In this document: one piece after another, positions 1 through 64,000 of the stretch | Position numbering within the stretch: position 1 is the first letter of the stretch | Layout of the letters: each line of letters begins with the position of its first letter | Source of the DNA: Endocalyx cinctus | Taxonomy: Eukaryota; Ascomycota; Sordariomycetes; Amphisphaeriales; Apiosporaceae | Direction of reading: 5' to 3' | Assembly (NCBI GenBank): GCA_001600455.1 | Contig: BCKC01000012.1 | Location: 806,001-870,000 of the forward strand | DNA: 64,000 bases | Notes under the pieces: generated by a model | Told to the model about the DNA's origin: nothing | Databases searched by the model: none | Seen by the model: the letters and a program-made list of their open reading frames with translations, nothing else | Position numbers and translations under genes: made by a program

Positions 1-3000
1 CCTGGGAAAAATCTGTTCCGTTCGACATATTGCTGGACCAGTTGAATATTGCTCGCTCCGCGTCTCATACACCGCTTTTCCAAGTCCTAGTCAACTACAG
101 GCTTGCCATGACGAAGAACATACCATTTGGCAACAGCTCCCTCGCTATCATTGACGGGGAAGAGGGTAGGAATCCTTACGACATTACTCTTAGCTTCCTT
201 GAGTCCCAGTCTGAAGGGCTTGGAGTTACAATGGACTGTTCAGAGTCGCTCTATGATACTAATGGTACCGAGAAGCTACTAGATATGTATATGAGTCTAC
301 TAAAAGGGCTTACAGACAATATCAACATCAAGGTAGACGAATGCCAAATATACAACCCAGATGCTGTTTCTGCGGCTTTAAAGCTCGGTCAGGGCAAGCA
401 AACAGAGGTTAACTGGCCACCAACAGTTTCAGAAAAGTTTCAAACTATTCACCGTGCTTACCCCAAGAGAGTGGCTCTCCAAGATAGGTCCTCCAAATTA
501 ACATACGAACAGCTAGCAGCGCGCGTGAACTCAATCGCAGCAGCAATCCATGCTGCAGGTCATCGTGCTGGTACTCGCATCGCAGTCTTATGTGAACCGT
601 CAAATGACTTGATAGCCTCGCTGCTGGCCATCATTCACATTGGTGCCATCTACGTTCCGCTTGACGTCAGCCTTCCTCCATCTCGGCACATCGAGATGAT
701 CTCCAGCTGTCATCCAGGATTGGTTCTCTGCGATGAAAGCACGAGAGAACGAGCTGACGATCTTGTGGGTGAGATATCCGGAAGCCCTTTTACTGTCCTG
801 GGGCTAGATAAGATTTATGATGTCCGTAAATCAATCTCCTCTGCGGCCCAACCCAACTCCCCGGCGTTTCTTCTGTACACCAGCGGAACCACTGGCAAGC
901 CGAAAGGTGTGATGTTATGTCAGGGTGGTGTTATAAACTGGCTTGTATACGCGACTAAAGAATACGGGTTCGACAAGGTCACTCCGACTATTCTCCAACA
1001 AAGCTCTTTCGGCTTTGACATGTCTCTGATTCAGGTTTTCTCTTCTTTGTGCTCTGGTGGGACCCTAGTTATCGCCTCACAAGAAGCGCGACGGGACCCA
1101 TCCCAGATCGCACGCCTTGTGCACGAGCAAAATGTCAATGCGACGTTCGGAGTACCCTCTGAGTATCTCCTTTGGATCCGCTACGGTCGGGATTCCCTGA
1201 AACAGGCCAAGGGGTGGCACTGGATCATGACAGGAGGAGAAGTTGTTCCTCGCCAGCTCGGGAGAGAGCTTAGGCGACTGGAGCTCCCGGACCTTACGTT
1301 CCGGGATCACTACGGCCCTACTGAGACCTCATTCACGGCAACCGCCGTGCTCAGGCCTCTCGATGTTGCCGAGGATATCAACGACAGCATTGCCGAAGGC
1401 GGAAGCCCGATCGGAAAGCCTCACCTCAATTACTCAATCTCTATCCTAGATGCAAAGTCCCACCCGCTCCCTGTCGGTTTCCGGGGAGAGATCTGCATCG
1501 GCGGCGCCGGCGTTGCCTTGGGCTACTGGGACATGCCCGAAGAGACCGAGCGCAAATTTATCGCAGACCCGACCGTAAAGTCTACTGTCGGACTGTCAAA
1601 CTCGAGCCGATGGTACCGAACGGGCGACCAGGCTCGGATGGCTCCTGACGGAACCGTCATATTTCTTGGGCGGCTAGGAGGGGACACGCAGGTAAAACTG
1701 CGAGGCCTTCGCATAGAATTAGCCGAGGTCGAGGGCGCGCTTTTAAAGTCGGGGGATTCCTTGCTATCCACGGCGGTAGTGACGATCCGCGACGGAGATC
1801 TTATTGCCCACGTTGTCCTCAATCCAGGGAAGCACATCGAGCGTGCTGATGTGAAACAGAAACTCCTGTCGGACCTCCGTCTTCCGCAGTACATGCACCC
1901 AGCGCGGGTAATAATTGTGGACGATCTCCCCAAAGCGAGTAGCGGAAAGATCGATCGCCAAGCTGTCATGAAGCTCCCACTTTCCAGCAGCGATGACGGT
2001 GTTGGGGGGTCTGTTTCTGACCTGAGTCTTAACGAAGTGGAACTCAAACTACTCTGGAGCCGCGTTTTACCTGATCCATACCAAGTACTGACAGCCGAAT
2101 CCGACTTCTTCCTCGAAGGCGGTAATTCACTCCGTCTAGCCAAGCTACAGAACGAAATCAAGGAGACCTTGGGAGTCTCGGTATCGATGCGAGAGCTCTA
2201 TTCGGCCCCGACTCTTCGCCAAATGGCGGCTCGGATCGGGTCCGAAGCGGCCAGCGACGACGATATTGACTGGGATGTCGAAACAGCGATTCCAGACAGT
2301 ATCGTCACTGCTTTGGAGAAGACCTCCAGACAATCGAGGACACCGAAAAATAGGGACCTGAAAGTGCTGCTGACTGGCGGTGCGGGCGTTTTGGGCAATG
2401 CCGTTCTCCACGCTCTTCTCGAGGACCCCGCCGTCGGCAAGGTCCATTGCATCGCAATCTCTCCCGATGAAGAAGAGAGGATCCCAAGCGCCGAGAAAGT
2501 AAAAGTTTACCCAGGTACCATGTCGTCGCCTGGATTAGGCCTTAGTGGATCCGAGTTCGCGGCGCTGGAATCTACGATCGACGTTGTGATCCACGCGGGC
2601 GCCAACGGGCACTGTCTAAACAGCTATTCATCCATCCGACGTCCGAACGTCGAATCGACGCACTTTCTCGCATCGCTCTGCCTCGCACGCTCCATACCAT
2701 TCCTGTACATCTCGTCGCAACGCGTGCCCGCCATGGCCGGCCTCAAGGTGCTGCCTCCGGTGCCCGTGCTAGCGGAACCGGCCAAGACGGGCGACACGGG
2801 ATACATGGCTTCGCGGTGGGTGAGCGAGCGGTTCCTGCACAAGCTATCAGAAGGGTTCTCCGGCGGCTTCCCAGTCGAGATCCACCGACCATGCTTATTC
2901 TTCGGGGACCGGGCGCCGCCGTCGGACGCACTCAACGGGGTGCTTCGCTACACGCGGCTCATGCGGTGCATACCGAGGTTCGCGCGCGTTGAGGGTTATG

Positions 3001-3320
3001 TCGACGTCAAGGACGTAGACGAGATCGCGCATGATGTCGTGGTCTCAGCCGTAGCTCTCGCGGGGCGAGAGACGAGCAAGGACGGTGATAATAGTAGTAT
3101 CCGCTACCGCCATCACTCGAGCGGCCGCAAGGTTACGCTTGAAGAGTGGCCCGCGTACATGGAGGAGCTGTATGGGGAGAAGTTTGAGGTACTGGAACTG
3201 CCGGACTGGATCGCGCGGGCACGGGAGTACGGGATCCATCCGTTGATAGCGACGTACTTGGAGGGCGTGGTGGAGAAAGAGGAACTCGGCCTTTTTCCGT
3301 ACCTAGGTGAAACTTTGTAA
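1..3320 (+). CDS. NRPS or PKS-NRPS megasynthase, C-terminal part (C-A-T-R), 5' end outside window
   Basis: The frame is open from base 3, so the gene starts left of the window. In order: the end of a condensation domain (FDILLDQLNIARSASHTPLF, typical of fungal PKS-NRPS hybrids) to about nt 350; an adenylation domain from about nt 430 to 1990, with YTSGTTGKPKG (about nt 873), YGPTE (about 1311), YRTGD (about 1613) and the A10 lysine in SGKID (about 1939); a thiolation domain with FFLEGGNSL (Ser about nt 2125); and a terminal NAD(P)-binding reductase/Dieckmann-type domain beginning TGGAGVLGN (about nt 2371). It would load an amino acid, condense it with an upstream acyl chain and release the product reductively or by cyclisation. 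The usual YxxxK of the release domain reads YMASR, with Arg at nt 2814-2816. The PKS half is not visible, so the hybrid assignment rests on the C-domain signature. Stop at 3318-3320; no intron seen. Confidence 0.9.
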   Translation, partial: WEKSVPFDILLDQLNIARSASHTPLFQVLVNYRLAMTKNIPFGNSSLAIIDGEEGRNPYDITLSFLESQSEGLGVTMDCSESLYDTNGTEKLLDMYMSLLKGLTDNINIKVDECQIYNPDAVSAALKLGQGKQTEVNWPPTVSEKFQTIHRAYPKRVALQDRSSKLTYEQLAARVNSIAAAIHAAGHRAGTRIAVLCEPSNDLIASLLAIIHIGAIYVPLDVSLPPSRHIEMISSCHPGLVLCDESTRERADDLVGEISGSPFTVLGLDKIYDVRKSISSAAQPNSPAFLLYTSGTTGKPKGVMLCQGGVINWLVYATKEYGFDKVTPTILQQSSFGFDMSLIQVFSSLCSGGTLVIASQEARRDPSQIARLVHEQNVNATFGVPSEYLLWIRYGRDSLKQAKGWHWIMTGGEVVPRQLGRELRRLELPDLTFRDHYGPTETSFTATAVLRPLDVAEDINDSIAEGGSPIGKPHLNYSISILDAKSHPLPVGFRGEICIGGAGVALGYWDMPEETERKFIADPTVKSTVGLSNSSRWYRTGDQARMAPDGTVIFLGRLGGDTQVKLRGLRIELAEVEGALLKSGDSLLSTAVVTIRDGDLIAHVVLNPGKHIERADVKQKLLSDLRLPQYMHPARVIIVDDLPKASSGKIDRQAVMKLPLSSSDDGVGGSVSDLSLNEVELKLLWSRVLPDPYQVLTAESDFFLEGGNSLRLAKLQNEIKETLGVSVSMRELYSAPTLRQMAARIGSEAASDDDIDWDVETAIPDSIVTALEKTSRQSRTPKNRDLKVLLTGGAGVLGNAVLHALLEDPAVGKVHCIAISPDEEERIPSAEKVKVYPGTMSSPGLGLSGSEFAALESTIDVVIHAGANGHCLNSYSSIRRPNVESTHFLASLCLARSIPFLYISSQRVPAMAGLKVLPPVPVLAEPAKTGDTGYMASRWVSERFLHKLSEGFSGGFPVEIHRPCLFFGDRAPPSDALNGVLRYTRLMRCIPRFARVEGYVDVKDVDEIAHDVVVSAVALAGRETSKDGDNSSIRYRHHSSGRKVTLEEWPAYMEELYGEKFEVLELPDWIARAREYGIHPLIATYLEGVVEKEELGLFPYLGETL

Positions 3321-5642
3321 TTAGGATAGGTGATAGAGGTTATACAGGTCATTATGAGTGGTATAAGGTAGGGATAAAAAATTTCAACAGTCTTAAAGTG
3401 ATATAGTTAAATGAAGTCATTACATATAATTAGAATCAACATCGATTATATCCATGCACTTAAGTGCTCCGTTACGTTAACGAATACTTAAGTTAATTCT
3501 TAAGTATCCAATACGATGTAACTACGTTACAAGTAACACTAGTAAACGTATTCTTTTGTAACTTAGCGTCCAACTTGTGACCATGGCGATAAGAATACCC
3601 TAATTATGTTAACAAATTGATAACTAGACTTAACCAGTAAAACCAATTGCGAGGATAGCTCTAAGTAACCCCTGGACCTCTTCGACAAACCTAAGGGTTA
3701 GATGGCCTGAGTAACGCAGGAGTAAAGCGGCGAGCAATCTTAGGTGGGTGAGGGTAAGTTTCGGGACATAGAACAAATCAACTTTCATAAGTGCAAAAAA
3801 CCAACGCGGCGTTATGACTTCCGTAACCCAGTTCGGTAAAGATCATATATCTCATCACATTACGGCCGATATTATGCCTTATGAATGTATCTGCTTACAT
3901 AAACTTCGAAGTCGGATAAAAGGGAAATCTTCGTCATCTCACATCATATGTTGCTGACTAACACGGTGGCTGAACGGACAACCAGGGTTATGATATATGT
4001 ACCGAAGTATCGGGTCCTAAAGGAGACAACAGTCAATTTATGATAAGAACTCTCAATGGATTATTTTATGAATTTGTATGTTAAATTTTTATATGAAGTT
4101 ATTGTAACCACTCAAACAAACGGATTCCGTCCGAAGGACAGTGCCACCACGGAGTAATGTTACATAGATCGTCTACATACACCTCCTTTATAGTAATTAA
4201 TGAAATAATTGAATCTATACAAAAAGTAAAACCTATGTGTTACTTGTTTTTGTTTTTGTTTTTGTTTTTTTGTTCTGCACTACCCGAATCCTCAATCATA
4301 CGTATTTGTGAACAACTTCCCGAAGACAAGCAGTGTATCGGCGGCGGCTTCGCCGAGTCCAGCTCGCTTCTTGGTATTACAGAAAACTGCGGTCATACAT
4401 ACAAGGGTACCCTGAGACGGTTGCCTATACTAGCAGATCTCTCGAGTATATAAAGGGACTTTGTTCCCTCCTATCCAGGAATTAGACAGTCGTCATATAA
4501 TTCCATCTTTTTGATGCTTATTAGTCCATGCGCCCTCAGTAAAATACGAAATATTTCAAGCAGTTTCTAATTACCACTAATACCTTTTTCACCTACGTGA
4601 ATCTTAATTACCTGAAGAGGTGATGCGCTGTCTGCTAATAATGCTTTAGACTTAACACTGTACTCCCGACTTTCATCTCTTACAATGCCACCTGTCTTTA
4701 CGTCACACGATTGTGCCATGGAACACCAACAACTGTGGTTAACCCTAACTAGCAATTTCCGGAACGTCCTATCTTTCGACAAGGAAAATGCTTTTGTGAC
4801 TCCACACGACGGACAGATATTGGGCCTGCACGAATACCTTAAGTATTAACAATCTTAGTAGTGTTGGCGATATTGATCATAGCTTGCGCTGACCCTTGCT
4901 CTGCCTCTTACCTATCCGAAATCACATTTCCCGCTTATGGGATTATCCGATGATTTTCATGCTCATAGGCAGCTAGGTTATCATTTTTCATATCCCTAAC
5001 TTGTAATGCCCCAATTCTTTTTGGAGTTCGTAATTCGGCCTTCTCTCCGATCTCCACATCACCCTGGGCTTCACCACCATTTTGTGGAGAGAAACATGGG
5101 GTACGTACGGGGGGCCCAAGCAACAAGTAAAGACTTCTTTTGAGTATATATAACAGTATATATAAAAGGCTACTATGTTAAAGTATCTTTGATTCAAAAT
5201 TAGTCATTAAGATTCTATTTAACAAATTAACCCTCTGTTAAATATAATCAATAAGAGGAGAAGTACGAAAACTAACAAGGTTTTGGGTATACATCGGTTG
5301 GATAGGTAGTCAAAGAAATTAGTTGACGATATTCATCACGTACGATATAAAATAGTATCCACACCCTCCCCTGACATACCCCGTGCGAATATTGGTTCAT
5401 TTGTATGAAAGCCCCGAGCCTTAGTTTTCCGGGTTCCCCATGGGGTTCCCCTCATTTCACCAAACTGGAGCCCATCGCGGTCTTGTATCCGACGAGGGGC
5501 TGAACATAAAATATATATTTATGGGATAAGATGTAATATGTTTATGAGAATATTAGAAGAATCGCAGCACAACGTAGATTGGAGAAATTGATGCAGGAGA
5601 CCTTTATCAGCTTCTCAACCGTCCCATTTGCATCCCTTCAAT
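3321..5642. other. intergenic, AT-rich, no supported gene
   Basis: This is 2.3 kb between the megasynthase stop and the transporter start. Open frames are short and lack domain signals or splice-consistent extension. A (TTTTTG)n-like microsatellite lies at about 4242-4272. It probably holds the megasynthase 3' UTR and the transporter promoter; I see nothing else. Confidence 0.6.
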
Positions 5643-7469
5643 ATGTCCGACCTGATCAAATCAACGAAGCAAGACCTCGAGCACTTGGATAAACCTCATA
5701 ACTTGCTGCCGGACGAGCTACCACTGCCTGAAGAGCTCGCGCATCTGGATCAAGATGAACTCAAAAAACTTGAGAACCAGCTTACTCGCAGGCTGGACGT
5801 GACGCTGATGCCAACCGTTTTCATTCTTTTTCTGCTGAATATTCTGTGGGTAGAAATCTTGGAAATTTCTCTCTTGCTCTCACTGACAGTTCGAACAGCG
5901 ATCGGAACAACATTGCAAGTGCTAAGATTGTCGGCCTCGCTTCGGATCTCAATATGACTAATGCACAATACAACACGTGCCTCTTAATGTTTTACGTTGG
6001 ATACTGTAAGTTTCCCGACAGAAGTTATTGTCCCATAGTATAATGAAATCGATTCGACAATGCTCGATTCTTATGTTACATCCATTGTGTGTCTACTCGG
6101 CTTACACTGCTCTATAGGTATCACACAAGTACCCGGAAACTTGATTATTGGAAAAGTCAGACCGTCTTATTACATCTGTATCATCACGTCTCTATGGGGT
6201 GTCATATCGATGAGCCAAGGATTTGTCAAGAACTTCAGTCAGCTTGCTGCCGTGCGGTTTATCCTCGGTCTAGTCGAGGCTCCTTTCCTACCCGCAGTGT
6301 TCGTCGTCATGTCGTCTTGGTATAAACGCACAGAGCTACCACCCCGCATCGCGATTCTTTACGGAGGAAATATGCTATCTACTGCATTTTCTGGGCTCAT
6401 CGCAGCCGGGATCACTAGTCAAATGGACGGTACGGCCGGAAAGTTTGCTTGGGAATGGTTGTTCATCATTGAGGGCTCGATAACTGTCGTCATCGCTCTA
6501 CTGCTATTACCTTTGATGACCGATTACCCGCTTCAAAGCAAGCACGCGATTCTCACGCGGGATCTCCAGCTCATGGCGGTATGCTACTGTTCCCCTACCC
6601 TTGCAGTATTTCAGTTCGGAAAGCTGACCAAATGTTTGACAAATAGGAGTGGCGGATCCGCAAGGAAAATGCCGGTATCGTCGACGAGGACCCCGAGTCG
6701 ATCTTCTGGGGACTGAAGCAAGCTCTTATCGACCCGAAGCTGTACATGTTCGTCGTGCTGCAGATGGCTCTCATCACCGCGCAGTCGTTCAACAACTTCT
6801 TCCCGAGTATCGTAGGGACGCTTGGCTTCGGCAGCACCACGACTCTTTTGCTGACATCCCCGCCGTACTTCTTCGCGTTTATCGTCTCGCTCGGGGTCTC
6901 GTTCCATGCGGCTCGCAAGCACGAGAGAGGTTGGCACATCGCGATCCCGATGGTGTTTGGAATTATCGGTAACTTATTAGTATGTGCTTTTCCTCTACTG
7001 GATTTGATCGTGAAAAATTCCATTTACTCACCATCTACTTAAAACATAGGCGATGTTTGTACCATCGGTTGGAGGTCGGTATTTCTCCATGTTCTTGATG
7101 ACGTCGGGCACTTACAGCCCTTACAACCTCTGCGTCAGCTGGCTGAGCGCGTCGCTGCCACGGCCTCGAGCCAAGCGCGCAGCGGCGCTGGCCATAGTGA
7201 ACTTCATGTCCGCCGGCGTCGCCCACTTCTACACCGCGTACATGTTTCCCGATTGGCAGAAGCCGAGATATTACATTGGCGGGGGTGTCATGACAGGGGC
7301 GTGCGTCGTCGTCGCGGCTATGGCGCTGTTCATCAAGCGTTATCTAAAGAAGCAGAACGCGAAGATGGAGGAGCAGGAGTCTCTCGGCGTGGTTGGTCAG
7401 GGTTATATCCAGGGCTCGAAGGCGGGACAGGGTGGCGACGCGGTAGTTGCGTTTAGATATGTACACTAG
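5643..7469 (+). CDS. MFS transporter, allantoate permease (Dal5/Tna1) family
   Basis: Five exons: 5643-5845, 5899-6005, 6118-6578, 6647-6979 and 7050-7469, summing to 508 codons (507 aa). Joined, exons 1 and 2 give the family hallmark LLNILDRNNIASAKI after TM1; exon 3 follows with QVPGNLIIGKVRPSYYI and a TM segment containing GLVEAPFLPAVF. About 12 membrane segments are expected, with a long charged cytosolic N-terminus and a central loop around KENAGIVDEDPES. The ATG at 5643 gives the N-terminus MSDLIKSTKQDL. The family imports organic anions and small acids such as allantoate, nicotinate and pantothenate. Next to a megasynthase it may carry a substrate or product, but family membership alone does not prove a cluster role. 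All donors are GTRNGN-type and phases join without conflict. Confidence 0.9.
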
Positions 7470-8439
7470 AATTGACGATACCGAAATGGGTTCCGAGTGT
7501 CCCGTTTTCGAGCAGGCATGATGGAATGAAGAAGCACCCGTTTCCACCAATATAAATCCAAGTTAATGATTCTTTCAAGTAGAGGAAATGACGAAGTCGC
7601 TCGGATTGTGCTATCTAGTGGGATAATATAGTGAAGCAAATACCTTAAAAACTTTGATGTTATCACATTTGATGTTTCGGGATCATATGTGTATGTTCGA
7701 AGCTGTTCTTGGCACTGATATTTGGTGAACTTGTAAGGGAAATTGCCACTATTTAGGTGTTCCAGTATTTCGGGTGGTAGTTATAATATGACGAGGCTAT
7801 GTCATAATGAGTTGATGAGGAGGTTGTTTCTTAGGAGTTGTCACTGTTGGTACTATATATGGCGACAGTGCTATAATTCGGCTTGCTAGTTGGTTATTCT
7901 CACAGTAGTTGGCAAGAAACTGGTCTAGTGGTTGGTTTGAGAGCTGGCTTCAAGTTGGTAATTACATTATTAGTTGGTTGGTTAGTTATCGAGTCATCGT
8001 AAGTTATTGAGTAACTAATGATATGTATTTGTTATGATCATCTTTCATAGGTGGTACTAATATTGGTGATGGGTATCTGGCCAACCTGAGGGACAACAGT
8101 TGGCTAGATGGCTTTGTGTTTATATGGTAGTTGGGGTAGCATTTACGGTGAAGGGTGCTGAATGTTATATGCTACGTGTACAGATAGTCATAAAAAAGAA
8201 GCTAGGTTCGATACATGTGACAAATAGTCATGAACTTAAGACTCAATTCCTTCTGAGGGATACTTATATATTCGCCGCCTGTATTGAGAAGAGAAGTATA
8301 TAAAGCAGGCACAGATTCCTTCAGTATTATGAAATATTCATACTTCATCTGCTTCCTTACCTCTAAGACATAATATATCCATTTATCATAGATTCAAACA
8401 CGATTATCCATCAAATCTCTTAGCATCAATAGCATTCTT
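7470..8439. other. intergenic, GTTGG-rich low-complexity stretch
   Basis: No supported gene. Around 7900-8000 the sequence is loosely repetitive in AGTTGG/GGTTGG words, without a clean period. The stretch should contain the promoter of the small gene at 8440. Confidence 0.5.
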
Positions 8440-8867
8440 ATGATACCTCCTACCGAGATGTCGGGTGGCTACAACAAATATCGATGCAAGTACTTTTACT
8501 CGCACAACTGCCCGAACTGGGTATACGTCGCCAATTCGCCATGTGCCTACTGCTGCGTAAGTGACCATACTACACTTTCATGACTAACTTCATACCAATG
8601 CAATAGATACGAATTAATCGAGACTCTGAAGGCTAATAAATCATAAAACTGCAGGCTGAAGGCCGCGACGCCGAGGCCGTTCCGCAGACCGTTGCCAGTA
8701 CACCCAATGACTCGGGCAACGATGTCGATGTATACCTATCTGAAGATGAGCAAGACGAATATCCAGCAATGGCCCCTCCAGCCTTACTTCCATCGGGATT
8801 AGCACCGGGGTCTGCGGATAACACTGTTCCAGAGATGCCAAAGCCCATTAACAACTTCGATTTTTAG
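8440..8867 (+). CDS. small conserved fungal protein with N-terminal Cys motif
   Basis: Two exons, 8440-8556 and 8655-8867, joined in phase 0 by an intron with GTAAGT donor and TGCAG acceptor; 109 aa (103 aa if translation starts at the in-frame ATG 8458). The N-terminal third carries YRCKYFYSHNCPNWVYV followed by CAYCC and AEGRD. This is a spaced-cysteine signature shared by a family of small ascomycete proteins of unknown function that commonly read YxCxYxYxxNCPNWVxV. The C-terminal part is acidic and Pro/Ser-rich, probably disordered. There is no signal peptide or membrane segment. The cysteines could bind a metal, which is inference. Confidence 0.65.
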
Positions 8868-10465
8868 GCGGCATATTTTATGAAATATACCACTAGGTGG
8901 ACCGAACTAGGATAGGAAAGAAAACGAAGTAAGGCCATTTATCTTAGAGAGATACACGAAACTTTAAGGATTAAGGGATCGGGGAAGTATGAGCCTGGTT
9001 GCTCAGATGAGCACTCATTTATTTTTATCGAACTCTTCGAAAGTTGCTGTCAGACCAAATTTGATTGTTATAGCAACTAAATTCATCACACTCATTGATG
9101 ATCACTATATAGTGATGTATTTTATAAAAACTATATTTTTGGAATACCTATTCTTACTGAAATCTCACCTATTAGTTTATATTTCTATTGTTGCGTACAT
9201 TTACTTCTACAATAAATCCAGTGTAGAGTTAAGTACTTATGAATTAATCAGTTCTAATTATTCATACCGTAGCTTCGTCCCTACAGTAGCAAATTCTTGC
9301 TCTATTAAGATTTCATGGTTAAACTTTTAAGCAAAGATTAGAGCAAAGGACTGTTTCCTTAATTATAATCATTATTTGACAGAAGCCGTCATATTGCCAA
9401 CTCCATCACTAAAGTGTCAAATTTATTATTAACCACTAAATCTGATCGTTATTTCATTTGGAAATTCGGATTGGAGGAGAGGAGAAAGATAAATTAGAAA
9501 AGGACAAAAGAGGCATGTCAGGATGAAAGGGGCGCGCTTATACGCGACCAATAACTGCGTAGGCCCGCGGCAAAAAATTGGATCCGTACGATACACAAAA
9601 TGTACAAATTCCTCAGTCGTGGCATTCTTGTCGGATGATGCTATAATTAAATTCCTGAAAGACGATGATTAAGATACGGCCAAAGCTCAAGACACCCTCC
9701 GCCGAAATCCCCAACAGCGATTGGACATTGTCTTGATAGAAATGCCCTCGACGACGCGTGTGTGGGGCCGTCAACGAAAGTTCATGAAGTTGCATGTGTC
9801 ATATGGCTACCCGTTAATCTATACGATAAATGAAGAGAGGGGGTGCCTATTGATTATATGAAAACTCCTAATCATAAAGTTGCCGGGACAATTAATAGAT
9901 CACATCTATGTTCGAACGGGAAAAGAGAAAATTGGACTTAACAATGGAGTAAATACTATCTTGAAAGTAATATTTGAAAATACGTAAATGAGAGAAGAGG
10001 GAGGCTCATATCCCATCTGCAGAAAGTAATGAGAAAAATCCGGGAGCGCCTGCATGAAAATCCACATAAATGACGAGAAAGTGAGCATCAAGTCTGTGGA
10101 AAAGTTCAAGTTTCAGGTTTTCCGTCTCAAAGTCAATTTATGTGTATATAAAAGACGTTGGGAAGAGTAAGATTTCAAAACTTTGGATCGGGACTCAGGG
10201 GAGCTGGCGCACCCCTATACATACTAGCTTAGCTGTAAGAATGAATTTATTTGTGTCATATATTATTGTTTATTTATTTTTGACCTTACTTGTAGTGCCT
10301 ACTAACGTAATGCTTTAGATCAACCTTCTTACAAAATAAAATAGGCAATCCCAATATTCAACCAGCTGCGACTTATTTAGTCTAATTAGTTGCTGACGTT
10401 CATAAGTGATCTTAGAAAAGTTTAAACTCGACTGGAATTAACTTTATCTTATGACGATTGCTATT
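8868..10465. other. intergenic, no supported gene
   Basis: About 1.6 kb. A more GC-rich patch at about 9520-9800 gives only a short minus-strand frame without recognisable domain and may be a decayed gene. The rest is AT-rich and carries no convincing exon structure. Confidence 0.5.
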
Positions 10466-11413
10466 TTAAACACTAGCTCTTGATTTACAAAAGTCCGCTA
10501 CTCGGACACCCCAATCTTCTTCCTTCTCGATACCGGTACCCAGGCCCAATTGAGGGCTGATATGGTTATGACCCGCGAGGACTTGAGAATCTAAGCCACC
10601 GGGCCATGCCCTCTTAAGTTCTTCCGACGACTCGATGACGAATTCCGCGTCCAGCTCGCTGATCATAAGCAAGATCTTCAGACCCGGGAGCTCCGGCATG
10701 GCATTGGCTTTAACGAGGGATTCGACTAAACCCAACGGCGAGTGCGCGAATATCTTCCCTTCTCCGAAATATCCCCTGAGGATCTCGTTATCGTCCGTGC
10801 CCCAGTGAGCCGGTACCCCCAAGAGGATGGCGCCCCTTAAACGTACCCCGCCGCTCGCCGGCTCCAGGACTTTTCCGACGGCCGGGGCAAAGACCGGGTC
10901 GAGGATGTACGTCGTGGCGTGCACGCCGCCGGCGGAGTTGCCCAATAAGGTCAAGTTGATCGACTCGTAGCCCGGCTGCTTGGCTAGGGTTCCCGTTATC
11001 CATTCGACTACTAGCTTGACGTCCTCGCCGCCCGACGGATACTTGGCGCCGTGGGTGATCAGACGGTAATCGGCGACGACGACGGTAAATCCGTGATGCG
11101 TGGTGAAGTAATGCCCGATGTTACCGAAGACTAGGCCGCTGGCGTACGACTCGTTGACCCTGTCGCCGCCGACGAAACCGCCTCCGTATAAGAACACCAA
11201 GACCGTTTTGGGTCCGGTTGCCGGTTTTTCGCTAATTACCTCATCTGGGTAGTAAACGTCTAGCATTTGCCGCGGGTCCGTCCCGTACTGGTGGGTCTCG
11301 CGGCGTGTCGTCTTGATCTCGTTTTCTTTAGCCAGTAAAAAGGGCTCGTAGGCGGCAAACGTGGGTCCCAGAACGTCCCATATGGCGCGACCGAGCGGCG
11401 GAAGTTGATCCAT
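10466..11413 (-). CDS. alpha/beta-hydrolase fold protein (esterase/lipase-like)
   Basis: Single exon, 315 aa from the ATG at 11411-11413. An upstream in-frame extension to 11536 exists, but the downstream Met starts a better N-terminus (MDQLPPLGRAIWDVLGP). The oxyanion-loop motif is FLYGGGFVGGDR, where many relatives have HGGG. The nucleophile elbow is GNSAGG; the acid is probably the Asp in SELDAEF, and the base is a His in AGHNHIS. The protein probably hydrolyses an ester, lactone or amide. Serine hydrolases of this fold are common tailoring enzymes in PKS-NRPS clusters, and the megasynthase is 7 kb away, but the substrate is unknown. No signal peptide is seen at the preferred start. Confidence 0.85.
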   Translation of the reverse strand: MDQLPPLGRAIWDVLGPTFAAYEPFLLAKENEIKTTRRETHQYGTDPRQMLDVYYPDEVISEKPATGPKTVLVFLYGGGFVGGDRVNESYASGLVFGNIGHYFTTHHGFTVVVADYRLITHGAKYPSGGEDVKLVVEWITGTLAKQPGYESINLTLLGNSAGGVHATTYILDPVFAPAVGKVLEPASGGVRLRGAILLGVPAHWGTDDNEILRGYFGEGKIFAHSPLGLVESLVKANAMPELPGLKILLMISELDAEFVIESSEELKRAWPGGLDSQVLAGHNHISPQLGLGTGIEKEEDWGVRVADFCKSRASV

Positions 11414-13112
11414 GTTGTGCGAGTTGACGTCTGACGGTTGGTTTGGCCGCGAGAATAGACTGAAGGGTTTCGTTACAGAATATATACCTATATATGTTAC
11501 ATTGATCCACTGCGGGGAGTGAGGGGGCCTGCTCAAGATGCTAGTTGAAAACCTACCCGTAACAACCTCTTGGCATGGTGGATAATTTCCGTTCTTGACG
11601 CCAGCCGGCAGTTATCACACTTGTATTTTTGAGTAGAAGGATCCAAAAACTTGCATATGCATGAGGTTACATTTACAGGAGTGGCGCCATCCGTTAAGCG
11701 ACTTGGCTACTTGGCAGGATTTCGAAGCGGCTTCCGCGTGTACACTATGAAGCTTCCACTACCCCTCACCGATTTTGTTACCTCTGTTCATGCCCCACGT
11801 CAGCTTCCCCATTGCGTTCCATGGCTGCAAGAACACCTTGCTGCTTGTTAAGATTATTGAAGTGGGGTATTTAAATTTGCTATGGCAAGGACACTTTCAA
11901 GGTTAACATGAATATCTCGAGCATTCGTAAATAAATAACAGTTAGTTATTATCATGGAACCAGAATTTATGACTGGACAGAAAAATTATAAAATAAAAGA
12001 AAGCTTGTTGTCACGGGAGGGCACAGTGCATATGTGGTATACATACTTTGAGTGGGACTGTACTCCAAGTGGGGCCAGCTGAAGGCTGGTGGCACCTGCC
12101 ACACAATGGTATAGTACCTTTTTTCTTCTTTAACTTTAGGATCTTCGATAAATATGTTGATTACTTCGAGCCTTTGACTTGATATATCGTGTGTGTGCCA
12201 TTACACTTGTAAGGATTTTAGTAGTATTTAAGAATGTTCTACTTATCAGAGTTGTGACAGAGAAGTGGGACTGAATGGGACCTTGGAATCGGAGACGTAA
12301 AATGAAGGGGTAGAATCAAGCTTGCTGACCCGGTCTGAGAGATTGAGTAATCCCGTAATTACGTATTACTATCTTAGGAAGCATTATAAATAAGATGCTG
12401 AGCTTCCGCTCGATTGATAAAAATAAATAGCTCCTTAAGCCCTAATTCAATGAAGTATTTACATAATACACTTGATATGATTGCCAAGCTCTCAATCCAC
12501 ATCCATAAGCTCTAATATTTTGACAGGTATCTGTAGCGAAAAGATGTGCGCTACGTACGATTTTCTTTACAATCTAACCAACACGAAGTATCAAATTCTT
12601 GTTATTTCATAGCTCAGCCTCTATCCCATCGAGAGTAATTCCAGTATTCCTCCAAAGTCGCCGTTCCTCGTAGAGACTGCAGTCTCCCCAGACGGGTTTA
12701 TTCCAGCCGGGGTCAAAAATCCAGGTGAGTTAATGCTTTCGGCTAAATATAAATAAAATTCTATGAAGTTAATCTTTTTAGTCGATAATATGTTAGTTTG
12801 TATTAATTAAAAATATTTAAAGATTGTATTATGATATAACTATATTTGTATGACAAAAAGAATGGAAAACGAAGAGAGTGTAGAAGATTTGGAAGTGGAG
12901 ATGATATAAATAGAAGAGAAGTGAGAAGTAAGACAGGCTAGTCAGTAAATTCTCAGTTCTCTGACCACTAACATCATCTCCCTAGTTATCGGCATGCCAT
13001 GTACCATTCGGAAATAGCGAACCCACACTTAAGCCTCCTTCATCAACCCCCCATCCTCCATCGCTACTAAATCTCGTTTATTGTTTCGTAGTGAACAGCC
13101 ATCTGTTATTAC
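11414..13112. other. intergenic, contains one copy of a dispersed repeat
   Basis: No supported gene between the hydrolase and the CHAT gene. Repeat copy A (12253-12525) lies here. The remainder is AT-rich and shows nothing recognisable. Confidence 0.6.
12253..12525 (+). repeat. dispersed repeat family 1, copy A (solo-LTR-like)
   Basis: It begins TGTGACAGAGAAGTGGGACT and ends TTTTGACA. Similar sequence recurs at 20327-20845 and, inverted, at 25264-25526. Shared landmarks in order are GTGGGACTGAATGGGACCTT, CTGAGAGATTGA, AATCCTGTAAT/AATCCCGTAAT, ATTACCAAGCTC/ATTGCCAAGCTC and AAGCTCTAA. TG...CA ends and a length near 270 bp fit a solo LTR, but no target duplication is obvious for this copy. Confidence 0.6.
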
Positions 13113-16100
13113 TCATAACCCTACATGAAAGAAGGCGGCCCAGATGAAAGGGTTACCTATATCTTGATCATACTTCTTTATCTTCTTCGGACAACCCCTG
13201 TGACCTACCGGATACCTGATACCCCATTCCCCTCTCAGCTCTGCCATTGCCTGGTTATCCAACAGTGGAGATATCTCTTCGAGAGCTCTTGCTCTATTTT
13301 CTAACGCGGAAATGTCAACTATGTTTTCGAGATCTGTCGACCGATTCATATTCGTGCTGTCGTCAAGGGATGGACCCCTGAGGCGTCGTGCAGCATTGTG
13401 CAGTCCCCAAGCAATGTCGCTCTCTTTGCTAATCCCTTGCTTGGCTACTGTATAGATTTCCCGAGCGACCTCGACCGAATACCGGTCCGACACCTCCCAG
13501 AATGATCCGACAACGTGCTGGAAACCTGCCAACTGGAACGCGGATACTAAATGAATAGATTCATCCAGCAGCTTCGCATCCTTACTCTCTCCCGTCGAAC
13601 AGGCGGATAGATACGCTAGCCATGGCATATTATCCTGTAGGTTGAGATCGAAGAGATTTTCAACTGTTAGGGGATCTTGTTTCCAGTCTTTGAGACAGAG
13701 ACAACTTTGGTACGGGTTGCACAAGTCGGATTTGCCATGTCCGGCGAAGTGAAAAATGTGGCACGATGGAAGTAAACGGATAATGTCTTTCTTTTCGGGC
13801 TCCTCTCGCACATCGACGTTAAACGAAGGCTCCAAAACGTCCTTAATAGCCTCGACTTCCGCTTTCGTGAATGGTAGTCCAGGCTGTCCCTGAGTGAACT
13901 CCATAGACGTCAACAGAACCCGTGTTTTGCTGACGGGATGAGGTGGGTTCTCTCTATTTTTCTGAGCGTATCTAAGAGCTTTCACATTGGAACTATACGA
14001 TGAAATGACTCTGTCGATGACCGATTCATCTGAGCCCGGCATGTGCATGCCTGCAGCATGGATCGGTAATTGGCTCATAGCTCCTGTTGGGATCCACCAT
14101 ACACGAGGCCATTTTCCTTCCTGGTGGGCTTCGTTGAAACCAATGAAATTGAGAATGGGTTTTACTGTGGTCATCCACAGCCACGCAAGTATGACGAACA
14201 TGATAACTCTCTGTAAATCCGTTTCTTGGCGTGAAACCCAGCCCTCGCGAGCTTTTTGCAAACATCGGACCGCCGCGTTCAGTTGCTCTTCGTTGAGATA
14301 CTGAAGTGGCAGAACCTCCACCTTACCATCCTTTACGATAATCGCGTCGCACCTGAAACTGATGTTAATGACCACAATAGGTCCATCGCATAGCGGTTCA
14401 GCCAAATTTAACGATTCAGAAGGCTTGAAAAAAGTCTCAAAGCCGTCCTTTTTGCGGATTACACTCAGGATCTTGTCGACGTCCTGATTCAAGTCGTGAT
14501 TCTTCCCCATTTCAACAATAGGAACTTGCGTTGCCCGAGATAATCGTTCTTCTGTGGCCGAATTGAACTTCTGTAGCTCTTTTATCTTTATATCCAGTTC
14601 AGCGGCTAGATCAGGAAATTCTTTTCGAAGTTCGTCCAGAGATGAGCGGTTGTCTAATAGAAGGTAAGTTGCCATGACGCCACGCCCAAACTCCAAGAGC
14701 TCTAGTACTCTAGCGGCATCTTCCTTAGCCTGTAAAGCTGCTGCAGCTGCAAAGGTTGCCAAGCCTCGGAAATATCTTAGTGCGTACTGCTGATTTGATC
14801 GATTGAGTGCCCGGGAGCTGAAATTTAAAAGGACGTGAACTGCGCGTTTGGTAGCTTTCGCGAGTGCTTTCCAATCCATTGTCTCGCTAGTGAGGAATAT
14901 CGGGTTGGTCAAGTGCCTGGCGGCTTCGAGCTGAGCTGTCAGATCAATGGAGTCTCCATCAATGCAATGAAAGAATAAGCGCATAGCTTCCTCGATATCC
15001 TCTTTTCGGGATGGCTCGTACTCCCCCTTGTCTGTGAGAACTAGACCTAGCACATATTTTGCAGTAGATAATCCCTTATGCCAGTCTGGCATGGAGTTTA
15101 AGATCTTTCTTGCACAGACAACAGCCTCATCTATTATTGTCATGTTTTTCTGCTCCAAGAATAGCTTGCGCAGAAGCTGAATATATTCAAACCGGTCACT
15201 TAGAGTTTCAGGTTCCCTGTCGATATTTCGAGCGCTCTTGCTACAAAGAAATGAAGATCAGTACATATTGGAGAATAGATATGTGCTTAAAGGCTACGAT
15301 AATCAGTCAAAGAGATCCATATTAACTTGAATGGTTAATAACCACTTGATCTGATGGATAGCTTTGTGAAAATGAAAGTGGCTTTCAGGTCACCTACTAT
15401 ATTTCCAAGGCTCTCTGCCCGTCTTGTGGGTAGCTCTTTGGGTTGCTCTGGAACCGCAACAACAGGAGTTTGCCCAATTCTCGGTTTATGATCCTGGATC
15501 CATGCGCATCGTTTTTGATGTTCAGGCTTATGGCTTCCTCACATTCTTGAATTCCTCTTTGGAGATCAAGTGGATCCTGAAGACGCCGGAATGATTTTGC
15601 CAATGTCATGGCGAGATGTGCGACCGAACCAAGATATCCTAGCTGACTTTTACTGTCAAAATCTCAAGATTAGAATTAAAACGCATGAAATAGTTTTGAG
15701 GGCCTTAGAAGAAGGAAATATTAAGGCACACATACTCCATATTCTTGACGGCAAGCTCGGAGCATTTGAGAGCTTCATCAATGATTGTCTTGTCTTTTGT
15801 CACATCGTATTTCATAAGAAAAGCCTCTGCGAGCAGATGAAGCGCTTGCGCCTTTATTGAGGAATCTGTAACAGAATCGGCTAAAGTCATGCTTGTTGTT
15901 GCCACTTCGAGACTGTCTTTTAGACAGCACAGATCATAAGTGCGCTCGTACAAGACGTGATACAGCCAGAATATAGCTGCGTGGTTTTGTGGACCTGTCG
16001 AGTGGTCTTTTGGGATCTCCTTGATGATTTTTTGGATCCTAGAAATGGCATCTCGGATTTTATCATTGTCGGCTTGTGATGAAGTATAATATATCGCCTG

Positions 16101-16910
16101 ACAAAGAAGGGCCATCAGATCGTACTTTTTCCTTTTGACGAAAGGTGAGCTGTGATGTGCAAGAATATCTTGTATGAGATTCAGGTACTCCGTGTTATAC
16201 TCGTAGCTTCCTATGATATTAAATATATCTTTATAGCACCTCGCTAATACTTGCCCATTCTCAAGTCGCTGCTCACTATGTTCTGTGCCTTGTGTTTCGT
16301 CCCAGACACATTTCAAGACGTCAGTAGCACTCCACAAGTCATTGACATTGCCGGTCTTGGTAAATCGGTAATATACTGCGTCACTTATAGTTAGACAAGT
16401 TTACTAATCAAAACGTATCAAAAGCGAGATTCCAAAACACGCAGCATAATCGCCAAAAAGCTTCAGGGAATAAGAATACGGGAGCGAAACGACGTATAAT
16501 ATAGAAATAAACATGTCAATATACTCACAGGAATTTCCCAAAAAGCTCCTAAGCGTATATTTGAAAGGAAGTTTAGATAATACGGAGTGCTTCATGTCTT
16601 CCATCACGGACAGATTGCCCGCATCATCTCCTATAACGCTGATATAATCATCGCAGATTGGTATTGCTTCTTGTAGATACTGAATGCCTAAATCAAGATT
16701 ATCTGGAGAGGTTGATAGGCATGATCGCTGCACTAGAAGACATCCTAATGTACCTTTCATCAATGCTCCCGAGGCTGTGCTTCCAGAATCATACTGTTCC
16801 TTGAAGGACTGCTTTTGACGGCTAATAAAACTTTCTATAGCATCATCAGAAAGCATAAATGTAGGATCCACCATAATATTTGGGAGGATGAGTTGATCTG
16901 CGACTTCCAT
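13113..16910 (-). CDS. CHAT-domain caspase-fold protein with TPR-like N-terminal helices
   Basis: Four exons: 16910-16529, 16375-15732, 15642-15398 and 15240-13113. They sum to 1133 codons (1132 aa) with consistent phases. The first two thirds are helical and resemble degenerate TPR repeats (for example AQALHLLAEAFLMKYDVTKD and RALEIYKSARNIDRE). The C-terminal CHAT domain (caspase HetF associated with TPRs) has the catalytic His in HIFHFAGHGKSD (H925) and Cys in YLSACSTGE (C971), and ends with NPFIWAAFFHVG as fungal CHAT proteins do. The catalytic pair is intact, so it is probably an active cysteine protease. It lies 2 kb from, and divergent to, a gasdermin-like gene. Inference: the TPR part senses a partner and the CHAT part cleaves or otherwise activates that protein. 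No nucleotide-binding NLR domain is seen. Confidence 0.87.
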
Positions 16911-18875
16911 GATCTTTGGGTTGCGTTTGTGCGTGGGCTTGATCTCTGTCTTGAGTCAGATTTGTTCGACTAAAGTATTTCCGAGTATTACTGCGGCGAT
17001 CTGAATAGAATCGCGGAGATTCGAAAAATCGGTGAACTTGTGTACTGCAGGTGTTTCTGCAGTCCTATACGACAAGGGTAGTTGGGATGGCGAAGTGAAG
17101 TACAGAGAACTCGAGCTACTAGAAAGACAACTTTATGTTCTGAAAGATTTCGATGGTAATTGCATTGATTCTCGGTCTTTTATTCCCATCCATGCGACGA
17201 GGGTCTCTTCATATATACACATCATTTTACTTAAGATCCTAAAAAGGTAGCCGCAATAATTATCTAATCAACACCCTCGGCGTGTATACTCTAGAGAATA
17301 GACGCGCCTCTGGCGTACAATGTAATAATAAAGTCATATACCATTGGATTTTCTAATTTTCAATCTGTGAGATCTCAATGATATTCAAAACCACGGGAGT
17401 AAATATATCAAAGCATCGACGTGCCGAAGTCTCATCAGGTTCTTCTATTGAGTTTTATCTAGCTAGAACCTGCAATCGTTTCCCATCTAATTATTTTTTA
17501 TTACCTAATTTACATATCATAATTACGTTGTGCTATTTTTTATTTGATAAAGCATATATACACAGTGCCTTGGTTAACAACTACTTTAGTAAATAATTAT
17601 CTCCAACGACATATACTAAACCCCTCCACCATATACGAGTCATCGGTACCGAAAGGCTGATCTTCCCCTTTTTCACAAATTTCAGCTAAGCTCAAAGCTC
17701 AAACCTTTCTATAGGCATCACACTTACCTCCTTTTAGCCAACTACATAAACAGCTAGGTAGAAGCAGCATAGAAGGGCAAATCAGATCGATCGAACACAG
17801 TTTGTCAATGATAGTCGTAGTAATTACTACCACTCTTTTATAAATGCAAAGAAACTATGCAAAATACTACTGCAAAGACCGAAGAATGGCCGTTATCTAG
17901 AACTGAGATTGACCAATACCCTTGACAAGTAGAACCGGTGAGCAATCCAGAGAACGTCGTGTCAATCTCTACCACCACGTCCCTATTTTTCAAGCCAGGC
18001 TATGCAATCGTCCACACCTTTCCATATCAAAAAATAATTTCGGACTCCGGTTTTTCCAAGTGATCAACTACCGACATCAAACGGAGTAAGCTGTGGTGCA
18101 ACATGCCTTTACCGGTCAGACACTCCAACGAATAACCATCAATGACTAATTCTTACTACGGAAATGAGAAAAGTCCTGTGATGCACTTCGAGTTTCCAGA
18201 CGCCAAAATTTAGCATACAAAGGTGTACAATATTAAATACAATGATATGTTGTACCTGTATCATAAATGATCGGCGATTCTAATTAATAGCTAATTACTG
18301 ACCGCTACTTATTGAGTTTTTTATGTTGAATTTCTAGTTATTTTATAATACGTACCGGAATAGATATACACACCTGCAATGTATTAGTTATTTAAAGCTG
18401 AAATGCAACCCAACATGATGAGTCAGGTGGCAACGAGTACTACGATGCACTTTGCTATATAATTTAATCATGGGTGTCATTTACTCTAATATTGATTCGG
18501 AATGGCTCGGATTCAACGGGGAGCCCGGTAGTAGATACATATCTGATCAATATACATCGGGCTAGCCGATTCATAACTAAAAAGAATTTATATATGTATG
18601 GCGGAATTTGTTTGCCAGTAGAGAACTTGGAAGACACGATGCTACGTTGTAGTAATAATCTACTATCAATACGGATAATTGATTGCCCATATCAAGCAAT
18701 AAGATAGTATCATAACAAAAGAAAATTCCACACGCTCTACGAAATAAATATATAGATCTTCAAAGGTCTAATCCAAAATACTAATATATCTGCAATAAAG
18801 CTTATTTTATGTTTATATCCTCTTTTATATAGGTCCACTACTTTATAATTCTTGAGAGCCACCACTAATCCCAAT
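16911..18875. other. intergenic, shared upstream region of the CHAT and gasdermin-like genes
   Basis: About 2 kb of AT-rich DNA between divergent genes. Short frames at 17032-17250 and 17378-17596 lack domain signals. It should hold both promoters; I recognise no specific operator. Confidence 0.5.
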
Positions 18876-20041
18876 ATGGATCAGAAGAACACTAAAACAT
18901 ATCTTCTTTATTCACGAGGGTTGTTACCTGAAGACTTGACGCTTGGGAGTCTTTTTCTAGACCCAGTCAATCCACTCGACTCCGCTGAGAAGAAACGGTT
19001 CTCGGCTGGCTTCTCGTAAGTACTAGGTAATTAGTACAAGCTTATTGAGACCATCTTATGCTGACACAATTATCTCCTTATCTCTAAGTGAGGAAGTCTT
19101 GAAAAAATGGACAGGTACACCATACCTAGACGTTCCCTTTCATGTCAGTGTATCAGCGAAGCGAGATTGGCTCATTGGAGCTGGTCTCTCGAGTGCCATA
19201 TCATTGGATGTGGGACACCATTCGACTCTGGATGTGGTGATAAGTGGGCACCAAGGCCGTCGGATACAAATAAAATCGTACGCTCACATGATTAACACTG
19301 GCCTATGCACTCCTATCATACCCAGATTACTAGTGTGTTCTATATACCAACTATTCTAATTTCACTAGGCCAGAGACGTTTCTACGCGAGATGATCTTGA
19401 CATCTTTGCCAGCTAAAGGATGGATAACTAGTTGCCTATCAATTGCGCATCGAATGTCTTTGTGGGAAAAACTACGACGAGGCCAATTGAAGACCCCGCA
19501 AATCTGGATGTTGACAGGGATACAGTATATTTCCCAAGCAACTATAGGTGCAGCTACGGCGAGGGGTCACTCAGCTACACTTCATGTAGCTGCTCCTAGG
19601 ATTGAGCCAATCGCCATGGTGGTAAACCTTGAGAGCATTCAAACAGAATTCTCCCTGGCACGCGAAAATGTTGGAACCACGTTGCATGGCCATGAAGAAG
19701 AAAGAGTTTGGGCTGCTCAATTCTGTGCTCTGGACGTCAAGTATTCAAAGTCGATGCAAGGGATTGATGCTGACAAATTTTGGCAAAATATTCCGCTCGA
19801 CGAACCATTCGATCATGGAGACAGCGGTATTAAAGGGGGGGAGACTGACGATGATTCTGATGTGGCCAAATATGCGGAGATAGTGGGAGTTACATCGATG
19901 GACACCAAGGCTGAGCGTGGCGAAAATGATTTCGCTATTCTTGACGAAATGCTTCAGGTAGATTGGGACTTGCTTGACAGCTATCTCAAGGTGCATGACT
20001 CTGGATTGAATAAGTACCAGGATGAGCCATCATCAACGTAA
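18876..20041 (+). CDS. gasdermin-like pore-forming cell-death protein (putative)
   Basis: Three exons, 18876-19015, 19089-19277 and 19369-20041, sum to 334 codons (333 aa). Intron 1 has GTAAGT, a CTGAC branch-like site and CTAAG; intron 2 has GTACGC and CACTAG. The N-terminus has LYSRGLLPEDLTLGSLFLDP. A central segment, PQIWMLTGIQYISQATI, resembles the gasdermin strand motif whose animal form is LYVVTE-like. ERVWAAQFCALDVKY follows, then a low-complexity acidic tail (GGETDDDSDV). The size is a little above that of known fungal gasdermins (RCD-1 and HET-Q1 families). Those proteins lack the large animal C-terminal inhibitory domain and open membrane pores after neighbour-protease cleavage or allelic contact. 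The position between CHAT and C14 caspase-fold genes supports the call. I am assigning by pattern and context, without an alignment; it could be an unrelated beta-rich protein. Confidence 0.55.
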
Positions 20042-20326
20042 GAACCCGAAAAATCTCCATCATATCTGGAAAGTGGGTGGTATTTTCATATCGGTGAAAT
20101 TGATTATAGACGATTAGATACAATTAATATAATTTCTGATCGGCTTTAGTCGGTGAGAAGGATAGCACACGAAGGATACACATAGCTATATCATCTGATT
20201 GGTTGTTGCGGGAGTCATGATATATTATTGGAAGCGGCTTTCTGGAGCATCTAGAGTGAACCATATTTTATCCAACTACTATAAGGAGCAATATATCATG
20301 TATGCTTGCATTCCTGCTGTGGTACC

Positions 20327-20845
20327 TGTCACGGAGAAGTGGGACTGAATGGGACCTTGTTTCGGAGGTATAACATTAAGGGTAGATGTCACGGTATGGT
20401 AGGTTCCCATTTACCGTACGCATTCAACTGGTATATGCCCCACTAGTCATTCAATTAGTTAGTTTGATAGATAAGCTGATAAGGTATGGTGAATGCGCTA
20501 GAGCAATTATATAAGGAAGTCTCCGTACTAATTGCTCTTCCACTTACCTTACTTCTCCAGCTTGTTATTAATTGGAATTATCACATACTTCCTTCGATAT
20601 ACGCACCCGTGACTGCTAATCGTAACAGTAGATGTAATTTTCCTAAGCCAGTTTGAGAGATTGACCAATCCTGTAAATGTATATTATAAGCTCTGAGAGC
20701 GTTATCAATAGAGTACGAAGCTCCCGTAAAATTCATTGAATTATATAGTTTTTGAAGGCCTACTCCAATGAAATATTCATATAGTACACTTTATATGATT
20801 ACCAAGCTCCCACACCCACTCTATATTTAAGCTCTAAGACTTTCA
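20327..20845 (+). repeat. dispersed repeat family 1, copy B, interrupted
   Basis: It starts TGTCACGGAGAAGTGGGACT and matches copies A and C up to about 20381. After the solo LTR insertion it resumes at about 20637 with TTTGAGAGATTGACCAATCC and runs to the AAGCTCTAAGAC landmark. Its 3' end is uncertain by about 20 bp. Confidence 0.6.
20387..20627 (+). mobile_element. solo LTR of a Ty3/gypsy-type element, with 5-bp target duplication
   Basis: 241 bp beginning TGTCACGG and ending CTAATCGTAACA, flanked by perfect GTAGA direct repeats at 20382-20386 and 20628-20632. Its last 70 bp (CCAGCTTGTTATTAATTGG, then CCTTCGATATACGCACCCGT to the end) match the end of the chromovirus LTR at 61417-61907 with scattered differences; the upstream halves diverge. 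TG...CA termini plus a target duplication are diagnostic of LTR-retrotransposon integration followed by LTR-LTR recombination. Confidence 0.85.
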
Positions 20846-22306
20846 TAGTATCCTATTAGAACGATGCCTTATAATCTTCGTGGAGCACAATAATGGTTCG
20901 TTGATGAAAGTAGCACTCGTAACCACCTTACTTGCGTTATACATACCTAAATATGAAATAAGATATTGTTCAAAGCCTCATATAGGGCTAGATAAAGGGG
21001 GGTGTAATTAGATTATGGATGGTAGTGTAAGATCATTTCCAAAAGAAAAAAAATCAACCAGAGTTGCATTTGAAAAAAAAAAGAAAAAAAAACCAATGAA
21101 TTTCTGACAGGTTATCATCAGGGGTTTGGAGAATGTAGCATCGAAGTAGGCTACAATGGCCTACCAGTTTATGAATACATCCCAAGAGACAATACGTAGG
21201 ATCGGCTCTATATACTGGGCTCACCGAGTGTCCAACGTTCGGTAAATGGTGGCTTGAAGTGAGCCAGCCTACATTATGGTACCAATAAAACTTTTCCGCT
21301 GCAAATCTTTATTGGTTTACGTAGGAATGATAGGTAATACGTTGATAACTGCATTCCAGCTCTCGGTATCCACTTCTACGATGCAGGCTCCGCCTCAGAT
21401 ATAGTTCTTACGTCACATTCTCTATCAAGCACATGGAATTAAGCACTATATTTAATATATAAGCTAGTATACAACTAATGAGTCCGTTTGATCTCTATAA
21501 TGTCATAGATATTTCAGATAAGTGAATAATCTACTTCGTATGCTGAGCTTGATTTGACCTGTTCGACACTTCGTGAGCGCGGATTCACCCGAGCTTGCAA
21601 TGATGATTGCTACGATATGACATCACGGTTTATGTTCTCGTCCTTTGCTACCATCAGTGGTTTAACTACGTAGTTAATAATTAGGATGCATGCTTTGTAG
21701 GGGTGAGGGAAATGAGGGGTAGATGTCTGTTCCATGCTTGAATTAATACCCATTTTCCCTTCTCTATTCTGAGAATTGAAACAACTACGTGTATATATAC
21801 CTTGGTATTTCGAAGCACTCCTTCTACCTCGGAAACATTTCTTCAGGATCTAACCTAACTCATCTCTCCGGATTGAAGGACCTTGATATTTACCAATCTT
21901 ATTACGTCTAAGTACACAGCTCTGTACCTTTTTCAAACAATAATTATCCCTTAGCTTTTTCGAACTCGGGGTTTTATTTATTTCTTCTTGAGACGTGCGT
22001 AAGTAGTCAAATATTTCTCCTACTACCCATTCTCAAATAAACTATGGGGTACTCTATCTTAATCTTCTCAAAACAAAATTATTGGACTTAGGCTTTCTTT
22101 TCCTCTGACCCTTTTGCTGGCTGTTTCATGGTCTGTAGATAAAGTTTCGAGTTATGCCTAGTTCAAATACGTTCACCAACCCTCCTAGCACAGTTATAAA
22201 ATCGTATGCCATTGACTATACTATTAATATTTTTGAGAGGAACTAAGTATTGTTCTGATGAATCTTCTAGGCTAGAAAGAATTTTCCCCAAGGTTATTTC
22301 AGCAAA

Positions 22307-24474
22307 ATGTCACCGGAGAGATATGCTCTTTTATGCGGAGGAGACTTCTACTTCCGCGGGGGCAAAGAAAGAGACACCAGAGTTTCGTTCCCCAACCTGA
22401 ACGGGGCAGTATACGATGCCACTTCTATGCGAGACCTTCTAATCGCAAGGGGTGTTCCCGAATGCAATATAGCGCTTCTGACCGCAAGCCGCACAGACAC
22501 GCATGACTGTAAAGCAGAACATTGCACGGACAAGCATGACCATCCTCGGGAGCCTCAAAATCAATGGCCAACTCACAGCAATATCAAGCGTGAGATAAAC
22601 AATATCAGGGACATTGCTTCCAAAGGAGATCTTGTCTATATTCATTACTCAGGTCATGGTATTCGCCGCGAAGAAATTCAAGACGACGACGCGGAAGGCG
22701 ATCATATGCGGGGCGTAGCTCTAGTTATGACCGATGTACACCGTCCTCAAGGCAACGGAGTAGGCCCAGGCCCCTATCTTACAGGGTATCATCTGGGTGA
22801 ATGGATTCGCGAGATGGTGGAAACTTACAAGCTTCGTGTGACCCTAGTTCTGGACAGCTGCTTTTCAGGAGGCGGGTTTCGGGCAGGCGGTCACGAAAAT
22901 ATTACTTTTCGAACCGTTCCGGATTGCTATGACAAAACTATACTTCCCGTAAGTGTTTTAACGTATATCTCCTCAGCTTATCTCACGAACATTTATTTAA
23001 CATGAGCTTGTATATCATTAGCAATACCTACAAGATTTAAAATTGACTCTCAACCATATAGTGTGATATTGAAGCCGACTCCGAGGTCGACGAGAAGAAC
23101 CCTGAGATGTGCGATAGTCGCGGTCCTGGTCTTACACGAAGAAGCTGGCTATCATATCCCGAGGGCTGTACTGTTCTCATGGCCTGTAACAAAACAGAAC
23201 TTGCTGGAGAACGTAGACTGTCCGATCAAAAACAGGGAGTATTGAGTTACTGGATCCGCGACCAGATCAAAAATCGAACTGAAGAACGTCTTCCTTCGTA
23301 CCAGTACATCATTAACCGGGTAATAAGAAGTATTAAGGGGTCATCGAAATTCAATAAACAAACGCCTAGCCTCACCGGAGATGGGAATTTTGAGTTTTTC
23401 GGAGCTTTATCATATGCCCAAGTTCCATTGAGACACGTTGTTGCCCGTGACAGACAAAACATCACCCTCGATGTAGGATCACAACAAGGTGTAGCGCGTG
23501 GGGCGATATACGATCTATTTAGTCCCAACTCAGATTTCAGACTTGATTATGATACAGAGAAATCCATCAGCGCAGAAGTAACGACAACAAACTCCTTCAC
23601 ATCTGAAGCAAAGTTATTGAGGGAGGCCCCTGAAGTCGATTTGACATGGTGCGCCGTTCTTCGACAGTGGGCTTTCGATAAAAATGTCCTCATTGAGATT
23701 GATACCAGTGATCAAACTCTTAACGAACAGCTCCGGGCCCGTCTTGACACTATCCCAGGATTCAACACACAATCGGAAGAGCTTAAACCTCCACGGGTTT
23801 TCCTTAAAGTTTCCATTAACAGCAAAAATGAATATTACGAGATATTCCGGAAGGGTGAACTTCTCCCAGACGTGCCCCGAATCAGTACTAATGATCTCTC
23901 AAAAGTCGAGAAGTTGGCTTACATATTAAGTCATGTGGGGAGGTTTTCGACACTAGAGGAACATTACAAAACTGTTATATGTACACACCTTCCAAGTGAC
24001 CACTTTCACTTTTATCCCAACACCTCAAAAGTCACTAACGGCGATAAAATCCTTGTGAAATTGGACTATAAGGGTTGTCAAAAGTTGTACTATTCCATTT
24101 TTGCCTTTACTTCTGCATGGGAAATTATTAAACTTGAACCCTGGGCGAAGTCGGGACAAGTCTCCCGTGCACTTGAGGGTGAAAACTTTTACAGCGATAC
24201 GATGAAAATTCCGACGGAGAGATACACCGTTGGTCCCATCAAGGACAAGTTTGTAGTCTTTATCTCTAACAATTCTGAACTGTCGTGGGATGAAATATGC
24301 CTCCCCGCTTTGCCGACCGAATCCTTCGAAGTTGGTAATTTGCGCGAGGTTTTGGAGCATGAAGAAAAGGGGCACAGAGGGGTGGGAGGTAAAAATCTCT
24401 ATGTGCCTCCCGATCCTAATAAATGGTTAATTCTTTCTACAGGTGTCAGTACACATCCAAGCATCGGCTCGTAA
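22307..24474 (+). CDS. metacaspase-like C14 peptidase with large novel C-terminal region
   Basis: Two exons, 22307-22948 and 23062-24474, joined in phase 0; 684 aa. The first 300 residues form a caspase fold: RYALLCGGDFYFRG at the start, the catalytic His in YIHYSGHG (H117) and the catalytic Cys in LVLDSCFSGG (C185). Later blocks are GCTVLMACNKTELAGE and FEFFGALSYA, typical of fungal caspase-domain proteins. Both catalytic residues are present. The remaining 380 or so residues (DVGSQQGVARGAIYDLF onward) do not match a family I know and may be beta-rich sensor or interaction domains. There is no N-terminal prolin-rich prodomain of classical yeast metacaspase type. The gene lies 2.3 kb downstream of the gasdermin-like gene on the same strand, so it is a candidate activator or executioner in the same cell-death pathway. 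Confidence 0.88.
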
Positions 24475-25953
24475 CTCGCAAGAGCTTTGTCCGATCCTAG
24501 GTGTAAGACGGTGGTTGGCAAGTATTCTTAACCATAATTTCAACTAGCTAAGCAACAGTCATATCCTTTTCCTTACTTCACGACATGGCGAAGAGGTTGT
24601 TATTCTGATTGGTGAAAATACAATGGACGGTGCTAGTATGTTATATAAGAAACGTTACTCGGCCATAATTGGTTGCTCCGCCTAATCTTAGATAGAGTAC
24701 TCGAACACATAGGCGCCATCAATTCAACACAATTAGAAATGTAAGGAGTCCAGTTTAGGGTAAATTGGATGTTCATGTGAGAAATAGCGGATGGTTCTAC
24801 CAGAGTATGGATACAATACGCATGATACCAGCTTGGTGGGTATGGGGATCAACAAGACATTAATTCCTGGATCTCCTATCATACTAAATTTATGGGAAGG
24901 AGGTCACATATATAGACGTCACATATATAGACACATCGTAATAATACGTTCACAACAGGGTAGCTGTAGCTACCTGGCACCGGACAGTTTAATTTTCTAT
25001 GTTGAGAGAGTGTATATTTGTGTGTATTGACACAAAAACACCGAAGAAGGTTATTTAGAATTAAAATTTATTAAAACTAAAAATCCACCCAGTTCTTTTT
25101 TCAATTATTTGGCTTATAATTACTTAGCTGTAATTTGCTAACATTAGTGAGGGGTTCTATATCATCCCAGAAGAGCTAGATGTGGCAAAGAAGGTTAAAA
25201 CAAATCTCCGAAGCATATCCCTAAGCATAACCTTAGGCTGAGAGCGTAAGCTTATGATGAAGCTGTCAGATTGTTAGAGCTTATGGAGGGTATTTGAGAG
25301 CTTGGTAATCATATTTTGTAAATATCTCATTGGATTAGGGCTTAAGGATCTATCTACTTCTATGAATCGAACGGGAGCTTAGTACCTTTTTTATAGTGCT
25401 TTCAGAGCTGGTAATACGTAATTACAGGATTGGTCAATCTCTCAGAGCGGGTTGGCGAGCTTGATTCCACCCCTTAATTTAGCGCCTCCGAAACAAGGTC
25501 CCATTCAGTCCCACTTCTCCGTCACACAAATACTGAGAAGACCATATCTTTCCCGGGGTAGCTCTTTCGAAGTCCCCTAAAAGAAAACGGTGAATTAGCA
25601 CTTGTTCTTCATCATTGATCTCGGCATCGAGCGTAATCCAGACTGTCCAACTTTGAATCAACCGAGCAACCCTGTGACTTTCGAATCTCCAGGGCGATAT
25701 CCGAAGTCAGGGAGGGGACACGCATATAACCGCTAGGGTTTCTAGTCAGTCCCTATATTCTTGTACGTAATTTCTGAAACTATTGATACAAAAAATGTCT
25801 ACCAGTAATAATCGCCATTTATTAATTGAACAAAAGGAATGAAGTATTGAAGGCCTCAGTCTCTCCAGGCGTTGTTCCATCTATTACTAACGAGATTATA
25901 GGGGTCAAACCACGGTTGTGAAATGCTTGATATGCATTCAATAGGCCCTTGAT
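24475..25953. other. intergenic with inverted repeat copy C
   Basis: No gene supported. A perfect 15-bp tandem duplication, GTCACATATATAGAC twice, lies at 24903-24932. Repeat copy C occupies 25264-25526. Just beyond it (25530-25720, minus strand) a short frame with WTVWITLDAEINDEEQVL may be a decayed coding remnant. Confidence 0.5.
25264..25526 (-). repeat. dispersed repeat family 1, copy C (inverted)
   Basis: Read on the minus strand it starts TGTGACGGAGAAGTGGGACT and ends CAATCTGACA, with the same ordered landmarks as copies A and B. It is the least interrupted copy by eye. No matching target duplication was seen. Confidence 0.65.
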
Positions 25954-26580
25954 TTATTTCGGGGGCCACGTTGGAGTACGACTGTCCATCACGCGGAATT
26001 TCTGGTCCCCTCTATGTTTATCAACCGAGTCTCGTCTGTAATCGGCTATAAAGACGCCTCGCTCATCCGCACGTGTCATCAATCGTTTATCGCCAGCTGG
26101 GTGATATGACATCCCTAGTCGATTCTTTCTTGAGTCGGTAACAACTCTGGTATAGCCAGGGTCACCTTGGGCATCGTGCCCTTTGCGGGTTTGGCTAGCA
26201 TAATCAAACTGACGGGCTGGGTAGGCTGCAAGCTTGGGAAGCGATTGAGGGTGGACCATGGCGGAATTGGAAGTCTCATGCCGATTTCGTGGGTCTAAAG
26301 ATATACGTTCTCGAGCATAATCTGCCTCTCCGTCCTTATGCAGGTGTGGCCGCCTTCCATGCGGCTTTCGATTAACGCTGGGGGTCGGGGCATGCGTAAG
26401 TCTCCGCTCAACGTCTTCCACATAGTGCTTATCATATTGGCTTTGGGTCGTAGTAGATCTATCGACAACGTAGTACTATGGAATCGGAGTGAGTTTCAGT
26501 TATTGTCACGTAGGTTAGATTTATGACTAAGAGCATATACTTACTCGTTGATCGGTAATGACAGAAGAGCCCCGAGACAT
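25954..26580 (-). CDS. hypothetical small basic protein
   Basis: Two exons, 26580-26545 and 26475-25954, phase 0, 185 aa. The start MSRGSSVITDQR is supported by a GTAAGT donor right after it and by continuous frame after the CCATAG acceptor. The sequence is rich in Arg, His, Asp and Tyr, with repeated short RxxxxD/RxFDY-like words and no hydrophobic segment, suggesting a disordered, perhaps nucleic-acid-binding or scaffold protein. I do not recognise a family. It ends WPPK before TAA. Confidence 0.5.
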
Positions 26581-27436
26581 TTTTGTTTTTCAGGGGGGGT
26601 TTTTTTTTTTCTCAAAATTTATGAAATTTCTGATCCGGCAGACAAATCGCAAAAAAAGGCGGTAGTAGTGGAAGATAGTGAAGGGGACTGATTCGACAAC
26701 GATAATGGAATAATCAGAAGAAGGAATTGAATTCGTAGAGGGCACCTCTGTTCTTCTTATACACACAATTCACATCTGGAATATTAGATATCAAGGCAGA
26801 TTTGTTCTCAGGCGCGAACCCAAGTTCAAAAATAGAAGTCAATAGAGTCGTTTATCTTCCAAGGTCTATCACAATCCAGCCCGGCGCAAATTAGGGCCAA
26901 CAGAAAAGCAAAGGCTGTATTTAATGGGCCTATTATTTGTTGCGCATAAATACTGCAGAATCACACTTGACTATAACCAACATTTAATTTCGGGGAATAT
27001 CATGATATTGGGCGGCTCTTGGGATCGGCCATGTCGGCCACGAAGGATGCATCACGGGCGGCTATTCGGTGATGGATACGCAGGCTACTGTCACGACCGT
27101 ATAAAATTGGAAAATGATAGGTCCACAAGTCATGCCTGTGGTAACAAGTGGGGTAAAGCTGGGCGGCACTAAGCTGCTGCGCCACGGGCGAAGCGCACAC
27201 TAGTTTGCTTCCCTTTCAAGGAAATCGGTAGGCCTCCCGTGGGCAAGCAAGTATTAATTAATATTGCTTCCTCAGTCGAAACTCACTGATTCAATTGTGT
27301 CAATCAATTTTTTCCATATTCTATTTCAATTAATTTCCCCTTCCCCCACCATCTCTTGAATTAATCTTCACAAAATCACTCTCATCACTCATCATCAGAT
27401 TACTTATATACTACTTCTCTACTCCTCATTTTAGAT
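26581..27436. other. intergenic between divergent small genes
   Basis: It contains a G-run followed by a T-run at about 26593-26611 and a more GC-rich patch (27000-27240) without coding signal. A CT-rich leader at 27330-27435 directly precedes the next start codon, as is common in fungal promoters. Confidence 0.5.
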
Positions 27437-28430
27437 ATGCCTCTTAGTACGGAAACGATAACATTCATTTTTGATGGAGTTGACGGCGAAACAGAAGATG
27501 TAGTTTTCACGGAAGACCCGCTATATGAAAAAAAAGTAGCAGACGTACTCCGCCGATATCTCCGGACCGACAATGACTGCCTGAGCTTGGGCGAGACGAC
27601 AAAATCCCTTGTACGCTTACTGCCTGAGACAGCCGCACGCTCACTCGAGCTTAGGGGGCTCTGGGAACTGTGTCAAGCCGCTGCCGAACAGATTCCGTAC
27701 AATCACATCTGTCAAATGAAGTTGGCGCAGCTCGTTTTCACACTCCAATCATCTCCGGCAACGGCTTATACACACCCCTCGGTAAGAAAGCGACTCATTC
27801 TTAGATACTTAATCTCAGGGCTTGGTTTTAATAACTTCATAGGATTTAAAAGAGGAGAGATATATCGAACAGCTTCTTCTTTTAAGCGAAACTTTCCGCG
27901 ATATATATAATCGTAAGTATAGTCCAGATACCTAATTACCCCTGACTCATTGAAAACAGTACAGGGAACATTTATTAACAAAGCCCTTTTACAAAGCCGC
28001 ATATTCGTCCGACGACCCAGAAGGAACCTGTAACCCCGAATATGGGAAACGCTGGGTTAACGCGAACGCATTTTACGCTCATTTATACGCGATGAAAAGC
28101 GGCATGTTGACCTGGCTTTGCACTTTGGCAATGAGGACTGCTTTCGAGTCTACTCCGTCTACCGATTATCCGGCTGTAGATTGTCATGTTTCGGCTGCAG
28201 CGCAGTGGATTCTGTTTGCCGGGCAGAGTATTATTCATGCTATACTCGCCCCAGAAGTAGATCATGACGGGGAACTGATACCTCCTTGGACGCTTGAAAA
28301 TTGGCGACGCTGGAAGGCTTATTTTAGAACTTTTTCGAAGGAAGAAAAACTGCAAGCAGAGACTAGAGATCTTGCCGAGAAGTCTGCGCGTTTGATGGAC
28401 GCACTTGAAGTTTGTGTGTTGGAATTCTAA
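27437..28430 (+). CDS. DUF3632-like fungal protein
   Basis: Three exons, 27437-27781, 27843-27916 and 27965-28430, sum to 295 codons (294 aa). The middle exon restores DLKEERYIEQLLLLSETFRDIYN between the two longer parts. The C-terminal half has KRWVNANAFYAHLYA, AAAQWILFAGQSIIHA and WRRWKAYF, the pattern of the DUF3632 family of uncharacterised, mostly helical ascomycete proteins. The first intron has a GTAAGA donor; the second donor could be GTATAG (used here) or the GTAAGT four bases upstream, which breaks the frame. The function is unknown. Confidence 0.6.
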
Positions 28431-29168
28431 TGGGGTATGCAGAGAATCTACCGAGATGTCAGGATATTAAACCGGGACGTATAGTTAGCAGTGTGGCTAC
28501 GGCTACACTCCGGGTGGCCCAAGTAGGATAAGTCTATAAAACTTAAAGGAGACGCTCCCGCCTCTTATGTAAGATAGAGAGGTCGAAAATCAATAAAATT
28601 ATTTACTAGGCTCCTAGATTATACTGCTACCCTACTGCTAAGATCTGGCTACGTGACTGCGCGACCCTACATTCCAACGTACCATATACCCTCACGCGGG
28701 TAGGAAAATAGAGGAAAGAACTCGCTATAATTCAAGAAATTGTATGCAGCATAACATAGCTTTAAGAAAACAAGCAAGTATCTAGAATAGAAACTTTAAG
28801 CAATCTGCAAAAGATACACTTATATAACATTAACGAAGAGTGATAAATTTATATAGTAAGATAAATTGTTTAGTATACCTTTTTTTTTTTTCTTCTTCAT
28901 CATAATTAAACAGCTTATATACCCGAAGTTTGTGTAGAAAGTGGCTTTTCGATAGAGAGAATAATTACGATAATTAGTGCGCAGAGGAAATAGTGCTTGG
29001 GTAAGCCCTGGTGCCGATTGGGTCAGACGATCTGGAGGTAGCTCGAATTGGCAATATCCGAAAAGACGTGTCATTTAAGGCGGTGAATGCCCGTATACAT
29101 CATGTTAAGTGGCGTTGTAAAAAAATTGTTGCAATAAAAAACAAGTTTGAAATAATCTACCAACCATT
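28431..29168. other. intergenic, no supported gene
   Basis: AT-rich, with a T-run near 28880. It should contain the promoter of the SDR gene at 29169. No other structure was recognised. Confidence 0.5.
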
Positions 29169-30259
29169 ATGTCTTCTCTCAAGATAGATTATGACTCAAT
29201 TCCTCCATTAGAGGGTAAAGTTGCCCTTGTCACAGGTGAGCAACATTATCTCACATTGACAAGTAATCAACGCCATGTAACCAAAGAACTATACAGGAGG
29301 TACTTCAGGCATTGGTCTTGCGGCGGCCAAAATTCTCGCTGGCAAAGGAGCCGCGGTGCACATTCTAGACCTACACAGCCTCCCACCAGCCCACAGCACC
29401 TCTTCGGAGCCCGAGTCCCTTCTCTCGTCTCGCCTTCACTTCCATAAGTGCGACGTGACAGACTGGAGGCAGCTGCGCGGTGTCTTCGACGAGCTTCCCA
29501 GGATTGACTTCGCCTTCGCCAATGCCGGGGTGGTTGAAGACAGCGACCACTTCGTTGATGTCTTTGATGCAGACGGAATGCTCCAGGAGCCGGATTACAG
29601 CGTCCTGGATATTAATTATCGAGCGGTAGTCAATTTGGTGAAGCTTGCTTGGAGCTCAATGCGAAAGAATAAAATCCAGGGCAGTATTGTGATCACCACC
29701 AGCGCGACCGCCTATGCCCCTGAACAATCATTGCCCGTGTTTGTAGGCACGAAAACGGCAGTAAGTAGATTCCATCCCTTCGATTATTTTATTGTGATGC
29801 ATTTTGGAACGGAGTGAGGGAATATAATTAACATTGTCAAAGCTGCTGGGATTGATCCGTGCCCTGCGGTCCGTCGTGATCAAGGACGGCATAACTATCA
29901 ACGGGGTAGCACCGGCGGCCACTCTTACAAAACTTCTTCCGGAGCACCTAGCGGCCCCCATCATTTCTATGGGCCTACCAGTCAGTTCATCGGATATGGT
30001 AGGGCTTGCGCTAGTCTACTCAGCTACCGCAATGCAAAATCGAAGCGTCGAGGCGTACGGCAAAGAAACTAATGGTGGCATCTGGAAAGAATCGAGGTGG
30101 AATGGCAGGGTAATATTGACGCTGGCAAACTCGTATACGGAATTAGAAGAACCATTGGCTGATCTTAAACCGTTTTGGTTTGGGGGAGAGAATTTACGAC
30201 TGACACGTCTCCAACAAGCCGCAACCGACTTTCGTTCCGTGGAATCAAATGGAGATTAA
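29169..30259 (+). CDS. short-chain dehydrogenase/reductase with altered active-site Tyr
   Basis: Three exons, 29169-29235, 29297-29760 and 29843-30259, sum to 316 codons (315 aa). The Rossmann motif TGGTSGIG forms exactly across intron 1. An NAG-type motif is present (FANAGVVED), as is the Ser motif ([10 protein letters not shown]). At the expected YxxxK position the sequence reads PVFVGTKTA, so the catalytic Tyr is Phe (codon TTT) while Lys is kept. The overall form is like the 15-hydroxyprostaglandin dehydrogenase-type fungal SDRs. It lies at the left edge of the terpene cluster and could oxidise an alcohol, but loss of the proton-relay Tyr may reduce or change catalysis. The nearby Tyr in SATAYAP is not in the canonical place. 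Confidence 0.83.
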
Positions 30260-31733
30260 TATGAAGATATAACAGTAAGACCGATCCGGATTTACGTTTA
30301 GACTAGTAACCATCAAAAAAATATTATTTTCCATTTACCAACATAAGCATGACTACATGTTATCGACACTTTTCACGGTCGAATCTTTTCACATATTATA
30401 TACCGATTCCAGAGCCAGAAGATCGGTCTCAATGGTGCAAACCATAATGGATCGTGGCTGCCTATTCTTTGCCAGTGATGTATAGCTGATAGCATTGCGT
30501 GTTTGAGGGCCTTGGGGCGGACAAAATACCTAGATGATATCGTAAGCTCCAGGTGGCTACATATGGATTTGTAATTTAGCGATTTAAGGTGAGTTCGATT
30601 GAGCCAGGGGAAAAATTATCTCAATCTTAGCTGCAGAGAAAAACCAACATCACTTGGCGCTCATACTATAAGAAATAACTGCAGGTATATATCGAGACTA
30701 AGGATTCCTTCAAAATGGGAGTTGCTGGTTGCTTCTAGACTGAGGATTCGGAATCATTACGTAATTAATTAACTCAACCACTAAACCGTCCTATGTGTGA
30801 TCGGATAAGCAAATATTGATATAGAGTCAGCCTGCATGGGTAGTCTTGTCTAGCCACGTGGGGATGTGGCTCGAAAGATCCTAATAGGCATCAATTTTTC
30901 ATCGTTTCTAATTCATTTTGTGGATAGTGCACCGATTGAAATTATGTCGACTGTCTATCTTACCTATGTTCAGTACTATGCTCTCAATATCTTGCCGTGG
31001 TTCTTTCACAACGCATGGCGCTTGGCGCTGTTTACAATTGTGATTAAAACCTGTTTAGCACAGTTTCCAATCATGATTAATAGTTGCTAGCAAATATCGT
31101 CTTCTCGCTAAAAGTATGTACGCAGTTCTTGTCATCGTTATTGTCCAATGATTCTGACCACCCTCGGCTTGGGCCGTAAGACAATGCCACCGTAAGCTAG
31201 TGACACCGTAAGGTGTATTTTTCTACGCGCCCTTATCACTCGGCGGGGTGAGCCCCGTACTGCATCAATAATAATATTACGGCCCCATCCGTTGTCAAGC
31301 CGTTCTTGTCCAATCATCCACTTCTGCGGTCATATACTCCTCTCCACGCCGTATGCTTTGCCTATCCCCGAGTACGTAAGCGCGACGTGCCTACCGGTCT
31401 TGTGTAAATTATATCCATTTATTCGGCGAATTCAATCATTGCTTACAATAAGCCAAGAGTATCATCTTGTGCTATGCTTACCAACAGTAATATCTGCTAC
31501 TGATATTCCTTGAGTGACGGAAACCCGGAATCGACCTCGGATGGTTGGTCGCACTATTACAGCCCCTAAAAGACCAGCGCGGATTAAATTCAATAGTCAC
31601 AACTCTAGATGATCAAAATAAGACAATGGGATATCTTTATCCTGTCATCCCCACTCCTAATAAGAGATAATACGAATTTCCCCCAAAACGGTGTTCTTTG
31701 AAACTAGAAGACAAATGACCCCTCGATAGGTCC
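30260..31733. other. intergenic, GC-patch with small hairpins
   Basis: No gene supported. A less AT-rich patch at about 31150-31400 includes short inverted words such as CACCGTAAGGTGT and GCGGGGTGAGCCCCG, perhaps a remnant of an unidentified repeat. The last 200 bases should be the regulator's promoter. Confidence 0.45.
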
Positions 31734-33059
31734 TTGGTCATGTTCGGTAGCTGGAAGGTCGACTCCGGTGGCTTTCACTCGCCCCGAAAGCACGTTTTCG
31801 ACCCCGTCACGGCGAGGACGAAAATACCTCAAGCCTGCTCACAGTGTCGGGCAAAAAAGGTCAAATGTACTGGTGAGAGAGAGGGATGTGATAGATGTAA
31901 GTCGCTCGAGAAAAAGTGCGTCTACGTACACGGTTCCTCTTCCACTGGGGCGCAGTCAAACAGAAGAGCATCATGTGCCTCAAACAACCGAGATGAAGAG
32001 CCCAAGAAGCGACCGACCGTGGGGTCAGTACGGGGACAAAAGTCGGAACGGCCTGCTCAGAACTCTATTATGCATTGGGAAACAAATGATCCCCAAATAA
32101 TGTTAGTGGAGACATTGAATACCAATAATTCCGCAAGCCTGCCTAAAGATGTAACCGCAGAGTCTAGTTCCAGCACTACGACCGCGGAAAACGACTCAAT
32201 TGAGCCTATCGACTTGTTCGACTTCTTTGACGCTGATATTTCCGTTTCTACCTGTGTTAACCCATCGCCTACCGAAGGTTCGAAAGATGACAGTTCACAC
32301 AGTTCCTACGTGAATGATCCCCGGTACCTATCATCTATCTTTCCCTCCATGGAACTTGACACAACTACACCTGTACGACTAGATACATTACCAGACGTAG
32401 ACGCAATGCTGGATTTTACAAACCATCCTGTCAACGACACGCATGCAGAGCCTTACAATGGTGCTCATCAAAGTTTGCGGAATTACAAATCTACGGAAAA
32501 TGGCCCATCTGGGCAATGTGTTTGCTTGCATCGGATGATACTGCTGATGGACGAAGTAGACTCGCTCCGGGACACCGAGATAGAAGCGTTGGATGCGGTC
32601 TTGGCGACGCAGAAAGACGCACTGGACTACGGAGGACGCATGCTAGAGTGCACATCGTGCGTGTTGCGGCTGGAAAATATGACATCCCTTACGTTTCTCA
32701 CGGATCGAGTGGCAAAGTTATGTCAACGAGTAGCAGACGCGGTGGAATTTGGACCTTTGTCGTCCCGGGATACTCAGCAGATGGTATCCACACCTCCGCC
32801 ACCACTGCCCCCTCCGCTGGTGATGGGGGATGCTGCGAACATCACAAATGTGTTCTTCGGAAGCTATGAGGTGAAAAGTCTTGAAGAGTACCGTGCTTTA
32901 GTCAGCGGACTCCTGGATTTCCACGTTCGTAAGCTGAGATCCTTAATCGAGAAGTTGAAGGAGCTCTCAGTCCAACTCGGCTCCGAGACCATGACTCGGC
33001 GATTGTGTTTGACGGAGATGTCAATCAAAAAAGTGGAGCAACGAACAATCAGATCATAG
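31734..33059 (+). CDS. Zn(II)2Cys6 transcription factor, AflR-like
   Basis: Single exon, 441 aa (an alternative Met lies at 31740). The zinc cluster is ACSQCRAKKVKC, then TGEREGC, DRC and KSLEKKC, i.e. C-x2-C-x6-C-x6-C-x2-C-x6-C at about residues 35-61, followed by a Ser/basic linker. The C-terminal part (QCVCLHRMILLMDEVDSL..., later DFHVRKLRSLIEKLKEL) resembles the aflatoxin-regulator (AflR) domain of secondary-metabolite regulators. It is probably the nuclear pathway-specific activator of the terpene genes to its right. The N-terminus could be extended by an unseen exon. Confidence 0.85.
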   Translation: MVMFGSWKVDSGGFHSPRKHVFDPVTARTKIPQACSQCRAKKVKCTGEREGCDRCKSLEKKCVYVHGSSSTGAQSNRRASCASNNRDEEPKKRPTVGSVRGQKSERPAQNSIMHWETNDPQIMLVETLNTNNSASLPKDVTAESSSSTTTAENDSIEPIDLFDFFDADISVSTCVNPSPTEGSKDDSSHSSYVNDPRYLSSIFPSMELDTTTPVRLDTLPDVDAMLDFTNHPVNDTHAEPYNGAHQSLRNYKSTENGPSGQCVCLHRMILLMDEVDSLRDTEIEALDAVLATQKDALDYGGRMLECTSCVLRLENMTSLTFLTDRVAKLCQRVADAVEFGPLSSRDTQQMVSTPPPPLPPPLVMGDAANITNVFFGSYEVKSLEEYRALVSGLLDFHVRKLRSLIEKLKELSVQLGSETMTRRLCLTEMSIKKVEQRTIRS

Positions 33060-34973
33060 AGTATAGAGTAGATTCAATACGGGAGGTGAGCTTGCAGCCC
33101 ACAGAACGTCCTAAGTTTACAATTTTTACTGTGTTATACGGAAAAGATAGAATAAGAAAACGACTGGGGCTTTTAAAGATGGTTCAGTGGAGGCGTGTAG
33201 AAGACCCTTCGTAAACTTAGGCATTTTAGAAATAAATTTACTACGCTCCCGGTTCAGGTGAGACTAGCTTACATGCATACATACCTAGGTAGACTGTTGC
33301 AATACTTAACAAATCGAGGCTCCGGTACAAGGATAGCACGTGGTTGAAAGTAATGACCGGATCATGTACTTGGTACGGGGCAAGAGTTTTTTCAAGTAGT
33401 TTAGGCAATGTATGAAGTACCTGCTACCCCATTATGCTTTTACTTGTAGCATAGACACTTGTTCTCTAATCGCTTGTTAAGCACTTATTGTTTAACTATA
33501 TGGCTCACTAATCGCCCACTCCAGCTAAAATTTGTACCAACCATCTCCTATTACTGGTGGAATATACAGTCCGACGTCTGTTCCATTAAAAAATCTGATA
33601 CTTATAACGCAAATCACTGACTGATTGAATAAATGTATCCATCTTGCGCAACTGCAGTCACCCCAACATCTATTCGAGCAACATAGTTACTTTAGTAAAC
33701 TTTACAACAATAAAGTCTAGCTCGTTACGAATATATGATTTAAAAAACTAGTCCACAGTCGGTATGACCACGATTGCCGAAGATATCATGTCTCTTACGT
33801 TCGTCTGGAATAGTCATATATAAATCTTCCACTAAGTAACCGTCTGGCGCGATGCCAAGCTATAACACCGTCCACTTCTTAGATGAACAGCGCCAGCTTT
33901 CGAGCCTCCGATCATTAGGACACTAAAAATGGAATACTAAATAAAATTTCCTAATAATCATTTCTATAGCCTTTCTCCTCTTCCAAATCAATCGCCCATA
34001 CTTGTATTAATTAATGCAATAAGTGCCGAGACAATCGGCTATCTAACTCTGGTGTGTTGCACCATGCTTACTGATAAAGACTGCGTGGGATACTCCGGTC
34101 CAAGCGGCGTAGAGTATATGCAAAAGTCCCTTTGAGATGAGTCAACAAAGAATCTGTAAGGTGCTCACGAAGTCCTACAGCACGGCCATGTCAGGGATAT
34201 TTGCAGATAACTAGTCAAATCCCGCGCAATGTGTGTCGTGCAGTGATTATTTTTGCTATGCCTCTACACAGTATGCAGGTCCTTTTTGGGACTTTTCATA
34301 TTAGGAGCTTGAGCCGTCTTGTCCAAAATCTCCAACATATCATAATAATCGCACGTATATATCGTTCACCATACACGTTTTTGACATACTAACTACTGTA
34401 ACTTATTGGCGCTACGCTTTATCTGTTCGTTATATTCCCTTATGAAAGTATGCGTACCATGGCTTGGCTTTAACGTCAGCATGTAGGTCTAAGTGAGAAA
34501 ATAAAGCCTGCTTCTTCAATGTGAGTAGATGAAGGCGAGATGAGGCTACATGTTAAAAGAGGATGGAGTACTTACAGAATGTAATTAATTAGCTGCTAAA
34601 TAGGGCGGAAGCCACATTGGCCACATCATCAGCCATACTACCTACATCCGAATGGGTCTGATTGGCAAGATTATTCGTGCTTTTTATATCATCAACTCAT
34701 CACTTCTCACCTTCATATTTTGGTTCTAGAAGCCATATTTTTTTCACCCAACAGTAATTTATTAGCCACGCGGCATGTCTTACTTAGCCACGGAGATCTC
34801 TTGGACTTTTTTGAAATGCTGAAGTGACACAAAATCTTCGGGTTATCCAGAAAACAGATACGTCGCGAAAGTCATTGCCAATCTCTTTTTCCTTTGTTTT
34901 CAAGATAGACTATGCCATGACTCCCAGCCTGGAAACCCTGACTATAGACCTAGACTATGACTGGTGCAGAACC
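33060..34973. other. intergenic, no supported gene
   Basis: 1.9 kb of mostly AT-rich DNA between the convergent regulator and SDR genes. Short frames at 33005-33214 and 34201-34392 lack coding signals. Confidence 0.5.
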
Positions 34974-36347
34974 TCAAGGTGAGAACTTTTCTCCGACCAT
35001 TTCCTCGCTCAGTTTCCATAATTTCTCTGCGTTTTCTTTGCTCGTAAGGTAACCCGGTAGCTTTGAGTCACGAATCTCGCACTCCTCAAAGTACGCACCG
35101 TTTGATTCTATTCATCGTTATCACCATTAGTAAGGTTATCTTCTGCACTTGAAAAACGATTGCTAGATCTTACCTCGGTATTTGGGATCCAAAAGAGATA
35201 AGACTGGAGTGGCGGCTGCCTGCTTCATATTGATGATCGGTTGCTCCGGTACCTTGCCTAAATATTTTCCACGAGTCTATGTAAGTCTTTACGTAATCTC
35301 CCATTCTCCACTTCTCACAAAAGGGGGAAAACTTACCGTTACCCCTTTCGGTAGCGATCCGGAAACCTTCCCCAAACCAAGCGTCGTCGATACCCGAGTT
35401 TTTCGTCAGGTTGGAGTCCATGGCCACTGGATAATGGGTGGTTAGAGATATGGTCATCAATCACTAGGAGGGTTCCAAGAACATGTAGAGTCAACTTACT
35501 GCCCGGATCCACCGCAAATGATTTCACGCCCAACTTCTCAACACGCTTTGCGAGCTCCTTGCTGAAGTGGACACTGGCTCCTTTGCTTCTGCTGTAGGCG
35601 ATCCATCCGTGATACGTTTTTCCATCCTAATATCCTATTAGCATGTTCTGCTTTTTTATATGTAACCAAAAGCTGCTTGAAGTTAGAAATTATAATTATA
35701 TACATACCTGGAAGTTAATGTCGTCGTAATCAGTATCGCTAAGCGACCAAGATCGACTGGTCGCATTCGCGACGACGCCCTTGGACTTCTCCAAGTCGGG
35801 CAGGAGCAAGTTGGTTAGGAGGAAGTGGCCGAGGTGGTTGGCGGCGAACTGGCGCTCGACGCCGTCGGCCGTCTTTGAGAATTCGCGGGGCGCCATGATG
35901 CCGGCGTTGTTGTAGAGGCCGTCGATACCGTTGGGCGCGGCTTCGTGGATCTTAGCCGCCGCGGCTCGCACCGACGACAGGTCGGTCAAATCCAGCGCGA
36001 CGAAGGTCACGGCCGTCTTCCCGCCGCTGATCCCGTTAATCTCATCAATGGTCGGCTGGATCTTGGCCTGCGAGCGACCGGCCAGGATGATGCGCGAGGG
36101 CGCGGCGCTGGCGAGGGCTATCGCCGCCGTGGCGCCGATACCGCCGGTGCTAGGGCCGGTGATGACGACTAGATTAGTCCGTCCAGGAGAAAAGTCAGAA
36201 ACAGCTGCACCGCCACATTTGACGCTAGATAAGGGTGTGACGAGGGTATATGAGAGAATTAGTTGACATACACGTTTTTCCGGCTGCATTAGCGCCAAAC
36301 GCGGAAACCACCTCCTCTACTGTCGTGTTCACGTTAAATTCCGGCAT
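34974..36347 (-). CDS. short-chain dehydrogenase/reductase (retinol-dehydrogenase/TIC32-like)
   Basis: Six exons: 36347-36274, 36224-35708, 35626-35500, 35426-35337, 35257-35174 and 35107-34974. They sum to 342 codons (341 aa), all phases matching. Motifs: cofactor loop TGPSTGGIG, LYNNAGIMAP, active-site YSRSK in WIAYSRSKGAS, then VDPG, and a late KQAAATPVLSLLDPKY block typical of the extended family. It should reduce or oxidise a ketone/alcohol with NAD(P). It shares the minus strand with the adjacent P450 of the terpene cluster and is a likely tailoring enzyme. The N-terminal extension (MPEFNVNTTVEEVVSAF) is normal for these fungal SDRs. Confidence 0.85.
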
Positions 36348-37561
36348 TTTATAGGTATTTATAAGTTTCAGTAGGGCACAGCGTAAAATAAGCAACAGAT
36401 TGTGTAAAAAACGGCGTAGAAATGAGATACGAAAGTTTTCCCTTTTCAAATCCAGCCTGCGGATGAGAGGTTTTGTACTGGGCACGAGGGGGCAGCTGTC
36501 GGAAAGTTTCTCTACGCCTCAGTGAGACATGGGGTTCTTGATTGATAATCCAGCGTTGGATTTCATACATGTATGTGTCTTTTGACCATAACGTACCTCG
36601 AAAGCTGACCAATAAGCGCCTGTATTTCAGCTTCACACTCGGAGACATAAAAGCAAATCGCCCCGACTGTTGGTTTCACAAAGAACTAGCCAAGATAATC
36701 AAATCTTGTCGGTAACTCCCTAAATCAGAAGCGACCGTAAGTCGCCGAGTGGGAGCTCCTTTATACTTCTAATTTGGTATATTAACTACGTAACTGCGTA
36801 CAGATCCTTCTCAAAGCTCCAATCGATTAAGTTTTGGCTATTTAGAAAGAATGGTAGTTTTAATTATATGGGAAGATTTATAATCTTTTGATACGTATCT
36901 TAAAATTTCCCCTTTCTTTAGTTTGCATGCTCAAACCAACTTCAAGAGTTCGGCATTTCTATGGGCTGTAACCTTACCTCCTGTGTGTCTAGCGTAGAGA
37001 CTACATGATGTTAGATCGACACTAACCATAGATAAACAAGTTGATTACGTGCAATGTCTTAAAATGTCTCCGAGTTACAGGATTTCGAACATACTGGTGT
37101 AATGTTTGTATATCTCCCATAGCCTCGATGGCAAGCTCGCTGAACTTGACTAATAAATAGTTTGAATTGGCTGTGTTACCGTTGTTGGTTTTTATCCACA
37201 TCTTCGGTGAGAAATCATCTTCCTCTCGGCTGATCAAATCTCACTAAGCATTGAATCATCACAAACCAAGTAAGATACTACTTATGAAGTACCTAATACC
37301 CGTGCTAGCCGTGGACTTATGCTGCAGTAGTTATACTAACTTCTGATTAAGTAAAAGGGGTACATCTTGAGGTCACACAATAGAATAAATAGTACTAAGG
37401 GTGACGCAAAGTTCAAACAGCATGGAATTTTATGAATAAGCATGAGCTGGGGGCGGAAGATACGTATCTTTACTCTGGTTAAAAGGAAAGTATTGCGTGT
37501 CAATGTACGCCTTTGTCTTTCTGTTCTAGTTGTAGTATCCTGAATGTAAAACGAAACAAGT
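36348..37561. other. intergenic, no supported gene
   Basis: It contains the SDR promoter and the 3' flank of the P450. No coding or repeat signal was recognised. Confidence 0.5.
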
Positions 37562-39613
37562 TCATATCTTCCTAGACTCTATCGTTACTCTAAGCTCCGG
37601 CTTTTGCCATACGGTGTGCATAGATGACTGCGCAATCCAATCCAAAGAGTTATCAACAAGAGTCAAGTTATACTTCCAAACGAGCTTTGCTAGAGTTGTA
37701 CGCATTTCCATCCAACCCAAACTATGCGATGTGCACGGACGTCATTAGTAATTGTATAAGTCGACTCAGAATAATGAACAAGACAAGAGAATTCAACTTA
37801 CTTTCGGCCTAAGCATCCTCTCGCCCCTAGTGAAAAAGGTTGGGTGGCCTCCAAGATATCACTGCCTGATCCCTCACCGAGCCATCTTTCAGGTTTGAAC
37901 CTGGTCGGATCCGGAAAATTACCTGGATGCATGCCCGATGCGAATGGACTTGAAGAAACAGTTGTCTTCATTATTTAGAGGTATCAGTTAGCGACATTAC
38001 AGAAAATAGGTTTTTTTTTCCCTACGAGGGTGAGAATTTATTCGTGGAAACTTACTCCATAAGGCACAAAATGGCCGTCCACAGTATCTCCACCTTGCGG
38101 GACAACCCGGGGCAGAGAAAATGGCAAAGGCGGGTACATGCGCATCCCCTCGTTCAGGGCGGCAGTAAGGTAAGGAAGTGATTGCGTCGACGCATTATTT
38201 ATTTCCTCGTATGTTGAGAATGTCGAGCGGACCTCGTCAGTCAGCTTGGTCCACGCAGAAGGCGTCCGTAGAAGATAGTAGGTGGTGGTTGCTAGTGCTG
38301 TCGCCGTTGTTTCACTACCCGCCAAGACAAAATCAGAAGCATGTGCAGCAAGTTGAACGTCGCTCGTGCGGTGCGAATCATCGTGGCGATGTTCTAGAAT
38401 ACGCGTGAAGAAGTCCTTACGGTCCGTCTCTCTGTTCACACGTCTTTTTGTGGTTTCCATGTTAAAAATATGAAACTCTTCTTGTCTGCAGGGCTTACTT
38501 ACTTTTTTATCAAATCAATCGCCATTTCCTCGTTTCTCTCCGTGTCCCTGATGAGTGCTGAGAGTTTGCCAGGGAAAATTGTTTTGAAGAGATTCCCCAT
38601 CATAGGGAACCTTTTGAACGTATCTGCCAGTGCTCCTTGCGTCAAAGCCCCTTCAGTAACGGAAATCCATGGGTGAGGTTCGGCTAAGTCGTATAATATG
38701 GTTAGAATACTATCAAAGTGATGAAAGTATTTTGATATACGTAGAAATTATGACATGCAAATACGTTGTATTAGCATGAAACAACTTACGTCTATCCAGT
38801 GCTTTGAAGGTCTCTCCAAATGCGAGGTCGCCAATGACATCAAAGGTCATCATCTCATACGCCTTTCCGATATCAAACCCCCCCGCAGACGGCTCTCCCC
38901 TGGTTCCCACTAGCGTGATGAAATAGTCTATAGTGTGAGAAATCATGGATTCCTGCTCATTGAGCGACTGGGTTGAGAAAGCATGCGATAAGAGCTTTCG
39001 CATTCGGCCGTGTACGTGCGGGTCACGCTCGCTAACGATCGAGTGCACACCACGCCCAGCAAAGCTACCTCCATCATAGAACTCGCTTTTTATGAAAGTT
39101 TTATGTCCCTGGCGAAGTCCGTATATGTCTTTCCACGACTGTGCAGTAATGAACGACAACTCGTTTGGGGCTATGCGTACCACAGGGCCTTTTAGGTTGA
39201 TAATGAGCCATGATCGTTTTCTAACTAAGTTTAGGAGATATATTGCTTACCATACTTTCGATGTAGTTCAAGTATCTTGAATGGTTGATGACCGGAGAGG
39301 AACCATGAAGAATAAGGGAACTAGGAGAAAAGTTAAGTTGGGGTTCTCATCTCAAGTTTAGCCATAATTGGGTAAATACTGTACAACGTACATCGGTCAG
39401 TGCGGCCAGCTTAGGCCCTGGAAACCCTTTTAATGGATGATAATATCCATTGTATATTAAAGTGTAAACCAATTTGAGACAAGCCTGTTATAAAATCAGT
39501 CTTTTCTGCTCAGTTCATGAGACCATTAGAGGCAGCTAAGATGGGATGAACAGGTATAATACCGTCAAAAGAACAACCCCCACTATCCGTAGGAACATTA
39601 AAGCAATATGCAT
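37562..39613 (-). CDS. cytochrome P450 A (terpene cluster)
   Basis: Eight exons: 39613-39563, 39484-39392, 39320-39251, 39188-38790, 38683-38503, 38443-38056, 37965-37802 and 37721-37562. They sum to 502 codons (501 aa). It starts with a membrane anchor (MHIALMFLRIVGVVLLT), then the proline-rich hinge HPLKGFPGPKLAAL. The I-helix oxygen-binding motif is AGSETTA, the PERF-like motif is FKPERWL, and the heme loop is FSLGARGCLGR, with Cys as thiolate ligand. The sequence type (VVRIAPNELSF) is that of isotrichodermin-hydroxylase-like fungal P450s. It is ER-bound and probably oxidises the sesquiterpene scaffold. Intron positions match those of P450 C at 44709, showing common ancestry. Confidence 0.92.
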
Positions 39614-40597
39614 CGTTCCTTTATCTATCTTCAGATCTCACTTCGAATATTTTCACTTTCACATCCAGCTCTAGATGACCAAGGAAGAACATGAGCGGGG
39701 TATATTAAGGATTGAATAAAATGAGAAGCAGGCTCTCTTTACTAATTTTTATACAAACAGTCGTGCTTACCGAAACAGGAATGCACCGGAATCTCACCAG
39801 AGCCGCCAACGTCTTCAGCAACCGGAAGTAAGCAGTGCATGCCCACCTAAATCGGAGGAGCGCAATCTCTCGGCCAATGCACGAAGCTTCGTTGGGTAAT
39901 GAAGTCAGCAAAGTCAAGAAAAACCATTAGCTATTATATCGATTCGCCGATTACATGCAAGTTGTTGAGCTCCCTATCTCTGCTCAAGCGGAGCAAACTA
40001 TTGAGCGCCGTTGCTTGCTGAAGTATGTAATATGCTGACAATAAAGTAAGGTAACTGTACTTTAGCTGCTAAGTAAATCGCTAGAACGCTCAAAATTGAA
40101 TACCTGTTACTTCTAAAACTTTTCATTAAACCCTTAAAGTTTAGTGGCCTTAGGCGGTAATCATGAGCACTCGGCGCGCAGAGCAAGTGACTTATTTCAA
40201 AGAACTTTCAACGATAATGCAATAAAAGAAGATGGTAATTTTTTTTTTTCAGGGCAAATATAGTTACGACATATTTCTGGCCTTCCGCCGGTCGGCGGTG
40301 ACAGGACGTGAAGCACAGCAAGCAAGTCATATGTAGCGTTGGGAAATCGGAATCACTTGTCCACAATTGAATAAGTAATTATAATTCATCCTAGTGTCAT
40401 AATTCAATTTTACCTAGCTATCAATGTCCTTGTAATCAAATGATCTATGTCTTACACTGTTCTTATGCTGCCCACGTTGAGTAGTCATGACAGTTCCTAG
40501 CGTTCTGGGATTTCTACCATTATCGTCCTTCAAAGATGATTGATCATTCACAGATAACTCCAGATGGTGATTGTATAGTACTTTGAAGGGATCATAC
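39614..40597. other. intergenic, no supported gene
   Basis: Promoter of P450 A and 3' flank of P450 B. A T-run lies at about 40241. Nothing else was recognised. Confidence 0.5.
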
Positions 40598-42440
40598 TCA
40601 TGCCCTCCGCTTAAACAGTATCTTTGCCTCGTGGTTCGGTATATTCTGCGTTTCAAATTGAATACTCTCAGGTCTTTTTTGTCCGTCCTTAAACTTAATA
40701 TCATAGTGTTCTAGTAGATATACCATCACAACCTTAATTTCATCCGATGCAAAGAAGCGCCTGAGTAGCATCGTTAGAGAAAGTTGACCGAGACATGATG
40801 AAAGAGAAAGAGACCGAAGGAATAGTTATGAACAGGAGACAACAAATACATGGATAACTGTAAAAAATATTCTAACTTACCCAGGACAGGCATGACGACC
40901 GTATCCGAACGTCATATGCTCCGCATTGCAAGACACATATTGCAATTTACCCTGATGGGTGGGATCTTCCTGGCGTCGTTTTGCGAAGCGAAATCCATTG
41001 AAATGCTCCGGGTCATCATAGATCTCAGGATCCACTAATTACAACAATGTATATCAGCGAATCGAGTAAGAACAGACCGTAAAATCATATGTTCAATAAC
41101 GACTTGAAAATTCTAAACGGCTAGCCAAGTTGAAGATATACGATGGATTGAATTGAAAAGGGAAAAGCTTCAACAACTCACTAGCGACTGCATGGGAAGG
41201 GAATCCTATCATGGTCCCCTTTGGAATAGTGGTTCCATCTTTGAAGGTCCAGCCCTCCGAAATGATTCTTTCAAACGTGACTTGAAACGGGTATTTAGCT
41301 CTTGAGTATTCTACTCATTTCTTTTATATAACAGAGCAAAAACTTACTCAAGAGCAGAGGATTGCGACGCTGACTTTCGCGTAAAACGCTATCCATCAGA
41401 GGCATCTTGGCGAGGGAGCTTTTATCTAGCCGCCCTTCCGCATCCAAAACGGCACTATATTCCTCTCGAAGTAGCGGTATGTATTCTGGGTTCTCGCATA
41501 GGTCAAATATGAGCTGTGAACAAGCCGCGGCACTAGTGTGTAGCGAAGCAAAGCTGAGCTTCAGCATGATATCTGACAGAAACCAATTTTTCCGGTGGTG
41601 GTCTTCGGCCTGCGAGTCAAGCCAGTAGAGTAAGTCTTGGCCGTCAGCGCCGGTGTTACGGCGGAACTCAAGCATTGGTCGAATTGTTTCCTCGGCGAAT
41701 CTGTAATGCTGTCTAATAGCCTTTACTTCTTTGATGAGAGGCGCTAGCATCGGTTTAGCGAATTTCGGAAGGCTCTTAACTTTCTGTGCTCCTATGAACA
41801 CATCCATAGCGAAAGTAAGAGTAGTCTGAATCCACTTCTCGTTGCTGCTGAGCTTCTCACCCCCAAACATCCAAGCTGAGGATCGCGCCACCACGTAGTT
41901 AATGGTATCGACTAGGGGGGCTTCGGTCCAGTTGTCACACGGCGGCATGCAAGCCCCAAATGAAACGTGGACTTGGTCCTGCACCCCGGGCATCACGTTG
42001 GCGAGGTTCTGATTTAGCAATACCCTGACTACACGAGGGGGCATCATATCTCGACTACCCACGCCTGTATACTGACCATCAAACATCGCGATAAAGGTGC
42101 CAACGAAATCGACTTTCTCCACCGGGGCCGCCTTGAGCTCCTCAAGATAACGTCCTGGAATGAGAAGTCTTTCTCCTAAGGGAGACGGTACGTAATAGAA
42201 TTTGTTCTTGTTTTCGCGATATCCGGTAATGAGCAGCTCTTTGCAATGGTATTTCCATTGCTCTCTCGTGTTCAAAATCTCTTTTCTCAGACGTCCGCCC
42301 ACCACCGAAACGCCAGGTAACAGCGACTGGTCTCTAAGACGCTGCCATAGTACCCAGGTGATGCCGCCCAATGCAACCCAAAAAACGAAGATGGAAGTAG
42401 ATAACTGACAATGCCAGTTGGTTTCCATGTTGATTGTCAT
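40598..42440 (-). CDS. cytochrome P450 B (CYP68/ent-kaurene-oxidase-like)
   Basis: Four exons: 42440-41348, 41298-41182, 41037-40881 and 40760-40598. They sum to 510 codons (509 aa). A membrane anchor (IFVFWVALGGITWVLW) lies near the N-terminus. The I-helix segment reads SFASLHTSAAACSQL, with Thr/Ser instead of the usual acid-Thr pair, as in this family. The K-helix ESQR is in DSVLRESQRRNP, and the heme loop is FGYGRHACPGRFFASDE, split by intron 3. The family includes multistep oxidases in fungal terpenoid pathways. It is divergent from the terpene cyclase with a 323-bp shared promoter, strongly suggesting co-regulation and action on the cyclase product. Confidence 0.92.
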
Positions 42441-42763
42441 TATGCGATACTCGGTGATGCCAAGTATTACTTGGTGTTGTGATGCAGGTAGAATTGGCGT
42501 TTCCCAACAAAGAGTAGTGATATGCTAGACAGACCCGGAAGTCAGTCTAGATTTCAGATGAGATAAGTCTTACTGTTGAATTTGATCGGAATGGAATTCC
42601 GGCCACTGCCGTTTTTGGAACAATCAGACTCTCCGGCCCGGAGGAAAATAGTAATATTAATAATGCGGTTGAAATATCCTCGTTAATATGCACTGAAACT
42701 CCAGCTTTCTTCTGTAGTTGTATCATATACCCGAATTGTCAACAAGCCATTCGTATTTTCAAG
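42441..42763. promoter_or_regulatory. bidirectional promoter of P450 B and terpene cyclase
   Basis: 323 bp between divergent start codons. It contains CGG-N9-CCG (42587-42601), an inverted-triplet arrangement of the kind Zn2Cys6 dimers bind, and CCGGCCCGG at about 42633. Binding by the local regulator is inference only. Confidence 0.5.
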
Positions 42764-43869
42764 ATGTCAGAACTAAAGTCTTCTGGTAACGACCTTACCT
42801 ACCCTGCATCCCAATGGAAAGCAGAGATTCATCCCCGTGAGAGCGAAATCACCGCCGAGGTGGACGGCTACTTTCTTGAACATTGGCCCTTCCCAAATGA
42901 AAAAGCACGTAAAAAGTTTGTTGCCGCCGGGTTTTCCCGTGTGACCTGCTTCTATTTCCCGAGGTCCCTAGACGACAGGATTCACTTCGCTTGTCGCTTA
43001 CTCACACTCTTATTCTTGATTGATGGTAAGAATCTCATGTCGCCCCTCAAACCCTTCACGTGGCATGATCTCATCCTAGCTTGTTCTATAATTAACTAAT
43101 TCACCTCACTTTTCTTAGACCTTCTTGAGGACATGTCGCTTGAGGACGGCAAGGCATACAATGAGAAGCTTATACCGATTTCTCGTGGTGATGTGAAACC
43201 AGACAGGAGTATCCCTGTTGAGTATATAACATGGGACCTCTGGGAGAGCATGAGAGCCCATGACCGAGAACTGGCCGATGAAATCCTAGAGCCTACGTTT
43301 GAGTTCATGAGAGCTCAGACGGACCCTTCTCGACTAAGGCCGATGGATTTGAAAGAATACCTCGACTATCGCGAAGGAGATGTTGGAAAGGCGTAAGTCA
43401 ACCCTTCGTTTTTATGATTGATTCTTAGTCATCATTAGTCTAATAGGAAGTTAGGTTGTTGGCGTCTTTGATGCGATTCTGCATGGCTCTGCGCATCCCG
43501 AGCCAAGATCTCGCTGTTGCGCGCATTGTTGACCGCAACTGCTCTAAGCATCTCTCCGTCATGAACGATATTTGGAGTTTTGAAAAGGAGGTACTTGCCA
43601 CTAAGACTGCGCATGCTGAGGGCGGCTTCTTATGCTCGGCCGTCAGTACATTGAGCGATGCGGCAGAGATTCCTACGTCTGCGTCGAAGCGCATACTGTA
43701 TTCTCTATGCAGAGAGTGGGAGCTGATCCATGAGAAGCTCGTGCAAGAGGTTCTTGGGGTGATTAACACCGAGGCCATGAAAACGTACCTCAAGGGGCTC
43801 GAGCTTCAAATGAGTGGAAACGAGATTTGGAGCACTACGACACTCCGATATCTCGCTCCTACCATGTAA
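42764..43869 (+). CDS. class I sesquiterpene cyclase, aristolochene synthase-like
   Basis: Three exons, 42764-43025, 43119-43392 and 43455-43869, sum to 317 codons (316 aa), a normal length for the family. The Asp-rich metal site DDLLED forms across intron 1, and the second metal site is NDIWSFEKE (N-D-x-x-S-x-x-x-E). The region EKLIPISRGDVKPDRSIPVE and the MRAHDRELADEILEP block are strongly like fungal aristolochene synthases. The soluble enzyme should ionise farnesyl diphosphate and cyclise it, probably through germacrene A to an eremophilane hydrocarbon; product stereochemistry cannot be read from sequence. It is the core gene of the 29-49.5 kb cluster. Confidence 0.93.
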
Positions 43870-44708
43870 ACGATATATAGGAAAGACACAAAAGATTTCT
43901 CTACGTAAATTATTCAATCTCTAGAAGTTAGATTAAAAGAAAAACATTAATTGAGACTTTCTAAGACATCTTCACCAGAAACGTAGGAAATTATCCGAGT
44001 ATTGTCTCAGTCAAAAGAATATCTACCCACCTGTTTGTGGCTAAGTCCATAGGCAGTTATGTTTGGTCTACACACTGTCAACGCCACGACACTTTGAAAA
44101 TTACGATGCAAATATTAAAATAATTACAAGTATATTTTTGAAGTCTGGCGTTATAATCTAGGATTATAGTTCCCTCATATGGATTATGGTGTTTCTGTAA
44201 TTAGTCCATGTGGCTTCAAACCCTTGCAAATTACCTAATGCTTCAAGAGAATCTATCGAGTGATTTTCAACGATAAATTTACCACGACGCGAAGATAACA
44301 ACCACCAGCAAGTCTTTTTTCTTTCTTTCTTTCTTTTTTCTTTTTTTGCACTTCTTACTTATCACTTGGCAAATCTCGTGTTAACGACTGTCACCCTTGC
44401 GTACTAATTGCTCACACTGAGAGTCGTGACATTCACTGCTTACAGCAGGGGTCGAACCGGATACTGCCTAAGACGGAAGTATCCGCAAGGATGAATAATG
44501 CATTCATGCTGTGTAACCAGATAGAAAGCACGCGGTCTCAATCATATACCTTGACAATCTGACGTCTATGGTGTTGATTTCTAGATTTCCAATGCACTCG
44601 CAGGTTGTCCATCGTAGTCTGAACGCACCACCAACAATCCCACTTCAGCTTAATTCATTACCCCTTTTACTTTCAATAAAACTGTAATCGCGGCAAGGAA
44701 GCAGAAAC
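43870..44708. other. intergenic, pyrimidine-rich tract
   Basis: No gene. A CTTT-rich tract lies at about 44318-44347. The last 300 bases should be the P450 C promoter. Confidence 0.5.
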
Positions 44709-46767
44709 ATGGAGCAAATCAATACCAATTTTCAATGGTCGTGGACAACGTCAATTTTCACGTTAGTATGTTGAAACTATTATGACTTTTACATGTAATT
44801 AATTAGAGACTAAGTTTTCTTGCAGTGTGCATCGTATTTCATCGGAACTATCTTCTATAATCTTTTCCTACACCCACTTGCTGGATTTCCTGGGCCACTA
44901 CTGGCTCGTTCTTCGCTGGTAAGTTTCCGAGGATTTCACTTCAAATCTGTGACCCGTAGCTGATGTTTGTTTTCACCATAATCAGGCTTGGAGGTTATGG
45001 TCGACTTTAAGCGGCCGACATCACCGACATATAGAGAAATTGCATAGAAAATACGGTACGTTGATCATTCGCTTTCTACATAAAAAAAAGAATAAAAAAA
45101 TACTTGATCGTTTCAGCACGACTAACTCAATTCTACGACCCCTTTATGTAGGAAATGTCGTCCGCGTTTCACCTAACGAATTATCTTTTGCATCCTCCCA
45201 ATCATACGAAGACATTTATGGATTCCCAAGAGCCAAACGCCAGCATTTCGTCAAGAGCGACTTCTACGATATTTATGGCTCAGCCTATAAGAGCGGATGT
45301 ATTGGGTCCGAGCGCGATCCGGCGACTCATTCTCAGATGAAGAAGAATCTCGCGCCCGTTTTTGCCACTAGAGCGTTGTCGGAGCAAGAGGACATTGTAC
45401 AAGAGTACATAGACAAGTTCATTAAGAAGATAGGACAGCTTAGCTCCAAAAGCTCCCAGGGACTGAACATGACAAAATGGTTTGAAATGGTCACCTTCGA
45501 TATTCTGGGAGAAATGGCATTTGGCGAGAGCTTCGGATGTCTAGCTGAAGGTTTGTTTGTCCTCTTTTACTTCTAGATCTCGCTAACCTTACTTTATTTG
45601 ACAGAAAAGCATCATTTCTGGATCGATCTCATCCTCAACCATCTTTATGAAATTACTCTCGTCGATAACTTACGCAGAGTATGGATTTTCAACCTCTTGG
45701 GAAAGATCTTGCTTCCGTCGCTCGTCATGCCGGTGCGAGAGAAACACGCCAAATATAGTCGGGAAAAAGTTAAGACGTGAGTATTCACAATTCTTCAGTA
45801 TAATTTAGCAGGGTTGGACTAATAGTCAAGTCGCAGACGATTCGAGAGTTTATCACCCCGAAAAGATTTCTTCACCGATATAGTTGCTAGAGTTAAATCT
45901 GGAGAGATCGATCTCGAAGAGATGACTGCACACGCGTCGACCCTCATGTATGATTCATTCTCATCTTCTTTAGTCGCCTCATGCCTGCTGACTTGCTATA
46001 TAGTGTAGCCGGAGCTGAAACAACGGCTACTGAACTCGCAGCTGCAACCTATTACATACTCAAAGATCCTACGGTACAAGAAACTCTGTGCCGTGAAATT
46101 CGATCTCGCTACAATTCATATGACGAGATTGACCCTACATCCGCTCAGCATTTACCATACCTTAGAGCTGTAATCAACGAAGCCTTGAGAATTCACCCCT
46201 CCGGTGCGCATGGATTTCCCAGAATTTCTCCGGGGTCCATGGTAGATGGAAAGTTCATTCCAAAAGGAGTAAGCCTTTCTTGTTCATTTTTCCTTATTCT
46301 CTTTTTAAGCATGAATGATTAGCAGAATATTAATGCATTTTTGTTGTCAATTCAGGCTGAGGTATATACGAGCACTTGGGCAGTCTCTCACAGTCTAGCT
46401 TATTTCCGTAATCCGGACAAATTCGATCCTTCTAGATGGATAGACGCCTCCTGTCTTGATGTGAAAACGGCTAGTCAGCCGTTTTCGCTGGGGGCTCGTG
46501 GCTGCCTGGGTAGAAAGTGAGTCCGGCAAATCCGATTCTGAATAAAAACGTGACTACACCCTCACTTTCAGAAACTAACATTTATGTAACTACAGCTTTG
46601 CTTATTCTGAGATGTCGTTGTGCCTTGCGAAAATGTTTTTTACCTATGATTTAGAACTCGTTGACAAGAGCTTAGATTGGGAGGCTGACTCAAGGCATTA
46701 TGTGATGTGGTGGAAAGCGCCGATACATGTCCGCTTTCATGCCAGACATATTGAAAAAAGTATTTAA
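44709..46767 (+). CDS. cytochrome P450 C (terpene cluster)
   Basis: Nine exons: 44709-44765, 44826-44918, 44986-45055, 45152-45550, 45605-45776, 45837-45947, 46004-46268, 46356-46516 and 46596-46767. They sum to 500 codons (499 aa). N-terminal anchor, then hinge HPLAGFPGPLLA; VVRVSPNELSF; I-helix VAGAETTATE; PERF-like FDPSRWI; heme loop FSLGARGCLGRNFAYSEM with the Cys ligand. It is a paralogue of P450 A: seven intron positions correspond in order and phase, with one extra intron here (after 45947). ER-bound monooxygenase, probably a tailoring step on the cyclase product. Confidence 0.92.
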
Positions 46768-47787
46768 ATTTGATACAATACAAAATTATCAGGTAGCGAA
46801 TATAATGATTTTGGTACAGGTAAAAACACGAATCCGTTATTACCTGTTTGGTTATAACGGTTTATATGGTCTCCACTCTTTTCATAGATGTCGTTCCTCG
46901 AACGCATAAACACAATGAGCAACAATTTAGACTGTAATTATTTTCTAGCTGATAACCTGCGCCTCGTCCTTCAGCTGTACAAGACAGTAATATTTCTTGA
47001 TCCGAATAAGCCGAGAAGCTGAGTGCCTTTCAAGTCGTTTGATTGAACTACGCTCGGGTAGTACAGCACATCAGTCCAAGAATCCTAGAAAGCCATGCAA
47101 TGCCCTTGCATGTTGGTAGACCTTGATACTCAACTTAAAGCTAACCTGCCCACGTAATCCAAATGTATTTATGTCAAGCCACATTCCAAAACCGACATTT
47201 AAGGTAATAACACCGTATATGCTTACATGAAATGATTCTTTTTTTTTTCGATCACGTTACTACTCAGCCGAGAACGCCGTGTCAGTGACGGGTCAATGTG
47301 CTTTCTGACCACCCAATCAATCCAATGCATTTTTACTATTTACGGCATTGCCTATTTGTATTTAATTATAGACTGGTTTTGTCCAATTCTGCCACCATGT
47401 TCCTTCCCATGAATCCCAGTTTCACTGACGCCTCAACTTGACCTTGGTGGGTTGATCCAACCAGAAACCATAACACCCTTGAGATTTTGAAGGATCATAA
47501 TCAGCTGTGCCCTTGCCTAACTAACTTCAATGCTGGATTAGGTGAGCCTCACTACAATCCGGTGTAACAACGGCGTAGTAGAACTATTCTCAACTCGTGA
47601 TTTTCCAACTGAGGCGTGATCCTTCATTTTAGGATTCCGCTTCTGTGTGCGGTTTAGCGCCTCGGAATGAGAGTAGTTGGAACTATTATAAATATGGAAG
47701 TCTCGCGATCGAAATTGAGGGTTTCCTATTTTTCCTCATCTTCTTGTATCCAACAACCTCCTCTGTAGCTTCAAGCCGTCCTTCAAG
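46768..47787. other. intergenic, no supported gene
   Basis: 3' flank of P450 C and promoter of the FAD oxidase. Short T-run at about 47239. Nothing else was recognised. Confidence 0.5.
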
Positions 47788-49549
47788 ATGTATTCGACTT
47801 CGGGATTCAGCCATTTTTGCTCGATTTTGGCATTGCTCGCCCCAATAGTTGTAGCAAGATCTATTCCTGACAGATCTCTCGCCTCCTCACCCGCTTTATT
47901 GAAAGCTCGAACAGCTTCAGCATGTCAGGCACTCTACAAAGACTTCCCCGACGAGACATATTTCCCCAACTCAACTCAGTATATTACTGAATCAACTCGT
48001 ACGTATTTCAAAGTTTCTTGTTACTAGGTTTATATTAAATATTTGAAATGAGGTCCTCAACTAATTACAACTGGGATTTTGCGTAAATATTAGAGATCTG
48101 GTCCGAGACATGTGTCCTTGATCCAAACTGCGTCTTCGAGCCGACGACGGCCCAAGACCTCAGCACGGGTCTAATGATCATCAAGACGGCCAAGTCAAAA
48201 TTCTCGGTGCGCTCAGGCGGCCATATGCCCGTTCCAGGAGCGCAGTCCGTAAACGATGGCGTCATGATATCCATGTCTGGCTTTTCGACCTCGTCGTTGA
48301 GTCTGAGCGACGATCGCAGCGTGGCCCGTATAGGTTCCGGAAACATCTGGACTAATGTTTATAGCTGGCTCGCGCCATACGGACTAGCCGTTAACGGTGG
48401 ACGTTTCCCGAGTGTTGGTGTCGGAGGCTTGATGCTCGGAGGGGGTATTGGCTACTTCAGCGGTCGACGGGGTTGGGGCTGCGACACCGTCATCGGCTAC
48501 GAAGCCGTACTATCCGACGGGAGTGTTGTATATGTGACGGCATCGAACGAGTACAAAGATCTGTTCTGGGCACTCAAGGGCGGTCACAACCACTTCGCAA
48601 TAGTGACTCGCTTCGATATCACTACCTTTCCTCTTACCTCCGCGTTCGGAGGTGTAACAACATGGACTGGACAAGAGGCCGGCGAGGCATACTACGCCGC
48701 TCTGGCATCTTACATGGCTCCGGGAGGTGGCGTTGAGGACCCTGACTCGCACACAAACTCGTTTGTCGCGGTTCAGCCCTCCCTCGGTGCGGACTCGATA
48801 GCCTACGCTAACCTTTTCTTTTATCCTGGTAACGATTCCAGCCCGGCAGCACTAGCGAACTTCACTAGTTTGATGGGACCAGAATGGAGTGCAAGCATAG
48901 CTTCGAATGGAGTGAGCGTCAGGCCAAGCTGGACAGATATAGTTCAAGACCTCGCCCCCTTCGGTGCAGATGGGTTGCGAGATCTGTTCGCTACCTTTGG
49001 TTACATAGGCACTCCCGAAGCCATCGCTATTCATAACGAGACAGTTTTAGGAGGCGCGATACGAGAGCTTAGTCACGTCGAGGGACTGACGATATACGCT
49101 TCGCACCAGCCCATTTCAAAGGACTACATCGAGTCATCTGCAAGACTAGTACCAGGAGGAAATGTCTTGGGTCTAGATCCTGAAACCCAAGGAGCTTTTA
49201 TCGGTAAGTCTATATTTTCAACTATCTATCCACTTATATCATGAATCATATTAACGAAGACTTTTCCGCATTTTTAGCCGGTCGTATAGATGCCATCTGG
49301 ACAAATGCCGAAGACGACGAAGCTGTTTTGAGTTTCACGCAGCGAGCATACGATCAGCTGAAGGAGCAATTTGAGTCAATCGGCGTATGGGCCGACTTTA
49401 CCTACCTGAACGACGCGGCGGCATTTCAGAAGCCGTTTGAATCCTACGCGCATGGGAAGAACTTGCCGAGGCTTCTGTCGATTCGACAGAAATACGACCC
49501 AGAGGGATTTTTGAAAAACTACCTCGGGCATGGTTTTGCTCTAGAATAA
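47788..49549 (+). CDS. secreted FAD-linked oxidase, berberine-bridge-enzyme-like
   Basis: Three exons, 47788-47998, 48094-49203 and 49278-49549, sum to 531 codons (530 aa). A hydrophobic N-terminus (ILALLAPIVVARS) suggests a signal peptide. The FAD-binding PCMH fold shows SVRSGGHMPVPGA, whose His is the usual covalent flavin attachment site, then GGRFPSVGVGGLMLGGGIG and a C-terminal BBE-like segment ending in YDPEGFLKNYLGHG. No Cys equivalent for bicovalent attachment is obvious. It probably dehydrogenates or oxidises an alcohol with O2, releasing H2O2. Co-directional with P450 C and last in the row, it is likely part of the terpene pathway. Confidence 0.88.
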
Positions 49550-50469
49550 TGAGCGACGATATTTTCAATCGCTACCCGAGGCGGATGTTCTGCTTATCAA
49601 TAGATAAATGAACGTTATACCTACTACACGGATAGATATTTATTAGAATGGTATCCGGGCTTGTATACTAGCTGATAGCCTAATTCGGATAGCGACTACT
49701 ATTAGACGGGGTGAGAGGGCGAATGGGGAGTATAATTAGATGGAGAATAGACAATCTACAGGATAGAGAGGGGATGCAATGTAACAGGTTTCACATTCGA
49801 TTTTAATAGAAGGAAATATAGATTTTGTTGGATTTAACTTTATTATTTACTACCTTGGAAATACGTGGTCATTTATAGATAATTAGAAGGTCGACTTCCC
49901 AGTCCACAATTTAGTCTATCACTAGTTGTTGATTTGACACCTTGCTCTCTTCGGTGCATAGTCCATATAGCTGTGAAATACAATATAATAGGCAGTCTAA
50001 ATAAACCGACTTTTTTTTTAAAAAAAAAAAAAAAAAAGATATACATAATTATAGTCATGTCAGGGGTTTTGTATGGCCGTATTATATAACTAAGAGCAAG
50101 AAGGGCAAATATCTAGCAGGGTTCCATCTGCGATGTCTGACACAAACGTATCATAATTACCAGTCTTTCAAGAATTCCTGCTCATATAAGAAGCACTAAG
50201 AAACAAACATAATCACAGTATTTTTAGATCTCGAAAAAATAATGGAATGCAGAAATGGTATTGTCTACTAGTAATTTGCTGTGATCGGCACAATACAGGT
50301 ATATATAGCCTGTGATGTACCTAAGCTATGAATCGATCAAATGCGATACGTGCGTAGAAACCAGATGTATACCTCAGTGAAGAGTGGCGTGTCTAAGTGT
50401 CCGAGTCTATGATATGAACAGTCTCCTTCCTATTTCCCTATCACTCCTTCCGATACGGGAAAAGATATT
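49550..50469. other. intergenic between convergent genes
   Basis: No gene. A T9/A17 run lies at about 50012-50037. It may mark the right border of the terpene cluster. Confidence 0.5.
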
Positions 50470-51735
50470 TTAAGCTTCGCCAGATCGAATGGGAGCGGTG
50501 AACTTATCAAACAAGTCGTGAACTCGACGCCAGGGACCCTCAGAACCGCGCAAACCAAGCACCTGCAAATATGGTAGCAGTAACTCTGCATACTGATCAC
50601 TAGCCTCGCGAGCGACCAGAGAGGGCAGGTGATCGATGCTGATCATGTAAAGGGGCGGGCCGTCTCCTTGCAACGGGATGAGCAGGCACGGTTCCTTGAA
50701 CGTGGTATGCTTTCCGTAGATTGGAATAGGGTTGTGCGGGTTGTTCGGGTCGCAGCTAACGTCGCAGATAACGCTTAGCTTGCGTCCGTTCGCGTTCAAA
50801 GCATCGACGTTGGTGAACGGCGGGACCCGTTTCGGGCCGAGATTGACGCAGTTGATGAAGATGTCGGAGCGCGGGATCTCGGGGAACACTCCCACGTTCT
50901 TCGTAGTCTCCTCTCGATTCCACTGCAGCATCGACGCATCAGGAATTCCCGCCGCCTTGCAGAAATCCACCGCTCCGACTCCGCAGCGGCCGCGCGCACC
51001 GATGATCATGACGTTGGGGTAATCCACACCCTTCTGCTGGATCGCGAGCTTGAGGGCAGCGCCAGCAACGGATACCAGCTCTTCGGCCGAGTTGTAAGGC
51101 TGTATGGCACCCAAACTGCGTCCGGTATACATTAACTGACGGGCCCACGCCAATATCGCAAGCGCGGCGCCGGCGTAGCCTGCCCAGTAGCCGAAAGTAG
51201 CGGCGCGAACACCATTTTCGTCCGTCAGAAACTCGAGATCGTACAGGGTTCCGCCGCCACGGATGAAGCGACAAAGGTACTCGCGTGCTCCATCCTGGCC
51301 CTTGTAGCAGTGTCCAAACTGCACGTGGGTATGCTTGAGAGGGCCTAAATGAGTAATAAAAATGGATGATTAGCTGAAGAAGCTAAACTTTCAAGATTCG
51401 TGCAACGGTAGGAAATAAATTTTACTTACTGTTGTCGTTAGGGAGCTCCTTCAAGCCGACGATGGTGTGGTCTTGAGGGGCGTCCACCCAAGAACCTTCG
51501 GGGACCAGGGTCGCGCCAACCTGCTCGTATTCATCATCTTTGTAGATGCGGTGAGGACTTTTTTCCACGTTGACAGTACATCCATCATTGATGAGTGCTT
51601 TTGCAGTAGCAGGAGAGACTAAGTGAGGGAATTAATTGACAGATCAAAACATTGAGAGTTTTTCTAGATGGACTTACTTGCAGCCCGTCTTTCAAAAGGC
51701 TTTGTCTCTGAACGGAGATGGAGCGTGTTATACAT
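50470..51735 (-). CDS. LYS1: saccharopine dehydrogenase (NAD+, L-lysine-forming)
   Basis: Three exons, 51735-51678, 51618-51430 and 51344-50470, sum to 374 codons (373 aa), the usual LYS1 length. An in-frame ATG at 51747 would add four residues. N-terminal LHLRSETKPFERRAAISPATA is diagnostic, followed by VGATLVPEGSW, GLKELP, HVQFGHCYKGQ, GYWAGYAGAALAIL and the nucleotide-binding IGARGRCGVGA. It catalyses the last step of the fungal alpha-aminoadipate pathway, saccharopine to lysine plus 2-oxoglutarate, in peroxisome or cytosol; the extreme C-terminus is SGEA, not a canonical SKL-type signal. Presumably primary metabolism and unrelated to the cluster, marking its edge. Confidence 0.93.
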
Positions 51736-53550
51736 TCTCGGTCTCATATGTTGTTCTGTATATAACATTTTAAGATCAGTTTTTAGTTTCTTTTTCATCA
51801 TAGCGTCGAGGCGCTGTAAAGATGTTGGATATATTAATACCTATGGATATAGTAGACCTCGATCTGTAATTGATGAAGGAGGACGATGGTACAAAGAAGA
51901 TTGAAGAACGAAGGGAGGCTGGAGAACGAAAGAAGGCTGAAGAGTGGTGCAAGAGAAAAGCCATTTTCGCAGGGAAAATTTTTCCATCAAAGATGTTGAG
52001 GAGTTAATCTTATATGTGTGCATGGAAAAGAAAGTGAAATGGCAGGAGCAGAATAAAAAGTACTACAGATTAATTTCTTTGTACCTGCAAGAACGCGTAA
52101 AGATTAAGCGTTCTTTGCTACCAACTTTTCAAGTATTTTGTATTGACTGCAAATTTGATTATTCGCGCAATTGTTGCTATACCGCTCAATTGGTAGCCCC
52201 ATAAGATTGCACGTGTTAGACCAGTAATTAGGACTTAAATAGGTATCAGGTACACTTAGCGTTTATTATCCGATTTAATAGGTGAGATTCAATTGATTCT
52301 TACATGGATTGTATGTGTAGTTGCCTCGTAAGAAATCGATTGCGATACTATCAACAATTAATATGCAATTGTTGATTAGCCACAAAGTTCGTATTTACAG
52401 GTTTCATTCAATATGTTCAGTGTGTGTCTTCAGTATTTGTAATTCAATTTATCTTTTCCAAGCTGAAAGTCTGGAACCATTAAATCATTCAAAATTAAAG
52501 TAATCACTGGAAGATCTGACGGTAATTGTCAAGTATCGTGTAAAATAAGGAAAACTAAATACAAAGCCATGATGCAGTGTAAACAAATGATCTCATTCAT
52601 GCCTTTCAGACCTTCGAACAATTCCTCGTGACTTCCAATTGTATGTTGGGTAATTTGGAGCCTAGAAGAGAACAACGTAGGACTCACCGCGTCTTTCGCC
52701 ATATTTTACCCATGTATAGGATTTCCTTCGTTAGCTGAAACTGATCTATTATACTTAAACTTCTTAGGTAGGAGGCCTGGTAGTAATGCGTTTTATGCCG
52801 AGATGGGTCTCAACACGACGTAAAGACCTAACAGAAGTTATTGCAGCGTGTCTGATGCTGTACTTAAATTATAACATTTACTATTCCTAAGTTAGTAGTT
52901 CGTCATGCCTACTTCCTTTTAAGATATTGACTTTGTAGCACCTTGAGAGCCTCACTATTCCGAATAGAAAATATGTGCAGAGACTGCAGAGTGTGTGGTC
53001 AGCCAGATGCTAAGAAGGGGGCAGTTAGACGTAAACATATGCCCCACTTAATATTATATATGGCGGGCATCTCGCAGTTAAAGCGCCTTGTTGTGTTTGT
53101 AACACACATAGTCGAAGACCATCTTGGTATCAAACAGGTATCAATTGACGAATCTAGATGTTTACCAACTTTCGAAAGTCCTAAATCAGGATTGTGGTGG
53201 CGTACGTTGCCAATCACTGCTGAACTAGAAACAGTATCCGACGCATGTGAACTCGTTCTACCTTACCCCAGCTTACGCCAACGCTTCAAAAGCAAATGAA
53301 ACTTCGGAGTATAAATACGGCCGATGTAGACAATACACCTTTGTGGTCAGTTTAGTGGACGACCTTTTTTCTTTGTAGACGATTAAGCAATCTTCTCCGA
53401 AGATGGTTACGCAGATGCCCCCCGCGGGCCTGTCTAGTCAAATTTCCTAACGTACTTCTACCAAGACATGACAGGCGAAACTCAACATGCATTAGGGATG
53501 AGAGCATCTAGTTGTAAACAGGATATGTAACCTATAAAGCGTTTTTCCTT
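51736..53550. other. intergenic, possible decayed gene
   Basis: Mostly AT-rich. A plus-strand frame at 52943-53299 (118 aa, with CRDCRVCG near its start) has no recognised family and no clear exon partners; it could be a remnant or chance. No other signal. Confidence 0.4.
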
Positions 53551-54465
53551 CTACTTCCTAAAGCGATCTACCATCCAAAATGATGTTCCGTTAAGATCCG
53601 TACGGTTTCGTTCATCTAACTCGCCTTTGCTGAGACTCCGAAGCAAAGACTCCACTTTACCTTGGTAGCGCTTAATCGATTCAGTCCTAAGCGATTTCCA
53701 TATATCAGACGAGTAGCAGCATGCAACACCAACCACCTCAGCCGCGAAGATGCTGATAGCCTCTCCACGGCGGGAGTTCCACCATAGAATGTAACCACTA
53801 TGTTTAAGCACGTAAGAAGAAAGAAATCCTAAAAGACGGCGTGAAGAGGTGGGAAGCTTGGGTAATGTTGATTTAGACTCACATGATGGTTGTCGGAACC
53901 AAGAATGCGGAGATGTAAGGAGCGCCTTTTCTTGGCAACGAAGTAGTTCTGTTCTTGAGGAACTCCAGCGTTTCATGCATGGCTAGTAAATCACGAGTAA
54001 GGCTGTCTTGTGAGATTTTGAGCCTCCATCCCTCTCTCGTCGTGCCATTTCCCCTTAAATTTAGTTCTCGCGTAGCCACGTCTGCAATTGCAATAGGTTA
54101 GTATCATTTTATAGCCAAGTTTATTCGGTATACCTACCCTTTGGAGCAGCCTCATCGTCCAAATCATTGATTTCGTAAACATTTCTGGACTGTTCCATGA
54201 ACAGCTTCTGACAATCGAGATACTGATTCAGATATGTATTCGCGGAGCGATAGTGTATTACGAAATCATCCCACATCTCGCCATCGATTTCGCCATCAGT
54301 TTGGGATTGGGATATAATGGTTCCCAGTCGCCTGGAGACGTAGTATTCACCTGTATTAGAAAGATCATTAATAGTGTTTGTTGCGGCTGGGTCAAGAATC
54401 TGCTGACCGACGAGGGCCGTGCCCTCAGCTAATTCATCAAATCTTCCCAGGTCATCAGCAGGCAT
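53551..54465 (-). CDS. unrecognised protein with membrane hairpin (divergent pair, left member)
   Basis: Three exons, 54465-54138, 54081-53883 and 53797-53551, sum to 258 codons (257 aa). Introns have GTAGGT/TTGCAG and GTGAGT/CATAG borders. The N-terminal 160 residues are polar and predicted helical (RLGTIISQSQTDGEIDGE, LAMHETLEFLKNRT). Hydrophobic segments follow at about 163-182 (YISAFLVPTTIIGYILWW) and 186-205 (GEAISIFAAEVVGVACCYSS), then an amphipathic basic tail. I know no family. The helix-hairpin-helix layout resembles alpha-helical pore-forming proteins, and the divergent neighbour at 55205 has the same layout. Confidence 0.6.
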
Positions 54466-55204
54466 TTTGTCGAAATGCTCTGAATTAAAAAAAAAAAAAA
54501 AAAAAAAAAAAGGAACAAAGAACCGAAGGAGTCTGGGTTAAGGAGACTGAAAGGTATTCGATAATAAAGAAGGTGGGACAAATTACCCTGTCCAGCGTTA
54601 ATGACCAGATGCCACCTGGCGCACCTGCTGTGCTACTTCGTTTATGAAATTAATTTATTAAATTATACAAATATTTTGTGTCTTCGGGCTAGTGACGAGA
54701 CACGACATCAGAATGCATAAGGTCGTGTCCACTCAGTCATTACTATCAAGGACGAAAGGTCAAATTTCTGGCCGTGGGCGCAGTCCAACGTACCCGAGTG
54801 GCCGGAGATAAATGGAACGTCATACGAGTCTTTAGCATCTCATCAAGATAGGCATGCATAGTGATGAAACTGCGTCTAATAGGCGATAGAAGGCATAGAA
54901 ACTACTGCATCCCTGCCTGAAAGTTGCTGAATCAATAACTGTAATACTGGACAATGGTGATGGTTATGGCAGATGGGTAGTTTGCAATTCCCACGGCTTT
55001 CATTTTAGGATCCGGTAGAGGTTCCATCCAAATCACTACTTCATTTAACTAGAGTGCTAAGAACATTAAATTATTTCCCCGAAAAATTTCCCGTTACTTA
55101 ACCAACAACCCGAGCAATCCTAGTGAACATCATTTCGAGTGAATAATTAAAGACCTATACAGCCTGATAATCAGATTCCTTGTTCTTTCAAGGACTGTTA
55201 CGCT
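54466..55204. promoter_or_regulatory. shared upstream region of the divergent hairpin-protein pair
   Basis: 739 bp between divergent start codons. A 25-nt A run lies at 54487-54511, just upstream of the left gene. No specific operator was recognised; co-expression of the two genes is inferred from the arrangement. Confidence 0.4.
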
Positions 55205-56912
55205 ATGTCAGAAAATACACCATCATCCTACGAGACAGCAACTCGGAATCCAACCCTATTATTTCCTTCTTCGGCACTAGTTGTTCAATTACAAGTATGG
55301 CACTACAGACGTGAAGGGAGAAGCCCTATATTTAATGATCAATTCGCCGATCTGTTCCGCAACTTACACCTCCAAGCCTGGGAAGTGGTTACGCTGGAGG
55401 TTGAAGGAATCACAGGCCCGAACTCTCATGATAAGTACGTTCCAATCGAGGTAAGAGCATCTTCTCGTTTTCTCCCTGATATCTACTACCCATTCCTGTA
55501 TGAAGAAGTCTAGAGTAACTAACCATAAGTATCCGTAGGTACAATTCCGTCACCAGACTTCGGCATACCATGACCCACGTGAACATCCCATGGCCGACGT
55601 CCGGGAGCTCTTCTTCAGAATTGCACCACAGAACGTCTACAGATTCTTTATACCATTAGGAAGCGCCCCGCATATCTTAAACATTTTCCCTGTCGGTGTC
55701 CCGGAAGAATTCTTTTCGCAGTACACGCATGCATATAGCCTGAACCCTCTTCAGATCCGTGTCAACGCTCTTTTCGTTCCCAGCCTAACGTCTGTTGATG
55801 AAGCGACTTCCTGGTAGGTTCAATGACCCATACCCTTTCTTTATCTAGCATTCCGACTATCTACTGACCAAGTATGTTCTATAAGGTTGAGTAATCAAGA
55901 ACCAATCGCAAACGAAACTCTTCAAGAGTTATATAATGCCACCGTCGACCCCGTTCATCAAAATTCACGCCTCATGAACAGCATAGAGAGCAGGTCAATA
56001 AAATTGGAACATAATCAAAGTGCGTTTCCCTTTATTTCTTTCTTTTAATGTCCCGACAAAGTGTTTCCGTCCCTTTTCGACAATAACTGCATTCATTCTT
56101 TCTAGTTTCGGGTGCTCACAGAAAGTAGCTCTCTCCAACCAGGACCTATACGAGCTCGTTGAAGAGGCCAATGACCTGACAATCTGTTCCTACTCCCTAA
56201 AGAAAGCAGTTGAGCATTTGGGCGAGCGGCTCGAAAAAAACTACAATAAGGTGATAAAAAGCCATCAGAAAGCCAGAAACACCAAATGGGTTCCTACGGG
56301 CGCAGTTATCATGGGCATCGTTGGAGTTGCAACTCCCTTTCTCTTTTGGAACCCTGCCGGTTGGGCAATTATGTTAGGAGGAGTGGGGGGCCTTGTAGCA
56401 GGGGGCGCTGCGGGCGCTGAATTACTCCATCTGTGTGATCAAGAATACCAGGAAGTCTTGAAGAAGAAGGAACGATTTGAACAGCGTAAGGTCCCCTTAC
56501 ATTTATTTTTCCCGCCTCAATGTTCCATTTGAATCAGCATACCACATGCTTGTTTACTAATATGAGGCCTTATAAATCTTCAATAAATCAGGATCGTGGA
56601 GCTAACGATGTTTGTGCAGTTAAACTCACTATCAAGGCGCGGGATAAATGCGTCAAAGAAGCTCGAATGGCCATTGCAATGGTGTTCTGTTACCAAGTTA
56701 TGCGCAAAAGGATAGACAATACTTTGCCAAGGCACGAAAAGAAGGCTCTTCTCGCTATGCTTGGTTTTGACATAGATGACGTATCTGATGCTGTTTACAG
56801 CCAAGAGCTCATCTGCGACCGCATGAGCCGTCTTCGTGAGAATAACATCGCTCTACGTGACGAGGTAAAAAGTGTGCTTAGAGATGCCAAGTCTGAATTG
56901 GAGACGAACTGA
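55205..56912 (+). CDS. unrecognised protein with long helices and Gly-rich membrane hairpin (right member)
   Basis: Five exons: 55205-55450, 55539-55813, 55886-56019, 56126-56485 and 56620-56912. They sum to 436 codons (435 aa). The first 200 residues look globular (VWHYRREGRSPIFNDQFADL; VRELFFRIAPQNVYRFFIPL). A heptad-like helix follows (LKKAVEHLGERLEKNYNKVI), then a Gly/Ala-rich hydrophobic hairpin at about 276-320 (GAVIMGIVGVATPFLFW ... GGLVAGGAAGAELL), then two further charged helices to the end (SRLRENNIALRDEVKSVL). No family was recognised. Helix/hairpin/helix order is that of alpha-pore-forming toxins and some membrane-remodelling proteins. The last two acceptor choices were picked because they keep frame. 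Confidence 0.6.
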
Positions 56913-57165
56913 GCAGGCTGGATAGGTAGGAAGGAGATAGGCTTTGCTAGGAAATGCTATATGCTGTAATTAGTATTTAGATTGATTATCGTCATTTGTC
57001 CTAGGGTAATAATGCATGTACAATTATTCAAAGTGATATATGCTGTAGAAGAAAAAGCTATAATAGATGGTACGTGTATTATAATCCATTTCTAAGTCTA
57101 ATCATGTTATGCTCCGCTTTCTATGCAGCTTTCTATGCAGCTTTGTATGCAACTCTCTTCTCCAT

Positions 57166-57465
57166 TCAAAGCCCACTCTTGATTGACCCCACCTGAGCCA
57201 AAAATTCTGAACTGAAAGGGTAGTCAATATATCCCCTTGGTGACCCGAATAGATAGAAAGTATCGCGATCATACTTAGTCAGTGGGATGCCTTCCTTAAT
57301 CCGGAATACGAGGTCCGAGGTCGAGATGAAGTATCTACCAAACGCAACCACGATATCGTAGTCCTTAAGTCTCGCATCAACCGACTCGAACGCGGACTCG
57401 GATGTGTAGCCGGCCGCGAGGACGATAGGGCTATGATTATCCCACAACTTGACGGAGTGGGCCAC
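57166..57465 (-). pseudogene. old yellow enzyme (NADPH dehydrogenase) C-terminal fragment
   Basis: A minus-strand frame reads AAGYTSESAFESVDARLKDY, VVAFGRYFISTSDLVFRIK, GIPLTKYDRDTFYLF and GYIDYPFSSEFLA. This is the conserved C-terminal quarter of OYE-family flavin reductases, including the GRYFI phosphate/flavin loop. The N-terminal barrel with the FMN and substrate residues is absent, so it cannot be functional. It abuts a transposase fragment. Confidence 0.8.
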
Positions 57466-57509
57466 ATAGCCCTTGGGTTGTTTAAGTTTTTCTCCGAGAT
57501 AATATCGGC

Positions 57510-57690
57510 TCCAGTAGCCTCCTCTTCAATGGCCTTAACATGTTTCCCAAAGAGAAGTGATTTGGCCGAAAGATTAATTGTATGCCCAAAACATCGCCCG
57601 CGGCGTTTCTTACCATCAAACCCAAGCAGATTGCCAAGTTCCTCAACTGCTATGTCGTTATTGCTTGCATTGTCAAGGACAAAGTAGCCG
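57510..57690 (-). mobile_element. hAT-type transposase fragment
   Basis: The reading frame contains GYFVLDNASNNDIAVEEL, LLGFDGKKRRGRCFGHTINL and SAKSLLF, the DNASNND...RCFxHxxNL region of fungal hAT transposases. Only about 60 residues remain, without DDE context, BED finger or dimerisation region, and no terminal inverted repeats were identified. Confidence 0.75.
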
Positions 57691-57800
57691 ACGCGATCTT
57701 CGTTGAAGGAGAGGAGCGCGTCGGCACCATCAGCAAAAGGCCGTCGTAGCATCGGCCTCCCAGTGACTCGTAAAGGTAGAGGATGACGACCACAACATCG

Positions 57801-58060
57801 GAATGTAAGACTGCTGTCCAAGCCGGACCTATAGGAGCCCCAGTTGTAACCCCATGAGAAGTCGGCACCTTCATCCAGAAGGGTCTTTACGAGGCTGGCG
57901 TCATTGTAGGCAGCACCCCGTTTACTAGAACCAGAGTTTATAGTAGCGGTAATGGCGGCAGCAGTTGCGAAGCTGTACGTGCTAGTAGCAGCCATAGCCT
58001 GAACGGCGGCGGGGGTTTCTGCTACCGAGGGAGTGGAGGCAATTACAACTGAAGATGTAG

Positions 58061-58126
<66 letters not shown>

Positions 58127-58442
58127 GGATAGCGATAGGAATTGATGACGAAAGTGGATTGATAAGGGTTATCGAAGTGGTCGAGCTTCCGGCAGGACCA
58201 GTAGTGGGAGTCTCAACGGGAGCAGTACTAGATGTAGAAATGGTAGACGAGCTGATCACGGTTACGGTAGCTAGCCCTTTGCTGGCGGCAACGGTGACTG
58301 TGTAATACTCGGTGACTATTTCCGTGTCGGTTTCAGCATAGATAATACCACTTTCCAGATGCATATGACGGTTGGCATGATCATAACAGGTAGCGACTTC
58401 TCGCTCAGCGCAAAGCACGAGGATGATAATCTTAGAATGCAT
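57801..58442 (-). pseudogene. truncated secreted Thr-rich glucanase-like (GH128/Asl1-type) gene
   Basis: It starts MHSKIIILVLCAEREVATC (signal-like), then a Ser/Thr-rich stalk with a pure poly-Thr run. The opening of a glycosyl-hydrolase catalytic domain follows: SGSSKRGAAYNDASLVKTLL, FSWGYNWGS. The domain stops after about 40 residues, before any catalytic Glu, where the hAT-like sequence begins in the same frame. A TATA-like TTTATATATA lies just upstream of the start (about 58465). The intact relatives are secreted fungal cell-wall beta-glucan hydrolases. Confidence 0.7.
58063..58126. repeat. (GTA)n trinucleotide microsatellite
   Basis: About 21 uninterrupted GTA units. On the minus strand they encode the poly-Thr run of the truncated glucanase-like stalk. 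Likely length-variable between strains. Confidence 0.95.
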
Positions 58443-58849
58443 CTTTAGTGGTAGTTGGGTCGGAGAAGAATATATATAAAGCGTTGTTTTTAGTTGGGTT
58501 GGTTTAGTTTTCTTGTATTCATTAGGTGTGCATAGATCTTTCATTCATACTAGTAATGATACCTACCTCACCGAAGGAACGTATAATTTGAAATTAAATG
58601 ACAGAAAGGACAGGATTTGGGTACGACCCCTTAGTAGGCTACCATACCATAAATGTTTAGTCCAACCAAAGATTCGTATCTAACCGCTACTTAGATACCT
58701 TAGGCCAGATATCACAGTCAGCATTCTAATGGAAACAATGGCTACCCCCCACTCATCCCTTGGCTGCTATTACAAACCCGCCAATACGTTTAACAATACT
58801 GGTCTGGCTAACTCTGTTTAATTAGTCGGTTCGTGGTGGGGTCTTAATT

Positions 58850-61416
58850 TAAGGGTAATAATAAGTTAAGAAGTCTTATTAAGTAAGGTTCACGATATCT
58901 GTAAAAAAAGTTTTAAGGTATTCTATACTAATAGTTTATATTAATACTTAAGTTGGAAGCTAAAGAGCTAAGGTAAAGATTAACTAAATATAATAGGAAA
59001 TTTATTATTAAATATTCGTAAAGTTCTGGCATATTAGTATGCCAAGATTGACGATAATCTATATGATCTATTAATCTAATAGATCATTTAGATTATTAGA
59101 TCAGTAATCACGTGATTAGGGGCCTGGTTAATAAAGCTCCTTAGTTATACTTTAGGTAACTAAGCGTGTTAATATCCTAGGCCTATTGAATGGGCCAACT
59201 TCTGTATTCGTAACATAGTACTTAAAATAAAGTACCGGTACCACCTTTGCGGTACCGATAAAAAACTATAAGGTATAACCTTTATAAATTTTATCCTTTT
59301 AATCGCTTTTTATTTTTAAAACTTTTCGTTGTGGAATTAATATCGGTATTAAATAAAACGAGGGCTTAGTTTAGCTATAAAACTTTTTAAAATAAGATTT
59401 AATTAGGCTTATAGATTTATTAATATTTTAAATAATAAGGAATTTAAAATATATTTTATAAGTATTATTAATAAATTTATAAGTATTTTAACAAGATTAT
59501 TTATTATTAAAATAATTTAAATATTAATATTACGATTTTTTTATTATTATAATATTGGGGGATTAACTGTTACGCAGCTTCTCGAAGAAGGCCTTTCGTT
59601 AAAAATAATATTTTTATCTTAATTTTTTTTTTTATTTATATATGCTAACCGCCTATAATTAAAGTTAACTATTAACATTTTTATTATAATTTATTTTCTT
59701 TTTAATAATAACTTATTTAATTAATATTAACATTTTTTTATTTCGCTATATTTTTGATATAGTATAGTATGGATGGAACCCATACTATATACTGTACTAG
59801 ATAGATATATAGCTAGCTTGGAAGCGGAGCTTCCAAGCTACTAATATATCATCTTTGACACCCATACTACTTTATATTAATTTTAATCGAAAATAAAATT
59901 ATAAGGTTTTAAGTAAAAAATTGGAATTAGGTTTTTATTATAGTTAATTCGGGCCCTTTTCGCAGTATATTATAATAGCGGAAAAAACTTCCCTCCTTAA
60001 GTATTAATTTCTATTTATAAATATTTTAATTAAAACTTATTGTAAGGTTATCAGGGTATGAGATAGGGACGCTAGGAAAGCTTATGGGTAGAATTATTAT
60101 TGCACTAATCCTTAAAGGTTATGAAGTTATATCCGGGCCTTTTTCCGGTATTTATCACACCAGTCCCGGCCTATATTCGAGCTCGGTTATAATTACAATA
60201 TGTGTGGGTTTTAGTCACGAGACGAACGCCACTAACCCTCGCTACGCTTCGGGTCACCTGACCATTATGTGGCCAGAGGCCGGTTGTCAGGCTGAGCCTT
60301 AGCTCCCAGCCTTACACTTATCTTATTCTAATTTTTTATAGGAATTTTAATAATAATAATAAATAAAATTTTAATACGATTAAAATAAGTTAATAAAAAT
60401 CGCGGTATTAAATACCTTTAACTGATCTTAGGAAACGTTATTAAAATTAAAAATTAACGTAACTTAATTAGCTGTAAATCTTTATTTATTAAATTTTAGA
60501 CCCTTCTTAATTCCTTATAAATTTTATATTACTAAAAACCTGGGAATTTTCCGGTTATAATAATATTTTTTTTATATCGTATATCCTTAATATAAAAATA
60601 AAAAAAAATAAAAAACGGTTTTCTTATATAAAAAGGTAAATTTTCTTCTTTTAATTATTAATAAGTTATTTAATAAAATAAAAAATATTTAAAAACGTAT
60701 AAATTTCCCCCTCGTTCTTTTTTATATAAAAAAATTAAAACGGAAAATTTAAACTTAAAATTTATAATTTAAAAAATAAAAAACTAAATTTTTTTAAAAA
60801 AAAAGTTAAATTTTACTTTTTTAAAAATTAAAAAGGTATATATATTAAGATAAAAAATATTTAAAAAGACTAAAAAATTTTTAATTTTTTTTTATATAAT
60901 ATTTAATTAAAATAAAACTTTTTTATAAAAAATCTATAATTTAAAAAATAAAAAACGAAAAAAATTTAACTTAATATATAAAACCTTTTTTAATCCTTAT
61001 TTTCTTTTAATTAAATCATAAGAATATTTTTTAATTAGATTGTAATATTTGGGGGGAACTAATATAATATATAAAAAACCCTTTCTAACGAAGGGTATAT
61101 AAAAAACCCTTTTTAATAAAAGGCATTAAATAGGTAATTTGGTAATGCGGTTATTAATTAAGTAACCTTTATTGCGAAGTAGTTTTTATCGGCGATACAC
61201 ATATATATTACTTTATATTTTTATAATTAACTTATTATATTTTTTTTTTTTATATTAAAGTTTTATTTTAATTATATATGGTTAATTAAAAGTAATAATT
61301 ATAAAATTAATTAATTTTATTGAAGGGGTTTATTATAATAATTCCTATTAGAATACCACGTTTTTATTTTTTATAGGTGTTAAATTAACCTAAGAATGTC
61401 TTAAGTCTCGAGCAGG
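58850..61416. other. AT-rich, probably RIP-degraded block
   Basis: Overwhelmingly A/T with long TTATTA/TTTTTA words and few CA/TG dinucleotides by eye, as expected after repeat-induced point mutation of old repeats. No gene is supported. A less degraded island (about 60110-60310) keeps GC-rich words such as CCTCGCTACGCTTCGGGTCACC, perhaps a younger or protected repeat fragment. The block ends abruptly at the chromovirus LTR. Confidence 0.7.
59814..59840. repeat. perfect 12-bp hairpin in AT-rich block
   Basis: TAGCTTGGAAGC, a GGA loop, then GCTTCCAAGCTA. It is flanked by AGTATGG/CCATACT inverted words (about 59767-59787) and a further CCCATACTAC at about 59862, suggesting a short palindromic MITE-like element, though ends are not defined. 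Confidence 0.6.
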
Positions 61417-61907
61417 TGTTACGATTAGCAGTTACGGGTACATATATCGAAGGAAATATATAATAATTCCAATTAATAATAAGCTGGATGTCACGATCCG
61501 TACTACCTGACTGGTAATATGGGCCAATGGGGTTGGTGTTCTTAAAGTAAGTAAGTGAAAAACTAATAAGCAGTATGGTATTGGTAAACGTGTGAAGATT
61601 TACTTGTGACTTCAATCAACCTTGTTTAAGGGTTGTACTTAGATTGATAACTGTAGAAGTAATGACTGACTATTTACATAGGAAATGTCCATCCTTATAT
61701 ATCCATTCATTCCTTCTACCAACTTGCTGGCTCCGTGTTGCTCCTGGAGCAGTTCGTAGCTCTCCTTCTTGCTCCCGTAGCAGTCTGTAGCAGTCACGTG
61801 ATTTTCGGTCCGTTGTTGTTCCGTGGAGCTCCACTGATTAGGCTTACTGTCTGGCCTTCTTCTTTTCTGGCCTACTTTCCTGGCCTCTTGTTTGTTGGTT
61901 CGTAACA
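61417..61907 (-). repeat. 3' LTR of the chromovirus
   Basis: 491 bp with terminal inverted TGTTACGA/TCGTAACA. On the minus strand it is directly preceded by the purine tract GGAAGGAGGGGTATGA (61908-61923), the expected plus-strand primer. Its final 70 bp match the solo LTR at 20387-20627. Confidence 0.85.
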
Positions 61908-62024
61908 TCATACCCCTCCTTCCAGGATCTTTGTCCCTAAAGATAAATAGTGAGTGTGTCCCTTGCGTTAAGTCCCTATTGTGATTCCCTTTTCTCTTTC
62001 TTAATTATTCGTGATGCTGACATA

Positions 62025-62633
62025 ATGTCGAGTCGCGTCGAGAAACGTCGTTCCCGTTCGACCCTTGCTCCGTCTACCGCTCGTCACTACGACTTATTGG
62101 CTGCTTTTCGTTCATTTGGTTTTGAGGTCATGCCCTGCGAGCGGTGTTTTCTTCGGCAGGAAAAATGTGTTATGTTGGAAGGGGTGAAGAAATGTCATGG
62201 TTGTACCGAGGCCAAGGTTCGGTGCAGTGGTTCGGGGGTTCCTCTTTCTTCGTTAAATCGTATGCGGTCGGAATACCATCGCCTTGAGGAGAAAGAGTCG
62301 TTGGCCGAGGAGGAGGTCCTTCGTCTTCGTGATCGTCAGCAAGAGATCTTGCGTCGGCATCAGGAGGAGATGGATGAGGCTATTGCGCGTTTAATTCGTT
62401 ATCGAAAGCTGAAGTCTTTTGCTCGGACCAAGGGTGCCGAGTTGGTCGCTCGCGGGCTCCAATCCCTGGAGGAGCTTGACGAGCCGACCGAAGAGTCGGG
62501 GGCGCCTTCTGTCGAACAGGTTCAGTCTCTTGGGTGCGTGGATGTCATAGACTGGGGTGCCCTAGGTCTTGACCTTGGTTTTGCTGGTGATACTGCTTCA
62601 ACAGCCGTTGGGAGTTCTTCAAATGTCCCCTAG
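62025..62633 (+). CDS. antisense ORF in the retrotransposon with Zn2Cys6-like motif and coiled coil
   Basis: 202 aa from ATG 62025, on the strand opposite pol, between the polypurine tract and the pol end, overlapping the last 89 bp of pol. Cysteines are spaced CERCFLRQEKC, then eight residues, then CHGCTEAKVRC, i.e. C-x2-C-x6-C-x8-C-x2-C-x6-C, close to fungal binuclear zinc clusters. A long charged coiled coil follows (EEKESLAEEEVLRLRDRQQE). Similar small Cys-rich/coiled-coil hypothetical proteins are common in fungal genomes and may be retroelement-borne. The function is unknown; possibly an element-encoded DNA-binding or regulatory protein. Confidence 0.65.
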   Translation: MSSRVEKRRSRSTLAPSTARHYDLLAAFRSFGFEVMPCERCFLRQEKCVMLEGVKKCHGCTEAKVRCSGSGVPLSSLNRMRSEYHRLEEKESLAEEEVLRLRDRQQEILRRHQEEMDEAIARLIRYRKLKSFARTKGAELVARGLQSLEELDEPTEESGAPSVEQVQSLGCVDVIDWGALGLDLGFAGDTASTAVGSSSNVP

Positions 62634-64000
62634 GTTCCCAAGTGTTTTCGCTGTGTGGGTATCCTTTCCATTTGATTAGGTATTCGTTGGTTTGCTGATT
62701 GTGCTCTAGTATTTTCTCGACCTCGTATTCTGGTTCGTTGGGTTCGGTTTCGACTTGTTCTTCCAGTTTGGCGTTTTTGGGTGCTGGTTCGAGTAGTGAG
62801 ATATGTACTACTGGGTGGTTACGCATGGTTTTTGGTAGATTTAGTCGATAGGTGACTTCCGAAATAACTTCGTCGATTTTGAATGGTCCAATCTTTTTAA
62901 AGTCGAGTTTCTTGTTTGGTCGTTTTGTTTTGATGTTTGTTGCGTAGAGGTAGACTTTGTCTCCCCTCCGGAGAGTTGGTCCCGCAACTCTCTTTCGGTT
63001 TGCGTATTTCGACATTCTTTCTTGAAGAAATGTGAGTGTTTTCCTTAGCTTTTGCTGTAGGCTGGTGAGCTTCGATACTTCCGTGATAGCTTTCTGAGCG
63101 TTTGCTCCTTCGATGATGGGTCTCTGATTGTCCATCGGGTATCCGTAGTTTGCTTCGAATGGTGATGTCTTCATGTTTTCGTTGGTTGAGCTGTTATAAG
63201 CCATTTCCGCAATTGGTAAGAGTGTTACCCAATTGTCCTGTTGCTCGTTGAGGTAGCAACGGAGGTATTGTTCCAACGTTTGGTTCATTCTTTCGGTCTG
63301 TCCGTCTGTTTGTGGGTGGTAGGCTGTCGAGAGCTTCTGCTTCGTGCCTAATAGTTTCGTGAGGGATGTGAAGAAGTTTGATACAAATAGCTTATCTCGG
63401 TCTGATATAAGTTCCTTTGGAATTCCGTGCTTGCTAACTACATGCTTGTACATCATGTATGCTAGTTCCGCAGCGTCGCTGGATTCCTTATATGGGATGA
63501 AGTATGCGTACTTTGTAAGTCTATCAACAATTACCCAAATACTGTCGTATTTTACGTTCGTCAGTGGTTCTTTTGATAGTGGTAGCTTCGTGATGAAGTC
63601 CCATGCGATTGATTCCCATGCTCGTTCTGGCAATGGTATTGGCTTGAGTAGTCCGTATGGCTTGTGCCTGTTGGTTTTGGCCTTGTTGCATATGTCGCAA
63701 TTCTTAATGACTTCTTGCGTGATTTTCCTCATTTGGGGAAAGTCAAAGTCTTTTTTGATTCTTTCGTACGTCTTGAAGATGCCTTGGTGTCCGTTGAACG
63801 GGTGTTCGTGTATGTATCGGGCAAATCTCTTCCTATCGTCCGTTGCGATATATATTCTGTTGGCTGCTGTCTTCCACCAGCCGTTACGATCTGTCGTGAC
63901 TGGGGGTTGGTCCGGGTTTTCTTGCCATGATTCTCCGGGTTCTGCATTGGTACGGCGTAGGAGTTCGACCCATTCGGTTGAGAGTATGTCCGGTGCTCCT
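62545..64000 (-). CDS. chromovirus pol, integrase and chromodomain (N-terminal part outside window)
   Basis: The frame stays open from the right edge to the stop at 62545. In order: integrase zinc finger (HEHPFNGHQG ... CDICNKAK, HHCC type); catalytic core with Asp in WDFITKLPL, Asp in ISDRDKLF and Glu in GQTERMNQTLE (D-D-E); the GPY/F-like C-terminal region (FKKIGPFKIDEV); and a chromodomain (YEVEKILEHNQQTNEYLIKWKGY ... NTWEP). The chromodomain targets insertion to marked chromatin in chromoviruses. A start methionine at 63732 is not the real start. No stop or frameshift is seen in this part. Confidence 0.93.
   Translation of the reverse strand, partial: GAPDILSTEWVELLRRTNAEPGESWQENPDQPPVTTDRNGWWKTAANRIYIATDDRKRFARYIHEHPFNGHQGIFKTYERIKKDFDFPQMRKITQEVIKNCDICNKAKTNRHKPYGLLKPIPLPERAWESIAWDFITKLPLSKEPLTNVKYDSIWVIVDRLTKYAYFIPYKESSDAAELAYMMYKHVVSKHGIPKELISDRDKLFVSNFFTSLTKLLGTKQKLSTAYHPQTDGQTERMNQTLEQYLRCYLNEQQDNWVTLLPIAEMAYNSSTNENMKTSPFEANYGYPMDNQRPIIEGANAQKAITEVSKLTSLQQKLRKTLTFLQERMSKYANRKRVAGPTLRRGDKVYLYATNIKTKRPNKKLDFKKIGPFKIDEVISEVTYRLNLPKTMRNHPVVHISLLEPAPKNAKLEEQVETEPNEPEYEVEKILEHNQQTNEYLIKWKGYPHSENTWEPRGHLKNSQRLLKQYHQQNQGQDLGHPSL

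Follow-up and report, generated by a model that had tools for sequence, protein, structure and literature searches.

Around 80% of fungal gasdermin genes cluster with protease genes, and within 10 kb the neighbour is an S8 protease in 63% and a CHAT protease in 19% of cases (PMC10197012). The CHAT share has also been given as 17% (PMC10989679), and cysteine proteases, "among which" CHAT, have been put at 17% of the partners, a wording that leaves room for other types (PMC12881547). A TPR-bearing CHAT protease activates a gasdermin in Podospora (PMC12881547), and one allele of the incompatibility gene hetB of Aspergillus fumigatus encodes a CHAT protein (PMC11138114). In the HET-Q1/HET-Q2 system of Podospora anserina, a gasdermin of 278 aa loses around 40 C-terminal residues to its protease partner, an S8 subtilisin-like enzyme (PMC10989679), and RCD-1 of Neurospora crassa needs no cleavage, becoming active when its two allelic forms come together (PMC12881547). 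Caspase-like genes are adjacent to gasdermin genes in bacterial operons, where C14 and CHAT are both named in one figure legend, which need not mean a single operon holding both (PMC9612521). The words "metacaspase", "C14" and "paracaspase" do not occur in the main text of any of the three reviews PMC12881547, PMC10197012 and PMC10989679, and no description of a fungal C14-gasdermin pair was found in the literature searched; the primary survey (Clave 2022), outside that search, may list cases. The substrates of fungal metacaspases during cell death are an open question, and the persistence of a metacaspase-type gene in the vicinity of a gasdermin gene would point to a concrete candidate substrate.

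The window analysed here, 64,000 nucleotides of Endocalyx cinctus, covers positions 806,001-870,000 of contig C12 (872,789 bases) in an assembly of 44.76 Mb and 15 contigs. It contains an island of three consecutive genes, encoding a CHAT protein, a gasdermin-like protein and a C14 protein, all intact and spliced, with 13113 and 24474 as the coding ends in the gene models. The order and coordinates of the genes are as the original prediction had them, and no open reading frame of at least 100 aa lies between them; between gasdermin and C14, stop-to-stop frames other than those running on into the C14 gene reach 84 aa at most. According to the gene models, the start codons of the CHAT and gasdermin genes are separated by a divergent intergenic region of 1965 bases (16911..18875), which could hold the promoters of both, and 2265 bases separate the gasdermin stop from the C14 start, both protease genes being thus less than 10 kb from the gasdermin gene. 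Gaps of about 2 kb between neighbouring genes are not unusual in filamentous fungi. Six-frame searches of the whole genome gave, as lower bounds, one CHAT locus, one copy of this gasdermin subfamily (distant gasdermins may escape) and seven C14 matches grouped into five loci, and the only CHAT match adjoins the only gasdermin copy found. Under random placement, the sole CHAT locus would fall within 5 kb of the gasdermin with p of about 2e-4, and at least one of the five C14 loci with p of about 1e-3, both estimates being made post hoc from these lower-bound counts. The 10 kb surrounding each of the other four C14 loci gave no gasdermin or CHAT match (tblastn, E <= 0.01), and the C14 query itself was matched in the same search at three of the four. 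An S8 subtilisin partner was also considered for the island and set aside, as none of 44 S8 matches lies in the window, in contrast to the HET-Q1 system.

The gasdermin-like gene (18876..20041, forward strand; exons 18876-19015, 19089-19277 and 19369-20041) has an intact reading frame with two introns and encodes a protein of 333 aa, similar in size to HET-Q1. The evidence supports this protein as a gasdermin by predicted fold, not by sequence: there is no Pfam match at E <= 1, and neither phmmer nor a profile matched a gasdermin among the PDB sequences, a comparison set without HET-Q1. The structure-prediction check against RCD-1 that had been proposed was run on an AlphaFold model of moderate confidence (pLDDT 63, pTM 0.60), and all nine Foldseek matches in the PDB at E <= 0.001 were gasdermins, fungal RCD-1 first; gasdermins were also among the top 17 rows of the VIA structure search. 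The closest solved folds are those of RCD-1 (8jyz, 8jyy), at low TM-scores (0.35/0.46). As read from the model and the alignment, the predicted pore-forming part comprises residues ~1-285, and the remaining ~286-333 form an acidic C-terminal tail (net charge -8) of some 48 residues past the last conserved strand. A conserved cleavage site was sought in the alignment and none could be named. The sole candidate noticed was K265, in whose column 48 of 51 rows have a basic residue (R in 46, K in 2); it was dropped, because it precedes the last predicted strand (278-284) within a stretch that is conserved as a whole in Eurotiales, and its conservation may accordingly be structural. Conserved relatives of ~310 aa (P0003-P0056), mostly named Aspergillus, Penicillium and Talaromyces, carry a precomputed Pfam domain in only one row, and may constitute an unannotated gasdermin-fold family.

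The CHAT gene lies on the reverse strand (16910-13113; exons 16910-16529, 16375-15736, 15652-15398 and 15240-13113), and its product of 1134 aa was modelled by enumeration of splice sites and translation, a procedure that allows many other combinations; variants with the same three donors differ in length by 2-4 residues. The CHAT domain (PF12770, E 1.5e-35) occupies residues 777-1133 and includes the His/Cys dyad, H927 in AGHG and C973 in SACSTG. The dyad had been foreseen as intact, and it is, with a shift of numbering from H925/C971; a 1132-aa splice choice drops two residues upstream of the dyad and therefore fits the earlier figures. The long N-terminal part has no Pfam match above the cut-off, and no TPR, ANK or WD40 repeats were matched by Pfam in the protein; a diverged TPR array may be present. 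A weak PDB match of the protein to Csx29 (E 0.01) was also recorded. This half of the island fits a known class, because reviews report CHAT neighbours and a CHAT-activated Podospora gasdermin, which supports the CHAT-gasdermin pairing as one already described. In the Q2L-type two-gene cluster of P. anserina, as here, the gene for a CHAT protein with a long N-terminus adjoins that for a short gasdermin whose C-terminal tail is small; unlike in that cluster, N-terminal repeats of the CHAT protein are not detected by Pfam in the island, and a C14 gene, whose product bears an extra C-terminal part, is added on the other side of the gasdermin gene.

This C14 gene (22307..24474, forward strand; exons 22307-22948 and 23062-24474) encodes 684 aa and is the unusual member of the island; translation may begin further upstream, near 22155, though the extra first exon would add only ~27 residues. 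The Peptidase_C14 domain (PF00656, E 1.4e-10) spans residues 27-320, within a predicted metacaspase fold at residues 1-330. Both H117 and C185 are present, as had been predicted, together with D183, which precedes the catalytic Cys and is kept in 45 of 45 alignment rows. The Asp at this position has a role in metacaspase specificity, and metacaspases prefer Arg or Lys at P1. The protein shares its catalytic domain and dyad with fungal type I metacaspases (MCA1/YCA1), but it has no N-terminal prodomain in this model, the first strand being at residues 5-12; five relatives start at about the same place. Instead, it has a C-terminal part of ~350 residues, predicted to be beta-rich at residues 337-680 and without a Pfam match there. 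Cyanobacterial caspases align with 53-74% of the query. A second C14 protein of the genome, at 3644-5485 of L016 (C13:295501-305500), aligns at 24% with that of the island over residues 31-631, and that 10-kb stretch has no gasdermin or CHAT match. Orbilia, Arthrobotrys, Drechslerella and Dactylellina, which are nematode-trapping fungi and their kin, account for 18 of the 87 C14 matches listed (within P0097-P0129), several per genus, and the family is perhaps expanded in them.

Outside this genome, the comparison that bears on the C14 gene comes from Cadophora sp. DSE1049, where relatives of the gasdermin-like protein (36%) and of the C14 protein (32%) are each given on a contig of 87,543 bases. 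The equal size was taken as denoting one scaffold, two scaffolds of equal size being unlikely, and the gasdermin-C14 linkage thus very probably recurs in this fungus. With a Cadophora genome of 70.46 Mb (PMC5910433), a given C14 gene would lie on this scaffold by chance at about 0.1%. The Cadophora C14 protein belongs to the sister clade of that of the window, not beside it, and the joint fork has incomplete support (90/83). Among the 7996 candidates scored in each search, chosen as sharing the most words with the query, the gasdermin-family matches of Eurotiales had no scaffold size in common with any C14 match, a null that says little given this limit and a C14 list with few Eurotiales in it. 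Conserved linkage of all three genes, which the original prediction had raised, is therefore supported for its gasdermin-C14 half, by one other genome. Likewise, the triad had been called unusual; this holds for the C14 pairing, and does not for the CHAT pairing, whose class makes up 17-19% of cases. What the evidence supports as new is thus the C14 pairing, absent from the literature searched and backed by one independent genome, beside a CHAT pairing that was already known.

Most economically, the island would be modelled as a cell-death module of the fungal gasdermin type, in which the CHAT protein is the sensor-activator and the C14 protein a second protease; to this reading we assign a probability of roughly one half. 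At rest, the gasdermin would be inactive, held by its acidic tail. The N-terminal part of the CHAT protein would receive a signal, for instance from an intruder or from meeting a non-self partner; the CHAT domain would then cut the gasdermin tail, a cleavage that would set this protein apart from RCD-1; the freed N-terminal part would form pores and kill the cell. The C14 protein might serve as a parallel input or as an amplifier, the order of the proteases being conjectural, and both would converge on one pore former. In favour of the module are the intact genes, the domains, the predicted gasdermin and metacaspase folds, the catalytic residues and the very probable Cadophora linkage. Counting against it are the lack of a sequence link to any solved gasdermin, the modest pLDDT and TM-scores, a tail boundary taken from the model, the lack of a Pfam TPR match in the CHAT N-terminal part, the sister-clade position of the Cadophora C14 protein, a repeat copy between the gasdermin and C14 genes and intergenic distances that are ordinary for a filamentous fungus. 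The apparent recurrence of the gasdermin-C14 pairing is a hint that gasdermin pores may be fired with the help of fungal metacaspases. We consider doubtful the stronger proposal of direct firing of the pore, or amplification of its firing, by the metacaspase-type protease, with CHAT sensor, metacaspase amplifier and gasdermin executioner in one island and the gasdermin-metacaspase pair kept in another genus; if true, the fungal caspase-gasdermin link would be closer to the animal one than is the commoner subtilisin partner.

The setting of the island bears on whether the C14 gene belongs to it. Three MITE-like repeat copies of ~280 bases are found at 12253-12531, 20327-20852 and 25263-25526, two of them flanking the island on either side and the third within it; the inner copy (forward strand) lies in the gasdermin-C14 gap and carries a nested insert of ~250 bases. 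Genome-wide, scoring 40 of 149 candidates gave at least 67 match rows for the repeat, and in six of these rows only this nested insert is covered. The island lies 42-54 kb from the contig end, and repeats and position are compatible with a fast-changing neighbourhood. The functional unit might then be CHAT plus gasdermin only, the C14 gene being a passenger in repeat-bearing DNA close to the end of a contig. The repeat setting, with its copy separating gasdermin from C14, is the best argument for this, and the described class of the divergent CHAT-gasdermin pair and the placement of the Cadophora C14 protein in a sister clade rather than as the closest relative point the same way; however, the common scaffold size in Cadophora, at its ~0.1% chance per C14 gene, argues against a passenger, and we hold this reading to be somewhat improbable. 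Alternatively, the metacaspase would fire the gasdermin as a two-gene unit and the CHAT gene would be a separate, neighbouring recognition locus. The linkage with direct support from another genome is indeed gasdermin-C14, and the basic column at K265 would suit the Arg/Lys preference of metacaspases; nonetheless, that residue may be structural, and the gasdermin has beside it the only CHAT match found in the genome, a member of a described activator class, which makes this alternative distinctly unlikely. Finally, a repurposed or decayed relative that keeps a gasdermin-related fold without killing would suit the strong sequence divergence, and a widespread, well-conserved Eurotiales branch that departs from the birth-and-death pattern which fungal gasdermins are reported to show (PMC10197012), but it is very improbable given the intact, two-intron reading frame and the active sites kept by the neighbouring proteases.

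Besides the island, the window includes an NRPS-like reductase gene at 3-3317, with AMP-binding, carrier and reductase domains and the end of a condensation domain. Genes for a short-chain dehydrogenase, a P450, an FAD-binding protein and a Zn2Cys6 regulator at 29281-51369 are possibly a secondary-metabolite cluster. In the last part, at 58001-63999, an AT-rich stretch (GC 0.27-0.32 in 58001-62000) comes first, and after it, near the contig end, an integrase frame of retrotransposon type occupies 62548-63999.
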